In this document: positions 1 to 58,380 of the stretch, piece after piece
Layout: every line of letters starts with the position of its first letter
How positions within the stretch are numbered: the first letter of the stretch is position 1
Source of the DNA: a virus
Length of the DNA stretch: 58,380 nucleotides
IMG/VR virus record: IMGVR_UViG_3300028840_000492
Location: 1-58,380 of that record
Reading direction: 5' to 3' (one strand)
The notes under the pieces: model-generated
Seen by the model: the letters and a program-made list of their open reading frames with translations, nothing else
What the model was told of the DNA's origin: nothing
The model's database searches: none
Translations under genes and position numbers: made by a program

Positions 1-56
1 TCAGGGACTCAAACACACCATCCCCTCTCACGATAGAGGATGGATAAAAGGACGGG

Positions 57-160
57 TATATATATATAATATTATATATAATATATCTTTTCCCTTTAGA
101 TAGATCTGATATATATCTATCTATCTAGATGGATATAGATATTATATAATATATATAGAG
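57..160. repeat. Clustered AT palindromes and GATA/TATC iterations
   Basis: Bases 61-80 are a perfect 20-base palindrome centred on AATATT. Bases 98-105 (AGATAGAT) and 115-122 (ATCTATCT) form an 8-base inverted repeat inside a run of ATCT/CTAT tetramers. Bases 139-152 are a perfect 14-base palindrome. Such clusters are typical of easily melted origin or promoter DNA; no function is demonstrated. Confidence 0.7.
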
Positions 161-318
161 AGAAAAGGAACCACTCAGCACCGTAATCACCGTTTCCATC
201 CTGCGGGCCGAGGCCTAAATGGGACCCAAAAGGAGTCCCGGGGGTGGATTTTTCACCTCTATAACTACTTGTAATAATGCAACTAATTTTTACAAGCGGA
301 CAAAGTGGGGGGTCAGAT

Positions 319-338
319 ACGGAATATATAATAGAGGG
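319..338 (+). promoter_or_regulatory. Candidate phage promoter-like motif, copy 1
   Basis: ACGGAATATATAATAGAGGG lies 48 bases before the first + strand gene. A near-identical 19-base copy (ACGGAATATATATAGAGGG) lies on the - strand just before the sigma-factor gene (47769-47787). The element contains TATAAT at 327-332. Recurrence in front of two regulatory-position genes suggests a shared control element; promoter activity is inferred. Confidence 0.35.
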
Positions 339-385
339 TGGTTTTTTCTGTCCTCTTCAGACTCATCTATAAGGGAAAAGAAACT

Positions 386-844
386 ATGGCTGGAAAGAGA
401 AAAATAGAGATGAAAGAGCTTATCGACCTCGCCCAGGTACGTGACGAATTAGGTAAGCCCCTAACGCATGAAGCGATAGCAAAGTCTCTCGGCGTGTCCC
501 GAGGAGCTGTAACCAAGGCTCTCAAGAAGGTCCCGCCTTCCGTCCTAGCTGCCAGAAACGTAGAAACGTTCCGAAACGCTAGAGCAGACATCTTTGCTGA
601 GGCTCAACGCCTAGCACTTACGTACCTGATGGACCCCACGAAGCTGAAAGCAGCAAGCCCGCAGCAGCTGATGACAGTTATCGGGATCCTCTACGATAAG
701 GAGAGATTAGAACAGGGAAAGGCGACCGAGCACGTTGCTGTAGCCCAGGTCAGTAAACTAGATCCTGACTCATTAAAGGCCATCAAGGATGCGATCCGGC
801 GCTCGACCCAACAGAAAATAGCAGAAGCTGCCGAAAATAGTTGA
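386..844 (+). CDS. Terminase small subunit-like HTH protein
   Basis: A 152-residue protein, start chosen at the ATG after AAGGGAAAAG; an upstream in-frame start at 338 lacks a site. Residues about 24-45 form a helix-turn-helix (AIAKSLGVSRGAVTKALKK). The C-terminal half carries an LYDKERLEQGKATEH segment of the kind found in phage small terminase or packaging-initiation proteins. Such proteins bind pac/cos DNA and hand it to the large subunit. It opens the virion arm, but the large subunit lies 4.5 kb downstream, which is unusually far. It could instead be an HTH transcription regulator; the terminase reading is favoured by the C-terminal motif and position. Confidence 0.55.
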   Translation: MAGKRKIEMKELIDLAQVRDELGKPLTHEAIAKSLGVSRGAVTKALKKVPPSVLAARNVETFRNARADIFAEAQRLALTYLMDPTKLKAASPQQLMTVIGILYDKERLEQGKATEHVAVAQVSKLDPDSLKAIKDAIRRSTQQKIAEAAENS

Positions 845-850
845 TTCTAG

Positions 851-955
851 GTGATAGCAGAACACTTCAGTAGGCAACCCAAGGGAGTCTATGACCGTTG
901 GGCCGTAGACCCATACATTTACGTCAGAGGTGAGATCCCTCTAGACATGATTTAA
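851..955 (+). CDS. Possible 34-residue peptide, GTG start
   Basis: A short open frame (MIAEHFSRQPKGVYDRWAVD...) begins with GTG seven bases after the preceding gene's stop, in the same frame but separated from it by TGA and TAG. No clear Shine-Dalgarno sequence precedes it, so translation would depend on re-initiation. Composition looks protein-like. Low confidence. Confidence 0.3.
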   Translation: MIAEHFSRQPKGVYDRWAVDPYIYVRGEIPLDMI

Positions 956-979
956 ACTAAAATTTATACGGAGGGATCA

Positions 980-1168
980 ATGATCGATGACGCTTTTCGT
1001 CTCGCTGCAGTGGAGCAGAAGCTTCAGCGGGCGACACGGTTATTAGAGGAAGCAGTTGCTATCGTTAACAACTGCAAAATGGAAGAAGGTTGGAGGGAAT
1101 ATACGTTAGAACAGATACCAGCAGCCAATAGTTACTCAACAAGCGATGCAGATGAGTGTATTACTTGA
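980..1168 (+). CDS. Small helical protein, unknown function
   Basis: 62 residues after a good site (GGAGGGATCA-ATG). The first half is predicted to be a continuous helix or coiled coil (AAVEQKLQRATRLLEEAVAIV). The C-terminal residues after about 50 are less regular, and a +1 frame overlapping the end (1146-1202) encodes a helix-like 18-residue tail, so the natural C-terminus is uncertain. No family recognised. Confidence 0.6.
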   Translation: MIDDAFRLAAVEQKLQRATRLLEEAVAIVNNCKMEEGWREYTLEQIPAANSYSTSDADECIT

Positions 1169-1226
1169 GGCTGAGCGGAACCTCAAGGTCATTGAGGGTT
1201 AAATAAATAAAATTTCGGAGGCGGTC

Positions 1227-1430
1227 GTGCCTGTATCCTGGACTGATTACGAACGGGGGAAGCATAGATGTGAGAATTGTAGGTATTATGTGAGATCTGA
1301 GAAAGTGCAAGACCATTTCAGGTGTGCATATCCTGAAAATATTGTTCACTGTTCGATTGGTAAGGTTTATCAGTGGTCGCCCGATAAGAATTGGGATGGA
1401 AAATGCGAACACTACGAGGAATTATCGTAG
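1227..1430 (+). CDS. Small Cys-rich, probably zinc-binding protein
   Basis: 67 residues with GTG start preceded by GGAGG. It shows a CENCRYY motif (C16, C19) and further Cys at about 33, 42 and 60, a layout shared with several small proteins of the - arm (for example 44864-45073). Metal binding is inferred from Cys spacing; role unknown. It overlaps the next, secreted-protein gene. Confidence 0.6.
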   Translation: MPVSWTDYERGKHRCENCRYYVRSEKVQDHFRCAYPENIVHCSIGKVYQWSPDKNWDGKCEHYEELS

Positions 1431-1735
1431 GATTCTTGTTCGTTATCCTCACAGCGACAGGAGTTCAGAGCTATTGGCGTGCTAACGCTACAATAGACGA
1501 GGAAAATGTAATAAATTCATTGGGATTGATGGTAAAATCGGGGCTGGTTTGGGAGGATACGCAGTGGAAGTTCATTTTCCTGGACACAACCGGAGACTAT
1601 AAGCCCAATTATGTCCTGGTTATGCAACATTGGTGCGGAGAATGGCAGCTGATTGCCTGTCAAGAGTATAATAAAGCAGTTGATGATTATATTAAGGAGT
1701 ATCTTGAGAATTGGAGGTACTTACATTCCATATAA
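1403..1735 (+). CDS. Secreted small protein with signal peptide
   Basis: 110 residues from the ATG giving MRTLRGIIVGFLFVILTATG, a basic n-region, hydrophobic core and likely cleavage near GVQS-YW. The mature part has a DTTGDYKP segment resembling the calcium-loop-like motif of the neighbouring lipoprotein, and two Cys (HWCGEW, IACQ) that could form a disulphide outside the cytoplasm. It overlaps the previous gene by 28 bases. No family recognised; the export suggests action at the host envelope. Confidence 0.6.
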   Translation: MRTLRGIIVGFLFVILTATGVQSYWRANATIDEENVINSLGLMVKSGLVWEDTQWKFIFLDTTGDYKPNYVLVMQHWCGEWQLIACQEYNKAVDDYIKEYLENWRYLHSI

Positions 1736-1744
1736 GGGGGAAAA

Positions 1745-2200
1745 ATGTTTAAAAAATTATTTATCGGAATTTTAGCACTGGCAGTTATGGCTTGTGCGGG
1801 ATTAGAAGTTAAGGAACGAGTGTTCAACGGTAAATTGGACACAGAGATCTATGTTACAGATCTAGATGAAAAGACGTATCTCACTGATTTTACGGATCAG
1901 GATTGGCCCTGGATCGCAGGGATGGAAAAGAATGTGCAGACAAATAGTATGCCTGATTTTGAACTCTTGAAAGTTTGGTTATACATGATAGATCCTGGAG
2001 AATATGGTGCTGATGCTATTGGTTTGTTAGCTGATTTAGACGGTGATGGAGTTGCTGATGATTCTATGTACTGTATGATTAAACATGGTTATGCGACTAA
2101 GACTATGGATGAGTGCATAGCAGATGGCGCTTTTAGCCAGTGTATGCGTATGCCACCGGATGGATTTGTAACTGCTTTAGACAAAGAATTAGCGAAATAA
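1745..2200 (+). CDS. Phage lipoprotein with DxDGDG calcium-loop motif
   Basis: 151 residues after an AAGGGGG site. The N-terminus (MFKKLFIGILALAVMAC) is a lipoprotein signal with lipobox VMAC at Cys17. Residues about 99-108 read DLDGDGVADD, similar to dockerin or thrombospondin-type calcium loops, followed by several Cys. Phage lipoproteins on the outer or inner membrane often block superinfection by occupying receptors; here that is only a positional and topological inference. It sits beside another secreted protein and a fibre-like gene. Confidence 0.65.
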   Translation: MFKKLFIGILALAVMACAGLEVKERVFNGKLDTEIYVTDLDEKTYLTDFTDQDWPWIAGMEKNVQTNSMPDFELLKVWLYMIDPGEYGADAIGLLADLDGDGVADDSMYCMIKHGYATKTMDECIADGAFSQCMRMPPDGFVTALDKELAK

Positions 2201-2212
2201 AAGGAATAAACG

Positions 2213-3889
2213 ATGACAGATTACTTTGTGGACGAGGTCAATGGCGCTGATATTAACACAGGTTTAGATACAGATAATGCGTGGGCCACTGCAGCCTATG
2301 GTATGTCCAACACAACTGGAGCAGGAGATACTGTATGGATCAGAAGGAACGTTTCTGATCTAAGAGCTGCTGGTGTTACAGTTAATAGAGACGGAACTAC
2401 ATCATCTAAATTAAGATTTATAGGTTGGCCTCGTGGGACCCACGCTATAGCTAGTTCTGATTGGACTAATGGTTCAACAACTGTTACAATAGATGACGGC
2501 GGTATGGCAAAGGATTCTGAGATCGGCAGATGGATCGTAGGTCCTGACGGTGGATACTATCTGATAACAAATGTTACGGCAGCTGATACGATCATCATAG
2601 ATCGTAAGTATGCAGGGGCTACAGTGAGTAACGATGCTACAGCAGTTATACAAGCAGACGAGGATTACGCTGAGGCGCAAGCGATTGATGACTCAGCCTG
2701 GACGATTAAGCTCAGTACCTGGACGGCTGACAGTGATGTAATGGCATCGATTGATTTCAATAATGCTAACCTACAAATGGATATTAATACAGGTTATTTT
2801 GTTGAGATTAAAAATCTAAAGATCCATAACAGTGTTAACTTAGAGTTAATAAATGTATCTACTAATGGAGAATGTCCCAAGTTTATAGGATGTTATTTTG
2901 TTCAGAACAATAACAGAAATGTATTTCAAGTTTCATATGGAAGTTTATTCCTGAAAAGATGTATTATGACAGGATCTGGCAATGTTGCCAACACTGGTAA
3001 TAGTTTAATTAACTCCACGACACATGGTATGATTTACATTAAAGACTCAGCTCTGTACGATGCTGGAGCATATCCGCTAGTTGGTTTAGTTAATACCCAA
3101 TATATTTTAGATAATGTTAATCTAGGAATAGAAGGACGTAATGAGGCTGGTGATCTTTATGTTAAACTTAATTCCTTTTCTGCTCCCTATATTTGGAAAG
3201 ACGTTCGGATAGAAGGTGGCGGAACAAACGGAGAGTGGAATGACGCTGGCGCTTATCATTTTGGAATCTATATAGAGAATTATCAGAAACAATTAGGGTA
3301 TCAGAAAACTATCAGGAGAGAGGGAGATATTGTTACGGTCTCCGCTGATGGTGCAGGGGATAGGCCTAGTCAGCGTACTGGTGGATCCAGTACAGTACTA
3401 GAAATAACGTTTGATAATAATGCAAGCCTTGAAGCTTATTCGGATTTAACAGAACGTCCGATCTTTGACATTAGATTAATTGCACCAGCTGCATCGTCTA
3501 CTTATAGGTTTTACATAAACTCAGAAGGTGCGTTAACTGCTAACGATTTATATATAGTTGGTGAATATGTCATATCCTACGATGCTGTCGATGAGTGGGC
3601 TGTTAAACGAGTTGTGTCAACTAATACAGTTTCAGCTAGAGCTAATGCTGCAGATTGGTCACAATACATAGAGGTAACAGTAGCACCAGCTGTAGAAAGT
3701 CCGATACGTCTTCTTGGATATTGTAATTATTACCACGCCACGAACAACATCTATATAGATCCTGTTGTATCTATAGATGGGTCTAACTATGCAGATGTTG
3801 TAACACAAGGAGGAGGCTCATTGGTCGGAGGCCAGATGGTTAATGGTCTTAAAGGAGCAAGTGGTGGTGGCGGAGCTGGATGGTTTTAA
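2213..3889 (+). CDS. Beta-helix tail fibre or spike-like protein
   Basis: 558 residues. The N-terminus (YFVDEVNGADINTGLDTDNAW) matches the opening of right-handed beta-helix, pectate-lyase-like proteins that appear as phage spikes or host-surface depolymerases. The middle is rich in short beta repeats with Asn, Gly and Thr, as in such solenoids, and the C-terminus ends in a Gly-rich GGGGAGWF. A role in host attachment or surface glycan binding is inferred; no catalytic residues can be assigned by eye. The last codons TGG TTT TAA sit on a T4 run, and a +1 shift there would add 22 residues (to 3956). Confidence 0.6.
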   Translation: MTDYFVDEVNGADINTGLDTDNAWATAAYGMSNTTGAGDTVWIRRNVSDLRAAGVTVNRDGTTSSKLRFIGWPRGTHAIASSDWTNGSTTVTIDDGGMAKDSEIGRWIVGPDGGYYLITNVTAADTIIIDRKYAGATVSNDATAVIQADEDYAEAQAIDDSAWTIKLSTWTADSDVMASIDFNNANLQMDINTGYFVEIKNLKIHNSVNLELINVSTNGECPKFIGCYFVQNNNRNVFQVSYGSLFLKRCIMTGSGNVANTGNSLINSTTHGMIYIKDSALYDAGAYPLVGLVNTQYILDNVNLGIEGRNEAGDLYVKLNSFSAPYIWKDVRIEGGGTNGEWNDAGAYHFGIYIENYQKQLGYQKTIRREGDIVTVSADGAGDRPSQRTGGSSTVLEITFDNNASLEAYSDLTERPIFDIRLIAPAASSTYRFYINSEGALTANDLYIVGEYVISYDAVDEWAVKRVVSTNTVSARANAADWSQYIEVTVAPAVESPIRLLGYCNYYHATNNIYIDPVVSIDGSNYADVVTQGGGSLVGGQMVNGLKGASGGGGAGWF

Positions 3890-3965
3890 TAGCGCAGAAA
3901 GTGGCGCTCAACAAATGAACTATACGTTAGGGGGAAATACAGGGGTAGCGCCCTAGGAGTAAGAT

Positions 3966-4580
3966 ATGGGAATTATGAAAGGAGCGATTGTTAGGCAACC
4001 TAATAAATCTAAGAACTCAGCGTTCAAGGTGCTAACGGTCGATGGAGCTACTGAGGCATTAAATGTTATTGATTATGTCCACCATGAAATACATGAAGGA
4101 TCTCATTATCATTACAGTAACTTCTTTACATTGGCTGCTAAGAGTTCAGCAAGTTCAACAGCGTACATACATTTGGCTGTACCTAACACAACCAAGTGGC
4201 CCCACATAACAATGGGAGTTGGAGCTAATTTAGGATTGATATATGCCAGGATGTATGAAGGAATCACCTTTGCTAGTGCAGCCAGTTATGGAAGCGTGGC
4301 TGCTAGTCCTGCTGTGATCAATAATAATAGAAATGTGACAAGTACTAACGGACTGATTGTGTATACATCACCAACGATTGCGTCATTAAAGACACAGATC
4401 ATGGCACAGGCTATTGGGACTACTGGATTTAAAACAGCTGCAGCAGGTACAGGAACAAGGGAGGATGAACTTCTTCTCAAACAGAATACAAGATATGCCA
4501 TTGCCCTGGCAAACCAGCACTCAGCAGCACAAACAGTAAATCTATCATTAAACTGGTACGAACACACGCATAGGAATTAA
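3966..4580 (+). CDS. Conserved phage structural protein with HEIHEG motif
   Basis: 204 residues after TAGGAGTAAGAT. HHEIHEGSHY near residue 40, an NNNRNVTSTN stretch, and a C-terminal LLLKQNTRYAIAL...LNWYEHT are hallmarks of a widespread small phage virion family of unknown fold, usually encoded beside fibre or head genes. I recognise the pattern from phage genomes rather than a named domain. It is probably a virion component. Adjacent genes are also small beta-rich proteins. Confidence 0.6.
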   Translation: MGIMKGAIVRQPNKSKNSAFKVLTVDGATEALNVIDYVHHEIHEGSHYHYSNFFTLAAKSSASSTAYIHLAVPNTTKWPHITMGVGANLGLIYARMYEGITFASAASYGSVAASPAVINNNRNVTSTNGLIVYTSPTIASLKTQIMAQAIGTTGFKTAAAGTGTREDELLLKQNTRYAIALANQHSAAQTVNLSLNWYEHTHRN

Positions 4581-4582
4581 AC

Positions 4583-4927
4583 ATGAGCTTAATTAGATCA
4601 TTTACCGGAAAGAGCGCAGCTAATACAGCTAAGACGCACACGATCACTAAGCCAGTAGCTTCAACTAACGTATCTAGAGATATATTAATTCACAGTTTGA
4701 CAGTGTCAACATCTGGTGGCGATATAGCTGCAGATTGTACAATAGCTGTTAATGATAATGGAACTTCTGTATGGGAAGTTGAACTGCGAAATGCTAAAAT
4801 TTATGGTGGTCATTTTGATTTTTCAAGTTGTCCTATACCAATTAGGGATGGTAATTGTACGATTGTCACAGATGCAGCAGGGGCTAATGTTATTGTAACT
4901 GTTTCAGCAATCTATGAACTTGTATAA
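4583..4927 (+). CDS. Small beta-rich, probably structural protein
   Basis: 114 residues, starting three bases after the previous stop. Alternating hydrophobic/polar strands (DILIHSLTVSTSGG, NVIVTVSAIYELV) suggest a compact beta-sandwich, as in head decoration or fibre-associated proteins. Tightly linked to the preceding structural protein. No family named. Confidence 0.5.
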   Translation: MSLIRSFTGKSAANTAKTHTITKPVASTNVSRDILIHSLTVSTSGGDIAADCTIAVNDNGTSVWEVELRNAKIYGGHFDFSSCPIPIRDGNCTIVTDAAGANVIVTVSAIYELV

Positions 4928-4937
4928 GGGAGGCAAG

Positions 4938-5147
4938 ATGCCAGCACAACCAGAGTTAGTGAACGCTCGACAAAAGAAGTTTTGTTTAGGGTTAGCGTGG
5001 TGCGAGGTATTTTTTCCTAATGTTTTCTTTATGGAAGTAGACCATGACACCGGATCAGTTAGGTTTTTGGGAGAACAAAATCAAATAGAGTTATTTAAAG
5101 ATACTCTGAATAAGATGTTAGACGATGAGGAGCAGGACTATGAGTGA
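4938..5147 (+). CDS. Small protein, unknown function
   Basis: 69 residues; start set at the ATG following AAGGGAGGCAAG. The upstream in-frame ATG at 4914 would place that site inside the gene. The acidic C-terminus (LDDEEQDYE) overlaps the next gene by eight bases. No recognisable domain. Confidence 0.55.
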   Translation: MPAQPELVNARQKKFCLGLAWCEVFFPNVFFMEVDHDTGSVRFLGEQNQIELFKDTLNKMLDDEEQDYE

Positions 5148-5343
5148 AAACAAAGAAGCCATGGCAGAGAAATGGCTAAAGGCAGCTTGGAAGAAAATGA
5201 TGGGTAAGCAAGGCAATACCCCTGGTGCAGTAGATACTGACCAAATGGACTTCGTTGAATCCAGGCAGAATCAATTAGACACGATGAACAAAGAGCTGGA
5301 CGATCAGGATCTGAGTCCGCTCAACAGAAAAATATTTGAATAA
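5140..5343 (+). CDS. Small charged protein preceding terminase
   Basis: 67 residues from the ATG after GAGGAGCAGG. Rich in Lys, Asp, Gln and Met and predicted helical (EKWLKAAWKKMMGK). Lying directly before the large terminase, it could assist packaging, but there is no sequence evidence beyond position. Confidence 0.5.
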   Translation: MSENKEAMAEKWLKAAWKKMMGKQGNTPGAVDTDQMDFVESRQNQLDTMNKELDDQDLSPLNRKIFE

Positions 5344-5352
5344 GGATTAATT

Positions 5353-6969
5353 ATGGGGGATTTATCCGATCAACAAATAGCCCAGTATATGCAGACGTTG
5401 GACTGCTTTACCTGGATTACGGATAACAAATTAGAACTTAGTCATGGCCCATGGAAGTTAGCTGGTCATGAGTACCAAGTGGGTTGGCTTCAGCACGATG
5501 GAAGGGAGCAATGTTTTATCAAAGGCGCTCAGATTGGTGCAACGGAAGTCTTGGTTCTTCGTACTCTACACGGCATGATTATGGGCCACTACCCTCAAGG
5601 TAGTCTATATTTATTTCCAACACGAGATGACGTAAGGGACTTTAGTAAGGCCCGATTCGATCCTCTCATCAGTGCCAATCCGTTTATTGGTGGGTTTGTG
5701 CAGAACACAGACGCACAGAACATTAAACAGATTGGTCGTGGTTTCTTATATCTTCGTGGGGCTAGATCAACCAAGAACGTAGGAGGAGCTAAGAAGTCAA
5801 GCTCACAGCTCAAATCAATTCCTGTCGATCGTGTGGTGTTCGATGAGTTGGATGAGATGGAGTCTGACATGATCATACTAGCCAAGGAACGTGTATCCCA
5901 CTCAGAGAAGAAAGAGTTAATGTACTTAGGAACTCCAACGATACCTGATTATGGGATAGACAGGATGTATCAACTCAGCACACAGAACGCATGGTTTATC
6001 AGATGTGAGGCCTGTGGGAAGGAGACCTGTCTTGATATTGAATTTCCTAATAGCATCCGCCGTAATCTGGACGGTACTTGTTACCGTGCATGTATTCATT
6101 GTCATAAGGAAATACATCCTAGAAATGGGAGATGGGTGGAGCAATATCCGAACAGGGATATTGTTGGTTGGTGGATTTCTCAGCTTAATTCTGTATATGT
6201 TGATCCCACTTATATTTTAGATCTTTACGAGGATCCTCCACACAATGATCTGAGTGAAGTTATGAACTCGAAGCTGGGACGAGCTTACATTCCAGCAGAG
6301 AACAGACTAACTACGCAAGACGTCTATGCGTGTCAGAACGACGATCCCATGTTAACTAAACACGAAGGCCCATGTTGTATGGGGGTCGATGTGGGAACAG
6401 AGTTACATGTAGTGATCGGCGTTAGGCCTAATAGAAATAGTCTACGCATCGTAAAGATGTGCAGGGTTAGTTCGTTCAACGACTTGCACGATCTTGCAAG
6501 AGACTTTAATGTAAAGTCTACCGTTATTGATTTATTTCCAGAGCAACGGAAAGTCAGGGAGTTTCAAAGAAACGAACACCATCAAGTATTCGCCTGTCAA
6601 TACGTGGAAACACGAACAGGCCAAACAGCATGGGACGATCGAGATTTGGTTATCAAGTGTAACCGAACAGAGATCTGCGATGCTACCCATGATTTAGTCG
6701 TCAGTCCAGGACGATTATCTATCCCTCGTAGGAACAACGAGGTGGAACAGTATGCTAAAGAAATGTGTAACATAGCAAAGATACTTGAGGAAGATTCGGG
6801 TACTGGGGCCAAGACATATCGATACAAGAAACTATCTGGCCCTGATCATTACAGACATGCAACTAACTATTGCCTTCTGGCTTCCGAACGTTGTGGGGTT
6901 ATCAGTGACAAGAAACTGTTAGGAAGATTTTTCACCGGCAGATTACGTCGAAACTGGATGACCAGTTGA
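5353..6969 (+). CDS. terL: Terminase large subunit, GpA-type
   Basis: 538 residues, the ATP-driven DNA packaging motor and nuclease. The adenine and Walker A region reads IKGAQIGATE (56-65), where the usual GKT/GKS is replaced by GAT. Walker B plus catalytic acid is VVFDELDEME (161-170). A zinc-ribbon insert follows (C218, C221, C247, C250), as in lambda GpA-like enzymes. The nuclease domain begins at GVDVGTE with Asp346 as a likely metal ligand. It docks on the portal encoded two genes later. Length fits the family at the short end (GpA about 640). Confidence 0.88.
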   Translation: MGDLSDQQIAQYMQTLDCFTWITDNKLELSHGPWKLAGHEYQVGWLQHDGREQCFIKGAQIGATEVLVLRTLHGMIMGHYPQGSLYLFPTRDDVRDFSKARFDPLISANPFIGGFVQNTDAQNIKQIGRGFLYLRGARSTKNVGGAKKSSSQLKSIPVDRVVFDELDEMESDMIILAKERVSHSEKKELMYLGTPTIPDYGIDRMYQLSTQNAWFIRCEACGKETCLDIEFPNSIRRNLDGTCYRACIHCHKEIHPRNGRWVEQYPNRDIVGWWISQLNSVYVDPTYILDLYEDPPHNDLSEVMNSKLGRAYIPAENRLTTQDVYACQNDDPMLTKHEGPCCMGVDVGTELHVVIGVRPNRNSLRIVKMCRVSSFNDLHDLARDFNVKSTVIDLFPEQRKVREFQRNEHHQVFACQYVETRTGQTAWDDRDLVIKCNRTEICDATHDLVVSPGRLSIPRRNNEVEQYAKEMCNIAKILEEDSGTGAKTYRYKKLSGPDHYRHATNYCLLASERCGVISDKKLLGRFFTGRLRRNWMTS

Positions 6970-6979
6970 GGGAGGAAAT

Positions 6980-7447
6980 ATGAGTAAATTAGTATTTAAT
7001 ACAGGTAAGGAAGTTGAGTTTCCTTATCACGATTGGGATAAGACGATCCTGAACCTGAAGACAGGTGGCTTGAGGATGACGCTTATCGGGGGAGTTGTAG
7101 TACCACTGAACAGTCAGAACATACAATTCTTAGAGAAAGGCGAACCGCCTGCAAAAGAAGAGGTTATTGACGTTGAGTTTACGGTAGTTGAGGAAGTTGA
7201 AGAGGAAGAGGAAAAGGAACTAACGCCCCAGGAAAAGCAGGACAAACTGCTGGAAGAGATGAAAGCTAAGTCAGATTGTAAACATCCACCGGAGAAACAG
7301 GAACTGCATTTCCAGGATACCAAAACAGGTAGAAAATATTTCAATGTGTGCTCATTCTGTGGAATACGAAGTCGCTTCATTGCCATGAAAGATTTGCAGG
7401 AGCAAGGACTAGATTTGGACAAAGCTAAAGAATGGGTTGTCAAATAA
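6980..7447 (+). CDS. Acidic-linker protein with C-terminal Cys motif
   Basis: 155 residues between terminase and portal. An N-terminal beta-rich half is joined by a very acidic Glu stretch (residues about 70-85) to a C-terminal part with CKHP and a CSFCG knuckle (possible zinc site). Its position suggests a packaging or head-completion accessory, but no family is recognised. Confidence 0.55.
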   Translation: MSKLVFNTGKEVEFPYHDWDKTILNLKTGGLRMTLIGGVVVPLNSQNIQFLEKGEPPAKEEVIDVEFTVVEEVEEEEEKELTPQEKQDKLLEEMKAKSDCKHPPEKQELHFQDTKTGRKYFNVCSFCGIRSRFIAMKDLQEQGLDLDKAKEWVVK

Positions 7448-7457
7448 AGGATAAACT

Positions 7458-9575
7458 ATGTTTGAAGGATTATCAAAAGACAATAAGCTAAAGGAAGCCA
7501 AGAGATTATTTTCTTTAGCTGTCTCCTCCGATCGAAAGTGGCAGTCCGATGCTGCAGATGATTTCAAGTTTAGGGACGGCGATCAGTGGACTGAAGACGA
7601 GAAGCGGATTCTCCAAGAGGAACTTCGTCCTGTATTGACATTCAATCTAACCAAATCGAGTATCGACTTGATTATGGGTATGAATCAGGACAACAGAGTT
7701 AAGCACCGATGCTCTCCTGTTGAACCTACAGATGCATTTCTATCAGAGGTTTTAAACGATATAATGGATTGGACAGCTGAAGCTCAGGGGTTTGAGGATG
7801 AGGAAGACGCTGCACTAGAGTCAGCATGTATCTGTGGTAGGGGATTTGTAGGAATTGATTTTGGTCCAGACCCAAAGAGATTTGGTGAGATCGTTATGGA
7901 GCAAGTGGTAATCCCCGTTAATGAAATACACTTTGATCCAGCAGCCAGACGGCCTATGCTGGATGATGCTTCTTATATCTGTTGGGACAGATGGATGTCT
8001 CAGGCAGATTTTCGTATGAAGTATCCTAAGATTAAAGGCAAACGTCTGGAGGAGATCATCAAGTCTAATAAGAGTCTTGGGTATGGTACGAGCGCAGTCG
8101 AGTTACCTGACGCTGCATTTGACCTACCAGCTGACTTTGGTTATTCTGATGATAGCGACTATGATAAGCCTTTAGATTATACGTTTTATGACCAGAGTAA
8201 GGATATGGTACGCATAGTACATATGGAATACTGGGAGGTCTATGAGCGTTATTTTGGATTCGATCCTGAGAGTGGACAGTGGGTTGAGTTTGATAAGAAG
8301 ATGCTGCCAGAACTTAAAGCTGCAGCTCAAGACAATGGGTTTGAGTTTGCATACGAGACATTGGCAGACAAGCGTGTTAGGTGGATGCAATTCTGTGGTA
8401 TGGAAGTTTTATTTGATGACGTATCTCCTATGCCGTTCGATGGGTTCTCTATTGTACCCTGCATAGCTTATAGGGACGTCAGCATGAAATCAGCTAACCA
8501 CTTTGGGTTGGTTAGGTTAATGAAAGATCCGCAGAAGGAAGTTAACAAGAGGTGGAGCCAGGCGCTAAACATGTTGAACCAACAGGTGCAACCTGGAGTA
8601 TACGCTGAGTCAGATGCGTTCTTGGATGATCAGCAGGCTAAGCTATCACTCAAGGAATCTGGTTCAATCACATGGACACAGCCTGGAGCAATTACCCAAG
8701 GTAAGATCAAAGAGAGAACAGTACCATCATTTCCTAACGCACCTATGCAGATGGAGCAGTTCTCACAAGATATTATGAAGAAGATTACTGGAATCAACCC
8801 TGACCTTTTGGGTCAGGATAGAGGACGGCAGGAACCTGGAGTCGTGATCCGACTGCGTCAGCAGCAGGGCGTGACACTATTGAAGCCGTTGTTCCGTAAC
8901 TTCAATAATATGAAGAAAGAGTTATTCAAACGTCAGCTGGCTATCATCATGGAATATATGCCTGATTCGCAGATATTGAGGATTTTAGGACAGGGGGAAC
9001 GATACCAAATCGACCGACAATCCGGAATGATAATGGATCAAATGACAGGAATGACAGCTAATCTGAGGGACGCTAGAGCGCTTGAGTATAATATAGTCGC
9101 AGAGGAAGCCCCGGGTAACATGACAAAGAGGATGCTCGAACTGAGTGTCTTAACGGAAATGATGCAGGGTGGGTTCCCAGTTGATCCTATGTTGATACTT
9201 GAGAAGCTGGAGCTGTCTGCCTCGGATAAAGCACGTTGGTCTGAATACATTAACTCACAACAGCAGGCTCAGACTGAGGAACAGGAAGAAATGAAACAAC
9301 TTGAGATTGCCTTTAAGGATCGTGAGATTAAGGTAGACGAACAACGCAACATGTTAGACTTCGTGCTAGGTCTGGCAAAGATTAACCAACAGGCAGATAA
9401 GGACGACAAGAAGATGGTTACATCTATGATGCAGCTAGACGCAGAGCAGCGAAGGTCAATTGCTCAGTTCATAGTAGATATGGCGGGGGTAATGCAACAA
9501 GCCGATGCTGCTGCGGAGCAAGCCAAAGCAGCTAAATTAATCGGGGGGAGTAGCAATACTAAGAGTAAGACCTAA
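7458..9575 (+). CDS. Portal protein, P22-like
   Basis: 705 residues, close to P22 gp1 (725). The N-terminal pattern (DAADDFKFRDGDQWTEDEKR, then RPVLTFNLTKSSIDLIMGMNQDNR) is characteristic of P22-type portals: membrane-free dodecameric ring at one capsid vertex through which DNA enters and leaves. Further family features are the GFEDEEDAALESACICGRGFVGIDFG segment and the Gln/Met-rich C-terminal helix (residues about 600-690) corresponding to the barrel. It follows terminase and precedes scaffold and capsid genes, the usual order. Confidence 0.88.
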   Translation: MFEGLSKDNKLKEAKRLFSLAVSSDRKWQSDAADDFKFRDGDQWTEDEKRILQEELRPVLTFNLTKSSIDLIMGMNQDNRVKHRCSPVEPTDAFLSEVLNDIMDWTAEAQGFEDEEDAALESACICGRGFVGIDFGPDPKRFGEIVMEQVVIPVNEIHFDPAARRPMLDDASYICWDRWMSQADFRMKYPKIKGKRLEEIIKSNKSLGYGTSAVELPDAAFDLPADFGYSDDSDYDKPLDYTFYDQSKDMVRIVHMEYWEVYERYFGFDPESGQWVEFDKKMLPELKAAAQDNGFEFAYETLADKRVRWMQFCGMEVLFDDVSPMPFDGFSIVPCIAYRDVSMKSANHFGLVRLMKDPQKEVNKRWSQALNMLNQQVQPGVYAESDAFLDDQQAKLSLKESGSITWTQPGAITQGKIKERTVPSFPNAPMQMEQFSQDIMKKITGINPDLLGQDRGRQEPGVVIRLRQQQGVTLLKPLFRNFNNMKKELFKRQLAIIMEYMPDSQILRILGQGERYQIDRQSGMIMDQMTGMTANLRDARALEYNIVAEEAPGNMTKRMLELSVLTEMMQGGFPVDPMLILEKLELSASDKARWSEYINSQQQAQTEEQEEMKQLEIAFKDREIKVDEQRNMLDFVLGLAKINQQADKDDKKMVTSMMQLDAEQRRSIAQFIVDMAGVMQQADAAAEQAKAAKLIGGSSNTKSKT

Positions 9576-9592
9576 GAACGGGGGGAGTATCA

Positions 9593-9784
9593 ATGGCAAA
9601 ACTAAGCAATCAAAGTAGCAAGCGTCCTGTGCTACGTAGACAGAAAGGGTGGACGGGATTCGTAAGGAGTTATAACAAGTATATCAAGGAGGGGAGTTAT
9701 GATAACATGGCTTGGGGTACTGGAACTATTCCTCCCAAATCGGTCACGAAAGACGAAATGGGAAAAATCACGATCAAATTCTAA
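9593..9784 (+). CDS. Small basic protein after portal
   Basis: 63 residues, strong site GGGGGGAGTATCA-ATG. Basic and aromatic N-terminal half (KRPVLRRQKGWTGFVRSYNKY). No domain recognised. It ends in ITIKF-TAA, and a second ORF in the +1 frame starts inside it at 9699. Confidence 0.5.
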   Translation: MAKLSNQSSKRPVLRRQKGWTGFVRSYNKYIKEGSYDNMAWGTGTIPPKSVTKDEMGKITIKF

Positions 9785-9941
9785 CTATCCTTATTATGAT
9801 AGTTATGATATTCCAGCAGATGAATATTCCACTAATCCATTGGCGGGGTCATTGAGCAGCGCCAGTTATTGTGATAGCTATACTATGGAATACTCATACG
9901 ACTCGGACGGAATTAAAGTAGAGGGGGAATTTAAACCATGA
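9699..9941 (+). CDS. Overlapping ORF with Tyr-rich C-terminus
   Basis: 80 residues, ATG preceded by the very strong GGAGGGGAGTT, yet it overlaps the previous gene by 86 bases in the +1 frame. Its first 28 residues are the out-of-frame reading of that gene; only the part after the other gene's stop (NYPYYDSYDIPADEYSTN..., Tyr/Ser/Asp-rich) looks like real protein. Either a genuine nested gene, or the Tyr-rich tail is joined to the upstream protein by a +1 frameshift near the TTC TAA at 9779-9784. Confidence 0.4.
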   Translation: MITWLGVLELFLPNRSRKTKWEKSRSNSNYPYYDSYDIPADEYSTNPLAGSLSSASYCDSYTMEYSYDSDGIKVEGEFKP

Positions 9942-10159
9942 AAGATGTACGAAAAAGATTTGAGCAAATTCTAAAAGAATTCATCGTTCTTTACGATGCT
10001 CACGCAGCTAGTGACAAACAAGGAAAGGTAGATAGCCTTGTTCTTATTCAGACTGCATTGAACAATTTGTTAGCGCTCAATCAGTATGAAATGGGAAAAG
10101 CGCAGCTTGAGATGAGTTGCGATGCTTGTATGAAAGATTCTGAGGAATCGGAATCTTAG
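9938..10159 (+). CDS. Small helical protein, unknown function
   Basis: 73 residues after GAGGGGGAATTTAAACC, overlapping the preceding stop by four bases (ATGA). Predicted largely helical, with two Cys near the C-terminus (CDAC). Lies between portal and scaffold. No family recognised. Confidence 0.55.
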   Translation: MKDVRKRFEQILKEFIVLYDAHAASDKQGKVDSLVLIQTALNNLLALNQYEMGKAQLEMSCDACMKDSEESES

Positions 10160-10184
10160 TCTTTCATTCTCTGATCTCCCCCTC

Positions 10185-10283
10185 GGAGAATGTTAATGGG
10201 GTGGATGGACTGATCATCTGTCCACTCCAATATAAAATTTATGTTAGGCGGGAGTTAACTCGACTCCAGAGATATAGGAGGAT
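10185..10283 (+). promoter_or_regulatory. Leader with hairpins before the scaffold gene
   Basis: The 127-base gap before the scaffold gene contains an 8-bp hairpin (10198-10205 with 10221-10228, one G-U pair), a GGAGT/ACTCC hairpin further down, and a seven-codon mini-ORF (MLMGWMD) running into the first stem. The scaffold gene's own site (TAGGAGG) follows. Similar in style to the leader at 12326-12424. No U-run follows, so it is not a typical terminator. Confidence 0.4.
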
Positions 10284-10286
10284 ATT

Positions 10287-11246
10287 ATGCCAGACGACGA
10301 CATACTCGATGATTTGTTAGATGCAGATCCTGAAGATGATATGGAAGAAGAGGAATCGGCAGAAGATATAAATAGTATTAAGGCGGAATTAGAAAACCTT
10401 AAAAAAGAAAAATACGGACTATTACAAGATGTAAAGTCTGAACGCAGAAAGCGCCAAGAGTTCCAATCTTACAAGGAAGAACTGGACACCCTGAAGGGAA
10501 CTGTGGCTGCTATTCTGGAGCAGAACGCTCAACGCACATCACCGGATAGTGATGAATCCCTTAAAGGGATGCCTGTAGAATATACAGATGATGGCGAAGC
10601 CTATGTGAAACCTGATAAAGTAGTTGATATATTCAAGTCACAATTGGAAAGCCAGCAGAATGAAATCGAATCCTTGAAGGCGCAACTTCAAGCTTCCATG
10701 GCGCAAGCCACACAGTCACAGGAGAATAATGCTGTGATCAATAGCTTGCTCGGGGAAGACGAGCGGTTTGATAGGGCGTACAAAAAGTATCAATCAGCTC
10801 GAAAGTGGGCAAACGATAGAGTTATAGAATTTCAGCAAGAAAGAAATATCACAGGATACATCAGGCCGACTGAGGCCCTGGATCATGTGTTCAGCAATAA
10901 AATGCTGGAAGACGAGTTTAAAAAGGAATTCCCTGGTATCGCAATAGAGGATGTAATCCTCGCCGGAGAATCCCCTCGATTAATGAAGAGAGCTTTGAGT
11001 AACATTGCTGGAATACTAGAAGACAAAACGACTGAGCCAGTGCCAAATAGTAAATTTCAGAAGGTACTAAATAAACCATCTGGCCTTGGAAAGAAAGCTA
11101 ACGCAAAGGCAGGAAGCTCTGATTTGTTAGGTCAACTCGGAGAATCCTTCAGTTCACTAGATGTTTTAAGTTTATCAGATGCCCAGGTACAAGCACTTGA
11201 AAAAGCCCTGCTTGATGAAGAAAAATCAGATGGTGTCAAATTTTAA
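10287..11246 (+). CDS. Probable capsid scaffolding protein
   Basis: 319 residues. Very acidic N-terminus (DDDILDDLLDADPEDDMEEEE), a long Glu/Lys/Gln coiled-coil region (about 30-155), and a helical C-terminus. It lies immediately upstream of the major capsid gene, the classical place for the scaffold that guides procapsid assembly and is then lost. Identification is by composition and position, not by a specific motif. No protease signature is visible in it. Confidence 0.75.
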   Translation: MPDDDILDDLLDADPEDDMEEEESAEDINSIKAELENLKKEKYGLLQDVKSERRKRQEFQSYKEELDTLKGTVAAILEQNAQRTSPDSDESLKGMPVEYTDDGEAYVKPDKVVDIFKSQLESQQNEIESLKAQLQASMAQATQSQENNAVINSLLGEDERFDRAYKKYQSARKWANDRVIEFQQERNITGYIRPTEALDHVFSNKMLEDEFKKEFPGIAIEDVILAGESPRLMKRALSNIAGILEDKTTEPVPNSKFQKVLNKPSGLGKKANAKAGSSDLLGQLGESFSSLDVLSLSDAQVQALEKALLDEEKSDGVKF

Positions 11247-11272
11247 AGCATAACTTATAAAGGAGATAAAAA

Positions 11273-12325
11273 ATGGCTGTAACTGCTTTCGGAACCAATG
11301 ATGCACAGACAGTGAAGATTTGGTCCGCTTTGACACTTCGGGAAGCTCTCAAGGCTACCACGTTTACGAAACTTATGGGATCGGGGAAAGGCGCTATTAT
11401 TCAGCGACTGACCGATCTGGAAAAATCCGCTGGTGATCAGATCAAGTACGACCTCTTGATGCAGATGACGGGCGCTGGTGTAACTGGCGACAACCGCATG
11501 CGTGACAACGAGGAAGCGCTGGTCTATTATCAGGACACGATCAACATTGACCAGTTGAGAAATGCCCATGCGTTTAGGCGCATGAGTCAGCAAAGAACCG
11601 TACACGATCTTCGTGTAGATGCTAAGGTTAACTTGGCGGATTGGTTTGCTGGTAAACTCGACGACTATATGTTCCGTTGTCTCTGTGGTGATACCACTCT
11701 AACTCATGGTCAGACGGCGACTGCCCCGACTTCAGAGCATACTCTGTGGTCAGGTGATGCTACGTCTCAGGCGACTCTTGGTTCTAACGACCAGATTAGC
11801 TTGGCTGATCTTGATTACGCTAAGGAAATGGCTAAAACGTTGACTCCTCCGATCCGCCCGACTATGGCTGACGGTATGGAGACCTACGTGGTTGTCCTGC
11901 ATCCTTACAGCATTACTGATCTTAGGCTCGATGTGGCTAACAGTGCTTACACTGATTGGCCCTCCATCCAGATGTACGCTAACAAGCGTGGTCTGAAGAA
12001 CCCTGTGTTCAGTGGCGCTCATGGTATCTATAACGGTATGGCGATTTGGGAATCTACCCGAATCTATAGCCCTGCCAGTAACGTTCGTAACAACCTGTTC
12101 TTGGGTGCTCAGGCTGGTGTGTTTGCACTTGGCTCAGCTTATGATTCAATCGAATCTCAGCGAGTCGGTAAAGACAACCTGATGTCCTGGTACGAGGAAC
12201 AAGACGACTTTGGGAATGAGAAAGCTATATCCTGCGGATGTATCTTTGGCGTGAACAAGTCTGTCTTCAATAGCAAAGACTATGGTTTAATCACCATTCA
12301 GTCCTACGCTGCTGCTCACTCCTAA
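11273..12325 (+). CDS. Major capsid protein, N4-gp56 family
   Basis: 350 residues after AAAGGAGATAAAA. The N-terminus (MAVTAFGTNDAQTVKIWSAL then TLREALKATTFTKLMGSGKG) and the following LTDLEKSAGDQIKYDLLMQMTG are characteristic of the N4 gp56-like HK97-fold capsid family. This is the main shell protein and is expected to be among the most abundant phage proteins; its visibly biased codons (GCT, CGT, AAC, TAC) resemble those of the next gene and differ from the accessory genes. Confidence 0.88.
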   Translation: MAVTAFGTNDAQTVKIWSALTLREALKATTFTKLMGSGKGAIIQRLTDLEKSAGDQIKYDLLMQMTGAGVTGDNRMRDNEEALVYYQDTINIDQLRNAHAFRRMSQQRTVHDLRVDAKVNLADWFAGKLDDYMFRCLCGDTTLTHGQTATAPTSEHTLWSGDATSQATLGSNDQISLADLDYAKEMAKTLTPPIRPTMADGMETYVVVLHPYSITDLRLDVANSAYTDWPSIQMYANKRGLKNPVFSGAHGIYNGMAIWESTRIYSPASNVRNNLFLGAQAGVFALGSAYDSIESQRVGKDNLMSWYEEQDDFGNEKAISCGCIFGVNKSVFNSKDYGLITIQSYAAAHS

Positions 12326-12424
12326 TCTCTAGGAGTATAATATAGGAGGACTATGACCCATTCATCGTAAGGTGGCGAGTCCTCCACCAAATTTAATGGG
12401 GATCGTAACCCCGAGGAGAATCTA
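12326..12424 (+). promoter_or_regulatory. Attenuator-like leader with five-codon ORF
   Basis: Between capsid and the next gene lies a full Shine-Dalgarno (GGAGGACT, 12345-12352) and a complete mini-ORF, ATG at 12353 to TAA at 12370 (MTHSS). The exact complement AGTCCTCC (12378-12385) can sequester that site. The same bases also form a competing GGTGG/CCACC hairpin (12371-12388). A third hairpin (GGGG/CCCC, 12398-12412) abuts the real gene's GAGGAG site. The mutually exclusive pairings suggest translational control; not proven. Confidence 0.5.
12353..12370 (+). CDS. Candidate leader peptide MTHSS
   Basis: Five codons and TAA with an ideal ribosome-binding site (AGGAGGACT-ATG) that can base-pair perfectly over eight bases with 12378-12385. 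Too short to be a functional protein by itself; a regulatory leader is the likeliest role if translated. Confidence 0.35.
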   Translation: MTHSS

Positions 12425-13279
12425 ATGGCTGCTTCATTGAAGTTTACTACGATCGGCTCTGATGTCGATCTTACAAGTACTACGGTTAACCCGAACGCTG
12501 CGCCTACGAGCACGCCCCGTCAGGGTGGGTTCACGCTGCGTAACAGGATTGACTTTAGTCAGGTGAGCAATGCTAATAAACTCTTGTGGGTCATCGACGA
12601 TGCTACACTGACCGATGACGCTGTCAAGAACTTCCGTATCTTGGAAGTCCCTGAGCGTTGCTTTATCAAAAATCTGAAGGTTATGGGAGTTGCTGGTAAA
12701 ACGGCTCCTTCTTTTACCTTTACTGGAGCCAAAGCATCTAACGCTTCTTGCGTCAAGACTGACTTGGCTACCACTGGTATTTGCTTTGGTGCGGATGTTA
12801 ATAAGAAACCGACTAGCTCGGCCTCTTATGCTGCTGCTACGCATCTTGTGCATATTACCTCTCTCAACAGCTTGGCTACTGAGGGTGACGGTGCGATCAA
12901 GGCTGAGGTCTTTGGTCGTTTGGGTACTGGTTTTAACAGTACGTCTTCTGCGTCCGCTCTGGTATTCCAGTTTGACGATACGTTTAGCACGATCGATAGT
13001 TCTATTAACTCGTTGGCTAAACCTCTGAAGACTGCGAAGATCCCGGCGCACGAGGCTGCTGCTGCTTCTGGTGCTTCGTCTCTGCTTCAGATACCGAAGG
13101 GTGAGTATTTCCCGTATGGTGGTTATGTAACGATGCGGTTAGGTCCGTATGGTACGTCCATCAACTCCGCCTCTGGTGTCGGTACGGCTGCTGGTTTTTA
13201 CGCTGCTTCTACCGCTGCTACTATTTATATGGCAGGTGTTTGGGAAATCCAGGCTGAAGGGTACTATGTGCCTGAGTAA
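12425..13279 (+). CDS. Abundant structural protein next to capsid
   Basis: 284 residues, Ala/Ser/Thr-rich and beta-prone, one of the most codon-biased genes in the window together with the capsid gene. The segment around residues 60-85 (FRILEVPERCFIKNLKVMG) resembles the amphipathic strand pattern in the four smaller proteins at 14906-16818, so it may be a larger relative of that group. Position right after the capsid and before a terminator suggests a capsid decoration or cement protein. Family assignment not certain. Confidence 0.6.
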   Translation: MAASLKFTTIGSDVDLTSTTVNPNAAPTSTPRQGGFTLRNRIDFSQVSNANKLLWVIDDATLTDDAVKNFRILEVPERCFIKNLKVMGVAGKTAPSFTFTGAKASNASCVKTDLATTGICFGADVNKKPTSSASYAAATHLVHITSLNSLATEGDGAIKAEVFGRLGTGFNSTSSASALVFQFDDTFSTIDSSINSLAKPLKTAKIPAHEAAAASGASSLLQIPKGEYFPYGGYVTMRLGPYGTSINSASGVGTAAGFYAASTAATIYMAGVWEIQAEGYYVPE

Positions 13280-13296
13280 TTAAAACTAAAGGTTGA

Positions 13297-13319
13297 CCCC
13301 GTACCTTAAACGGGGTTTT
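13297..13319 (+). terminator. Rho-independent terminator after capsid block
   Basis: CCCCGT (13297-13302) pairs with ACGGGG (13310-13315) around a seven-base loop and is followed directly by TTTT. It lies 17 bases after the stop of the capsid-linked gene, so it separates the highly expressed head genes from the genes downstream. Confidence 0.75.
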
Positions 13320-13337
13320 AATATAAAAGGGGGAGTT

Positions 13338-13577
13338 ATGGTTATTGAATTTTCACCACATCAGTATATTGATATTGATAAGGTTCACGCACTACGATGG
13401 ATTGTTGCAGGAGATAAAGCAGTCGGTATTGTTGTGCTGAACGGCGACAAAATCGTGGTCACGGAACGTGAAGAATTTGATGCAATCGAATCTGCTTACA
13501 TTTGGAAGAACAAAAGTTATATGGTAGATGATAAACTAAAGAAGGTTCGATGGGTAAAGGGGGATCCAAATGTCTAA
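13338..13577 (+). CDS. Small protein, unknown function
   Basis: 79 residues; start placed after GGGGGAGTT because the longer in-frame reading from 13293 would cross the terminator. Beta-rich (YIDIDKVHALRWIVAGDKAVGIVVLNG). Its pattern resembles small Sm- or SH3-like folds in general terms only. Overlaps the next gene by eight bases. Confidence 0.55.
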   Translation: MVIEFSPHQYIDIDKVHALRWIVAGDKAVGIVVLNGDKIVVTEREEFDAIESAYIWKNKSYMVDDKLKKVRWVKGDPNV

Positions 13578-14589
13578 TTCAACTGTAAATAGAACAACGG
13601 TGCAGGCCCTGAACTGGGCTGGACAATTGAAACTATCTAAGCAGCAAGACTTCATAGATATATTTGGAAAACTTACTGGAGAAGGATTTGCTTGGGATTC
13701 AGTAGATCAGGTGTTAGTTAAACCTAATGCAGCTTTTGGTAGGTTTCTTAGTGCTGACACTCCTTGGTGTCACGTAAAGAGTTCACCTTATAAGAACTGC
13801 AACTTTGATCATTCAATTGTGTTTACACATTTTGGGATTATACCTCCTAGGTGCTTAGAGTGCTGGAAGGTAACTGTATCCCCTAAGAGTTATCACGAAC
13901 TGAGATTGTTAGAAGATCTGCAACAGAGTAGTCCGTATCCATGCAAATGTGGAATCGAATTACGGCAGTATGTTCCTAAACATTATGGTGGTTATTTCTA
14001 TAATAACAGCTTAGACGAAGGCCGAGAGTGTTACGAATGGGTGCTCAAGGCTGTGAAGGAACAGTTTGGCGATGATCGTAATGTTCTGCTGAAACGTGGG
14101 TGTACTGAGTATGAATTCCTCAAAGGACCTTCTCCCTTTTGGGTAATGACACCAGAGGAAGAGAAGAAGCTGGAATTGATACAGGCATACGTGAGAGATG
14201 ATCGTGGAAACGGCTCACAACCTGATCTGGTTAAGAACCATATTCGACTCAGATGGGCGCAATGGGCGCACTCCAATGGCGATATGTCCTATAAAGATTA
14301 TAACGGTGGCGAAGCTCTGTATCCTGATTATGTCAAGTATCACCAGGGATCGATCGATGGGATTAAATCGGATCTAGCCATGGCTAAGAGTCAGGCAAAG
14401 ATTGGGTTGGATCCAAAGATCACTAGAGAGTTTCAGGAGTTGGCTCAACAGTTCTCAGATAAACACAAGTTGAGTAGCCCAACTCTGTTGATACATGCGT
14501 TAGGAGCGCAAGAGTTGAATCCTCTCAAAGCTGCTAACTTTACGGACATTCCAAAGGAAGTGGTAGGTGAGCAAGATGAACTTACTTAA
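13570..14589 (+). CDS. Conserved phage protein with two Cys pairs
   Basis: 339 residues. Two Cys pairs, CLECW (about 96-99) and CKCG (about 124-126), plus Cys78 could bind zinc. A later helical, charged half (about 195-330) follows. It overlaps the CxxCxxxCC protein next to it, and the two Cys-rich products may act together. No named family; its position in the head block suggests a non-structural accessory or assembly role. Confidence 0.5.
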   Translation: MSNSTVNRTTVQALNWAGQLKLSKQQDFIDIFGKLTGEGFAWDSVDQVLVKPNAAFGRFLSADTPWCHVKSSPYKNCNFDHSIVFTHFGIIPPRCLECWKVTVSPKSYHELRLLEDLQQSSPYPCKCGIELRQYVPKHYGGYFYNNSLDEGRECYEWVLKAVKEQFGDDRNVLLKRGCTEYEFLKGPSPFWVMTPEEEKKLELIQAYVRDDRGNGSQPDLVKNHIRLRWAQWAHSNGDMSYKDYNGGEALYPDYVKYHQGSIDGIKSDLAMAKSQAKIGLDPKITREFQELAQQFSDKHKLSSPTLLIHALGAQELNPLKAANFTDIPKEVVGEQDELT

Positions 14590-14902
14590 CACTCCCGGGT
14601 CAACTGATATATGCGAGAAGTGTGGATCTTTCTGCTGTAACTACAACCTAAGAGTTATTCCAGTAGAAGAAGGTGAAGCTAATCCAGTTCAGTTAGATTA
14701 CTTTCTAACAAGGGCAGTGGATCATCAGGTGATTAACGATAAACATTATTGTATTATGAACCAACAATGCCCACACTTAAAGAACAATAAGTGTAGCATT
14801 TACAAAGTTCGTCCTAAACATTGCGCCGAGTTTCCGCAACGATGGGACGAAGATTGGACTCATTTCTGTGAGTTAATGAATAAAATGTATAAAGGAGAAT
14901 AA
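14576..14902 (+). CDS. YkgJ-like metal-chelating CxxCxxxCC protein
   Basis: 108 residues. CEKCGSFCC near the N-terminus and CPHLKNNKCSIYKVRPKHCAEFP downstream reproduce the pattern of the putative zinc/iron-chelating YkgJ-type domain, with one extra residue in the first motif. In the family the eight Cys bind Fe-S or zinc; function in phages is unknown. The ATG at 14576 follows AGGTG; a GTG at 14567 is an alternative. It overlaps the preceding gene by 14 bases. Confidence 0.7.
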   Translation: MNLLNTPGSTDICEKCGSFCCNYNLRVIPVEEGEANPVQLDYFLTRAVDHQVINDKHYCIMNQQCPHLKNNKCSIYKVRPKHCAEFPQRWDEDWTHFCELMNKMYKGE

Positions 14903-14905
14903 CAC

Positions 14906-15373
14906 ATGGCTACTTATGGCGATAGTGCTCAAGAGTATCCTTACAAGCCCGCACGAAGACGCAAGCAAAAGTATAGTCTTGTTACTAGAGTTTTAGACTT
15001 TACTAATAACTTGCCTGTAACTGACGCAGCTGGTACGACTACGGCTTGGGCTGCTGGCGATGTGCTAGAGGCAATAGGCATCAAAGCAGGACAGACTGTT
15101 CTAGGTGTTCAGCTGGAGATCTTAACTAGATCTTTAGACGCATATGATGTGATTGACATTGGGTACGGCAGTAACGCAACTAGGTGGGGTCGATACAACT
15201 TATCCTCTGCCGTAGAAGTTAAAGACACCTTAGCTAGCACTGCTGCGTTTGATGATATGTTCTTAGAGCCGTTGTACTTTGCGTCAAAAGATACGATCGA
15301 TGTCACAATCCGCAAAGCTGCATTGCAAGGAAAGGTCAGACTTATAGTTCACTTATTGGAGGATGATAGATAA
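14906..15373 (+). CDS. Tandem small structural protein, paralogue 1
   Basis: 155 residues after AAAGGAG. First of four related proteins of 153-156 residues. Shared plan: an N-terminal strand ending in a V-D-F-type segment, AAGDV, a hydrophobic strand (IKAGQTVLGVQLEILT), a DIGYG turn, a DMF/PLYFASKDTIDV segment and a final hydrophobic strand. This is consistent with a small jelly-roll decoration or head-fibre protein. N-terminus is basic (KPARRRKQKYS). Ends in TAATG overlap with paralogue 2. Confidence 0.6.
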   Translation: MATYGDSAQEYPYKPARRRKQKYSLVTRVLDFTNNLPVTDAAGTTTAWAAGDVLEAIGIKAGQTVLGVQLEILTRSLDAYDVIDIGYGSNATRWGRYNLSSAVEVKDTLASTAAFDDMFLEPLYFASKDTIDVTIRKAALQGKVRLIVHLLEDDR

Positions 15374-15834
15374 TGGCAACATATAATATAGTTGGATACA
15401 ACACGGTAGCTAATCCTCCAACATTCGGTTCATTTTGGATATATATCCGTATGGATATATCAGATATGATGGATCGAGGGATGGTTAGACGTCCTGGTTT
15501 ACTAACAGGCGATTACGTTTACTTAGCAAAACTAAGAGACAAATGGGTGATCCGTGATTCATATATTCGGATTCCCGAAGCTGCAGACACAGGTACTCAG
15601 TACAATATTGGTTATTCAGCTGCTGGAACACAGATAGCTGCGATCGTCGATGGTACTGATACTGCGACTTATGCTGATTGGGTGCAAGGTACTATTGATC
15701 CTAATGATAGTATAGCGTCCTTAACTGCTGACGCATATCTGCAAGTACACATGAACGCTGGTGGGCCGACTGATAACGGAGTTTTAGAACTCTTGTTAGA
15801 AATCGTAGCTGGACCAGATGATAATGGAATATAA
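15373..15834 (+). CDS. Tandem small structural protein, paralogue 2
   Basis: 153 residues, start overlapping the previous stop (TAATG). Nearest to paralogue 3: both have FGSFWIYIRMD or FGTFWLYAKVN near residue 20, LAKLRDKWVIRDSY or LMKIKDKWVVRDSY near 55, a NIGY or DIGF turn, W(A/V)QG.(I/V)DP, and the end LEL(M/L).E(I/V)(V/F)AGPDD. Probably a surface-exposed virion protein; receptor or stability roles are inference. Confidence 0.6.
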   Translation: MATYNIVGYNTVANPPTFGSFWIYIRMDISDMMDRGMVRRPGLLTGDYVYLAKLRDKWVIRDSYIRIPEAADTGTQYNIGYSAAGTQIAAIVDGTDTATYADWVQGTIDPNDSIASLTADAYLQVHMNAGGPTDNGVLELLLEIVAGPDDNGI

Positions 15835-15845
15835 GGAGATAAAAC

Positions 15846-16307
15846 ATGGCTGTATATGATTTATACAAAACTGCTGCGAGTCCTTCGCAAGCCCCCAGGT
15901 TTGGCACGTTTTGGCTCTATGCTAAAGTGAACTTCGCTGAAAACCCGATGGCTGTTTCTGATGTGGCTCGACTGATGAAAATTAAAGATAAGTGGGTCGT
16001 TCGAGATTCTTACTGGAGAATGACAGTAGCCTCTACTGCTGCCAATACATTTGATATTGGCTTCAATGATGCTGGTAGCGCAGTGTACACTAACCAGGGT
16101 ATCCTGGCTGGCGGTGCTTCCGCTGCTGGTGATTGGGCGCAGGGTGTTGTTGATCCTGATGCTAACCAGAAGATCTGTACGACTGATGGTTATATCTTTG
16201 TAGAGAACCTGACCGCTGCTGTCTATGACGGTGTGCTTGAGGTCATGGTTGAAGTGTTCGCTGGCCCTGATGACGCAGAGCCTGTTGACGCTAATATAGA
16301 TGATTAA
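15846..16307 (+). CDS. Tandem small structural protein, paralogue 3
   Basis: 153 residues after AAGGAGATAAAAC. Closely related to paralogue 2 over its full length (shared KDKWVVRDSYWRM, WAQGVVDPD, DGVLEVMVEVFAGPDD). The C-terminus is more acidic (AEPVDANIDD). Codons are strongly biased like the capsid gene, suggesting high expression. Confidence 0.6.
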   Translation: MAVYDLYKTAASPSQAPRFGTFWLYAKVNFAENPMAVSDVARLMKIKDKWVVRDSYWRMTVASTAANTFDIGFNDAGSAVYTNQGILAGGASAAGDWAQGVVDPDANQKICTTDGYIFVENLTAAVYDGVLEVMVEVFAGPDDAEPVDANIDD

Positions 16308-16315
16308 TAAATAGC

Positions 16316-16329
16316 CGTCCTACGGGACG
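16316..16329 (+). other. Hairpin with UACG tetraloop between paralogues 3 and 4
   Basis: CGTCC-TACG-GGACG forms a perfect 5-bp stem closed by a C(UACG)G tetraloop, one of the most stable RNA loop types. It lies in the 40-base gap between two structural genes and has no U-run, so it is more likely an mRNA stability or processing element than a terminator. Confidence 0.5.
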
Positions 16330-16347
16330 TAATAAAGGAGACTTATT

Positions 16348-16818
16348 ATGGCTACAGCTTTTACGCTTGCGAATATGGATACTAGCAAGTTTGATATTAA
16401 AAATAGTGATCCTACTAAAAAACCTGGAAGGGGTATGCTCCACGTTAGAAGTCGAGTTATCAATTTTGATACTCTGGCTACTGCAACTGGAACCGCCCTG
16501 GCTCATTCAGATACGTATCAAGTGTTTGATCTGGCCCCGGGTGATATTATAATTGCTGCTGGTGTTAATATTCTAACAGCAGCGACTGCAGCTGCAACCT
16601 TGGACTTAGGGTTTACTGGTGGAACGGTAGACTATTTTGTTGATGGGTTGGCTGCTAATGACACAACTCTGCCTTCGCAAACTGACGGGTATTTTAATGG
16701 TCCTGCGTATATTTCTGCTGCTGACACTTTGGATCTGAAAGAAGCCGGTGGTGCTCAGACTTTGGCGGGCTGTGTAGCTCAGGTATGGGCTTTGATCGCT
16801 CGAATCGACGGTAGTTAA
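16348..16818 (+). CDS. Tandem small structural protein, paralogue 4
   Basis: 156 residues after AAAGGAGACTTATT. More like paralogue 1 in its core: VRSRVINFDT, YQVFDLAPGDIIIAAGVNILT, a LDLGF turn, GPAYISAADTLDL and a last strand VAQVWALIARID. The gene group is followed directly by the connector genes. Virion role inferred. Confidence 0.6.
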   Translation: MATAFTLANMDTSKFDIKNSDPTKKPGRGMLHVRSRVINFDTLATATGTALAHSDTYQVFDLAPGDIIIAAGVNILTAATAAATLDLGFTGGTVDYFVDGLAANDTTLPSQTDGYFNGPAYISAADTLDLKEAGGAQTLAGCVAQVWALIARIDGS

Positions 16819-16831
16819 TAGGAGATAACTA

Positions 16832-17458
16832 ATGGCAACAGTACAAAGTGTTATTGACGAGGCTCGTTGGGATTTGACTGACTACGATGCTGGAGTCAAA
16901 TGGAAAGACGACGAACTTGTGGTTTATATGAACCGTGCCATAAGAAGCCTTAATTCAGAACTATGTCGGAGAAAGTCTGACTTAGTGTATGAGGAAGAGA
17001 CTTCTACTAATACTGTTGCGTCTCAAAATTATGTGGATATATCTGGTCTGTCCTACGATTCTGTAGTCTGCGTATGGATAGGCTCTGATCAATTAGAACA
17101 GACCAGTATCCAAGACATATATTATAAACGTAAGTTTAGAAGTGGAGATGCGTATCCTAACTATTGGTCGATCGAAGATGATACTATTATATTTGAATCG
17201 ACCTGTGATGCTATTCATACTGATCTGGTAATAGGGTATTATACAAAAGCATCAGATGTTACGGCTTCGAGTAATATGCCGTACAGTGATATTTTTAATG
17301 ACTCCCTAAGAGATGCAGTGGTTGAGATGGCGATAGCTAGGAAGGGTGATCAGTCTGAACGAACGGATAAGAAGTGGATAGGTATGCTACGAACTGCTGC
17401 CAATGAGGAGCAGCTTCGTAGAAGTTTCGTGCCTAAACCCTACTACATAGATTTCTAA
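16832..17458 (+). CDS. Head-tail connector / adaptor protein 1
   Basis: 208 residues. Begins with a helical segment (VIDEARWDLTDYDAGVKWKDDELVVYMNRAIRSL) of the kind that opens podovirus adaptor proteins such as P22 gp4-like connectors, which bind below the portal ring. A beta-rich middle contains YDSVVCVWIG and YYKRKFRSG, and a C-terminal helix (residues 155-190) completes it. A second protein of the same plan follows. Confidence 0.6.
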   Translation: MATVQSVIDEARWDLTDYDAGVKWKDDELVVYMNRAIRSLNSELCRRKSDLVYEEETSTNTVASQNYVDISGLSYDSVVCVWIGSDQLEQTSIQDIYYKRKFRSGDAYPNYWSIEDDTIIFESTCDAIHTDLVIGYYTKASDVTASSNMPYSDIFNDSLRDAVVEMAIARKGDQSERTDKKWIGMLRTAANEEQLRRSFVPKPYYIDF

Positions 17459-17468
17459 GGAGAACTAA

Positions 17469-18098
17469 ATGGCACACACTTTAACGACAGCAACGACAGC
17501 TGTGAGAGATGTTCTGAACGAAGAAACAGCTGCCTTTTGGTCTGACACTCAGATACAAAATTGGATTAAAGAGGGCTGTGTTGACTTAACCAGTAGGGGC
17601 ATGGTATATATTACCCAGGAGGAAATCACGTTAGCAGCAACAACTCTGTATTATGTTTCCACAGACGAGGCATGGATTGCAGATGCTGTTAAGTTATTTC
17701 ATGGGTATTACGATGACGCTTCTAACGGATACAATGGTATAGTTAAGATAGAACCTTCTCAAATAGGACACATGCCTCAAGCAGATGCTGGTGTTCCTGA
17801 ATATTTTGCGCTTGTAGATAAGCGTGTTTATATATGGCCCTTGACTTCTGCTGCTGTAGTGGCAGCTGGTGGCAAGGCTAAGTTTGAAGTAGCAAAGGTA
17901 ACTGACGACATCACAAACATAGAGTTTGAGTTTCAACATTTACCTATAGAATACGCTATAGCCCACGCACTGACGAGAGATAAACAGTTTCAGGAGGCTG
18001 GCGTATATTTTAGTATGTATCGAACTGGTCTGGAATTTGAGAGACAGCAGAAGGTTGATCGGGAGAAAGATGCATACAGTAACTTTAAGACGAGGTAA
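17469..18098 (+). CDS. Head-tail connector / adaptor protein 2
   Basis: 209 residues. Same architecture as its neighbour: TTATTAVRDVLNEETAAFWSDTQIQNWIKEG helix, beta region with YWS/YFAL-like aromatic strands, and C-terminal LPIEYAIAHALTRDKQF helix. The two probably derive from duplication and form successive rings or layers in the neck. Start after AAGGAGAACTAA. Confidence 0.6.
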   Translation: MAHTLTTATTAVRDVLNEETAAFWSDTQIQNWIKEGCVDLTSRGMVYITQEEITLAATTLYYVSTDEAWIADAVKLFHGYYDDASNGYNGIVKIEPSQIGHMPQADAGVPEYFALVDKRVYIWPLTSAAVVAAGGKAKFEVAKVTDDITNIEFEFQHLPIEYAIAHALTRDKQFQEAGVYFSMYRTGLEFERQQKVDREKDAYSNFKTR

Positions 18099-18101
18099 AC
18101 A

Positions 18102-20894
18102 ATGCCAAGACAAGAAATAGAAAGGCCTAAAATTGAAGGGCAGCAGAAAGCTATGTTAGGTAAGTTAGCTGAAGCCCCAAACAATTCGTATCAGGATCTA
18201 GTGTCTTGGTTTGATGGGGCATGGATTCCTAATGTTGATCCTGCTTATGTTGGATACCAGAACTATGTTATACTTCGTAACTTAAGATACCTAGATAAAG
18301 GCCTAGAAGGTGTGCATGGGTATACGTACTCTAATGCATCTGATCCTTCAGGTAAAACGATTACACACTTAAAGGGAATACAATTACTAAAACCAGCTCA
18401 GACTCAGACATCATATTACCTGACATTCTCCCCATACGATACCAATATTGGAGCTACTGGTTATATTAGGTGCAGCTTGACAAGTATCCCTAGTTCATCT
18501 ATAACCTTTTTGACTAGCACAATAGATGATCGTCCATTTAATGATTATGAGGATACTACCGTAACTGATAAATATGTGTCAGTCACCGCTGGCGTTACTG
18601 GTAGGTTCTCTCATGCCCCACAAGGACAGATATTTTATAATGACACAGAGAAGAATCTGAACTATGGCGGTTATGAGAATAGAGTTGGCGCTGTCTTTTT
18701 GATGGATGTTAAAGAGGATTATCCCAACAAGTCAGCAGATTCTAGCATTAAAATGTTAGATGTTACAGATAGTGCTATCACTAATGATTCTACAGATTCT
18801 TTTAACTGGGATGAAACAGCTCATGGGTACATGTTAATCCTATGCCCAAGGCCTTGTAGTTCTCTTAACTTTTACATGTCGTCGTTTAATGCTGCTGCAG
18901 CAACAATCTCAGCCTATTATTGGGACGGCAGTGCATGGCAAGCATATAGTATAGACGATACTACTGTTTCAGCTGGAAAATCATTAGCTCAAAATGGACA
19001 TATGGAGATGTATCTTACAGCTGGTAATTTTAGGAAACATGCTGGTTATGATAGTGGCATAGTTCCTAGAGTAACAGAAGGTTTATATATGTATCCTGTA
19101 TTGTTAGCAGCTGGTGCTAATTTAGATGCTGACATTTATCAGATAACAGCTAACTACTATTGGTCTGACGCCAAGGATATATGGGATGGAGTTTATCGTC
19201 AGCCTGTTGGGGCTTTCCTAGACAATAATGGTGTGATGGAAGACTACACTCTACATGTAAATGAACCATCTGATGTTAATACTCCGATCGGTATGATTCT
19301 GGATTTATTAGATGCAGATGATGATAACATCTATCTTGGATTTGAGGAGCCTGTAGCTGCTATTAAGTTTACGATGTTAACTGACTTTGTTAATGTTGAT
19401 GACTCACAGATTGATAGTGTTAAATATTGGAACGGGAGTGCTTGGACTAGTGTTGGTAATTTCTTAGATGGAACACTAGATGATGCAGGTGATTCATCTT
19501 TTGGAGCATCTGGTGAACTGTGCTGGAGTCCTCCTTCTGGAGAGAAACCTAGAACATTCAATGATGTTATTGGATACTGGTATCAAATTCAAGTTGATGC
19601 TGATTTTAGTACAGGTGACGCTAGTAAGGCGTCTGGCTCTGAGGACGTTGTAGTAGACGTTATCACTGGTATTCCTGCTATCAAAGATCTAAAGAACTTT
19701 AAGTTTGCAGCACAATATAAAGATAGGTTACTACTCTGTAATGCTGAAGAAGCTAACGAGGGTAATAGGGTTGACTACTGTGCTACTAATGCTCCGTTCG
19801 TTTGGAACGGACTTGATTCATCTGACGATGGTTTGCAGAGTTTGTATTTTGGCACAGAAACCCCACTGACTGCAGCGACTCCTTTGTACAATAGATTTGG
19901 ATCTACGATCTTTACCAGTATGGTTTTGTTTAAATCCAATGAAATCTATCTATTAACTGGAGATGATCCAGAGGATTTCAGAATCTATCCAATTTCTTAT
20001 ACAGTTGGTTGTACAGCTTGGGCTACTGTGGCAAATGCTGAGGTTGGATTTGCCGTGACAGAAGGGGCTGAGAGAAACGTAGTTTTGTTTATGTCCCATG
20101 CTGGCCCCATGATGTTTGATGGTGCAGTACTTATGCCCATCCGAGGTATAGAGAACTACTTTGATCCTAATGAATCAGAGTGCATTAACTTTGATTATAT
20201 GGATACGTCAGTTGGCTGGTATGACTCAACGTATAGAGAATATAATTTACAGTTTCCATCTGGTTCTGCAACTACCCCTGATACTTGGTTGGTGTATGAT
20301 CTAGTGAGGAAACGGTGGTTTGAAAAGAACACAGGTACTGCAACTTTCCCAACTGCAACTACGACATTGACTAGTGACACAGGTAACTTGTACAACTATG
20401 CTTGCTTACCTAATAGATACCAAGTAAGATTAGAATATGGTACGTCTTGGGATGGAACTGGAATCACCTATAAGGTAAAGACAGGTGACTTCTGGCCCAC
20501 TCAGAACTTTTGGGATCAGACTAGAATTAGAAAGTTTAAACTGATCTGTAAACGTATCCAGGAATCACACTCAGTATCTGTTAACTACTATCCTGATACA
20601 GCAGAGTCTTCTGGTATCGGTGTACAATTTGTGGATAGTGCTGACAACGCTACGGCATTTGCTGATAGCTCTGTCCTAGGAACCTCATGGGCTGCAACGG
20701 TAACAACTACCCTGGACTTATCTGCTGCCTCTGGATTGGAGCGATTAGTTACAGTTAACGCAGATTTAAATAGACTAGCATGGGCGCATGCGTTTGATTT
20801 TGAGGTGACGACAGATGACACAACAAAAGGATTTCAACCAATCGGATGGGGAATTCAATACCAAGTCATTCGCAAAGACAATACCGCTACCTAA
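18102..20894 (+). CDS. Tail nozzle / stopper-like protein
   Basis: 930 residues, follows the two connectors. The C-terminal half has the pattern seen in podovirus nozzle or P22 gp10-like stabilisation proteins: TSMVLFKSNEIYLLTGDDPEDFRI, YTVGC, a RNVVLFMSHAGPMMFDG blade, GIENYFDP and TWLVYDLVRKRWFEKN, suggestive of a beta-propeller. The first half adds beta-rich inserts (YYWDGSAWQ repeated as KYWNGSAWT). It probably closes the tail tube. The 3' end overlaps the next ORF by 80 bases. Confidence 0.65.
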   Translation: MPRQEIERPKIEGQQKAMLGKLAEAPNNSYQDLVSWFDGAWIPNVDPAYVGYQNYVILRNLRYLDKGLEGVHGYTYSNASDPSGKTITHLKGIQLLKPAQTQTSYYLTFSPYDTNIGATGYIRCSLTSIPSSSITFLTSTIDDRPFNDYEDTTVTDKYVSVTAGVTGRFSHAPQGQIFYNDTEKNLNYGGYENRVGAVFLMDVKEDYPNKSADSSIKMLDVTDSAITNDSTDSFNWDETAHGYMLILCPRPCSSLNFYMSSFNAAAATISAYYWDGSAWQAYSIDDTTVSAGKSLAQNGHMEMYLTAGNFRKHAGYDSGIVPRVTEGLYMYPVLLAAGANLDADIYQITANYYWSDAKDIWDGVYRQPVGAFLDNNGVMEDYTLHVNEPSDVNTPIGMILDLLDADDDNIYLGFEEPVAAIKFTMLTDFVNVDDSQIDSVKYWNGSAWTSVGNFLDGTLDDAGDSSFGASGELCWSPPSGEKPRTFNDVIGYWYQIQVDADFSTGDASKASGSEDVVVDVITGIPAIKDLKNFKFAAQYKDRLLLCNAEEANEGNRVDYCATNAPFVWNGLDSSDDGLQSLYFGTETPLTAATPLYNRFGSTIFTSMVLFKSNEIYLLTGDDPEDFRIYPISYTVGCTAWATVANAEVGFAVTEGAERNVVLFMSHAGPMMFDGAVLMPIRGIENYFDPNESECINFDYMDTSVGWYDSTYREYNLQFPSGSATTPDTWLVYDLVRKRWFEKNTGTATFPTATTTLTSDTGNLYNYACLPNRYQVRLEYGTSWDGTGITYKVKTGDFWPTQNFWDQTRIRKFKLICKRIQESHSVSVNYYPDTAESSGIGVQFVDSADNATAFADSSVLGTSWAATVTTTLDLSAASGLERLVTVNADLNRLAWAHAFDFEVTTDDTTKGFQPIGWGIQYQVIRKDNTAT

Positions 20895-21006
20895 AGAGTG
20901 GCTTGAGTTTCTAAAGACAGGGGTACATCAAGTCAAGCCATATCTAAAGTCTAGAAAGCGGAGCAATCTACAGATGAATGAAAAACAACGAAAGGCAATT
21001 ATGTAA
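20815..21006 (+). CDS. Small basic protein overlapping nozzle gene
   Basis: 63 residues, ATG after GAGGTGACGACAG, overlapping the end of the nozzle gene by 80 bases in another frame. LPLPKEWLEFLK-like and basic segments in its non-overlapping part look protein-like. It ends IM-TAA sharing its last base with the next ATG, so it is coupled to the fibre genes. Confidence 0.45.
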   Translation: MTQQKDFNQSDGEFNTKSFAKTIPLPKEWLEFLKTGVHQVKPYLKSRKRSNLQMNEKQRKAIM

Positions 21007-22160
21007 TGGCACAGAATTTATATTGGGCAACAGGTTTAGAGGGAGGTGCTGCAGGGGATTTAGACACATTTCCATATGCGTCTATTCAAGATGAAGATGC
21101 AGCTGTAGTCGCAGACTTAACCAACCAACGTATTTACTTTTATACCTGGGATGCTGGTGTACTTAATGGATCTCAGTCCTTACCAGATTATATCGAACCT
21201 GATGATAATGGTGCAAACAATGGAGCCTGGACGCTCTGCGATATTATGGTAGACGATGCAGACCTAAAGGTAACAAAGAGTTTGCAGATTATAGATGCTG
21301 GTGGTACAGATATTACTGATGTTTTGAATAGCGGTTCAAGTGAAGTCGTTGACGATGCTGGAGATGATGACACTTTGATGAGTGAAAGCTGCGTTGTATA
21401 TTATGCAACTAACACTAAAGGATTAGATCGTGTCCTAAGTCTAGCTCATATGTCTGGTGTTTATGAAAGACCTAAGTTTGCTTGGAAGGATGCAGATGAG
21501 ATATATATCACTGGCGGATGGTGGCATCACGATGGCGCAGCCTCTGGTGAGCAGATCTTATATAATAATTCAACGATCACATTTCAATTCACAAATGGAA
21601 CTGGAGCAGGTATGATCTACTTGTACTTAGACGACAGTGATGTGATCTCAAGTCCTCTAGCTGCTGGAGATTTGATAGATAGTGAAACAGCTCCAACTTA
21701 TAGTCACTCGCTAGGAGGTTGGTACAATGGTGAAGATAGGTGCATAGGAGCCTTTTACCAAAGTGCAGCTAATACTTTAGTTGAGTTTTATCATAATGGT
21801 GGAGAATGGATTCTATTTCATGACTATTTAAGTATACAATCAGCTTATGATTTAGATGGTACATTTGAAGACACATCAACTTTATATGCTCCAGCTTGTC
21901 AATCAGACATGACAGGAGGTTGGGTAGATTTACAGTTCCTGGCAGTATATGTTAACGCTATTAAATATATTCAATTTAGAACCAATACCTTACCAAGTTC
22001 TCTGTTTCATGGATTCACAGCAGCTACTCAACTAAGAAATATATTTTATCATGTATTACCGCTAGACGATAATAATGTAGTTGAATGGCGATACAATGCT
22101 GATTGTGATGAAACTGCAAGTTTATTTCAACACGGGTATAGTTTACCAGGAGGTATGTAA
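21006..22160 (+). CDS. Tandem tail-fibre protein A
   Basis: 384 residues. First of three related proteins sharing: an N-terminal domain (A..L.TFPYASIQDEDAAVV..., W.LCDI), a RPKF.WKDADEIYI.GGWW.HDG block near 160, SLGGWYNGEDRC(I)GAF near 240, and a C-terminus Y.LPGGM. This looks like a host-recognition fibre or tip protein. The final codons CCA GGA GGT ATG carry the ribosome-binding site for the next copy, whose ATG overlaps this stop. Confidence 0.65.
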   Translation: MAQNLYWATGLEGGAAGDLDTFPYASIQDEDAAVVADLTNQRIYFYTWDAGVLNGSQSLPDYIEPDDNGANNGAWTLCDIMVDDADLKVTKSLQIIDAGGTDITDVLNSGSSEVVDDAGDDDTLMSESCVVYYATNTKGLDRVLSLAHMSGVYERPKFAWKDADEIYITGGWWHHDGAASGEQILYNNSTITFQFTNGTGAGMIYLYLDDSDVISSPLAAGDLIDSETAPTYSHSLGGWYNGEDRCIGAFYQSAANTLVEFYHNGGEWILFHDYLSIQSAYDLDGTFEDTSTLYAPACQSDMTGGWVDLQFLAVYVNAIKYIQFRTNTLPSSLFHGFTAATQLRNIFYHVLPLDDNNVVEWRYNADCDETASLFQHGYSLPGGM

Positions 22161-23299
22161 TGGCAAATTGTTTTTGGGCAGACGCCCTGGACGGAAGCAC
22201 TAATGGGATTAAAACGATCTCAGCAGCCAATATCTCTGATGGTGATATGTGTATTGTAATCTTACACGCTACAGCTAAGACATACATATATAGATATGAT
22301 TCTTCTTCTACTGCTGCTGATAGTGCTCCGCAGAGTATAAGACCGACTGATTATGGATCTGCCGGTGTATGGTTATGGACTAAACCTGTTATGGATTCAT
22401 TACGATTACGAGATGCAATTATAGATAATGCTAATACATCTGTTAATGAGTTTTCAACAGATGGTACGTTAGCTGGAAACTCAGACAGTGCTGTACCAAC
22501 AGAGAAGGCTATCAAAACGTATACGACAACTACACTAGGACAAGGGTTAACACAACCGTTTGCACAAGGATACTTTAAACGCCCTATGTTTTCTTATAAA
22601 GATGGGGATGAAATCTATATTAGTGGTGGTGGGTTCTGGACTGCAGATGATTTAGATCAAGCTGTATATACTAGTAGCAAATTAACCTTTCAGTTTGGAT
22701 CTGGTGGCAGTAACGCTGGTAGTGATGATCTCGACAATGGAGCTATTGAAATACAGTATCTTTATTTAGACTCTAGCGCTATAGGATCAGCTGGTGGGAC
22801 AGCTCTGGTGGCTAGTGATTTCTATAATGCTCCTACTACACCTACATTCTCTAGAGGTGGATGGTATCTTGCAACTACCGGAGAGGGTGATGGTCTGGAT
22901 AGATGTGTTGGAGCGTTCTTAATAACAGCTGCCAATGCTTTATATCCGTTTGCACATAATGGAAATGAACAATATATTTTATGCTCAGATATATCTTTAT
23001 ACGCAGCTGCAGATAGTGATACCACTCAAGACATAGACGTATATTCTCCATGCAATATTTATGGTAAAGTTTATTTACAATGGGATGCAGTTACTGGTAA
23101 TGCTGATACGTATTATGTAACTAACGGGGATGGAGGATCTAGAATACCAATCTATCAATATAGCGAAACACAATATCCAGGCAATACAGCATGGATGGCT
23201 CCTGATAGTTCAAATCAAATACATGGAAACTGGGCTGCTGCAACAACAGGAACTATGCGAATAAGACAACGTGGATATAAAGTTCCAGGAGGAATGTAA
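22160..23299 (+). CDS. Tandem tail-fibre protein B
   Basis: 379 residues, related to A and C throughout. It carries STDGTLAGNSDSAVPTEKAI (about 97-116), a phrase common in phage fibre and appendage proteins, then KRPMFSYKDGDEIYISGGGFW, RGGWY...DRCVGAF and a C-terminal GYKVPGGM. Coupled to both neighbours through TAATG. The variable middle probably sets receptor specificity (inference). Confidence 0.65.
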   Translation: MANCFWADALDGSTNGIKTISAANISDGDMCIVILHATAKTYIYRYDSSSTAADSAPQSIRPTDYGSAGVWLWTKPVMDSLRLRDAIIDNANTSVNEFSTDGTLAGNSDSAVPTEKAIKTYTTTTLGQGLTQPFAQGYFKRPMFSYKDGDEIYISGGGFWTADDLDQAVYTSSKLTFQFGSGGSNAGSDDLDNGAIEIQYLYLDSSAIGSAGGTALVASDFYNAPTTPTFSRGGWYLATTGEGDGLDRCVGAFLITAANALYPFAHNGNEQYILCSDISLYAAADSDTTQDIDVYSPCNIYGKVYLQWDAVTGNADTYYVTNGDGGSRIPIYQYSETQYPGNTAWMAPDSSNQIHGNWAAATTGTMRIRQRGYKVPGGM

Positions 23300-24483
23300 T
23301 GGCTAATCAAGCATATGCGTGTAACATATTAACTGGTGGATCATCTGGCGCTCTAGATAATCTGAACGGGTCTCAGCTCGAAGACGGCGATATGGCAATC
23401 GTTGTTACTAGAGAGTTAGGAGTTGATGTAGCCTACCTATATGTATTAGATGCTACTAGCGGAGCTGCTGCCTCAAGTCCTGGGGTTATCCTGCCACTAA
23501 GAAACGCAGGATCAAAGCGCTGGCTTTTATGTGGCGTTGAGGCCCTTGAGTTAGATGTAGATACAGGAGATATATCATTCATAACTGGTGTTTCTGATAA
23601 GATTATAGATCAATGGTCAACTGATGGCACAATGGCTGGAGCTGCTCAGTATGATTTTCCGACTGAAAAGGCAGTTAAGACATATCTAGATTCCTTTGCT
23701 ATAACAACTCCACTAGAGTATGATGAGGCTATTGGTTTTTTTGTTAGACCACGATGGTTATATGGCAGTGCTAGCACCTTAACTTTCACAGCTAGAACTG
23801 GTTTCTGGCATATAGATGGCGCTGAAGAAAAGGTTGTATATAATCCAAGTAATATAACATTTACAACTGGGTCAGCAGGGAGCAATTCTAGTAGTAGTGA
23901 TTTAGTTGCTGATACTTGGTCATACTTGTATATTGATGATAGTTCACTAGCTACTGGGCAAGTGTTACTGACTGCTTCTAATCTGATCAATACAAATACG
24001 GCCCCCAGCTGGTCAGTTACAAAGAATGGATGGTATAGTGGAAACGATAGATGCATCTTTGTGATACCAGTGCAATCAGGTGCTGCTAGTATAGAAAGAT
24101 GGATAGGTGGTCCTTCTCCGTCTGGTGAAATCGAACTATACTCCCCAAAGACTATACAGAACTGGATTAATGTACAGATCGCTGGAGTCACAATTGACGT
24201 ATGTCCTGCTGAGATTATTACTAGGCACACTGCTAACTTTAGGTGGGATAATAATAATGCAAATGCCAATGACTATATCAAAATAACGGATAAAGATGGT
24301 TCTGGCAATCAGGGGATCGTGACTTGGGTTTATTCCCTTGATAGTATTGATGCTACATTTGTAGAATTTCAATCAGAATGGAATGGGGTTGACACCCAAG
24401 AGATTATAATAGCAAGTAATAGAAATGAAGTTGACTTAGCTAAAGTCGTATATAATAGTTTTTTTCTACCGGAGGGAATGTAA
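23299..24483 (+). CDS. Tandem tail-fibre protein C
   Basis: 394 residues, the most divergent copy. It keeps STDGTMAGAAQYDFPTEKAVKTY, FVRPRW, RTGFWHIDG, NGWYSGNDRCIFV and the terminal LPEGM. The DEIYI segment of A and B is replaced by STLTFTA. Ends CCG GAG GGA ATG TAA TGG, again embedding the next gene's site. Confidence 0.65.
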   Translation: MANQAYACNILTGGSSGALDNLNGSQLEDGDMAIVVTRELGVDVAYLYVLDATSGAAASSPGVILPLRNAGSKRWLLCGVEALELDVDTGDISFITGVSDKIIDQWSTDGTMAGAAQYDFPTEKAVKTYLDSFAITTPLEYDEAIGFFVRPRWLYGSASTLTFTARTGFWHIDGAEEKVVYNPSNITFTTGSAGSNSSSSDLVADTWSYLYIDDSSLATGQVLLTASNLINTNTAPSWSVTKNGWYSGNDRCIFVIPVQSGAASIERWIGGPSPSGEIELYSPKTIQNWINVQIAGVTIDVCPAEIITRHTANFRWDNNNANANDYIKITDKDGSGNQGIVTWVYSLDSIDATFVEFQSEWNGVDTQEIIIASNRNEVDLAKVVYNSFFLPEGM

Positions 24484-24893
24484 TGGCAACAAAAGCAAGA
24501 GTATTGTATGATTCATCGACAGGAGAGATTCTTGGTTCAGCATTGTTTAAGGATGACTCACCGAGGATAGAGGCGATTAACGCCCATTGGGAAGCTACTG
24601 TAGCTAAGTATCCCCCGGGTAGTGTGGCATATACAGACATCACGCCGACAGCTAATGGATGTCCTAATGAATTAGAATATAGAATTAATCCTGGAAATCA
24701 ACAACTGCAGGAAGTGACTCCTGCTATTGAGCAGCGTAGAAATCTGTACGCAGAACGAGAAGCTGCGATTAGAGACTACACACGGAATAAGATGATTGAA
24801 ATGATGAAAGCAGATGGGTCGTGGAATCCTAGTTGGGATACCGCAGATCCGCCACTAATAGGACGGCAAGATAGAGCCGTCAGGGAGGTCTAA
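24483..24893 (+). CDS. Fibre-associated small protein
   Basis: 136 residues, coupled by TAATG to the fibre trio. The N-terminal half is beta-rich (KARVLYDSSTGEILGSALF) and the C-terminal half helical (EQRRNLYAEREAAIRDYTRNKMIEMM). The position after fibres would suit a fibre chaperone or adaptor, without direct evidence. Confidence 0.5.
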   Translation: MATKARVLYDSSTGEILGSALFKDDSPRIEAINAHWEATVAKYPPGSVAYTDITPTANGCPNELEYRINPGNQQLQEVTPAIEQRRNLYAEREAAIRDYTRNKMIEMMKADGSWNPSWDTADPPLIGRQDRAVREV

Positions 24894-24895
24894 TT

Positions 24896-25345
24896 ATGCC
24901 TTCGTACTTGAATATATTAAATGATCCTAGATACCAGAGAGCCAATCAACAGGCTGTGGCAAAGAGTCAAGGCATGGGCTTAGCGTTACCTCAAATGGCA
25001 ACACAAGGAATCATGGGTCAATTTGCTGAGAGAGACATGCAGAAGCGCATTGCCTCACAGAACTTTGCAACACAAAGGTTTAGACAAACTGAAGCTTTGG
25101 GAATAGCACAGCAGAGGTTGGGCTTAGCTAATCAGCAATTAAAGTTTCAAAACAATATGGCTAAGAAAAATTATAGAGACGCCAAGAGTAACTTGTTCTG
25201 GAGTATACCGCTAGGACTAGGAACATTAGGAGCACAATGGTATACAAATAAGAAACAGGATGCACGAAAGGCGATAGAAGATAAAAGAGCAGCTGAGGCA
25301 CACGACATTCTCGTAAAATCAGCTAAGAAGAGAGGTATTATATAA
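24896..25345 (+). CDS. Putative ejection protein, small
   Basis: 149 residues. Gln/Ala/Met-rich amphipathic N-terminal helix (QQAVAKSQGMGLALPQMATQG) and a short hydrophobic stretch (WSIPLGLGTLGAQW, about 100-115) flanked by charged helices. These features resemble the small internal virion proteins of podoviruses that enter the host envelope with the DNA. It opens the ejection block. Confidence 0.55.
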   Translation: MPSYLNILNDPRYQRANQQAVAKSQGMGLALPQMATQGIMGQFAERDMQKRIASQNFATQRFRQTEALGIAQQRLGLANQQLKFQNNMAKKNYRDAKSNLFWSIPLGLGTLGAQWYTNKKQDARKAIEDKRAAEAHDILVKSAKKRGII

Positions 25346-26049
25346 TGCCAACACAACAGTATGCTACTAGCCAGAATCCTGCATATAAGAGGCGCAAATA
25401 CCTTGAGGCTATTAATGCGCAGGCTCCACTATTGTTTGGACAAAAGCAGGCAGAGTGGGACCGAGGCATGGCTGAGAAAGAAGCGCAATTAGAAAAGGAT
25501 CGTTTTGCTCTTGAGCAACGACAGGCTAAAGTAGAGAACAGATGGGCAACTAAAAACTATGAACTTGCCAAAACAGGAGCACAGGCTGACATGGGCATGC
25601 AGGCTTTGGGAATGGTAACTCCCATGTTGGGTTCTGATGCTGCTAAGATGACATATGGCGATGCATGGGACAAAGGTAAGAAGAAAGTAAAAGGGGCATT
25701 AGGAATAGGTACTCCATCTACTTATGGACCAGGGGCTGTTAATCCTAGGTCATCTTATAGTATGGGTGGGCCTAACACTCCCGCTGCTAGAACCCCAACG
25801 GCTACGGCTGCTAAACCTGGATTCTTTAGTAATATGTCCAGCAACCTAACCCTAGGTAATACGTTAGGCGCAGCAGGCATGGGATTTGGAGTTGGTAATT
25901 TGGCTCCAGCAATGGGAATAAAAAATAAATATCTATCAGGCGGACTTGGTGCATTAGCAGGCGGATTGACAGGTCTATTTAGCGGTAGTGGCGGTCCTTG
26001 GGGAGCTGGCGTTGGCGCATTGTTTGGTGGATTAGGAGGATTGTTCTAA
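25345..26049 (+). CDS. Putative ejection protein with Gly-rich tail
   Basis: 234 residues, TAATG-coupled. Charged coiled coil (about 30-75), a linker, then a C-terminal Gly/Ala/Leu membrane-active segment (GGLGALAGGLTGLFSGSGGPW...). Such glycine-zipper tails are usual in proteins forming the trans-envelope channel during DNA ejection. No specific family named. Confidence 0.6.
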   Translation: MPTQQYATSQNPAYKRRKYLEAINAQAPLLFGQKQAEWDRGMAEKEAQLEKDRFALEQRQAKVENRWATKNYELAKTGAQADMGMQALGMVTPMLGSDAAKMTYGDAWDKGKKKVKGALGIGTPSTYGPGAVNPRSSYSMGGPNTPAARTPTATAAKPGFFSNMSSNLTLGNTLGAAGMGFGVGNLAPAMGIKNKYLSGGLGALAGGLTGLFSGSGGPWGAGVGALFGGLGGLF

Positions 26050-26522
26050 TGGAAAGATCGTTTAATTTAAACCTAGAGCGCATAATGAAAAATATGGATC
26101 CTAAGAAGAAAGCTGAACTGATGGCCCTCATGGGCATGGGTGGTAAGGCTTTAGGTATGGGACCTGGAGCACAAGCTGCCCCTATTAGACAGGGCGGTTT
26201 ATTGCCAGAAGACCCTAGGCGTAGATTCCTTGGAATGGATCCTGTCCCAACTACACAGCCGTATGGCAATAAGATTATAGGCGGAGGATTAACTCCTGTG
26301 CCTACTACTGTACCATATGGGGTTAAAGGAGATGGTTATTACTTAGGACAACCTGATCCAGCAATGCCTCCGTCAGCTGTTGCTGCTCCGATGGCGGTAG
26401 GCGGTATGCCTAATATGCCATCAGCAAAAGCAGCTGCTAGTGGAGTTATGACAGATCCAAACAATAAAAAGAAGGCCAAAGGTATTGGCGAACCATCGAT
26501 GTATGATGATCTAGAGGTATAA
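26049..26522 (+). CDS. Pro/Met/Gly-rich ejection-block protein
   Basis: 157 residues, start at the ATG overlapping the previous stop. Low-complexity Met/Gly/Pro composition with two copies of a PVPTT.PYG motif (about 59 and 77), so probably extended or disordered. Likely a virion or assembly accessory of the ejection machinery by position. Confidence 0.5.
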   Translation: MERSFNLNLERIMKNMDPKKKAELMALMGMGGKALGMGPGAQAAPIRQGGLLPEDPRRRFLGMDPVPTTQPYGNKIIGGGLTPVPTTVPYGVKGDGYYLGQPDPAMPPSAVAAPMAVGGMPNMPSAKAAASGVMTDPNNKKKAKGIGEPSMYDDLEV

Positions 26523-26524
26523 TA

Positions 26525-28168
26525 ATGGCAGAGAGTGCATATGACTATTCAGGATTAGATCCTGAGATGGTAAAACGACTGCAAGAAATGGAAGCTGCTG
26601 GTCAACTTCCCTCTGATTTTAATCCTCAGATGTTCTTGGGTCTGACAGAGGACGCTTGGGCTGGCAGTGATCCTGGAGAAACAGCTGCTACTGGTCAGTG
26701 GGACGTCAAAGCTAGTCCTTATGAGTTTAATAGATTAGGACTATCTAGGCAAGCTACTACAGGCGCTGGAGGTCGTGCTCGACGTACAGCTCAGGGTATA
26801 GCACCCTGGAGAGAACGAGCTAAGCCTGGGGGTATAGACTACACTCCTTTTGGTAAATGGGGCCTGCCTGTTAATAGCTTAGGAGAGGTTCCAGAATACC
26901 TTGTTAACATGAGTGGCGGAACACCAGAGGAAACTATAGAATACTGGAATTCAATCAAGGGCCAGTTGTCAGAAGATCAAATAGCTAAGCTAGGAGACAT
27001 GGTTAATGTCCAGAAATTCGATCGAGATCTAATAGGCAATGCATTAGGACTAACACCAGAGCAGATAGAGCAGACACAGAGTCGTGGTATTGAGGATAGA
27101 CTTATAGCTCAGAATAATACACTGGCAAGAGCACAGGGCAATGCCCCTGGCTGGTCTGATGCTTTGGGCATGGCACAAGATACTGTCATAGGTATGGATC
27201 AAGGCGCAGCTAAAGATCAAATGTATAATGAATATATTAATCAGGACTTCCAAGGCGTAGGCGCTGGCGGTTCTGGTGGGTTAGGTATTGAAAGTGCTAG
27301 ACTTGCTGGACAGGGCAGTAGCATCGAGGATATAGAAACACAAGATCAATTCTATGGTATGGGAGGCCTAGGTAGAGGTGTTATAGGTGATGACGTCAGA
27401 CGAACTATGTATGACGCCGACACTACTAAATTTACACCTGAGCAAATGATGCTGGCTAACTTAACTAATCCATATGCTAATAAAGGATTTGACCCTAATC
27501 CTACAGGCAATTGGGATTTGTATAATTTAACAAACCAAAGAGACTTAATGCATATGGCTCCTGAAGCTAATATGGAAAGGTTTATGGGAGGAATTGATCC
27601 TAATAAAGATTTAGAATTCTTTGAACTAGAAGACGGGTCTAAGGTTTATTATGATCCTGATCCTAACAACCAGAGACATGTAACCTTTGGAGATCAGTAT
27701 CAACAAATGGATAGACAAGCTAAGAGAATGTTAAAAGAAGACCACTCTCCATCATGGGGTGAGAAATATGCAGGACCTGCACTGAAGGCAGCAGTTGGCG
27801 CAATGATGAGCTATGCTGGTGGACCCCTTGGGGCCTTGGCTTATAACGCAATGCAGACAGCAACTACAGGACAGTTTGATCCTATGACCATGGCGATCAG
27901 TCTTGGTACTAGTCTGATTCCAGGCATGATGGGTGACATGGGATTTGGTGATCTGCTGGCTGGAAATTTCAGTAAGTTTGCTGGATTAAGTGGAGCTTTA
28001 GGCTCACCTGCAGCTGCTGGAGCAAGTATGGGCAAAGAGCTATTAGCCCCTGCAGCACTGGGTATGGCTGGTGCAGTAGCACCTGGATTAACAGCAGGGA
28101 CGATGAGGAGAAGGTTAGGTCAGTATGGTAATACTGCAGACGAGTTAGGGCAAGAGGAGGAACTATAA
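26525..28168 (+). CDS. Putative internal virion / ejection protein
   Basis: 547 residues. Mostly hydrophilic Gln/Gly/Asp-rich, with a C-terminal membrane-active region (about 415-520: LKAAVGAMMSYAGGPLGALAYNAM, LIPGMMGDMGFGDLLAG, LAPAALGMAGAVAPGL). Matches the general form of podovirus ejection proteins located between fibres and the transglycosylase-bearing giant. TAATG overlap to the next gene. Confidence 0.55.
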   Translation: MAESAYDYSGLDPEMVKRLQEMEAAGQLPSDFNPQMFLGLTEDAWAGSDPGETAATGQWDVKASPYEFNRLGLSRQATTGAGGRARRTAQGIAPWRERAKPGGIDYTPFGKWGLPVNSLGEVPEYLVNMSGGTPEETIEYWNSIKGQLSEDQIAKLGDMVNVQKFDRDLIGNALGLTPEQIEQTQSRGIEDRLIAQNNTLARAQGNAPGWSDALGMAQDTVIGMDQGAAKDQMYNEYINQDFQGVGAGGSGGLGIESARLAGQGSSIEDIETQDQFYGMGGLGRGVIGDDVRRTMYDADTTKFTPEQMMLANLTNPYANKGFDPNPTGNWDLYNLTNQRDLMHMAPEANMERFMGGIDPNKDLEFFELEDGSKVYYDPDPNNQRHVTFGDQYQQMDRQAKRMLKEDHSPSWGEKYAGPALKAAVGAMMSYAGGPLGALAYNAMQTATTGQFDPMTMAISLGTSLIPGMMGDMGFGDLLAGNFSKFAGLSGALGSPAAAGASMGKELLAPAALGMAGAVAPGLTAGTMRRRLGQYGNTADELGQEEEL

Positions 28169-29580
28169 TGGCAATGCCGTATGAAACTCTCTCGAACACC
28201 TTCAGGGAACTGAGGAACATAATGAGAGAGGATAAAGATAGAGAGATGGATCATCAGAGGCAGATGAGAGCCATGGGGCTTGAGCAAGAAAAGCTAAAGA
28301 TGAACCAGCAACTGCAAGACCAACAGTACCAGATGAATGAATTACAGTTGCAGAAACAAATGGAAGCGGAGCAACTGAAGCCTGTTAACCTGTTTCAGTT
28401 AGGGCTACAGAACAATGCCTACACCAGAGATAAACTCTTTGGCAATAAGGATGCTGTCAATGCCATGAAATCTATCTTCGGTGATCCTAATCAGATTAAG
28501 ATCGATACAGTTACTGGTCAGGTTCTCCTGGGTGATAGTGAAACTCCTCTTCAAGTAAAGGGTGGCGACATGGGTAAAGCTACCTTCGGTATGCTGGCTG
28601 TAACCAATAGGTTTTTAGATCCCCGGGTGGCTGCTGAGTATCAGAAAAACGATCTGCAAGGCCAGGTGAAGGCTATAGACGCAGAGATGGCTAAGTTAAA
28701 CAAAAGCGACAGAGCTGATGCTAGTCAACTAGAGATACGAAGAATCCTTAAAGAAAAGAAAAATGGTCTTGAAAAGTCTATAAAAAATGTTGATGAATTT
28801 GTAACTGATGAAAGTCTAAGAGATTATTATGAGGGTGCATATAAACGCAGCGCACAGATGTTAGCAGCTGCTGCACAACATGAAGGTGTATCGCCTGAGT
28901 TATTGAAGCTGATCCAGGACACCAAGGATGACTCAATGGCTATGTGGGCTAAGCACAAAGCTGCTATTGATAAAAAGTATGAGCTGACTGCTGGCGGTAA
29001 AGGTACTGATCTGTATAAAGGCTGGAAGATGCACAATAATGAGAGAATGGCTAAAGGACTACCACCTATCAGTATTGAAAAATATAAGAATGATTACTGG
29101 AGTCCAGACCAAGAGAAGTCCCAATACAATACGTTGACTGACAACTTAGCAATGAGGTTCAAGAATCAACTAGGTATGGTTGACGAAGTCGCTGCTGAAG
29201 CTGGTAATAAGTATGCTGCAAGATTGTTAAAGGGCGGTGGAGATCCTTATCAGATTCAAGAAGCAGCTGTCGAGTACGGATGGTCAGTATCTAAAACAGC
29301 TAGAGCACTACGCAAGATTGCAAAAGATGCTGGCGGTTGGATGGGTACATCTGAGGCCGAAGCTGGTAGACAGATTTTTGAAGCATTGCAACCGTTTACA
29401 GATAAAGAGGATAATCTAGATCCTATATTAGAAAAACAATTAACGCCAAAGCATAAGAAATTATTAAAGGCGTATGGTACGAGTAAATCTAAATCACCAG
29501 TAGCTGCCAAAGCAGCTGAAAAGAAAGCTGAAAAGAACGTAGAAGTAGAAGCTGTATCACAAATAGATAACTTATTTTAA
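28168..29580 (+). CDS. Helical ejection / internal core protein
   Basis: 470 residues. N-terminal third is a Gln/Met/Lys coiled coil (about 10-75: RELRNIMREDKDREMDHQRQ...), the rest helical and charged, ending in an Ala/Lys/Glu tail. A soluble helical partner of the giant protein that follows is a reasonable reading. No catalytic motif visible. Confidence 0.55.
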   Translation: MAMPYETLSNTFRELRNIMREDKDREMDHQRQMRAMGLEQEKLKMNQQLQDQQYQMNELQLQKQMEAEQLKPVNLFQLGLQNNAYTRDKLFGNKDAVNAMKSIFGDPNQIKIDTVTGQVLLGDSETPLQVKGGDMGKATFGMLAVTNRFLDPRVAAEYQKNDLQGQVKAIDAEMAKLNKSDRADASQLEIRRILKEKKNGLEKSIKNVDEFVTDESLRDYYEGAYKRSAQMLAAAAQHEGVSPELLKLIQDTKDDSMAMWAKHKAAIDKKYELTAGGKGTDLYKGWKMHNNERMAKGLPPISIEKYKNDYWSPDQEKSQYNTLTDNLAMRFKNQLGMVDEVAAEAGNKYAARLLKGGGDPYQIQEAAVEYGWSVSKTARALRKIAKDAGGWMGTSEAEAGRQIFEALQPFTDKEDNLDPILEKQLTPKHKKLLKAYGTSKSKSPVAAKAAEKKAEKNVEVEAVSQIDNLF

Positions 29581-29591
29581 GGATATAATTT

Positions 29592-32500
29592 ATGAAACTT
29601 AGTGAGCTTACAGGAACGGATACTGCACAGACAGAAACCAAAACTCCTGAAACTGAAACCTATGATTCTAATTCGTTTGATCCTATTATTAAGAAGGCAT
29701 CAAAACAATACGGTGTACCTGAAGCTCTATTGAAGGGCATGATACATCAAGAATCTAGTTGGAATCCTAGAGCAACAACTCCTAAATCTTCAGCTAAAGG
29801 ATTGATGCAGCTGATAGATGATACTGCAGCTGAAATGGGAGTAGAGGATCCATTTGATCCTGTACAAAATATCATGGGTGGTGCTAAGTACCTTAAACAG
29901 CAACATGATAAATTTGGTACATGGGGTAATGCTCTTGGTGCGTACTATGCTGGCCCTACGAATTACTCTCGTATTAAGGCTGGAGAGGCAGAGTCAGATC
30001 CCGAATTGGCTAAGCTAGTAAAGGATACTAATTTACATGTGAGTCGTGTCGCTAAGTACGCCAAACAGTATAAGGAGCAGACAGCGCCTGTTGTTAAAGC
30101 TAAAGCCATTACTGACATTCCTAAGTTTAATAATATTGCTAACAATCCTGTCCAACCAGCTAAGGTTAAAGCTGAACTAAAAGCTGATGTAAAGAAACCT
30201 AAAGGGCAGAGCTGGTGGAAGAACATGCTAGAGATGATGGGTGGAAACCAGAAGAAGGTAGCTGAAATAGCTGCCGAGCAGCTCAAAGGTGTTGGTGTTA
30301 CCTATCAGTATACAGATCTAGACATGGATAAGAGTCGAGTTTGGGCTGATATTATGATGAATAAAGGGGAAGTCACCCCTGAGAATGAGGCCAAACTCAA
30401 TGAACTTAATGCTCAGATGCAGAGACTTGAGGATGAGGTAGCGCAAGCTCCATTCATGGCTGATGCTGTTGGATCGTTATTGCCTTTTGTTAAAGAGTCT
30501 ATGTTGGCTAGTGGTAAAGGTGGACTTGTCGGTGCTGGTATTGGATTAACCGCTGCTGCTGCAGTTGAGGCAATAGTTCCTACTGTTGGTGAAGGTATGG
30601 CTTTGGCTCCTGGTCTTATGAAGCTAGGTGCTACTGCTATGGCAACCAACGAGACGGCTCAGAATATGCTATGGATTGAAGCTGGTAGTTTCTATGAAAA
30701 GGCTAGAGCTATGGGCATGGATCATGAGTATGCCAAACCTGCTGCTATGATTTATGGCGGTGGTGCTGCTGGTCTTGAAACTATGAAGTTAAAATACTTA
30801 GGTAAACTTATTCCTGGTTCTCGTGCGGTAGCCAATAAGATTATCAAGAATGGATTTGTCAGGGCCTTAGATAAGGGTATGATGTCCAGGATAGGAAAAG
30901 ATCTGGTATCTACAACGATGGGTGAGGCTGGTGTTGAAGTTAGCCAGCAATTCTTAGATAACTTAACGATGGGTATCACAGAGGAATTGCATGATCGTTA
31001 TAAGGGAACTGATATTTCACCAGACAATATGGCTGAATGGGCAGCTCAGGTAAGTGATGGCTTAGTAGAAACCTTTATTAAATCTGCTGCAGGCATGGGT
31101 ATTATTTCTATCCCAGGTGTATCTATTAACGTGATGACTGAGGGTGGTAAGAAGACTGTTGCCAAACAATATGAAGAGGCACTGACTCCTCCTGCAAAGA
31201 AACCACCTAGAAAGAAACCAGCTAAGAAAGAAGAACTTAGTGACGCAGCTAAAAGAGCTAGAGAGGCTGCTAAAGCAAAGATGAAGGAGTTAGGTTTAGC
31301 CGAAGAAACAGCTAAGAAAACTCCTGAGAAGAAAGAAACGAAGAAGAAAAAGGAAGAGTTTAAACTTCCTGAAACTAAGAAGCCAGAAAAGAAAGAGGAA
31401 GAGGCTAAGGCTCCTGAGCAGATGGAGTTGCCCCTTGGTAAAGAGGAGAAGGCTGAAGAGAAGGCTCCTAAGAAAAAGCAAGAGAAGCCTAAGAAAGAAG
31501 AGCTTACTATAGAGGAAACAGAAGAGGAAGAGGGCGAAGCTCCCAAAGAAGTCTTTAAGTTTCCTGAGCCTAAAGATAAAAAGAAAGATACAAAAGATCC
31601 TGAGACTAAAGAAGACTTTCAAGAACTAGCAGGAAAGGATGTTAAAGTAGATGCTCTTGGTGAAGAGGATAGCACTACCCCTGCTGACCAAGTACAAGTA
31701 ACTGTCATTGAAGGTGAGGCAAAAGGCAATACTTGGAATATACCAAAAAAGGATTTTGCTGATGAACTTAAAAAACGAAAAGATGAATATGCCAAATCTA
31801 ATAAAGGAAAGAAAGAACTTAGTCCAAGAGAAAAAGCTTATGCTACTGGAAAAGAAGAGACAGAAGAGCAAGGAAAATCTGAAGGAATTGAAGAGAAAGC
31901 TAAAGGAACTGGAGCTAAGAAAGAAACACAACTACCAAAGCGAACCACCGAAGAACTAAAAGCTGAAGAGTTAGAGAAAGAAAGAAGGAAAGAAGTTTAT
32001 AAAACCCTGAAGGCTGAGTTTCCTACCGCCACTGAGGAACAGCTGCAGGCTATGACTGACAGTTCTATGGAGCGGTATGAGATAGGTAAGAAAAGAACTA
32101 AGACCTACCAGGGCAAGACTGAGTTAGACATAGAAGAAAAAGAAACTGAAACCCAGGTTAAGGAAACTGCAAAGGATGTTAAGTCTCAGCTTGCAGAGTT
32201 TGAGAAAGAGCATGGGATTAAAGAGCCTCCTGTTAAGATTAAAGCCCTAAGACAGTTAAATGTTCCTGGTATTGTGGTAGATGGAAAGACCTACAGAGGT
32301 AGGGCGCTAAATACTACAGATATTCGTACTAATAAATTTATAGAACAGTTTATGACTAGCATCCAAGAAGCTAAAGAACTAGCTAAAGCTGATGGTAAAG
32401 ATCCTAAAAATGCTCAAATGGTTTTTATAGTTGATGGTAAACCTGTTGATGCTAGAAATGCAGCTACACAAATAGGGCTACAAGCTAAGGTAGATGCTGT

Positions 32501-35500
32501 CAAAGAGGCAAAAGAGTTAGCTAGAATTGAATCAGAAGCTAAGGCTCTGGAAAAAGAACTAGCTAATAGGGAAAAGGATCAGAAAGCATTAAAGAACACT
32601 CGTAAACCCACTGATGCTGATAAACTGATCTTTAAAGGAGTTGAGAAAGCATTAAGGAATTCTGCAGCTAAACAAAAGAACTCTCCCTTGGGTCGAGGTA
32701 TACCGTTTGAGGATATTTATAATAGTGTTGTAGCTAAGGTATGGGAACGTTTGTTGAAACTTCCTAAAGCCCAGGTTTTAGATTCTAAGAATCATGCTAG
32801 TATAGCTGCATTATTGAGAACTACTGGTAAGCATTTAGCTAAGAATATTGTTAAAGAGTTCTATGGTAAGCGTGCTGACGTTATCAAGAAGGTGGAGAAG
32901 GGTGAGAAGGTCAGCATGGACGAGTACAAAGAGGCTGGCTTATCTGATACCATGGACCATATCAACAATATATTGAACGCTGAGGATAAAGGTTTTGTTA
33001 GAGACAGTAAAAAGAAAAAAGCCAGATCTAATGCTACCATTATGATGACTATCAATGAACGAGCTGAAGCTGCTAGGTTTGACCTTGATTATATTCAACG
33101 AAAGATTTGGAGACTAGAACGTGAGATCAAGGCAGCTAAGACTCAAGATCGTAAGAATGAGTTAGCTGTTAAGTTAGTTGAACTTAAAAACGAGTATAAA
33201 GATGAAGAGCCTAATGTGAAACGCCTTGAGACTATGGCTGGAGCTGCGCCCAGTGCAGTTAAGAAGCTGACAGACAAAGAACTGTTAGCTGCCAAGGCTC
33301 AAGAAAAGAAAGCTGCTGAGGCTCAAAGAAAGAGGGCTATAGAAAATGCAAAGAATCGTACAGTTGTGTCTAAAGAAGGTTTCGGCACTGTACCTCTTGA
33401 TAAAGAGGATATACCCCGAACTAAAAACGCTCAGTATTACGCTGAAAGAGCTGCTGAAGAAACTGCTAGGCTAGAGAAAAAGGGATTTGTAGCACCTCGT
33501 CTGCCTAAAGTTGAACAAAAGCAGGAGAAGGCTGCAGAGACAACTCCTGGTAAGAAGTTTGTTCCGACTCATTCAGATAAATTGAAAGCTGAAAAAGAAA
33601 AAGCTGAAAAGATTAAGTCTAAACGAGCCGAGAAGAACGCAAAGACCTTATCTAATCCAGCAGATATTATTGATGCTAAGAATAAGCTGAAAGATATACC
33701 TCAAGATATGTTCATAGCTACAGATAGAATAAATGGCAAGACTATCATAGGTACATGGGAACAGGTAGCTGATTTAGATAAGAGATCGTGGGAGGTTAAG
33801 TCAGCTGATCAGGCTAAGCTAGAAATAATTAGTAAAGAGCAGCCTAAAGGTGTTATTACAACTACACTAAATGCTCAGCGCAAGCAACCCCAATTTGTAA
33901 TATTAACTAACCCTGACACTAAACCATCTAAAATAATCAAAGCCGATAAGATGATGGACAACTTTTGGAAATGGGTACAGAAACAACCATTGTTTGACTT
34001 TGTACAAAACATGTTAAACCAAGGTACATATCTTCATTTTATCGATGGTGCTGAAAATCTAGAACAATTACCATATTGGGATAAGTTAAATGTATTTAGA
34101 AAAGCTCAGTATAAAGAGATGTTTAACTCTGCAAATGAAGATAGAGCTGGTGCATTACACTGTGTTTCTGAATTAATCGATGGTAAGTTAATTGATCATA
34201 TTGTTATAGATATGAGTGCTTCTGAAATTGCTACAACTGAACAAATGTATGGTACTGTTGTACATGAAACTATCCATTCGGCAATATCTTATTTTAGAAG
34301 ATGGGCATCTCCTCTTCAAGTAAAACAATTTAACAATGCTTTATCTAATTTATGGCATCAAAATAAACATCAGTGGAAGGATGCTGTTGCTGCTTATGCT
34401 AAAGATCTAAGGAGTGTAGATAGAAACGCCAGAGCAAATTGGTTGGAGAAGAAATGGGGGCCTGTTGTACGGGACGCTATCGAAAATAATGTAGAAGAAA
34501 TAGCTACATATACACTTTCAGATGTACATATTGCCAACGTATTAGCTAGGATGGTAGATGTAACAGAGCGCCAAGCACCTCCGCTCAAAGGTAAAAATTA
34601 TATAAGATCTGTTTGGGACAAAATGGTAGATATTGTTCGACAGCATATAATCATGGGCGGAAGAAAGATGCTGATGACTAATCAGTATAATTTGCTTTCA
34701 TCTCTTAAAAAGGTTATGAATGAATTTGTTTTCGTTGATGGAACTTATGATTATCAACTAATGCAAAAAAGAGCTGTTACCACAGCTAAAGGATTCAAGA
34801 TAACTCCTGACACTACTATGGGGTTGTTGCTCTTAAAATCCCAACGAGTTGCTAAAGAATCAGAAATAGCTACAGCACCTCTAGCCCCGGGCGAGAAACC
34901 TACTGCTACTGATAGAAAGAATTATTTTAAATTTGTTTTGGATAAAACTACAGGAGCAGTTACTAGCCTTAGAGATTGGCTCGACATTGAATCTCCTTGG
35001 AAAGCTATGGGTGCGTATAAAACTGGTAGTGTACTCAAGAGATATTATAGTAAGAAAACTAAGTACGAAGAGATGGGTGTCAAGAAAGTTCAAGCTATTA
35101 TAGATAAGTATAAAGAAACTACTGGAGGATTTAATGAGGCTGAGTTCTTAGATGTCTTGCTAGCAGAGGAGAGTCCTAGGCTAACTAAAAGATGGAGTCC
35201 TATGAAGAGGGCTAAACTAGATCCTATTAGGGCAGAGTTCCGTAAATTCTTTGATGATATGGAACAGATCTATAAAGATCGTGGTGTCCATTGGGATTGG
35301 AAGAAGCGTAGATTGATGGAGCTTGAGCAGAAAGTGCTGGAAGCTACAGACTTTGATAAGCGCAATAAATGGCTACGCCAACTAAATACTTTAAGGGCTA
35401 GTAACTATGTTCATATTCCAGTTAAGTTAATCGTTCAGGATTTATTAAATAACAAAGAATCTATGCTCAAGAAAACTAGAAAAAATAAGCCAGCTGCGCT

Positions 35501-37274
35501 AGCTCAACAGAAAGCTTTTTTAGAAAAGGCAAACAATATAGTTAATGCGAGAAAGAGAGTTACCCTCTCTTTGGGCGAGATACTAGAGAAATATAATATG
35601 GGTGCAGATGAAATATCCCCAACTGAAATATTAATGAACTATATCTGGAGATACTCTCAAGATATGGCTAACTTAGATATTAGAGATGCTATGGTTGAAG
35701 ACGGCTTAGCTATTAAAAATAAAGGTGCTAAGAAAAAGAAACCTACTAAAAAGCAAAGAGGTGATAGGAAATTTGAATATATTAGCTTAAAAGAAGGTAT
35801 GAAAATATCAGGATTCTCCCAGTATTGGGTAGAAACCAAGGCTCTAGCTACGTTCATGCAGCTTAGAGCTGTTAAAGAACAACAAACTAAATGGGAACGA
35901 ATGTTGTCATGGGCTAAGATGGGAGCATTTTATAATCCTTTCTTTTTACCTATATATGACACTTACCAATCGTTTATGTCAGGGGCATGGCTAAGAAATC
36001 CACTCAAGATGCCTGGTTCTATAGCACTAGGTATCTATCATACTATTAAGAAAGATGATTATTATCTTGAAGCTATGGATGAAGGTCTATTTTCTAAACC
36101 ATTTGATATGCCTTGGGATGATTTTAGGCATAAGATAAAGAGGATGGCAAAGTATGGGCATAAACCGTGGCTCTCAAGACAATTAAATGCAGGGCTATAT
36201 CATGTTAAACAACTATCTAATCCAGCACGACATCCAATAAAAAGCACAAGACAATTTCTAGAATTGTTTTACCAAATGTCCTGGCATAGTGCGTGGTGGG
36301 CAGACTCTGCGATTCGTATGACAACATATACTCAGTTACGTAAAACTGGTATGTCAGCGTCTGAAGCTGCATCTTTAGCAGCTAGATTTCACGGTGACTA
36401 TGCTAGTGTTCCGCCAGCAACGAGAAGAAAGTTGAATAAATTTCTTTTTACTCCTACGTTTAAGATAGCTATGACAAAACTATATGGTGATATAATAACA
36501 GCTCCATTTAAAGTAGCACTCCGAAAAGGTGGTACTAAAGTGGATAGACAATATACTATGGGATTAATAGCATCTACAGCAGCAGTAGTAGGTTTTGATT
36601 ACGTTATGCGTAGTATGGGCTATGAACCTGAAGACGATAAGTGGTATAACTTTGGTAGACGATATACTAAAATTGATGAAAATGATGACGGAAGTCCGAG
36701 AGAGTTTGTATTCACTTGGTCGAACCCTGGTAACTTAATGCAAAGATATTTTCATAGAGCAATAACATCTTATAAAAGAAGTGGTGGCTCTTTACCATTA
36801 ACTATCTATAACACATTGAGGTGGGATATACATCCAGTATGGTCATCTCTTGCGTCAGTTCTAACAAATACAAAACCAGACGGAACTCCTATCTTTTATG
36901 AACATGATGACAAAATAGATAAAGTCTGGAAACCAGCCATGTTTATGCTGAAAAATATTGTTAGGCTATTAGAAGCTCCAGGGGATCTTTTAACTCCAGA
37001 ACCTATAACTAGTCAATCTAAACAAGACCTAGATGGATACCTTAATAGTGTGTTATATGTTCTGACTCAACTAAAGATAACCGCAATTGCATCTATCTAT
37101 ACTAGAAATCCTAAGAACATTAGGTTATACCAAGAGTTTAATGCTAAACTAAATGTATACAGATATAATCAAAAGAAGTACATGGACGAACATGGTGATT
37201 TAAACTTAGAGTGGGAAGAAAATTTCATGGATGATTTAGAAAGATACAGAGAGGAAATGCTAGATGTGGAATAA
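29592..37274 (+). CDS. Giant ejection protein: transglycosylase, HExxH, LPD38-like
   Basis: 2,560 residues. Residues about 27-165 are a Slt-type lytic transglycosylase: catalytic Glu54 in IHQESSWNP, GLMQL (70-74), AYYAGP (117-122). Residues about 285-515 are Gly/Ala-rich and membrane-prone. Residues about 535-800 are extreme Lys/Glu low complexity. A zinc metallopeptidase motif HETIH lies at 1558-1562 with a possible third ligand in EEIATYTLSD about 75 residues on. Residues about 2110-2560 (YNPFFLPIYDTYQS, RKTGMSASEAASLAARF, WSNPGN) resemble the LPD38-type C-terminal domain of large phage polyproteins. It probably digests peptidoglycan and builds the DNA conduit; the protease target, possibly itself, is unknown. 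Confidence 0.78.
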   Translation: MKLSELTGTDTAQTETKTPETETYDSNSFDPIIKKASKQYGVPEALLKGMIHQESSWNPRATTPKSSAKGLMQLIDDTAAEMGVEDPFDPVQNIMGGAKYLKQQHDKFGTWGNALGAYYAGPTNYSRIKAGEAESDPELAKLVKDTNLHVSRVAKYAKQYKEQTAPVVKAKAITDIPKFNNIANNPVQPAKVKAELKADVKKPKGQSWWKNMLEMMGGNQKKVAEIAAEQLKGVGVTYQYTDLDMDKSRVWADIMMNKGEVTPENEAKLNELNAQMQRLEDEVAQAPFMADAVGSLLPFVKESMLASGKGGLVGAGIGLTAAAAVEAIVPTVGEGMALAPGLMKLGATAMATNETAQNMLWIEAGSFYEKARAMGMDHEYAKPAAMIYGGGAAGLETMKLKYLGKLIPGSRAVANKIIKNGFVRALDKGMMSRIGKDLVSTTMGEAGVEVSQQFLDNLTMGITEELHDRYKGTDISPDNMAEWAAQVSDGLVETFIKSAAGMGIISIPGVSINVMTEGGKKTVAKQYEEALTPPAKKPPRKKPAKKEELSDAAKRAREAAKAKMKELGLAEETAKKTPEKKETKKKKEEFKLPETKKPEKKEEEAKAPEQMELPLGKEEKAEEKAPKKKQEKPKKEELTIEETEEEEGEAPKEVFKFPEPKDKKKDTKDPETKEDFQELAGKDVKVDALGEEDSTTPADQVQVTVIEGEAKGNTWNIPKKDFADELKKRKDEYAKSNKGKKELSPREKAYATGKEETEEQGKSEGIEEKAKGTGAKKETQLPKRTTEELKAEELEKERRKEVYKTLKAEFPTATEEQLQAMTDSSMERYEIGKKRTKTYQGKTELDIEEKETETQVKETAKDVKSQLAEFEKEHGIKEPPVKIKALRQLNVPGIVVDGKTYRGRALNTTDIRTNKFIEQFMTSIQEAKELAKADGKDPKNAQMVFIVDGKPVDARNAATQIGLQAKVDAVKEAKELARIESEAKALEKELANREKDQKALKNTRKPTDADKLIFKGVEKALRNSAAKQKNSPLGRGIPFEDIYNSVVAKVWERLLKLPKAQVLDSKNHASIAALLRTTGKHLAKNIVKEFYGKRADVIKKVEKGEKVSMDEYKEAGLSDTMDHINNILNAEDKGFVRDSKKKKARSNATIMMTINERAEAARFDLDYIQRKIWRLEREIKAAKTQDRKNELAVKLVELKNEYKDEEPNVKRLETMAGAAPSAVKKLTDKELLAAKAQEKKAAEAQRKRAIENAKNRTVVSKEGFGTVPLDKEDIPRTKNAQYYAERAAEETARLEKKGFVAPRLPKVEQKQEKAAETTPGKKFVPTHSDKLKAEKEKAEKIKSKRAEKNAKTLSNPADIIDAKNKLKDIPQDMFIATDRINGKTIIGTWEQVADLDKRSWEVKSADQAKLEIISKEQPKGVITTTLNAQRKQPQFVILTNPDTKPSKIIKADKMMDNFWKWVQKQPLFDFVQNMLNQGTYLHFIDGAENLEQLPYWDKLNVFRKAQYKEMFNSANEDRAGALHCVSELIDGKLIDHIVIDMSASEIATTEQMYGTVVHETIHSAISYFRRWASPLQVKQFNNALSNLWHQNKHQWKDAVAAYAKDLRSVDRNARANWLEKKWGPVVRDAIENNVEEIATYTLSDVHIANVLARMVDVTERQAPPLKGKNYIRSVWDKMVDIVRQHIIMGGRKMLMTNQYNLLSSLKKVMNEFVFVDGTYDYQLMQKRAVTTAKGFKITPDTTMGLLLLKSQRVAKESEIATAPLAPGEKPTATDRKNYFKFVLDKTTGAVTSLRDWLDIESPWKAMGAYKTGSVLKRYYSKKTKYEEMGVKKVQAIIDKYKETTGGFNEAEFLDVLLAEESPRLTKRWSPMKRAKLDPIRAEFRKFFDDMEQIYKDRGVHWDWKKRRLMELEQKVLEATDFDKRNKWLRQLNTLRASNYVHIPVKLIVQDLLNNKESMLKKTRKNKPAALAQQKAFLEKANNIVNARKRVTLSLGEILEKYNMGADEISPTEILMNYIWRYSQDMANLDIRDAMVEDGLAIKNKGAKKKKPTKKQRGDRKFEYISLKEGMKISGFSQYWVETKALATFMQLRAVKEQQTKWERMLSWAKMGAFYNPFFLPIYDTYQSFMSGAWLRNPLKMPGSIALGIYHTIKKDDYYLEAMDEGLFSKPFDMPWDDFRHKIKRMAKYGHKPWLSRQLNAGLYHVKQLSNPARHPIKSTRQFLELFYQMSWHSAWWADSAIRMTTYTQLRKTGMSASEAASLAARFHGDYASVPPATRRKLNKFLFTPTFKIAMTKLYGDIITAPFKVALRKGGTKVDRQYTMGLIASTAAVVGFDYVMRSMGYEPEDDKWYNFGRRYTKIDENDDGSPREFVFTWSNPGNLMQRYFHRAITSYKRSGGSLPLTIYNTLRWDIHPVWSSLASVLTNTKPDGTPIFYEHDDKIDKVWKPAMFMLKNIVRLLEAPGDLLTPEPITSQSKQDLDGYLNSVLYVLTQLKITAIASIYTRNPKNIRLYQEFNAKLNVYRYNQKKYMDEHGDLNLEWEENFMDDLERYREEMLDVE

Positions 37275-37488
37275 AATATGGCCCGTTATTGTCGGCGTTG
37301 TCTTGAGTGGCATGATAGGATGGGGGGCCTGGGCAACCGTAAGTATCACCACAAAAACGCCAAGACCAGTGTTTGACGAGCATTGCAAAGCATCTGACCA
37401 ACGCTTTGAACGTATGCAGAATCGAATAGAAGACAAGTTAGATAAGATACAAGATAGATTAGGAGAGCATCATGGGGAAGATAATTAA
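37264..37488 (+). CDS. Single-TM protein with coiled coil, holin-like
   Basis: 74 residues, overlapping the giant gene by 11 bases. One membrane segment (IVGVVLSGMIGWGAWATVSI, about 9-28) followed by a charged coiled coil (QRFERMQNRIEDKLDKIQDRL). Such N-in single-pass proteins occur as pinholins, holin partners or i-spanin-like factors. With a second holin-like gene beside the endolysin, the lysis role here is uncertain. Confidence 0.45.
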   Translation: MWNKIWPVIVGVVLSGMIGWGAWATVSITTKTPRPVFDEHCKASDQRFERMQNRIEDKLDKIQDRLGEHHGEDN

Positions 37489-37499
37489 CAGGAGGGATT

Positions 37500-38033
37500 A
37501 TGATTAAAAAAGCGATCGCACTTATTGTTATGGGCTTTATGTTGGTGGCTGGAGCGGGCTGTGCCACCTTGGGTAATGGCAAGCTGGATATTCCTGGTCT
37601 AGAACAGGCAACTCCAGAAGATGTGTATGCCTCTGGTCGTTTGCTAGGCATTACCGTGCAGAAAAAAGGCAATGCTCAGCTGACTGAGGACGCACTGTAC
37701 ACGATTAACAGAGTCATGGAGGCAACTCCAGAAAGTATTAAACGTATTTTAACCGAAGAGGTCATGCTGTTTATCAGTGACTATTTCGCACCTGGAAGCT
37801 ATGAGGTACTCATGCTGATGGAACTAGGTAGGCAGTTTGGTATCACAGACATCGACGCAGTTGACGACAACTTGCAGTCTATTGACCTGTGCTTAGTCAA
37901 ATCGTTTGCGCTAGGCGTTAAGCATGGTATTATGTTGGCTATGGGAACACCTGAACCTTATAAGACAGACTTCAGTGACGTCTGCCCTGTCGATCCTGTT
38001 CCAGTTCAACCGCTGGAGGATCAGGTTAGATGA
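37500..38033 (+). CDS. Phage lipoprotein, unknown function
   Basis: 177 residues after AGGAGGGATT. The N-terminus MIKKAIALIVMGFMLVAGAGC is a clear lipoprotein signal with the acylated Cys at 21. The rest is soluble and mostly helical. The neighbouring membrane protein suggests envelope action (outer spanin-like or superinfection exclusion), but it is longer than usual o-spanins and lacks a Pro-rich linker. Confidence 0.6.
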   Translation: MIKKAIALIVMGFMLVAGAGCATLGNGKLDIPGLEQATPEDVYASGRLLGITVQKKGNAQLTEDALYTINRVMEATPESIKRILTEEVMLFISDYFAPGSYEVLMLMELGRQFGITDIDAVDDNLQSIDLCLVKSFALGVKHGIMLAMGTPEPYKTDFSDVCPVDPVPVQPLEDQVR

Positions 38034-38443
38034 AAATCGATCCAATAAAGTATAAGAAGGGCTATAAGTATCAACTTGAGGACGACTTCAAGGCATCTCT
38101 AAACTTTGAATGTCCTGATGTGGAGTCAGATTACATTAGGATTAAAGATAATGTGCTGTATATCAAGAAGGGATACGCTTGGGATGGTTGCAGTGGGCCT
38201 ACTATTGACAGTATAAAGAGCATGAGGGCTAGCCTAGTACACGATGCTCTATATCAGTTGATAAGATACTCATTGATACCAGCTAAGTTTCGTCTGCTGG
38301 CTGACTTATTATTTTATGTGATCTTAAAGCTCGATCGGTTCAATCCGATGAGAGCGTGGTATTATTACCAAGCTGTTAAGAACTTTGCTTGCAAGGCTGC
38401 AAGTCCTTCTCACAAGAAGAAAGTTATAACAGCACCAAAATGA
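38030..38443 (+). CDS. DUF1353-like phage protein
   Basis: 137 residues, ATGA overlap with the lipoprotein gene. YIKKGYAWDGCSGPTIDSIKSMRASLVHDALYQLI matches the conserved core of the DUF1353 family, small proteins found near lysis or tail genes of many phages with conserved Trp-Asp-Gly-x-S/T-x-P and H-D-A-L-Y. Function unknown. Last gene of the + arm. Confidence 0.75.
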   Translation: MKIDPIKYKKGYKYQLEDDFKASLNFECPDVESDYIRIKDNVLYIKKGYAWDGCSGPTIDSIKSMRASLVHDALYQLIRYSLIPAKFRLLADLLFYVILKLDRFNPMRAWYYYQAVKNFACKAASPSHKKKVITAPK

Positions 38444-38446
38444 TAA

Positions 38447-38493
38447 GGGGAGTGGCTAGCTCCCCTCTTAGGAGAATCCGTAGGCTACGGATT
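38447..38493. terminator. Double hairpin between converging arms
   Basis: GGGGAG (38447-38452) pairs with CTCCCC (38460-38465) and a second perfect 8-bp hairpin AATCCGTA/TACGGATT spans 38475-38493, overlapping the stop of the last - strand gene. On the - strand the first hairpin is followed by TTATCATTTT, so it suits leftward termination well; rightward it is followed by TCTT. A shared terminator for both arms is the natural reading. Confidence 0.65.
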
Positions 38494-39067
38494 AGGCTGT
38501 TAAATAAGGTATCATATCATTCAACTTGTTGACCCTTATCGCATTTTGCGGTAGGGGTCTTCTATTATAGGGCCAATCTAAACAGAAGACTGTGTCCAGA
38601 GTTTTAGCCAGATCACACACTGTCTTATATCGATCGTCAATGAAGTGTGTCACTCCCAAATCTTCACAAACCCTACGTTTTTCCAGATGATTTTCAACCA
38701 AATACAGACTAAATGGCAGCCCCCTAAACCATTTCTCCCACCATTTCTCAGTTACATTTATTGTTGATTGGTGTCTTGCTGAGATGATCGTAATCGGAAC
38801 AGGGTTATCAAATAGAGATGCATAGTTATGAGCAAAGGTTATCGCATCTCTTACAGGCAGCATATACTGTTGATAATTTAGTATAGCCCGGGCGGTTTCC
38901 GTTCCAACATCACATGCCTCTTTGAGCTGATCACCATTCTCATACCCAAAAGAGGTTTTAGTTTCCACATTACCCACATCAATGTCAAACCTATCCAACA
39001 TATGCTTAGCCAACCAAGGATAACTCATGCATAAAACACCATCAAAATCAAGTGCTAATTTCTTCAT
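38492..39067 (-). CDS. HAD-family 5'-nucleotidase-like phosphatase
   Basis: 191 residues. DFDGVL (residues 7-12) supplies the nucleophile Asp and acid Asp; TIISAR (about 94-99) is motif II with Ser; HLEKRRVCEDLG and HFIDDRYKTV supply motif III Lys and motif IV acids. Similar HAD enzymes of the 5'(3')-deoxyribonucleotidase type remove phosphate from nucleotides and occur in phage nucleotide-salvage gene sets. The neighbouring dNTP pyrophosphohydrolase supports that. Overlaps it by 20 bases. Confidence 0.72.
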   Translation of the reverse strand: MKKLALDFDGVLCMSYPWLAKHMLDRFDIDVGNVETKTSFGYENGDQLKEACDVGTETARAILNYQQYMLPVRDAITFAHNYASLFDNPVPITIISARHQSTINVTEKWWEKWFRGLPFSLYLVENHLEKRRVCEDLGVTHFIDDRYKTVCDLAKTLDTVFCLDWPYNRRPLPQNAIRVNKLNDMIPYLTA

Positions 39068-39590
39068 CTAGTTCCTCCTCTATTCTAGTATTAGGTTTCC
39101 AGACAGGCCTATCGTCAAGAGCGTGTCTCCCTTCCGTTATAAACTGGAGCAAGAACAAAGCACAGCAAGCTGCATGAGCTACATGGGACAGCCCTGACTC
39201 TGGATCTTTATCCTTTCTTCTCCAGAATTTCCATAGGTGCGTGATAGCTGCCCTAAAAAGTCTGGAATAGTTAATGCCCTCATACCAGTTCCAGGCATCA
39301 TATTTTTTAGCGCCAAAGGCTAATACTCTAGCCACCTCGAAGAGAGCATCAGGTGGTATAAGATGTACAGGTACTTTCGTTGTGTCAAACTTCTTTCCCT
39401 GTGGTGGAGCTTCATCCCAGTAATCATCATCATGTGTTGATAACTCTTCTATAACAGGAAGCTTTTTCCTAATCTCCTCCTTCCACTCTGTTAATGCACG
39501 GTCATTTGCCTCTCTCCATCTTTCCCATTCTTCTGGTGTCTGTGGATTAATCTTCCAATCGTCTATTTCTGTGTCATCATCGTGATGCAT
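39048..39590 (-). CDS. MazZ-like dATP/dGTP pyrophosphohydrolase
   Basis: 180 residues after AGAGGAGG. The core (residues about 65-165) reads KVPVHLIPPDALFEVARVLAFGAKKYDAWNW, then SRLFRAAITHLWKFW..KDKDPESGLSHVAHAACCALFLL. This matches the helical phage family annotated as dATP/dGTP diphosphohydrolase that includes MazZ of 2-aminoadenine phages. Predicted to turn dATP/dGTP into monophosphates. No PurZ-like adenylosuccinate synthetase is visible, so a Z-genome is not indicated; host nucleotide turnover is the simpler role. The acidic N-terminal 60 residues are an extension. Confidence 0.75.
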   Translation of the reverse strand: MHHDDDTEIDDWKINPQTPEEWERWREANDRALTEWKEEIRKKLPVIEELSTHDDDYWDEAPPQGKKFDTTKVPVHLIPPDALFEVARVLAFGAKKYDAWNWYEGINYSRLFRAAITHLWKFWRRKDKDPESGLSHVAHAACCALFLLQFITEGRHALDDRPVWKPNTRIEEELDEEIST

Positions 39591-39760
39591 ATTGTTTTCC
39601 TCCTCTTCTCTGCCATTGCTTCATCAAATAGTGCTTTCTGAAATAGTTTACAACTCTTCTTACATTTCTTTAAATCAATTCGCCTCATGCATATTGGGGT
39701 ACAGGTCTTAAACACGTTGCCTTTACCTGATGCTGTGTCTCCACAATAGAACCACATCAT
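39563..39760 (-). CDS. Small Cys-rich protein
   Basis: 65 residues. Cys pattern CGD...CTPICMRR...CKKSCKLF suggests a metal-binding knuckle. Overlaps neighbours on both sides by 28 and 4 bases. Start at either of two adjacent ATGs, weak site. Unknown role. Confidence 0.5.
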   Translation of the reverse strand: MMWFYCGDTASGKGNVFKTCTPICMRRIDLKKCKKSCKLFQKALFDEAMAEKRRKTICITMMTQK

Positions 39761-39981
39761 ATCGTGTACCCATTCTTTACAGATAGATTAAATTTAGCTA
39801 GCAGAAGTCCTGTAGCCATGGGCGAACTGTCATTAACTATTTCATAGAACTTGAAACCCTGTTTGATTGGTACTTTCTTGGCGCAAACGTATCTATTCAG
39901 GTCTGTATTAAACTTGGGCCACCTCTTACACCCCCTCTTAGAACACATCTCACATAGCCTATACTTATTATCATATCTCAT
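39757..39981 (-). CDS. Small zinc-ribbon-like protein
   Basis: 74 residues after AGGGGAGAAT. CEMCSKRGC near residue 10 and VCAKK near 33 give a plausible four-Cys site. Overlaps the next gene upstream by 11 bases. Function unknown. Confidence 0.5.
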   Translation of the reverse strand: MRYDNKYRLCEMCSKRGCKRWPKFNTDLNRYVCAKKVPIKQGFKFYEIVNDSSPMATGLLLAKFNLSVKNGYTI

Positions 39982-40195
39982 ATTCTCCCCTTTCTACTAC
40001 GATCCATCCGACTCTCTGAGTTTCATTCAGCGCTTGGTGTATGACACCCCCAGTGAAAACGTCACGGTCGAAGGGAGAATTGACGGCTCCCACAATCCTC
40101 CCTGTCGCCTGACACCATACTAGAGTTACTAACTTATCCTCTGGAGTCTTTAGGTTTACGTAGAAATAATTATGAATTCTAGAAACAGTTCCCAT
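39971..40195 (-). CDS. Small protein, unknown function
   Basis: 74 residues. ATG shares a base with the preceding stop (TAATG) and has no independent site, so it is translationally coupled. Beta-rich (FYVNLKTPEDKLVTLVW). No family recognised. Confidence 0.45.
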   Translation of the reverse strand: MGTVSRIHNYFYVNLKTPEDKLVTLVWCQATGRIVGAVNSPFDRDVFTGGVIHQALNETQRVGWIVVERGEYEI

Positions 40196-40581
40196 TACGG
40201 AGCATCTTGTCTAACATGGTACGATGAGGGCGCTGACCTCGCATTAGGTATTCTCATTCTAAAGTTAGAATAGTTACTCCAACGAGTTACAGTAGTGCTG
40301 ACCTGGGTGTTCTGGTCTACGACTTCGTAATCCACACCAGCAGCTGCCCTACCCTCAAACCATCCTGTGCCATACAGCCAAAGGTCTAGGTCATATAACA
40401 ATGAACCATCGGCCTGTGCCTCTATCGGGATAGTCATTTCATAAGCACCATCGCCATCAGTATCAAACTCTAACTGATAACTATCAACCCCACCTTGCGG
40501 ATCACATGCCAAGTAAGGTGCAGCCCACACGGGTAACGCTAACAACAACGACATCACAACGCTCATTAATAATGTTTTCAT
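40195..40581 (-). CDS. Secreted small protein with DTDGDG motif
   Basis: 128 residues after AAGGAGGGATT. Signal peptide MKTLLMSVVMSLLLALPVWA with cleavage before APYLACD. Mature part has FDTDGDGAYE, resembling the loop motif in the lipoprotein at 1745-2200, and a beta-sandwich-like strand pattern. Probably periplasmic; role unknown. Confidence 0.6.
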   Translation of the reverse strand: MKTLLMSVVMSLLLALPVWAAPYLACDPQGGVDSYQLEFDTDGDGAYEMTIPIEAQADGSLLYDLDLWLYGTGWFEGRAAAGVDYEVVDQNTQVSTTVTRWSNYSNFRMRIPNARSAPSSYHVRQDAP

Positions 40582-40590
40582 AATCCCTCC

Positions 40591-40770
40591 TTATAAGTCA
40601 CCTGATAATACAGGTGCTAAAAATGCTAAAAGTAAACCAATTAGAATACAAGCAACGGTAGCCTTTAAAGATATTAAACTAAATACCCATAGCATTATGC
40701 CACCAAATGCAATTAATAATGCTATTACCATTACTAATACGAGTACATCCACTTCTATGAGTAAGTCCAT
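40591..40770 (-). CDS. Holin-like two-TM protein
   Basis: 59 residues; start at the ATG after AGGGGGTAAT. Two hydrophobic segments (VDVLVLVMVIALLIAFGGIML and ATVACILIGLLLAFLAPVL) separated by a short polar turn, as in class II holins. It starts inside the end of the endolysin gene (16-base overlap), the classic lysis pair, which supports the call. Confidence 0.6.
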   Translation of the reverse strand: MDLLIEVDVLVLVMVIALLIAFGGIMLWVFSLISLKATVACILIGLLLAFLAPVLSGDL

Positions 40771-41129
40771 ATTACCCCCTGCGGTAGTCTCCAATCTATG
40801 TCAATATGTAAGAAGTTACTACCTATTCCTATTCGTTTTATTTCCGATGCGATCAGGTAGTCAACCATCCAGAATCTCGTGGCACTATCAGGACAATGCA
40901 AGTCTGCTGCCATCCCTCTCATGTGCGCTGACTGCATGCTGCCTCCGATCGTAGTATTATAACTCGGGCATCTATAACCGCTGTTTATAATAATTGGATA
41001 CCCATAATCACCTCGCATCATGTCTAAGAAATCAATCAACTCATGATCCATCTTGTCGTAATGCCTACCACATCCACAGGGGCAGGCGAATTCATCTAGC
41101 TTAAAGTATTTCCATTTATCAATTGTCAC
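40755..41129 (-). CDS. Endolysin, M15 peptidase type
   Basis: 124 residues from a GTG preceded by GAGGAGG; a further upstream start lacks a site and lies inside the previous gene. FACPCGCG, then INSGYRCPSYN, SAHMRGMAADLH and FLHIDID are the hallmarks of M15-type D-Ala-D-Ala carboxypeptidase lysins: zinc ligands are the His and Asp of SAHMRGMAAD and the His of LHID. It cuts peptidoglycan cross-links. No signal peptide, so export depends on the adjoining holin. Confidence 0.85.
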   Translation of the reverse strand: MTIDKWKYFKLDEFACPCGCGRHYDKMDHELIDFLDMMRGDYGYPIIINSGYRCPSYNTTIGGSMQSAHMRGMAADLHCPDSATRFWMVDYLIASEIKRIGIGSNFLHIDIDWRLPQGVIWTYS

Positions 41130-41730
41130 ACAGCACCACCTCCTCAAAATCTTTATCAAATATAATAGTAACATAGTCTATAATACGATTGTCTCTTGGA
41201 TTGTATAGTGTAATACCTAATGTACCATGTCTGATACGTGGTATCTGGACATTAGCATGGTATAAAGTTAACTCCCTAAGTATCTCATAGGTTTTATTAT
41301 CCATGTCAATCCATGCAACACCTACTTTCAATCCCTCCTGCCAGCAACTACCAACCTTAATACCTAGAAGTCCTGTTCGGTAGTAACCTTCGGCTTTATT
41401 GTAGCAAGTACCATCCTCGTTAGCGGGCCATGTAGATATGATGTGAGTTACCATCTCGTCAGGATGGTCAGGCCCAGTTGCTAGAATTAACTTCACGCAT
41501 GTATCAGCCTTCCCATCTCCGTCCCAATCCTCAATGGATACCCTAACTCCTAGTCCTAAGCTGGCAACTCCGATGCAATGTTTATGCCCTCGGTGTGTAC
41601 CATGTACTAGATCTACAGGTTCAGGACTTAGCCCAAAGGCTTTGCCTGTGCATGTGGATGTAAATGAGGCTGCACCCACTATTAAAAATATTAAAAATGC
41701 GAATAATATATAAGTTAAACGTTTGTTCAT
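41119..41730 (-). CDS. Secreted/membrane-anchored protein with DWDGDG motif
   Basis: 203 residues. N-terminal hydrophobic segment (YILFAFLIFLIVGAASF) is a signal or anchor. DWDGDGKADTC at about 73-83 parallels DLDGDGVADD of the lipoprotein near the left end. Several Cys suggest disulphides in the periplasm. It lies directly upstream of the endolysin and may take part in envelope disruption or exclusion; no family recognised. Confidence 0.55.
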   Translation of the reverse strand: MNKRLTYILFAFLIFLIVGAASFTSTCTGKAFGLSPEPVDLVHGTHRGHKHCIGVASLGLGVRVSIEDWDGDGKADTCVKLILATGPDHPDEMVTHIISTWPANEDGTCYNKAEGYYRTGLLGIKVGSCWQEGLKVGVAWIDMDNKTYEILRELTLYHANVQIPRIRHGTLGITLYNPRDNRIIDYVTIIFDKDFEEVVLCDN

Positions 41731-42185
41731 TTACCTACCTCCTCTAACCATGCCTGCTCAATGAGCTGCTCAGTCCATTTAAAATTCTTTTGCTCAGCCC
41801 ATTTGTCATAGGTCGTAGGGCTTCCCTTACGTATCTTATTCGCTATCCTCTCAAACACCAACCTCAAATCATACTGAGGATTACACTTACGAACCGCCAA
41901 GAGCTTTCGCCTGATCTCATTAGTCATCTTGCCCTTGTACTCTATGTACATGTTATGTTCAGGTAGCCAGAAATCTGGTGTATATTTCTGTGGCTCATAC
42001 TGGTACACCCAGGTCTCGGGTTCGTACTTCCAAACAATTCCCTTTTGTGTTAGGTCAGCAGCGAACCTGACCTCACCCATGGACTTCATTCCACACTCCT
42101 TTGCCATGCTCTTAGCTGTTCGGGAATTCCTCTGCTTCGGGTTCAGCTTCTCCCACGCCCTCCATACTGTTATTGGTTTTTTCAT
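41727..42185 (-). CDS. T7 endonuclease I-like Holliday junction resolvase
   Basis: 152 residues, start at the ATG after GGGAGG. Nuclease residues E38 (MGEVRFA), D71 (KYTPDFWLP), E82 and K84 (YIEYKGK) form the PD-(D/E)XK set. The tail FERIANKIRKGSPTTYDKWAE matches the C-terminal KGS-TTY-W pattern of T7 gp3. It resolves branched DNA before packaging and can degrade host DNA. About the size of T7 gp3 (149). Overlaps the zinc-finger protein upstream by 74 bases. Confidence 0.8.
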   Translation of the reverse strand: MKKPITVWRAWEKLNPKQRNSRTAKSMAKECGMKSMGEVRFAADLTQKGIVWKYEPETWVYQYEPQKYTPDFWLPEHNMYIEYKGKMTNEIRRKLLAVRKCNPQYDLRLVFERIANKIRKGSPTTYDKWAEQKNFKWTEQLIEQAWLEEVGK

Positions 42186-42453
42186 ATTCGTAGCCCACCT
42201 CCCTTGCACACCATTTTTCAAACCCTCTATCAAATTTTCTATAACAACCAGGGCTACAAAAAGCAGCACCAAAGTTTATAGAATAGATTGTTGTTCCAAA
42301 CTTCTTACACTGAGCACAGGGATGCTGCATTGTTCTACCATCCCCAGTTGTATCAAACTTCCATCGTCTGTAGCTTATTAGATCAACAAATTCATCTAAC
42401 AATCTTCCAGACGCATACTGCTGAGTACATTGCCATAGTGGAAACTCATTCAT
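42112..42453 (-). CDS. Small protein with MYND/ribbon-like Cys motif
   Basis: 113 residues after GGAGGTAGTGTA. CAQCKKFGTTIYSINFGAAFCSPGC is a clear two-CxxC-type zinc-binding module (about 46-70). Acidic C-terminal tail. Coupled by TAATG to the exonuclease upstream. Possibly a nucleic-acid-binding helper. Confidence 0.55.
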   Translation of the reverse strand: MNEFPLWQCTQQYASGRLLDEFVDLISYRRWKFDTTGDGRTMQHPCAQCKKFGTTIYSINFGAAFCSPGCYRKFDRGFEKWCAREVGYEYEKTNNSMEGVGEAEPEAEEFPNS

Positions 42454-43391
42454 TACACTACCTCCTTCAGTGGAATAAGATCATTCAGTGTATTCTTACT
42501 GAGCTTTGACATATAGGTTCTAAAGTAATGACAATGATCTGCAGTCTTACACCAATCCTCACACCTAGTTCTCTTAGCATATCTAATTTCTAAGTATCCT
42601 TTTGATATGTCTATTCCCTTTGCATCTTTAGCGCAGGCAATAGCCTCTCCCTTATGCTCGAACACCCTATAAGCACGACCAGAATCCTTAGACTTTAAGA
42701 CAGCGTATTTAACCCTGGCCCCATCAGAGAATCTTTCCCATCGTTCCTCACGAGTACACTCAGGCAGGTCATCATCTTCAACCTGTTCATTATCAACCAT
42801 TAACTGTACTCTTTCTCTCAGGAAATTCTCTGTATCTTCGAGCGTCCACATTGGTAAGGAGTACGCTACCACAGGGGCTTGAGGATAGGTGCTGGATCGT
42901 AAGGAGTTGCCCTCTTGCCAATCCTTATAGAAGCATAAGATGTTTAGGCTCTCCACATTGATGCCTCGTACAGCTAGTATGTATCTGTAAATGTTCTGCT
43001 GCTGCACCCATTCGGTAAGCTCAGGGTCAAAGACTATCTTCCAGGTCTTAGCAGTTTTAATATCCCACAGTTCCTTCTGATCATATAGAATATCAAATCT
43101 ACCAGTGATCAGTCTGCCCAGTACATCCAAAGAGATTGTGCGCTCACACATATATTTCTTGTCAAAGAAAGACATCGTCTTTAAGTTTTTCTCTGCCCTA
43201 TCATGTATCCCACTACCCATGAACGCAGCGATCTGCGACTTGACTGTAGGCACTACAAGATGTCCGTATCTCTTTTCTAGATGTACTATCCTAGGCGGAT
43301 TCAATAAGGTTGTTACTGAATAGTCACCCATGGAATGATAATGCTGACGCTCAACTTCTAATATATCTTTTAGTATTTTAATATTCTCCAT
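42453..43391 (-). CDS. RecB/Cas4-like PD-(D/E)XK exonuclease
   Basis: 312 residues from the ATG after AAGGAGGATTTA. GRLITGRFDILYDQKELWDIKTAK supplies the Asp and D-x-K catalytic core, QQNIYRYIL is the Q-x3-Y motif of RecB-family nucleases, and the C-terminal CEDWCKTADHCHYF could ligate an Fe-S cluster as in Cas4/AddB-like enzymes. Phage enzymes of this class process DNA ends in replication or recombination. No recombinase gene is seen nearby. Confidence 0.75.
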   Translation of the reverse strand: MENIKILKDILEVERQHYHSMGDYSVTTLLNPPRIVHLEKRYGHLVVPTVKSQIAAFMGSGIHDRAEKNLKTMSFFDKKYMCERTISLDVLGRLITGRFDILYDQKELWDIKTAKTWKIVFDPELTEWVQQQNIYRYILAVRGINVESLNILCFYKDWQEGNSLRSSTYPQAPVVAYSLPMWTLEDTENFLRERVQLMVDNEQVEDDDLPECTREERWERFSDGARVKYAVLKSKDSGRAYRVFEHKGEAIACAKDAKGIDISKGYLEIRYAKRTRCEDWCKTADHCHYFRTYMSKLSKNTLNDLIPLKEVV

Positions 43392-43603
43392 TAAATCCTC
43401 CTTGCTTTTTGTTCCCATGTTGGGATGTCAATCAATGAAAGATATATTTTACTAACATGGGACGCCTTATTGTATTCCAATATTATACCATAAATAATAT
43501 CTAGCAAGTCAGATGTATACTGATCTCCCTCTTCCCGTGCTAAATAATCTCTATGGTCTGCTGGTCCGAATAAAGTATCTAGTATCATTTCAGATTGATT
43601 CAC
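43391..43603 (-). CDS. Small protein, unknown function
   Basis: 70 residues from a GTG preceded by GGGGG; a longer in-frame start at 43648 has no site, and an ATG at 43588 is another option. Helical, with LFGPADHRDYLAREEGDQY. TAATG overlap with the exonuclease gene. No family. Confidence 0.45.
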   Translation of the reverse strand: MNQSEMILDTLFGPADHRDYLAREEGDQYTSDLLDIIYGIILEYNKASHVSKIYLSLIDIPTWEQKARRI

Positions 43604-43940
43604 AGTCAAAATCCCCCTTTGTTTTGAAGTAGTATAGCGTAGTATCAACTAAACTCTCAGCCATATCTTCTTTAGCTTGATTATTATAGTACATTACATC
43701 TTCCTCTCTCACTTTCTCAACCTCAATACCAAGTCTTTTTGCTTCAGCGATTGCTCTCTTGTAGTGCTCCTCGAACCACCAATCTGTGTTTATAAAATAC
43801 TTAACATCATGCGGGTCAAAGGGAATCCTAAATGGCATACCACCCTCACCAACACTCTTAAATAGATTGGGTTCCAGATAACCTACAATGCGATAACAAT
43901 CTCCGTTCCGTTGCCAATAAGGGCAGTCTTTACATTTCAT
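43590..43940 (-). CDS. Small protein with N-terminal Cys motif
   Basis: 116 residues from the ATG after GAGGTAAA. Begins MKCKDCPYWQRNGDC, a three-Cys motif like those in several neighbours; C-terminal CESI adds a Cys. The middle is helical. Role unknown. Confidence 0.5.
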   Translation of the reverse strand: MKCKDCPYWQRNGDCYRIVGYLEPNLFKSVGEGGMPFRIPFDPHDVKYFINTDWWFEEHYKRAIAEAKRLGIEVEKVREEDVMYYNNQAKEDMAESLVDTTLYYFKTKGDFDCESI

Positions 43941-43941
43941 T

Positions 43942-44850
43942 TTACCTCGCTGTTGGTACAACTAGCGTCTTAGATTTGGACTCAGAGACATCGCTATGCC
44001 GACTCCTGCCGACTGCTCCGCACTCGCACCTGAACGCTCTGTATTTACCCGAGTTCGTATAATAATATCCCTGCCAATTTAAATTGTCAGAGCCACAGTT
44101 CGGGCAAACTGTTTTGTCTGTGTCAATGTATAATCCCATATTGGGATGCGACTTAATCCACGGTCTCAACTTGGTATAGAGTTCCTCTAGTACAACTACA
44201 TCCTGCATACAGTACTCTGTTAGTTCTGCCAGAGCATTGCTATCCCCTGTTACCGAGCGCTTCCATAAGCTAAAGTTTGATTCACCTTTTCTAGCAATGT
44301 TCAAGAACGCTGCTAAAGAATCTAACTTATGGCTGGATGCTGCAAAGAATTTCTGAGCCTGCTTCAACGTATCCACAACTTGATACGGCTTAGGCGGAGG
44401 GAGATGTGCCTTTAAAAATCTAAGATTCATCTTCCTAACATCAAACTTGGCAGCGTTATGCGCTATCACTATGTCAGCCTCGTCCATTAAACTCCACATA
44501 GATTCCAGAATGGATGTATCATTTCTTTCAGTAGCCTCTGCTGTCGTAACTGTAGCGTGGTACACTCTAGAATCATACAGCCACTTAGCAGCCCAACATA
44601 ATACACTCCAATCTTTTACAATATTCTGTTCATGGATAGGACCTTTCTGAAACAAAGACCAAATATAACACTCCATTGGTGCGGTTTCAACATCAAATAG
44701 TAGAATCCGAGGCATCCCAGTAGCCTCACGAGCTTCTTGCCTAGCCCGTCTTACCGTCCGTCTAGACACCCCCAATGCGTCAGCAATCACAGCTGTCTGT
44801 TCATTAGGGTGGTCTCTGAGATATTCTTTTACCTGTTCTTTTTTATCCAT
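43942..44850 (-). CDS. HTH - DEDD exonuclease - zinc ribbon fusion
   Basis: 302 residues in three parts. Residues 1-45 form a helix-turn-helix (TAVIADALGVSRRTVRRAR). Residues about 47-235 are a DnaQ-like 3'-5' exonuclease: D53 and E55 in LLFDVETA, the Asp of IAHNAAKFDVRKM, and YCMQDVVVLEELY. Residues about 250-285 are a zinc ribbon (CPNCGSDN, CECG). The ribbon resembles transposase-type C-terminal ribbons. Possibly binds specific DNA or RNA and trims it. The polymerase has its own exonuclease, so this enzyme probably serves another task. Confidence 0.72.
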   Translation of the reverse strand: MDKKEQVKEYLRDHPNEQTAVIADALGVSRRTVRRARQEAREATGMPRILLFDVETAPMECYIWSLFQKGPIHEQNIVKDWSVLCWAAKWLYDSRVYHATVTTAEATERNDTSILESMWSLMDEADIVIAHNAAKFDVRKMNLRFLKAHLPPPKPYQVVDTLKQAQKFFAASSHKLDSLAAFLNIARKGESNFSLWKRSVTGDSNALAELTEYCMQDVVVLEELYTKLRPWIKSHPNMGLYIDTDKTVCPNCGSDNLNWQGYYYTNSGKYRAFRCECGAVGRSRHSDVSESKSKTLVVPTAR

Positions 44851-44863
44851 AAATTCACCGCCT

Positions 44864-45073
44864 TTACTTTTTAGTGTCTATCTCTCTCCAACTTACTCTG
44901 TAGCTTCTTTTACGTGCATAATATGGACATGCGCCTCGATTTAATTTTCTAGGATCTTTATGCCCATGTACAAAGTCTGTATATGGTGCTTGTGGGCAAC
45001 CACAGAACTCAATATTGTGATCATCTCCACTAAAGAATCGGCAATTAAGACATACTGTTACATCATGATCCAT
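44864..45073 (-). CDS. Small Cys-rich protein
   Basis: 69 residues after AAGGAGATTAAATT. CLNCRFF near residue 8, FCGCPQ near 24 and ACPYYA near 48 match the layout of the + arm protein at 1227-1430. Metal binding inferred; function unknown. Confidence 0.55.
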   Translation of the reverse strand: MDHDVTVCLNCRFFSGDDHNIEFCGCPQAPYTDFVHGHKDPRKLNRGACPYYARKRSYRVSWREIDTKK

Positions 45074-45086
45074 AATTTAATCTCCT

Positions 45087-45296
45087 TTACTTAGCATCTG
45101 TTATTGACTGCAGTTTTTTTATTAAACATTTTAAACACAGATCATGATTCCCGTGCTCCTCTTCCTGCATCGTGTCAGGTACAGAGGGCCAGTAGATTAC
45201 CCGTACCTTAATCGTATAATCTTTTGGGTAAAACATACCTCTAGGGTATTTAATCTTAACGCCACAGTCATCACATGTTACAAGTTTTTTCAGCAT
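45087..45296 (-). CDS. Small zinc-ribbon protein
   Basis: 69 residues after AGGAGGATAT. CDDCG (8-12) and CLKC (54-57) form a standard zinc ribbon around a beta-rich middle. Directly downstream of the structured intergenic region at 45297-45538. Confidence 0.6.
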   Translation of the reverse strand: MLKKLVTCDDCGVKIKYPRGMFYPKDYTIKVRVIYWPSVPDTMQEEEHGNHDLCLKCLIKKLQSITDAK

Positions 45297-45538
45297 ATAT
45301 CCTCCTTATAGATTCGAGTTCTACACTTGGCCCCTCCCATCCACTTTCTTCTCGAACGCTCTCGCCAACATCGCAGTTTCGGATCCTCGAACTCGTCATC
45401 CTATAGCATATCTTGAAGTTATCATTCTATGTCCGTCAGGAAACTCTACCAGAACAGAGTTTTTTGTGCCGACCGAAAGCACAATGAGGTGCATGCCTTT
45501 ATATTTTGCTCTGGTAGAGTTGTTCCCCCACCTATAGG
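45297..45538 (-). ncRNA. Structured intergenic region, possible ncRNA or riboregulator
   Basis: A 242-base gene-free gap in an arm where genes otherwise overlap. It contains a perfect 12-bp inverted repeat (AACTCTACCAGA at 45442-45453 with 45510-45521) enclosing a TTGTGC/GCACAA hairpin. A competing local hairpin AACTCT/AGAGTT (45442-45447 with 45456-45461) is followed by T5 on the + strand. A second domain has nested stems CGAGTTC/GAACTCG (45315-45321 with 45389-45395) and TTGGC/GCCAA (45327-45331 with 45364-45368). The 12-bp stem is unlikely by chance; the shorter ones could be. Strand is assumed from the neighbours; it does not match a known RNA family I recognise. Confidence 0.45.
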
Positions 45539-46102
45539 TTAGTCCTCCATTTCGGGAGGGTCCAGCGCATCCTCGAATGGGGTCACACCATCATGGATAT
45601 ATTTGTAGGCTTCCTCAGCTATCCTGTACAGCTCCCCCTCGGATACAACTTGATCAGCTTTCTTAGCAGCAAACTGAGAGTTGTGTTTCAATAGATCTAA
45701 TGCTAAGTAGATAGCTGCTGACCTATCATATGCCTCAGCGGTACGACCTTTCCATTCATAGGATGACGCCTTCCCCACGGCCCCACTACCTCCCTCTTTA
45801 GGCGTATAGTTTGTCTTAGCAGGAGCATCTCCCCTTGCTTTAGTAATATCTGTCGCAGTGGCTGGTGAAATGTTAGATACATTCCAGTAGTTACCCTTCT
45901 TAACCATGGCTACATTCAGTATTTCACCAACGCCAGTATTGGTGAGCACCTCAGACATCTCAGTGGTCTTGTCCTTGTTCTTCTGGTTAGCAAAGATCTT
46001 TTTAGACCAAGGCTCACCTGTTTTAATATCTGTACCTTCAATTAAGATTGCATCCTTGCTTCCAAGTTGGTCTGGTGTTGCGCTGCTGAATTTAATAATC
46101 AT
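45539..46102 (-). CDS. SSB-like OB-fold protein
   Basis: 187 residues after AGGAGATTATATT. The N-terminal 80 residues have the strand pattern of an OB fold (AILIEGTDIKTGEPWSKKIFA ... GEILNVAMVKKGNYWNVSNI), as in phage single-strand binding proteins. A Gly/Ser linker is followed by a helical region and an acidic tail (DALDPPEMED), which in SSBs contacts partner proteins. Fits its place in the replication arm. Direct ssDNA-binding evidence is lacking. Confidence 0.6.
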   Translation of the reverse strand: MIIKFSSATPDQLGSKDAILIEGTDIKTGEPWSKKIFANQKNKDKTTEMSEVLTNTGVGEILNVAMVKKGNYWNVSNISPATATDITKARGDAPAKTNYTPKEGGSGAVGKASSYEWKGRTAEAYDRSAAIYLALDLLKHNSQFAAKKADQVVSEGELYRIAEEAYKYIHDGVTPFEDALDPPEMED

Positions 46103-46114
46103 AATATAATCTCC

Positions 46115-46279
46115 TTAGTTATATTTATTTAAACACTCTTTACAAATGTAAGTACCATCAGGCTGTATCTCCAGATTCTCTCGGAAGTTAGCCTCTTTAC
46201 ATACCGAACAAGATTCATCAGAACCAGTATCATATATGTCATCTAGATATTCCTCAGTATCAAATGTGTTTATATGCAT
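46115..46279 (-). CDS. 54-residue zinc-ribbon protein
   Basis: ATG at 46279 after AGGAGGTGGAC, TAA at 46115-46117. The product has an acidic N-terminus (TFDTEEYLDDIYDTGSDE) and a CSVC ... CKEC zinc ribbon. Its stop overlaps the ribosome-binding site of the SSB-like gene, so the two are coupled. Small but well supported by site, Cys pairs and tight packing. Confidence 0.65.
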   Translation of the reverse strand: MHINTFDTEEYLDDIYDTGSDESCSVCKEANFRENLEIQPDGTYICKECLNKYN

Positions 46280-46288
46280 GTCCACCTC

Positions 46289-46681
46289 CTATCTAATATC
46301 TTCACGGCGATCAACGCCGTCAGTACCTACGTTACCACCAGACATTGAAGCTCCAGAAACTCCACCATCATCAGGATCTCCAATGGTTCCAGGTGTATGA
46401 ATCCCTCCACCACCGTCTCCGTCATCACCATCTCCAGGAGGAGTCGGAGGATCTACAGGTCCGTGTATACCACGCCCGCCAGCGTTACCATTATCAGAAT
46501 CATTACCCTGATTCCCTGGTCCTGTGTTTCCAGGAGGCCCATTACCATCAGGTCCATTACCAATACCACTGTTACCACCACCATGTCCATGACCATTACC
46601 CATCCCAGGCCCCTTAGCGTAGCATACTGTTACCGTCAATGCCATAATCATAATTGCAAGGCTCATAAATAGTTTTTTCAT
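46289..46681 (-). CDS. Secreted Gly/Pro/Asn-rich low-complexity protein
   Basis: 130 residues. Signal peptide MKKLFMSLAIMIMALTVTVCYA followed by an almost entirely Gly, Pro, Asn, Asp and His sequence (GNGHGHGGGNSG, GPDGNGPPGNTGPGNQG). It is collagen-like in composition but without strict Gly-x-y register, so probably disordered. Unusual among replication genes; possibly an envelope-acting or metal-binding (His-rich) protein. Function unknown. Confidence 0.6.
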   Translation of the reverse strand: MKKLFMSLAIMIMALTVTVCYAKGPGMGNGHGHGGGNSGIGNGPDGNGPPGNTGPGNQGNDSDNGNAGGRGIHGPVDPPTPPGDGDDGDGGGGIHTPGTIGDPDDGGVSGASMSGGNVGTDGVDRREDIR

Positions 46682-46709
46682 AGTTAATCTCCTTTTGTTT
46701 TTGCATAGA

Positions 46710-46922
46710 TTATTTATGCAATTTGGACTTTAATTTAAACTCTAGTGTATCCCAGTGCTCGTTTACTAATATCGGACCCACCTCCCTTCGATACCTATCA
46801 GCCAGTTCTAATCGTTTCTTATAGCGTGAACCCTTACCCTTGCAGGCGCTGTGGATTACAGCGACAAGGCACAGCATCAAAGCTGCAAGGATAAGGTTGA
46901 GTATGACCATCCAATCTATCAT
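46710..46922 (-). CDS. Single-TM small protein
   Basis: 70 residues, ATGA overlap with the preceding gene. N-terminal membrane segment (VILNLILAALMLCLVAVIHSAC) and a basic, helical cytoplasmic part. The pattern would fit an inner-membrane spanin or an anti-host membrane protein, but nothing decides this. Confidence 0.5.
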   Translation of the reverse strand: MIDWMVILNLILAALMLCLVAVIHSACKGKGSRYKKRLELADRYRREVGPILVNEHWDTLEFKLKSKLHK

Positions 46923-47131
46923 GCTGTCTCACCTCTGTACTTATAAGCACCAGCATTGTACACAGAGTCAGGTCTAATTAATGTAGTGCGGTACATATAA
47001 CACCGTGGGCAATGTCCACCAACTGCCCTCTTACCGCTAGGAAGTGTTGCCCCATTATGAGTATCATCAGCCATGTACCATACCTGTCCACATCCACCGC
47101 ACGTAACTTTAGTCATAAGTTTAAATCTCAT
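46919..47131 (-). CDS. Small zinc-ribbon protein
   Basis: 70 residues after GGAGGCACTAT. CGGCGQVWY (about 11-19) and CPRCY (about 41-45) form a zinc ribbon. Lies immediately after the sigma-factor gene and overlaps its end by 11 bases, so it may be a small transcription or nucleic-acid-binding partner. Confidence 0.55.
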   Translation of the reverse strand: MRFKLMTKVTCGGCGQVWYMADDTHNGATLPSGKRAVGGHCPRCYMYRTTLIRPDSVYNAGAYKYRGETA

Positions 47132-47759
47132 ATAGTGCCTCCATTCTTTTTAGTATTCTTTTTCTATCTCTAATAATAGATTGATGACCGCAATTAAACT
47201 GAGATCCTAATTGCATATAAGTTTTTCTTTCTACTTTTTTATAGATCGTATACTCAAATACAGCACGCTCTCTAATGTTAAGGCTAAGCAGAAATTCCTT
47301 GAATGTGTCTGACCCTAAAATAGATTGCTGCATTACGATCTGTTCTGTGTCGATCGGATCGTGAAAAGCCTCAACAATAAAATCATATGATTCTCTATTA
47401 AACTTCTCACGCTTTCGTATAAAATCTATCATACGAGAATAGAGTTTATACCATGCCCAAGTTCTAAAGAGCTTATCTGTTGCTGGATCATATGTAGTAA
47501 TAGCCTCTAACAAAGCAACATAACCTTCTGACTCTAACTCAGACCGATCGTGATAATTAAATCTGCTAGCAACTAACTGAGGAAGATAACTAAACTCCTG
47601 AGCTAATTGGTTAGCTAATCCTGGTTCTGTTGTTATTGGATCATCAGTCGGCTCATCTATTAAACCGTCTTTAATTTTCTTATGGTAATAACAATATCTT
47701 TTACCACAGGAATTGCGATCACAATAACTGCCATCACTATGTTTCCATTTACATCCCAT
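47121..47759 (-). CDS. Phage sigma factor with N-terminal Cys/His motif
   Basis: 212 residues from the ATG after GAGGGGGTAATTTT. Residues about 73-125 are sigma-70 region 2 (ELESEGYVALLEAITTYDPA, FRTWAWYKLYSRMIDFIRKRE: the -10 recognition and core-binding helices). Residues about 155-207 are region 4 (LNIRERAVFEYTIYKKVERK, then an HTH around MQLGSQFNCGHQSII). The N-terminal 28 residues carry a C3, C13, C18, C23, H26 cluster, a probable zinc site not found in ordinary sigma factors. It should redirect host RNA polymerase to phage promoters, presumably for later genes. Confidence 0.8.
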   Translation of the reverse strand: MGCKWKHSDGSYCDRNSCGKRYCYYHKKIKDGLIDEPTDDPITTEPGLANQLAQEFSYLPQLVASRFNYHDRSELESEGYVALLEAITTYDPATDKLFRTWAWYKLYSRMIDFIRKREKFNRESYDFIVEAFHDPIDTEQIVMQQSILGSDTFKEFLLSLNIRERAVFEYTIYKKVERKTYMQLGSQFNCGHQSIIRDRKRILKRMEALYEI

Positions 47760-47768
47760 AAAATTACC

Positions 47769-47787
47769 CCCTCTATATATATTCCGT
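47769..47787 (-). promoter_or_regulatory. Candidate phage promoter-like motif, copy 2
   Basis: ACGGAATATATATAGAGGG on the - strand, nearly identical to 319-338, lies 10 bases before the sigma-factor start and overlaps its ribosome-binding site. A T9 run (A9 on the coding strand) is adjacent. Either a shared promoter recognised by the same factor or a shared leader element. Confidence 0.35.
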
Positions 47788-47809
47788 TTTTTTTTGCCTT
47801 TTTGTCCGC

Positions 47810-49696
47810 CTATACCTCTTTTACCTCCCCATAACTGGGTCCGATTGCGATCTCGCCAGTGAGATCTGCCTTCCAATCATACCCAAAATAGTTTTTGATA
47901 TATTTCTTGAGATTGTTTCCAACTGATTCGCACAACTTGCGTAACTTCTTGAGTTCATTTTTCTTGACATCGAACACAATAGAATCATGCACTGTTAGAA
48001 TCAACTTGGACTCTAGCCCATACTTGAGCATACCCCTGCGGATTATGACCACCAATAGAGGCAAGATGTCGCCACCAGCTAACCCCTGCACTGGATAGTT
48101 CTTAATCTGGCGTTCGTTATACGGCTTCTGGAACACGAACTTACGCCCAGTGAACAGCTGTAGGTAGCCCTGCTTCCATACCTTATTGATGTTGCTGTCC
48201 TGCCATGCCTTCAAGACTTTGTATTTCTTATAGAAATCTACACATATCTGTTTCCATTTAGTCTTGCTGAAGTTAGGCATCCTCGGGTCGAGATAGAATC
48301 CCATGTACGAACCACCATAGATCATCCTAAAGTTAAAGATCTTGGCGAAGGTTCTATTCTCCTTGGTCAACTCTAGCTTCATGATGTGGACGCAAGCCTC
48401 ACTATGCTGATCAACTCCATGATTGATTTCATAGAGCATAACAGGATCTTGCGATAGCTCTGCTGCTGCACGCCACTCTATCTGGCTGAGATCATACTCC
48501 ATAATATAATCATACGTGGGTACGATACACAGCTTGATAGGTGAGGTGCTCCCTCTTGGCATATTCTGGCTGTTAGGATCTGAGCTAGTCAGCCTGCCTG
48601 TAGCTGCAACAGTCTGATTAACATTGGAATGTATCTTACCATCAGACTGTAGCTTATTGAGCAAGCCAGACTTAGTCTTTTGATTCTTGCCAAGCAGGGT
48701 CTCGACAACCTTTTTAGCCTCGCTATACTCTAAGAGCAAGGCTTTAACCTGACGTTGGAGCTTACTACGGCACACCAACCTGCCTATAGTTTCCTTATCA
48801 GCCTTCATCTGTGGAGTACTGAACACCACGAATGGTGTAAAGCCCCATCCTTTGATCTCTTTAGACTCAGCATAGTTTTTCTCCCAGTACTTAGACTCAG
48901 GTTTAGACTTTAGCTCTTGGATAGTCCATTCCTTCCACTTAGTCTTGAGAGTACCACCATACAGCATAGCTACTAGCTGGCTGTTAGAGGCAGGATTAAA
49001 ATGAGGCTCACCTGACAGCTCTATCAACTCTTGCTCTAATGCAGTGGCTTGATCACCATACTCTTTAATAAAGTCGTAGGCTTGAGCAGCGTCAAACCTA
49101 AATCCATTCATCTCAATATCAGATAGGGCAAATGTAAACTCATTGCTGAGCCTATACAGCTTCAGCATATTTTCTTTTTGAACACGCCTTATCTGACAGG
49201 TGGCGATAGCCAATGCCTTATCACAATCATCAAGGACATACTCCTCTAGCAACATGGCAGGAACATTATAAGTATCTATCCCTGTTTCCCACATTGCCTT
49301 GACTTTGTCTAGCTTGCCTTCAAGCCCATACCTTTTGGCGGTAGCATCTAAGGAATATGCGATCTCCTTTGACTGACCTTCGAGTAGGTAATCAGTTACC
49401 TGTGTACAATGTAACTCCTTACCCTCGAAGTTGATGCCAAAGCACCTCAGTATGGTCATGTCGTGCTTTAAGTTGTGAGCTACAATGACGTCAGCCTCAT
49501 CAATGTATTGTTGTAATTCCTTTAGCTTGTCAACATATGGTTCATCTGGTTTTTCCGAATGACTAAACCATAATACCCTTTTCCTCCCGTCATCAAACAC
49601 AAGCCCAACGCAACTGATATAGAACCCAGGATGATAAGGGCGAAAGGAATTATAACTATGCTCAATGTCAATACTAAGTACCTTGGGAACATGCAT
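47810..49696 (-). CDS. DNA polymerase, family A, with proofreading domain
   Basis: 628 residues from the ATG after AAGGAGGGACTA. The exonuclease domain has D10 and E12 (SIDIEHS), VIVAHNLKHDMTIL and VLDDCDKAL. The polymerase domain has motif A YDLSQIEWR, motif B RTFAKIFNFRMIYGG and motif C LTVHDSIVFDV. Phe occupies the position of E. coli Phe762; the next residue is Arg instead of Gly, and the motif C Glu is Ser (HDS). Lacks a 5'-3' exonuclease, as in T7. It works with the primase and helicase genes upstream. Confidence 0.9.
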   Translation of the reverse strand: MHVPKVLSIDIEHSYNSFRPYHPGFYISCVGLVFDDGRKRVLWFSHSEKPDEPYVDKLKELQQYIDEADVIVAHNLKHDMTILRCFGINFEGKELHCTQVTDYLLEGQSKEIAYSLDATAKRYGLEGKLDKVKAMWETGIDTYNVPAMLLEEYVLDDCDKALAIATCQIRRVQKENMLKLYRLSNEFTFALSDIEMNGFRFDAAQAYDFIKEYGDQATALEQELIELSGEPHFNPASNSQLVAMLYGGTLKTKWKEWTIQELKSKPESKYWEKNYAESKEIKGWGFTPFVVFSTPQMKADKETIGRLVCRSKLQRQVKALLLEYSEAKKVVETLLGKNQKTKSGLLNKLQSDGKIHSNVNQTVAATGRLTSSDPNSQNMPRGSTSPIKLCIVPTYDYIMEYDLSQIEWRAAAELSQDPVMLYEINHGVDQHSEACVHIMKLELTKENRTFAKIFNFRMIYGGSYMGFYLDPRMPNFSKTKWKQICVDFYKKYKVLKAWQDSNINKVWKQGYLQLFTGRKFVFQKPYNERQIKNYPVQGLAGGDILPLLVVIIRRGMLKYGLESKLILTVHDSIVFDVKKNELKKLRKLCESVGNNLKKYIKNYFGYDWKADLTGEIAIGPSYGEVKEV

Positions 49697-49896
49697 TAGT
49701 CCCTCCTTTTCCAATCATATTTAATTATCCTAACATTTACATCTTTAAATGGGCATATATATTTAGTATCTGGATTAGTTAAATACTGATAACCTACACA
49801 ATGCCCACCCAATAATGTACCACCTCCTATCGAACACGCAGTATCACGACATTCTTTAGTCCAATGACGACATATATATATTGCATCATTATCCAT
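49696..49896 (-). CDS. Small Cys-rich protein
   Basis: 66 residues from the ATG after AAGGAGGATTG. Cys at ICRHW, KECRDTACS, GHCVG and ICPFK. It resembles the next protein upstream in its opening ICRHWTKEC versus ICDSWDKLC, suggesting a duplicated pair. TAATG overlap with the polymerase. Role unknown. Confidence 0.55.
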   Translation of the reverse strand: MDNDAIYICRHWTKECRDTACSIGGGTLLGGHCVGYQYLTNPDTKYICPFKDVNVRIIKYDWKRRD

Positions 49897-50105
49897 CAAT
49901 CCTCCTTTCTTTCTGGTTTATAATCCACTAGCAGGCATTTCTTGTGCTTAAAGGAACACCAAAATTTAAGTTGCTCTTTATAATACATAACTAACTGGCT
50001 ATCCATATGACGAAGCAACACTGTTCCTTTACAGAATGAATTGCTCTGCGCTCGTTCTAGGCAAAGTTTATCCCATGAATCACAAATAAAATATTTATCT
50101 GCCAT
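49896..50105 (-). CDS. Small Cys-rich protein, related to its neighbour
   Basis: 69 residues from the ATG after GGAGGTATAAT. ICDSWDKLCLERAQSNSFCKG and FWCSFKHKKC follow the spacing of the adjacent 66-residue protein. Probably metal-binding or disulphide-containing. The longer upstream reading overlaps the helicase gene and lacks a site. Confidence 0.55.
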   Translation of the reverse strand: MADKYFICDSWDKLCLERAQSNSFCKGTVLLRHMDSQLVMYYKEQLKFWCSFKHKKCLLVDYKPERKED

Positions 50106-50106
50106 A

Positions 50107-51078
50107 TTATACCTCCGTCCACATACATTTCTGATGGTCAAAGAACACTTGAAACTTCTGCAATTGACCATCAAGCATCTTATTCTTGCTAACGTGGATA
50201 AACCTAATGCCATCATACCTTGCGTCATCAGACAACCTGCCAATACCTATAGCATAATCCAACTCACCCTGTATGCCAACCCTACTGCCATAAATATCAG
50301 ACAGGTTGAGGTACTTTTTATTCTCAGCCTCACCAACACCTTGAGCAAGACCTAAGATAGCGCACTGGTATTCTTTAGCTGCCTCTCTGTACCAGTTAAA
50401 CAGCTCACGTTGCACCCCTACCTCATTCGTGTTACGATTAGCCTCAAGCCCAACCTTGGTAGCTTGGTCTATAACTAACACGTACGGATGCCATTCATCT
50501 AAGATCATACGCACATGATCTACGTGCGTCACAGCATCCAGTACCTTTACCCTGTTATAGCCTAGCTCCCTACGCCTACGCTCTGCTCCTTCTATGTCAT
50601 CAGCAATTTCTAAGCGACTCTGTCCAAGGATAGCCTGCGTCAATCTGAATGATGTTCTTGAGGCGGATTCTTCGTTGCCTGCATAGACGATCGTATCACC
50701 TGTATCCATAAGTTGTTGGGCAAAAGATGCAACACATGATAGTCCGAAGCTAGTTTTACCACTATCAACAAAAGCATATACAAGTCCCAAGGTTCCACGG
50801 CGTACACCTCCAATCGTTTCGTTCAATGTATTTAAATTCCACCCTATTCCTGTGAAGTTCACCTCTTGATCAACCATCTGTGCCACACTGAGATCGCATG
50901 GTCGTAGCACCACCGACTCTCGTGGTGGATTACGCATCATACTGATGTACGTATCGACCTGCCCCCTCACATTATGTAGCACCCCACTTTTGTTACCTTC
51001 CATTACAGGCAAGAGTTCATTGATAATCGTAGTGGCATAATGTTTCTCTACCAATTGCTCAAGTAAATCTTTAGCCAA
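50107..51078 (-). CDS. DnaB-like replicative helicase
   Basis: 323 residues from TTG. A RecA-type core: Walker A variant AFVDSGKTSFGL (about 102-113), VYAGNEES, Walker B VLVIDQATK, LGLAQGVGEAENKKYLNLSDIYGS (motif 3, with Gln) and FIHVSKNKM (arginine finger region). It unwinds DNA 5'-3' for the family A polymerase and pairs with the separate primase gene. The start is odd: no ATG or GTG fits, the TTG has no site, and protein-like in-frame sequence (LEDAFSLSINQG) runs back to 51120. Confidence 0.8.
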   Translation of the reverse strand: MAKDLLEQLVEKHYATTIINELLPVMEGNKSGVLHNVRGQVDTYISMMRNPPRESVVLRPCDLSVAQMVDQEVNFTGIGWNLNTLNETIGGVRRGTLGLVYAFVDSGKTSFGLSCVASFAQQLMDTGDTIVYAGNEESASRTSFRLTQAILGQSRLEIADDIEGAERRRRELGYNRVKVLDAVTHVDHVRMILDEWHPYVLVIDQATKVGLEANRNTNEVGVQRELFNWYREAAKEYQCAILGLAQGVGEAENKKYLNLSDIYGSRVGIQGELDYAIGIGRLSDDARYDGIRFIHVSKNKMLDGQLQKFQVFFDHQKCMWTEV

Positions 51079-51110
51079 CCCTTGATTAATTGATAGAGAG
51101 AACGCATCCT

Positions 51111-51272
51111 CTAAGATGATTCATCGTACTTTTGATAGTACTCATGCACTAACCCATATAGTACCTTGATTTCTCTGACAAAGTTCTGAATATTATTTAA
51201 GTATGGTGCGTATTGTAGATATGTCTCCCGATTATCTACAAATAATTTAAGGACAGATAGTTCTACTGTCAT
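51111..51272 (-). CDS. 53-residue protein preceding helicase
   Basis: ATG at 51272 after GAAGGAGGTATTGG, TAG at 51111. Product (TVELSVLKLFVDNRETYLQY, then PYLNNIQNFVREIKVLYGLV) is helical. Short proteins of this form sit just before DnaB-like helicases in other phages as I recall, possibly loader-like. Overlaps the helicase's N-terminal coding extension, implying translational coupling. Confidence 0.65.
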   Translation of the reverse strand: MTVELSVLKLFVDNRETYLQYAPYLNNIQNFVREIKVLYGLVHEYYQKYDESS

Positions 51273-51426
51273 CCAATACCTCCTTCATATATTTTACTTT
51301 ACGTTCAAGATCATGAATATACTCAAGAACACTGTCATACTTAGCTTCAGATGCAGGATACTCACCTTCAGGGCAAGCTATCCTACGTGCTATTTTCCAA
51401 GCAATCCATTTGTCTTTAGAATCCAT
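51247..51426 (-). CDS. 59-residue protein between primase and helicase
   Basis: ATG at 51426 after AAGGAGTATAGGT, TAA at 51247. The product starts MDSKDKWIAWKIARRIACPE and ends in a helix (YDSVLEYIHDLERKVKYMKE). Overlaps the following gene by 26 bases. No family recognised; the replication context is the only clue. Confidence 0.6.
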   Translation of the reverse strand: MDSKDKWIAWKIARRIACPEGEYPASEAKYDSVLEYIHDLERKVKYMKEVLDDSRTICP

Positions 51427-51428
51427 AC

Positions 51429-52307
51429 CTATACTCCTTTCTTGAAACTTATTAGAGTTCTAATTTCATCAGCACTATATAGTTTAGGGTCTAATTCAGA
51501 GTTCACTAGTATAGCAGGCACTCCTATCTGTCTAGCTTTATCGGCATAATTAATAGCCTTAGTCAAGACATCTCGATCGAGCCATATAAATAATGTGTCT
51601 GCTCTTCTGAACTGGTTAAGTAAGGTGGTTGTGATTCCGTGTCCTAAGAGAGCTACCGCTGTGTAACCTGTGGCATTATGCACACGAATAGCGCTCAATA
51701 CATCCTCAACTACCAATACTTTGTCTGTGCTCCCCTGTATTACGAACCTAAACTCAGTGCCATTGATCTTTTTAATCAGGTATTTCTGCCCTTTATCTCC
51801 TTTCTTCCAATCTACATCCCTTCCTACCCAACCCAACAGCTTAGCCTGTATCTTATCCTTGGTATTCAGGAATTTATAAACAGGAATGATTACCCTATTG
51901 TACAAAGGACTCCAATGAATCCTATGTTGTTTAATGTCATCGTCTCCGACACCATATTTGTACAGCCATGTAAACGCTTTCACTGGAGCTTTATTATTCC
52001 ACTCTCCCCACATAGGGACGGCGTCTGTAGGCAAAGCTACAGTCCAACATGGGCGTCTGTCTATTTGTTTTTTCTCTATGGATTCTTTGGTAGCCTTGGG
52101 ATCTCTGTCCTCTAACGGCAGAAAGCCAGACAACCCACATCGAAAACAATTAAACACCCATCCATCATGGCTACGCATAACGCTCATGGCTGCGTCAGAA
52201 CTACACACAGAACCATCACGCCTATATTGATGTATAACCCGGGTATTTTCACCAGGATACCTTAGCCCCATAGCAGCTTCTTTAACTTCTTCAGGTACAA
52301 CTACCAT
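51429..52307 (-). CDS. T7 gp4-like DNA primase
   Basis: 292 residues after GGGAGGG. An N-terminal zinc-binding region (C35 and the pair CFRCG at about 54-58) precedes a TOPRIM core: VLVVEDVLSAIRV holds the catalytic Glu, LFIWLDRDV the D-x-D. YNRVIIPVY and YLIKK lie in between. It is equivalent to the primase half of T7 gp4, here split from the helicase gene. It makes RNA primers at the fork. Confidence 0.85.
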   Translation of the reverse strand: MVVVPEEVKEAAMGLRYPGENTRVIHQYRRDGSVCSSDAAMSVMRSHDGWVFNCFRCGLSGFLPLEDRDPKATKESIEKKQIDRRPCWTVALPTDAVPMWGEWNNKAPVKAFTWLYKYGVGDDDIKQHRIHWSPLYNRVIIPVYKFLNTKDKIQAKLLGWVGRDVDWKKGDKGQKYLIKKINGTEFRFVIQGSTDKVLVVEDVLSAIRVHNATGYTAVALLGHGITTTLLNQFRRADTLFIWLDRDVLTKAINYADKARQIGVPAILVNSELDPKLYSADEIRTLISFKKGV

Positions 52308-53524
52308 GTGAACCCTCCCTCATGAATTTTACCGATTCTAACTTCAGGATCATATCCTATCGTAACCTGACTATCAACACAGAACAAGCAACCACAGGTC
52401 ATGCATAGTGTGTCACTGCCATCATTGTATGGTGAGTCCATAAATGTAGTTCCTTCACACTCAGGGCAACCTTTATCCCTATCTTCTTCTATGACATCAT
52501 CACCATCTATTTCATCATCCATATCTATTGCGCCATTGCAATGAGGACACTCAGCTGTACCATCAGTATTCATATGCCTAATCTCTGTCTCAGATACTAA
52601 GTTATTACAGTAGGCACACAAATAGAAGACTGCAACTCCTGTATGCTCGTCTTCCTCTGGAGAATCGTCAGATGTGGTAGCGGTAGGCTGCTCTACATCA
52701 CTAGGAGTTAGCCCATAATACTGTGGCTTATCATCCTGATCTGTCTGCCATTTCTCCCAATCAAATACCCCAGTACTATAGTAGGCTTTATCGTATGCTG
52801 ACCCAAACTGCTCGTAATATGAACTAGCTGATATGTTTGTCTTTCCACTATAGGTATTATGATTTCCCCAGTATCCATCTTGTCGATGTTTCCATCCACC
52901 ATAAACCCCTGTTCCTACCGTTGTCGTGCTAACCTTTAGGGCTTTGTAGTGTGTGTTGCTGTAGAATACACCGTTCTCGTCCTCGTGCCATGTGCCAAGG
53001 CGTGTTATAAATCTGCCAGAGGTTATAAACCATCTATTTCTACCTGTCTCTAAAAGTTTTTCCAGAATATCCATTAGACGTTCATCATTCTTAGGAGCCT
53101 TCTGAATAGATGACCATAGAGGGTCTATAAACTTCTGTATAGCAACCATAGTGTCAGAGTAGATGCCCTGACCAGAACCTATTACACCATTATGCACCAC
53201 GAGATACTTAGATTGGTACTTGGTCTTTCTCATAGAACCCAAGTCTTTTGAGATCATAAATGGATGTGTATTGCCACCATCCTTATTTCCAGATGTACCA
53301 ATTCTGAAATGAATAACTAGGCAATCGTCTTCCGTAAACTTATGTTTGGAAAATGCTTTCCAAAACTTATTCCATTTCATAAATCCCTTCTCAACCATCC
53401 AAGATTCCTTAGACGGTACGTAGTAGGCGAACCCAGCTCCATCAGAATTGTTTTCCCAGCAAATCTTGAGAGTTTCCTCAGTCGGTACAGGCTTATTGTG
53501 TGGCTTGTAAGCGATAATACACAT
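52301..53524 (-). CDS. Class II glutamine amidotransferase with zinc ribbons
   Basis: 407 residues from ATG-TGT, so Met removal exposes Cys2 as N-terminal nucleophile; the 27-base longer reading would hide it. Class II residues are R74 (HFRIGT), N112-G113 (VHNG) and D124 (SDTM). The enzyme hydrolyses glutamine and delivers ammonia. The C-terminal 110 residues hold two zinc ribbons (CAYC...CPHC; CPEC...CMTC). It sits directly after an amidoligase and an ATP-grasp gene, suggesting it feeds ammonia to, or trims amides with, that pathway. Confidence 0.8.
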   Translation of the reverse strand: MCIIAYKPHNKPVPTEETLKICWENNSDGAGFAYYVPSKESWMVEKGFMKWNKFWKAFSKHKFTEDDCLVIHFRIGTSGNKDGGNTHPFMISKDLGSMRKTKYQSKYLVVHNGVIGSGQGIYSDTMVAIQKFIDPLWSSIQKAPKNDERLMDILEKLLETGRNRWFITSGRFITRLGTWHEDENGVFYSNTHYKALKVSTTTVGTGVYGGWKHRQDGYWGNHNTYSGKTNISASSYYEQFGSAYDKAYYSTGVFDWEKWQTDQDDKPQYYGLTPSDVEQPTATTSDDSPEEDEHTGVAVFYLCAYCNNLVSETEIRHMNTDGTAECPHCNGAIDMDDEIDGDDVIEEDRDKGCPECEGTTFMDSPYNDGSDTLCMTCGCLFCVDSQVTIGYDPEVRIGKIHEGGFTW

Positions 53525-53525
53525 A

Positions 53526-55196
53526 TTAGCTAATCTCCTTAAAGTAGTCATTAATCTGGTGAGTGATGCTTCTAAACCTATTAGTATTATTTAAGAATGA
53601 TTTATAATCTGTAAGGTTTACCATATTCATAGTACAGTCGGCTGTGTATTCATACATCGACTGCAAGAACTCAATGTAAGAACTAAAGCGATCGTATGCT
53701 GTAGTGCTAGCAAATATCCTGAGTTCTATTGTTGGCTGCCTATCCCCTGATGTTAGATTAATAGCTGAATTTCTAACCTGGGATAAGTTTATCTTATCCT
53801 TACTCATTCTCGCAGCATGATTCCAATCATCCTCTGCGTAACGAGCATAGCTGGACTGCCTGTGAGCGACATAGTCAGTCATAAATGTCCTATGTTTTGG
53901 GTTATAAATCATCTTGATGAATTTATATAACTGAAATGTATTAAATGCATCCCTGCTCATATGGACATGGATGCCCGTAGATGTATTAGGATACATACCA
54001 TTCTCAGTCATATAAGTACACATCCTTTTAAACAACTCTCTATTTGTCTTAAACCACTCCCAGGTAAAAGGATGCGTCACCATCTCAAACCCACGGTCAA
54101 TGGAGCTATCTGACTTGATATATAAGAACTTTTTATCAGCCATTTTAATTAGGTCTGCCCCTTTTTTCTTCTTTTCTGAATCAAAATCACTTTTAACATT
54201 AATTTCCCATTCAACACCATAGTATAATCGGTCTGATCTATACCTTTGGGTGTTCACATGATGGAAATTAGGAGCAGGCTTGTAGCTATAACTATTAATA
54301 ACATTGAGTTCTGCATAGCACTCACCACAGATCTGAGCATAGGGATTAGCTTCAGTGGAATGACGTTTCATATTTTGCTTTAGATCATGTTTACCACAAA
54401 CAGCACAAGTTCCAATAACCTGCTTTAAACAATGATCATTGCATACCATGATAGAAGGTCTATTCCCATATTGTGTAAAGCTCATATCAGAATACCTAGC
54501 CTGTATATCTATCCCTATACCATCTTTTAACAGCATACTACAAGCTACACAGCTATTATATTTATTATAAATACATTTAATACATAGGGTTTTAGTTTGG
54601 TACTTAACACCATCAAATATCTTTTTATGGTGCATGCTTTGGCTTGATACATAATCACCACAATCTATACATTGCTCAAAATAATTATCAGCACAATACT
54701 GACAGATAGTGAATTTGTTAGCCCTTAGTGAACCTGTTCCTACTGGGACAGCCTCAAACCCTGAATCTGGAGTTCTAGTAGGAACCCAACCGTCTATTTT
54801 ATCTGAGTTTGGATGCAGACGACCACATAATTGACAGTAATATTTGCCTTTACGATGGATTCCTTTGTTCGCAGCTATCACATTCAGCATTTCAGTGAGG
54901 TAATAACTATATTGTGCTAATCTTTTAGAGAAGTTAGCATTACTATAACTATTATTATTATTACCACTAAATAAGCTAGCCCAACCCACTTTAGGCAGGT
55001 TTAATGGAGGTTGGGTCAAGTCAAACAAACGAGGCTTCTTTGTCATACCAAGCCTCATAAGCGACTTGCTAATGTCATTATCATATTTTTTAATAATTGA
55101 TTTTAATCTGTCATCTACACAGGCTCTGCAATTACACTGCCCTTCGATGAAACAATTTTCGACATCCTTTTTCATTTGAGAAATGATCTTAGACAT
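53526..55196 (-). CDS. Amidoligase with N-terminal zinc-ribbon array
   Basis: 556 residues. Residues about 20-295 hold at least five Cys clusters (CNCRAC, CQLCG, CQYC/CIDCG, CIKC/CVAC, CAVCG/CGEC). Residues about 325-530 match the glutamine-synthetase-fold amidoligase (COOH-NH2 ligase) family: YYGVEWEIN with two metal-binding Glu, SSIDRGFEMVTHPF, GIHVHMSR and TIELRIFASTT. Members join carboxyl and amine groups using ATP. The ribbon array probably binds a substrate macromolecule, nucleic acid or protein; which one is unknown. Overlap-coupled to the amidotransferase (TAATATG). Confidence 0.82.
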   Translation of the reverse strand: MSKIISQMKKDVENCFIEGQCNCRACVDDRLKSIIKKYDNDISKSLMRLGMTKKPRLFDLTQPPLNLPKVGWASLFSGNNNNSYSNANFSKRLAQYSYYLTEMLNVIAANKGIHRKGKYYCQLCGRLHPNSDKIDGWVPTRTPDSGFEAVPVGTGSLRANKFTICQYCADNYFEQCIDCGDYVSSQSMHHKKIFDGVKYQTKTLCIKCIYNKYNSCVACSMLLKDGIGIDIQARYSDMSFTQYGNRPSIMVCNDHCLKQVIGTCAVCGKHDLKQNMKRHSTEANPYAQICGECYAELNVINSYSYKPAPNFHHVNTQRYRSDRLYYGVEWEINVKSDFDSEKKKKGADLIKMADKKFLYIKSDSSIDRGFEMVTHPFTWEWFKTNRELFKRMCTYMTENGMYPNTSTGIHVHMSRDAFNTFQLYKFIKMIYNPKHRTFMTDYVAHRQSSYARYAEDDWNHAARMSKDKINLSQVRNSAINLTSGDRQPTIELRIFASTTAYDRFSSYIEFLQSMYEYTADCTMNMVNLTDYKSFLNNTNRFRSITHQINDYFKEIS

Positions 55197-55206
55197 ATAC
55201 TATCTC

Positions 55207-56373
55207 CTATCTGTGTGCGTTGCTGTTAAAATCATGGATTAATTCAGCTATGGTAGATTCTAAAGCTGATACCCTTGCTCTCAATAACTCTAATTCTGAA
55301 GGCTCATTAGTATCATGCCAATCTCTTAGCCCAGGAGGTAGTGAGCTGCCGTATACGACAGACTCCAATCTTGATTCCAAGTCTCTAAATAAACCTACCT
55401 CTGAATCTTCATCACACGGAGGACGAACAGGAGAAACATGAATCTCGTCTTCCATTAATGGATCCATTACAGCATGGCTCATTGCCCTCTCAAAATTAAA
55501 TGCCTCACGCTCAGGCGATTCATCCAAGGAGTCACAGATACGTGTTAATGGTATCTCGTACGCTGACGCATTGCACTGGTCATTACGTGGTGGAACTGGT
55601 ATAATAAACTTGCCATTACCTCCAGGATACCACATTGCTAACGCCCTGAATGTGTTATAATACCATACAGCCGTGCGTTCCATTGTAAACCCGGGTGCTA
55701 AGTTAGCTTCAACAAACCATACATTATAATCCTCATCCACAATAAAATCAATGGCAGCAAAATCATACCCGAGGCGTTCTAGTATTTTCTTAGAAAACTC
55801 CTGCGCCTTTTTAAAGACGTTATATGACTCAGGATGTTCTACTGTGATGAACGAACCACCAGTATGATTATTCCAGGTAAGCTGAGTATTACCATCCTCA
55901 TGCACTCGTTTCTGACAGAGGTATGATTCTTGAGTAATCCATTTTGCTGCGTGTACTCTAAGCTCATACTGTCGTATATGCTGAAGGCTTTCCTGAAAAT
56001 AGTGAGTGCCACCGCCTGTATAATCTTCTGCTGGCATGATACCTCTGCCCCCAAGAGAATAATACGGCTTAGCTATGTATTTTTTATCTGGCAAACAATC
56101 ACTCCTATGTTTAACTGAATGAGGAGTATGGTAATCTGTCAGAACGGACACAGCCTTGGCACATTCGTATTTATTGCCATACTGAGTCTTATTAAGTATG
56201 CGCTCAGCCTGATCCCACTTAGCCCTATTAGATCTGCTCTCTAACCATCTGCCTAACCTCTGTCCTTGCAGACCGTAGTTGACAATTAATCTAGGATCGT
56301 TACTGTTCATTCCAACAATGTTTCTAATCTTTTTGTAGTAGGTTCCCCTACCGATCATTAGGATATTACTCAT
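55207..56373 (-). CDS. ATP-grasp ligase
   Basis: 388 residues. ATP-grasp features: KYIAKPYYSLGGRGI (Lys102 and Gly loop), YELRVHAAKW (about 136-145), FAAIDFIVDEDYNVWFVEANLAPGF with metal ligands Asp209, Glu222 and Asn224. Such enzymes form acyl-phosphates and then amide bonds. The last 35 residues form a coiled coil (LELLRARVSALESTIAELI) suited to oligomerisation. Next to the amidoligase and amidotransferase it probably performs a second ligation step. Confidence 0.8.
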   Translation of the reverse strand: MSNILMIGRGTYYKKIRNIVGMNSNDPRLIVNYGLQGQRLGRWLESRSNRAKWDQAERILNKTQYGNKYECAKAVSVLTDYHTPHSVKHRSDCLPDKKYIAKPYYSLGGRGIMPAEDYTGGGTHYFQESLQHIRQYELRVHAAKWITQESYLCQKRVHEDGNTQLTWNNHTGGSFITVEHPESYNVFKKAQEFSKKILERLGYDFAAIDFIVDEDYNVWFVEANLAPGFTMERTAVWYYNTFRALAMWYPGGNGKFIIPVPPRNDQCNASAYEIPLTRICDSLDESPEREAFNFERAMSHAVMDPLMEDEIHVSPVRPPCDEDSEVGLFRDLESRLESVVYGSSLPPGLRDWHDTNEPSELELLRARVSALESTIAELIHDFNSNAHR

Positions 56374-56374
56374 T

Positions 56375-57544
56375 TTAGTTAACTCCTTTACAGTTGATGA
56401 TTGGTTTAATGAAATTTGATATTCTCATGTTAAACTCTTGAGCCTCTAATACTTGAATTATATCCTTATACGCATCAGGGGCTTCATCGAGATTACGAGA
56501 ACTGACTGTGGCTGCTACATCAGCCTCAATTACCTGTTGTCTAAAGTCCTCTACTTTCAGTGTTTTCTTAGCTTGATTCCTGCTCATGGTTCTACCAGCG
56601 CCATGAGAGGCAGATATTAAACCCATAGAATCACACTCACCCTTTGCCAGAAATGTACCAGTAGTTACACTGCCTGGGATAACCATCTTTTTATCCTTTG
56701 AGGCGTCAATAGCTCCCTTCCTATGGATGAAAGCCTTTCTTTCTGCGTTATATTCAACATAGTTATGAGGGCAGAAGATAGCATTAACAACAGAGGCGTA
56801 TCCATAGATACCTAAATCCTGCATAATTCTAGACATTTTCTCTTTAATACTCTTATGACTGTCCTCTACGAATCTTGACAACCAATGCCTATCTTGTAGA
56901 TAATCCATGCAGAGCTGACTCTCATTCTCAAAGTAATGCTTATTGCTGTTCTTGAGAATGTCCATATAATGCTGAGCCACATCATGCCCAATACCACGGC
57001 TACCAGTGTGTATAACAAACCACACTTGAGGGTCATCGTCTGAGATTCCTATCTCTATGAAATGATTACCACTGCCGAGTGTACCCATCTGCTCAATATA
57101 ATTCTTTTCAGTCCAGAACTTTTGCAGAGCAGCACTGCAAGGGGTGTATGATGCAGCATAGAATCTTTCAGGCTCTTTATACCGCTTAGTACCCATTGGT
57201 ATACGCTCCTCAATAGCTGCCTTAATAGCATCTTGGTTCTGGTATACCTCATCTATAGCGAATGTAGTTGGCGTAGCTGATACTGAGCAATAAATATCAT
57301 AGCCAACAACCTCTGGCATAACTGCTTTTGATGCTAAAGCTGTGCCGATCGGTACGCTATAGCCGAGGTGAGCATCTGGCATTAGCTCTGCTCCTATCAC
57401 AACGTCATCGTTTTCCAACATAAACTCCTCTAATTGATCGACAACGTCCTTACCGTACAGATTATCTGCTTGTTTAGATTCTAAGGCGCTATACCCCATG
57501 TAATGATGACGTTTATTATTGATGTATATGGTACTACAGGTCAT
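56375..57544 (-). CDS. rtcB: RtcB-type RNA ligase
   Basis: 389 residues (E. coli RtcB 408). Conserved features: MPDAHLGYSVPIG (55-67), metal ligands D83 and C86 (VGYDIYC), N160-H161 (GSGNHF), H179 (HTGSRG), H260 (PHN), RKGAID, and guanylylated H314 in SHGAGR. The enzyme seals 2',3'-cyclic phosphate or 3'-phosphate to 5'-OH RNA ends with GTP and Mn. Phage copies probably repair tRNAs or mRNAs cut by host anticodon nucleases. No tRNA genes are seen here. Only one base separates it from the ATP-grasp gene. Confidence 0.88.
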   Translation of the reverse strand: MTCSTIYINNKRHHYMGYSALESKQADNLYGKDVVDQLEEFMLENDDVVIGAELMPDAHLGYSVPIGTALASKAVMPEVVGYDIYCSVSATPTTFAIDEVYQNQDAIKAAIEERIPMGTKRYKEPERFYAASYTPCSAALQKFWTEKNYIEQMGTLGSGNHFIEIGISDDDPQVWFVIHTGSRGIGHDVAQHYMDILKNSNKHYFENESQLCMDYLQDRHWLSRFVEDSHKSIKEKMSRIMQDLGIYGYASVVNAIFCPHNYVEYNAERKAFIHRKGAIDASKDKKMVIPGSVTTGTFLAKGECDSMGLISASHGAGRTMSRNQAKKTLKVEDFRQQVIEADVAATVSSRNLDEAPDAYKDIIQVLEAQEFNMRISNFIKPIINCKGVN

Positions 57545-57932
57545 AATTTTGCTCCTCTGCCCATTTAGGCATTTTTTTATAGTAAGTTATTGTTTTTGTT
57601 TTACCCTTTTTAGAACATTCCTTTTCCACCTCTATGTGTTTATCTATGTTTGCAAGCATAGGTTTTAATTCTTTAAATAATTTCCAAGGAATACATAGAC
57701 CTGAGTATGATATAGTATCCCCTACACGAGCACTCCATTCCCTCTGAGGACAGGTAGTGGTGGCACAAATACACTCAGAATCTTTTGTTTTCCCAAAATA
57801 AGGGTCGGTTTTATCCAACTCAGCATGAGATGGATAGTGTGTATGGCTGTGCTCACATTGGTTTTTGCCAGAATAAAACTGACAATGCAAACTGAATGAA
57901 CACACATAAAGTTCTGGTTTAATAGTCTTCAT
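57534..57932 (-). CDS. Cys-rich protein, unknown function
   Basis: 132 residues from the ATG after GATTGGGAAG; a longer reading from 58049 overlaps the previous gene and is unlikely. Cys cluster CSFSLHCQFY, NQCEHSH, CICATTTCPQ suggests a metal site with His. The basic C-terminus (KKGKTKTITYYKKMPKW) could contact nucleic acid. Overlaps RtcB by 11 bases. Confidence 0.55.
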   Translation of the reverse strand: MKTIKPELYVCSFSLHCQFYSGKNQCEHSHTHYPSHAELDKTDPYFGKTKDSECICATTTCPQREWSARVGDTISYSGLCIPWKLFKELKPMLANIDKHIEVEKECSKKGKTKTITYYKKMPKWAEEQNYDL

Positions 57933-58359
57933 CTTCCCAATCACCACACTCACAATCATCGTAATGTTCCCCACATTCAGGACAATAATCACAATAATCG
58001 CAAGCCCCTTCACTGTTAAGTGCTTCACCACATGAATAACAATATTCATCAGCGTCTACTGGGTGCTGATGAGTAACAACCTTGAGTCTCTTGGTATCAT
58101 CCGTATCAAATAACTCAGCTATTTGATCGTGCAACATAAATCTATAGATGTTGCCGTTAGGATGGATTCTCAAAACTCGGTAGTGTTGTGTGCCTGAAGT
58201 CTTAGGGAGTACTAAAACAACGTCTATTCCGTCATTAGCAGGGCCAGACATCAAGAATTTGAATGTTAAAACAGATCCATCACGAAGTTTTAACCTACCA
58301 TCTTCTTCATGGTTATTGAGCCACTTAGTAAGATCAATTGGTTTGTTTTTCTTGGACAT
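57919..58359 (-). CDS. Protein with C-terminal double zinc ribbon
   Basis: 146 residues after AAAGGAAAATATA; first gene of the - arm in this window. The N-terminal 100 residues are beta-rich without a recognised family. The C-terminus (about 104-140) has CYSCGE, CDYCDYCPECGE and CECGDW, a double zinc ribbon, and a very acidic end. Being first in the arm it may be an early gene. Confidence 0.6.
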   Translation of the reverse strand: MSKKNKPIDLTKWLNNHEEDGRLKLRDGSVLTFKFLMSGPANDGIDVVLVLPKTSGTQHYRVLRIHPNGNIYRFMLHDQIAELFDTDDTKRLKVVTHQHPVDADEYCYSCGEALNSEGACDYCDYCPECGEHYDDCECGDWEDEDY

Positions 58360-58380
58360 TATATTTTCCTTTCTATCTAT

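Follow-up and report, generated by a model that had tools for sequence, protein, structure and literature searches.

A four-gene run in a tailed phage: a probable divergent amidoligase, glutamine amidotransferase and ATP-grasp cassette with an RtcB ligase as its neighbour

When four ligase- and amidotransferase-like genes lie in one row of a phage genome, the question arises of whether they form a single system, and of what that system acts upon. Such a row is present on the minus strand of an IMG/VR record of 58,380 bases, the whole of which is referred to here as the window. The four consecutive genes encode an RtcB-type RNA ligase, an ATP-grasp ligase, an amidoligase and a class II glutamine amidotransferase (GATase). 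In the original prediction, RtcB and the zinc ribbons of its neighbours were taken as a hint that a nucleic acid or ribonucleoprotein is the target. The analysis described below leads to three statements, which are likely to hold jointly: the last three genes (the trio) belong to a phage cassette, RtcB is independent of it, and the trio carries out amide or peptide chemistry.

The four genes and their surroundings

The record is from a virus of bacteria. It is a tailed phage: the plus strand of the window carries the terminase, portal and major head genes, and the minus strand those for a family A polymerase, a DnaB-like helicase and a primase. No terminal repeats were found on the window contig, and a nucleotide search of the phage collection gave no relative for this region. 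The window's own proteins, used as single queries against IMG/VR, found no relatives, and alignments were therefore used as queries instead. The features of the region are as follows.

47810-49714, minus strand: family A DNA polymerase, context (PF00476, 1.3e-52)
50107-51078, minus strand: DnaB-like replicative helicase, context (phrog_19, 4e-36)
51429-52307, minus strand: DNA primase, context, placing the cassette beside replication genes (phrog_47, 6e-29)
52301-53524, minus strand: class II glutamine amidotransferase of 407 residues with a Met-Cys start (Shine-Dalgarno sequence, residues conserved in 12 relatives, GlmS match)
52388-52618, minus strand: zinc-ribbon-like cysteine clusters in the GATase tail (five CxxC)
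53526-55196, minus strand: GS-fold amidoligase of 556 residues, PF12224, with a zinc-rich N-terminal half (Pfam 1e-9, invariant residues, structure model)
54318-54836, minus strand: cysteine clusters of the amidoligase, residues about 121-293, marginally LIM- or treble-clef-like (eight CxxC pairs)
55207-56373, minus strand: ATP-grasp peptide ligase of 388 residues (Pfam, invariant residues, structure model)
56375-57544, minus strand: RtcB-type RNA ligase of 389 residues, a neighbour probably independent of the cassette (PF01139, residues aligned to solved RtcB structures)

Both the place and the identity of the four genes, as first predicted, are upheld by the open reading frames, by Pfam and, for the GATase, by a profile of its relatives. 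The genes had also been described as tightly packed. Packed they are, but the row overlaps with its neighbours at both ends, the GATase stop with the start of primase and RtcB with the gene upstream of it, so that the packing alone does not single out these four. The key catalytic residues are conserved in all of them, as had been claimed, in alignments with relatives and, for RtcB, with solved structures. RtcB scores 236.7 bits against PF01139 (cut-off 27) and retains the metal- and GMP-binding residues, namely Asp, Cys, Asn-His, His, His and HGAGR.

The ATP-grasp protein lies just above the Pfam cut-offs, with 27.6 against 26.8 for YheCD, 23.4 against 20.1 for TTL and 24.1 against 24 for Dala_Dala_lig_C. 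Across 26 relatives, K68, E137-x-R139, D209, E222 and N224 are invariant. The ExR motif is known as a mark of those ATP-grasps that form peptide-like bonds (PMC4431377). The amidoligase is recognised as Amidoligase_2 (39.1 bits, cut-off 22), and G327-x-E329-x-E331, D363, E371, G408-x-H410-x-H412 and E491-x-R493 are invariant in 46 relatives. Structures of both proteins were predicted with a mean pLDDT of 72-74, the cores being confident and the linkers poor. The ATP-grasp model matches LysX/ArgX, RimK, the D-Ala-D-Ala ligase Ddl, the peptide macrocyclase PsnB and TTLL6, and the amidoligase model matches YbdK, glutamine synthetase, the gamma-glutamylmethylamide synthetase GmaS and PafA. On account of the ExR signature and these fold matches, the three enzymes look like amide or peptide chemistry and not like nucleotidyl transferases; very probably, they build amide or peptide bonds.

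By itself, the GATase remains under the Pfam cut-off (GATase_6, 18 bits against 27). A profile built from 12 of its relatives, however, finds E. coli GlmS at 1.5e-7, which makes the identity certain, and C2, R74, H87, N112-G113 and D124 are invariant in these relatives. A class II enzyme needs a Met-Cys N-terminus, and an open reading frame begun at the upstream ATG at 53551 would bury the nucleophile. The start was therefore placed at 53524, where AAGGAG stands ahead of ATG-TGT, one base past the amidoligase stop.

Immediately upstream of RtcB lie two genes for small cysteine-rich proteins (57534-58049 and 57919-58359, minus strand), beyond which the contig ends; in Pfam, they match neither RtcA nor RtcR. 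The product of the second has cysteine clusters and an acidic tail at its C-terminal end. The LysX match suggested that it might be a LysW-like acidic zinc carrier protein. This candidate was rejected, as no counterpart was seen upstream of the trio in the closest relative (L090, IMG/VR 3300049484_000199).

A conserved pair with a variable shell

Amidoligase, ATP-grasp and GATase sets had been predicted to be known from comparative genomics, and they are indeed named in the literature. The set has been named in LUZ24-like phages (PMC3890496), and a 'peptidoglycan modification cassette' has been described in Pseudoalteromonas phages and others (PMC5498523). The phiEco32/LUZ24/RIO-1 type goes back to Iyer 2009 and Hardies 2013, as these are cited in PMC10580990 and PMC5498523. 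ATP-grasp occurs in one of the two cassette layouts described.

Amidoligase or ATP-grasp members of the cassette were detected in about 300 phage records. Profile scans of IMG/VR yielded 80 amidoligase and 27 ATP-grasp loci, the latter becoming 30 with three seed loci. A GATase is present in 79 of the 80 amidoligase loci, the exception (L031) ending right after the gene, and in 97 of 107 phage loci that hold both genes the gap between them is 150 bases or less. Among the 30 ATP-grasp loci, a GATase is nearby in 27 and an amidoligase in 23. The distance matrices of amidoligase and GATase are correlated (rho 0.74 over 49 non-redundant loci, reached in 0 of 2000 permutations). As a control, the same 23 loci gave 0.70 for amidoligase and GATase against 0.19 for amidoligase and primase. 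In a second control, with 45 actinophage loci, the correlation of amidoligase with WhiB was nearly as high (0.64), so that shared phage descent explains part of the co-variation. Thus, co-inheritance of the amidoligase and GATase is supported, in part by shared phage descent, and the neighbourhood analysis proposed with the original prediction bears out their adjacency as well as their co-variation. WhiB-like genes were also seen in 51 of the 86 loci without ATP-grasp; many pair-only cassettes are therefore probably in actinophages.

A COOH-NH2 ligase type 2 occurs in 17 of the 30 ATP-grasp loci and a gamma-glutamyl cyclotransferase (GGCT) in 13; both are common, not defining. In the window, neither a PF14395 match for the former (a Pfam search that was silent for the control genomes too) nor a PF06094 match for the latter was obtained, and the profiles built here found none of either. 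The survey thus describes a firm core, the amidoligase and GATase pair, with a variable shell of ATP-grasp, COOH-NH2 ligase, GGCT and, rarely, RtcB, as well as a zinc-bearing subtype. With this picture, a minimal set of two or three proteins can be picked for reconstitution.

The trio of the window is almost certainly a divergent member of this cassette. Like the phiEco32/LUZ24/RIO-1 type, it has a PF12224 amidoligase, a class II GATase and an ATP-grasp in one gene run beside primase and helicase. Unlike that type, it lacks the COOH-NH2 ligase and GGCT, and its amidoligase bears N-terminal zinc clusters, which are mostly missing there. With the pairs of mycobacteriophage Marvin and of the OM43 phages MEP401/402 (PMC10580990), it shares the adjacent amidoligase and GATase and the N-terminal cysteine clusters of the amidoligase, and with the Marvin type also those of the GATase; however, no ATP-grasp was found beside those pairs, and protein identity is about 23-29%. 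In L090, the order of ATP-grasp, amidoligase, GATase, primase, helicase and polymerase is the same, both partners bear zinc clusters and the ATP-grasp is 41-44% identical. Since the COOH-NH2 ligase and GGCT are common in the ATP-grasp type and zinc clusters are typical of the pair-only type, the window holds a variant of a known cassette. What is modestly new is this variant, with zinc clusters on both partners and an ATP-grasp but neither COOH-NH2 ligase nor GGCT.

RtcB and the zinc clusters

If RtcB and the trio worked together, the zinc domains might hold a tRNA, the ribosome or some other ribonucleoprotein, to which the trio would conjugate an amino acid or peptide, and RtcB would reseal the cleaved RNA ends. 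The adjacency of RtcB in the window and in locus L142 (IMG/VR 3300003877_000002), its position about 7-8 kb from the cassette in Proteus phages, and the resemblance of the ATP-grasp to RimK, a modifier of ribosomal protein S6, are in keeping with this. The co-occurrence of RtcB with the trio in related phages, which had been proposed as a check, is nevertheless not borne out. RtcB is present in 661 of 50,697 phage records and in 2 of 50 cassette records, adjacent in neither, and is thus absent from the other 48. Conversely, the amidoligase and GATase pair lies within 9 kb in 3 of 80 RtcB loci, with L142 being the one case of direct adjacency. L090 keeps the trio and the replication genes, but RtcB is nowhere in its contig of 27,197 bases, and no tRNA genes were found in the window.

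Owing to the rarity of RtcB near cassettes and its absence from L090, an RNA or ribonucleoprotein target is not supported; in spite of the adjacency in L142, such a target is very unlikely. In L142, as in the window, the cassette and RtcB are adjacent and next to primase. There, however, RtcB lies at the opposite end, directly after the GGCT of a full cassette and ahead of primase, a gene order unlike that of the window; a COOH-NH2 ligase is also present, and the amidoligase has no zinc clusters. The row in L142 (2339-13085) holds a gene that looks, by eye, like a class I glutamine amidotransferase, then those for COOH-NH2 ligase, amidoligase, GATase, ATP-grasp, GGCT, RtcB and primase, and one for a protein that, also by eye, is radical-SAM-like. 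It is most improbable that RtcB and the trio are one repair and modification unit directed at RNA or the ribosome, assembled at least twice (in the window and in L142), in which a cleaved tRNA or ribosomal component receives an amino acid or amide from the zinc-rich pair and the ATP-grasp and is resealed by RtcB. RtcB and the cassette both belong to the early region, beside replication genes, which may suffice for an occasional adjacency. A mild true enrichment of RtcB near cassettes may exist as well, the numbers being small and the sampling uneven. In all likelihood, RtcB is an RNA end-repair ligase independent of the cassette and its neighbour by chance, and a tempting false lead is thereby removed.

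The zinc clusters themselves are as predicted. At least five clusters had been proposed for the N-terminal part of the amidoligase, where eight CxxC pairs were counted, and the GATase was said to end in zinc ribbons, in agreement with the five CxxC after its domain. In the alignment of relatives, C216, C219, C252, C256, C264, C267 and C290 of the amidoligase are conserved at 90% or more, and C303 and C306 of the GATase tail are invariant in 12 relatives. Against solved structures, a profile of the amidoligase N-terminus found LIM domain chains alone, at a marginal E of 0.003. LIM domains bind proteins, and such a resemblance would be more in keeping with protein contacts than with binding to nucleic acids.

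At least two N-terminal CxxC are present in 91 of 116 amidoligases and at least two after the domain in 86 of 115 GATases, and such clusters are common in relatives that have no RtcB nearby, which again speaks against an RNA target. In 44 non-redundant, untruncated loci, the clusters co-occur on the two partners, with 24 loci having them on both, 10 on a single one and 10 on none (Fisher p 0.002), and amidoligase clusters were observed in 23 of the 25 loci that lack an ATP-grasp and in 6 of the 19 that have one; these tables are descriptive, as related sequences are counted and the searches were seeded with window-like genes. The window, L090, L104, L105, L111 and L116 form a mixed group. The maximum of the set is an amidoligase in L111 (9796-11631), with 18 CxxC pairs before its catalytic domain.

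Proposed chemistry and candidate substrates

As proposed here, the GATase would hydrolyse glutamine to ammonia and presumably hand it on. The GS-fold amidoligase would use ATP to activate a carboxylate, presumably as an acyl phosphate, and link it as an amide to either this ammonia or a different amine. The ATP-grasp would then, if this order is right, form the second amide bond by attaching an amino acid. The zinc clusters would most likely dock the two partners or hold the substrate. The cassette and the replication genes are probably expressed together.

The likeliest substrate would be a host envelope peptide, for example a peptidoglycan stem peptide or its precursor, a choice that is possible and made tentatively. 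Envelope or peptide modification, the alternative in the original prediction, is a published hypothesis, and peptidoglycan action of the cassette has been put forward from gene context (PMC10580990, PMC5498523, PMC11945000). No experimental proof of its substrate or of a cell-wall role was found in the literature searched. The benefit to the phage might be superinfection exclusion, an idea raised for the pair in OM43 phages (PMC10580990), or preparation for lysis (PMC11945000).

A small metabolite or gamma-glutamyl peptide might instead be made, serving nitrogen metabolism, as a signal or as an anti-defence molecule, with no polymer changed. The folds nearest to the amidoligase include YbdK and GmaS, carboxylate-amine ligases that act on small molecules, and nitrogen metabolism has been proposed for phage ZRK32 (PMC10945688). 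However, no carrier, transporter or tailoring gene was seen beside the trio, and GGCT is absent from the window. This explanation is somewhat unlikely.

It is likewise conceivable, though rather unlikely, that host proteins are modified. The ATP-grasp would then add amino acids, as RimK does on S6 and TTLL enzymes on tubulin, and the amidoligase and GATase would amidate or extend the tag. The matches to RimK, TTLL6 and the protein ligase PafA are consistent with this, and protein modification has been proposed for phage ATP-grasps of another clade (PMC4431377). Nevertheless, D-Ala-D-Ala and small-molecule ligases are equally good matches for the ATP-grasp, and the GGCT and COOH-NH2 ligase of related cassettes suggest gamma-glutamyl metabolites.

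DNA hypermodification was also considered and set aside, as no such genes were recognised among the window proteins scanned, a subset of the open reading frames. Elsewhere in the window, the product of 39048-39590 (minus strand) strongly matches the N-terminal domain of a dATP/dGTP diphosphohydrolase (PF18909, 2.6e-32), the family to which MazZ of the 2-aminoadenine (Z-genome) phages belongs. A protein of 2,560 residues in the structural half (29592-37274, plus strand) appears, by eye, lytic transglycosylase-like at its N-terminal start. A weakly sigma-factor-like protein (47121-47876, minus strand; phrog_351, 5e-6) adjoins the polymerase.
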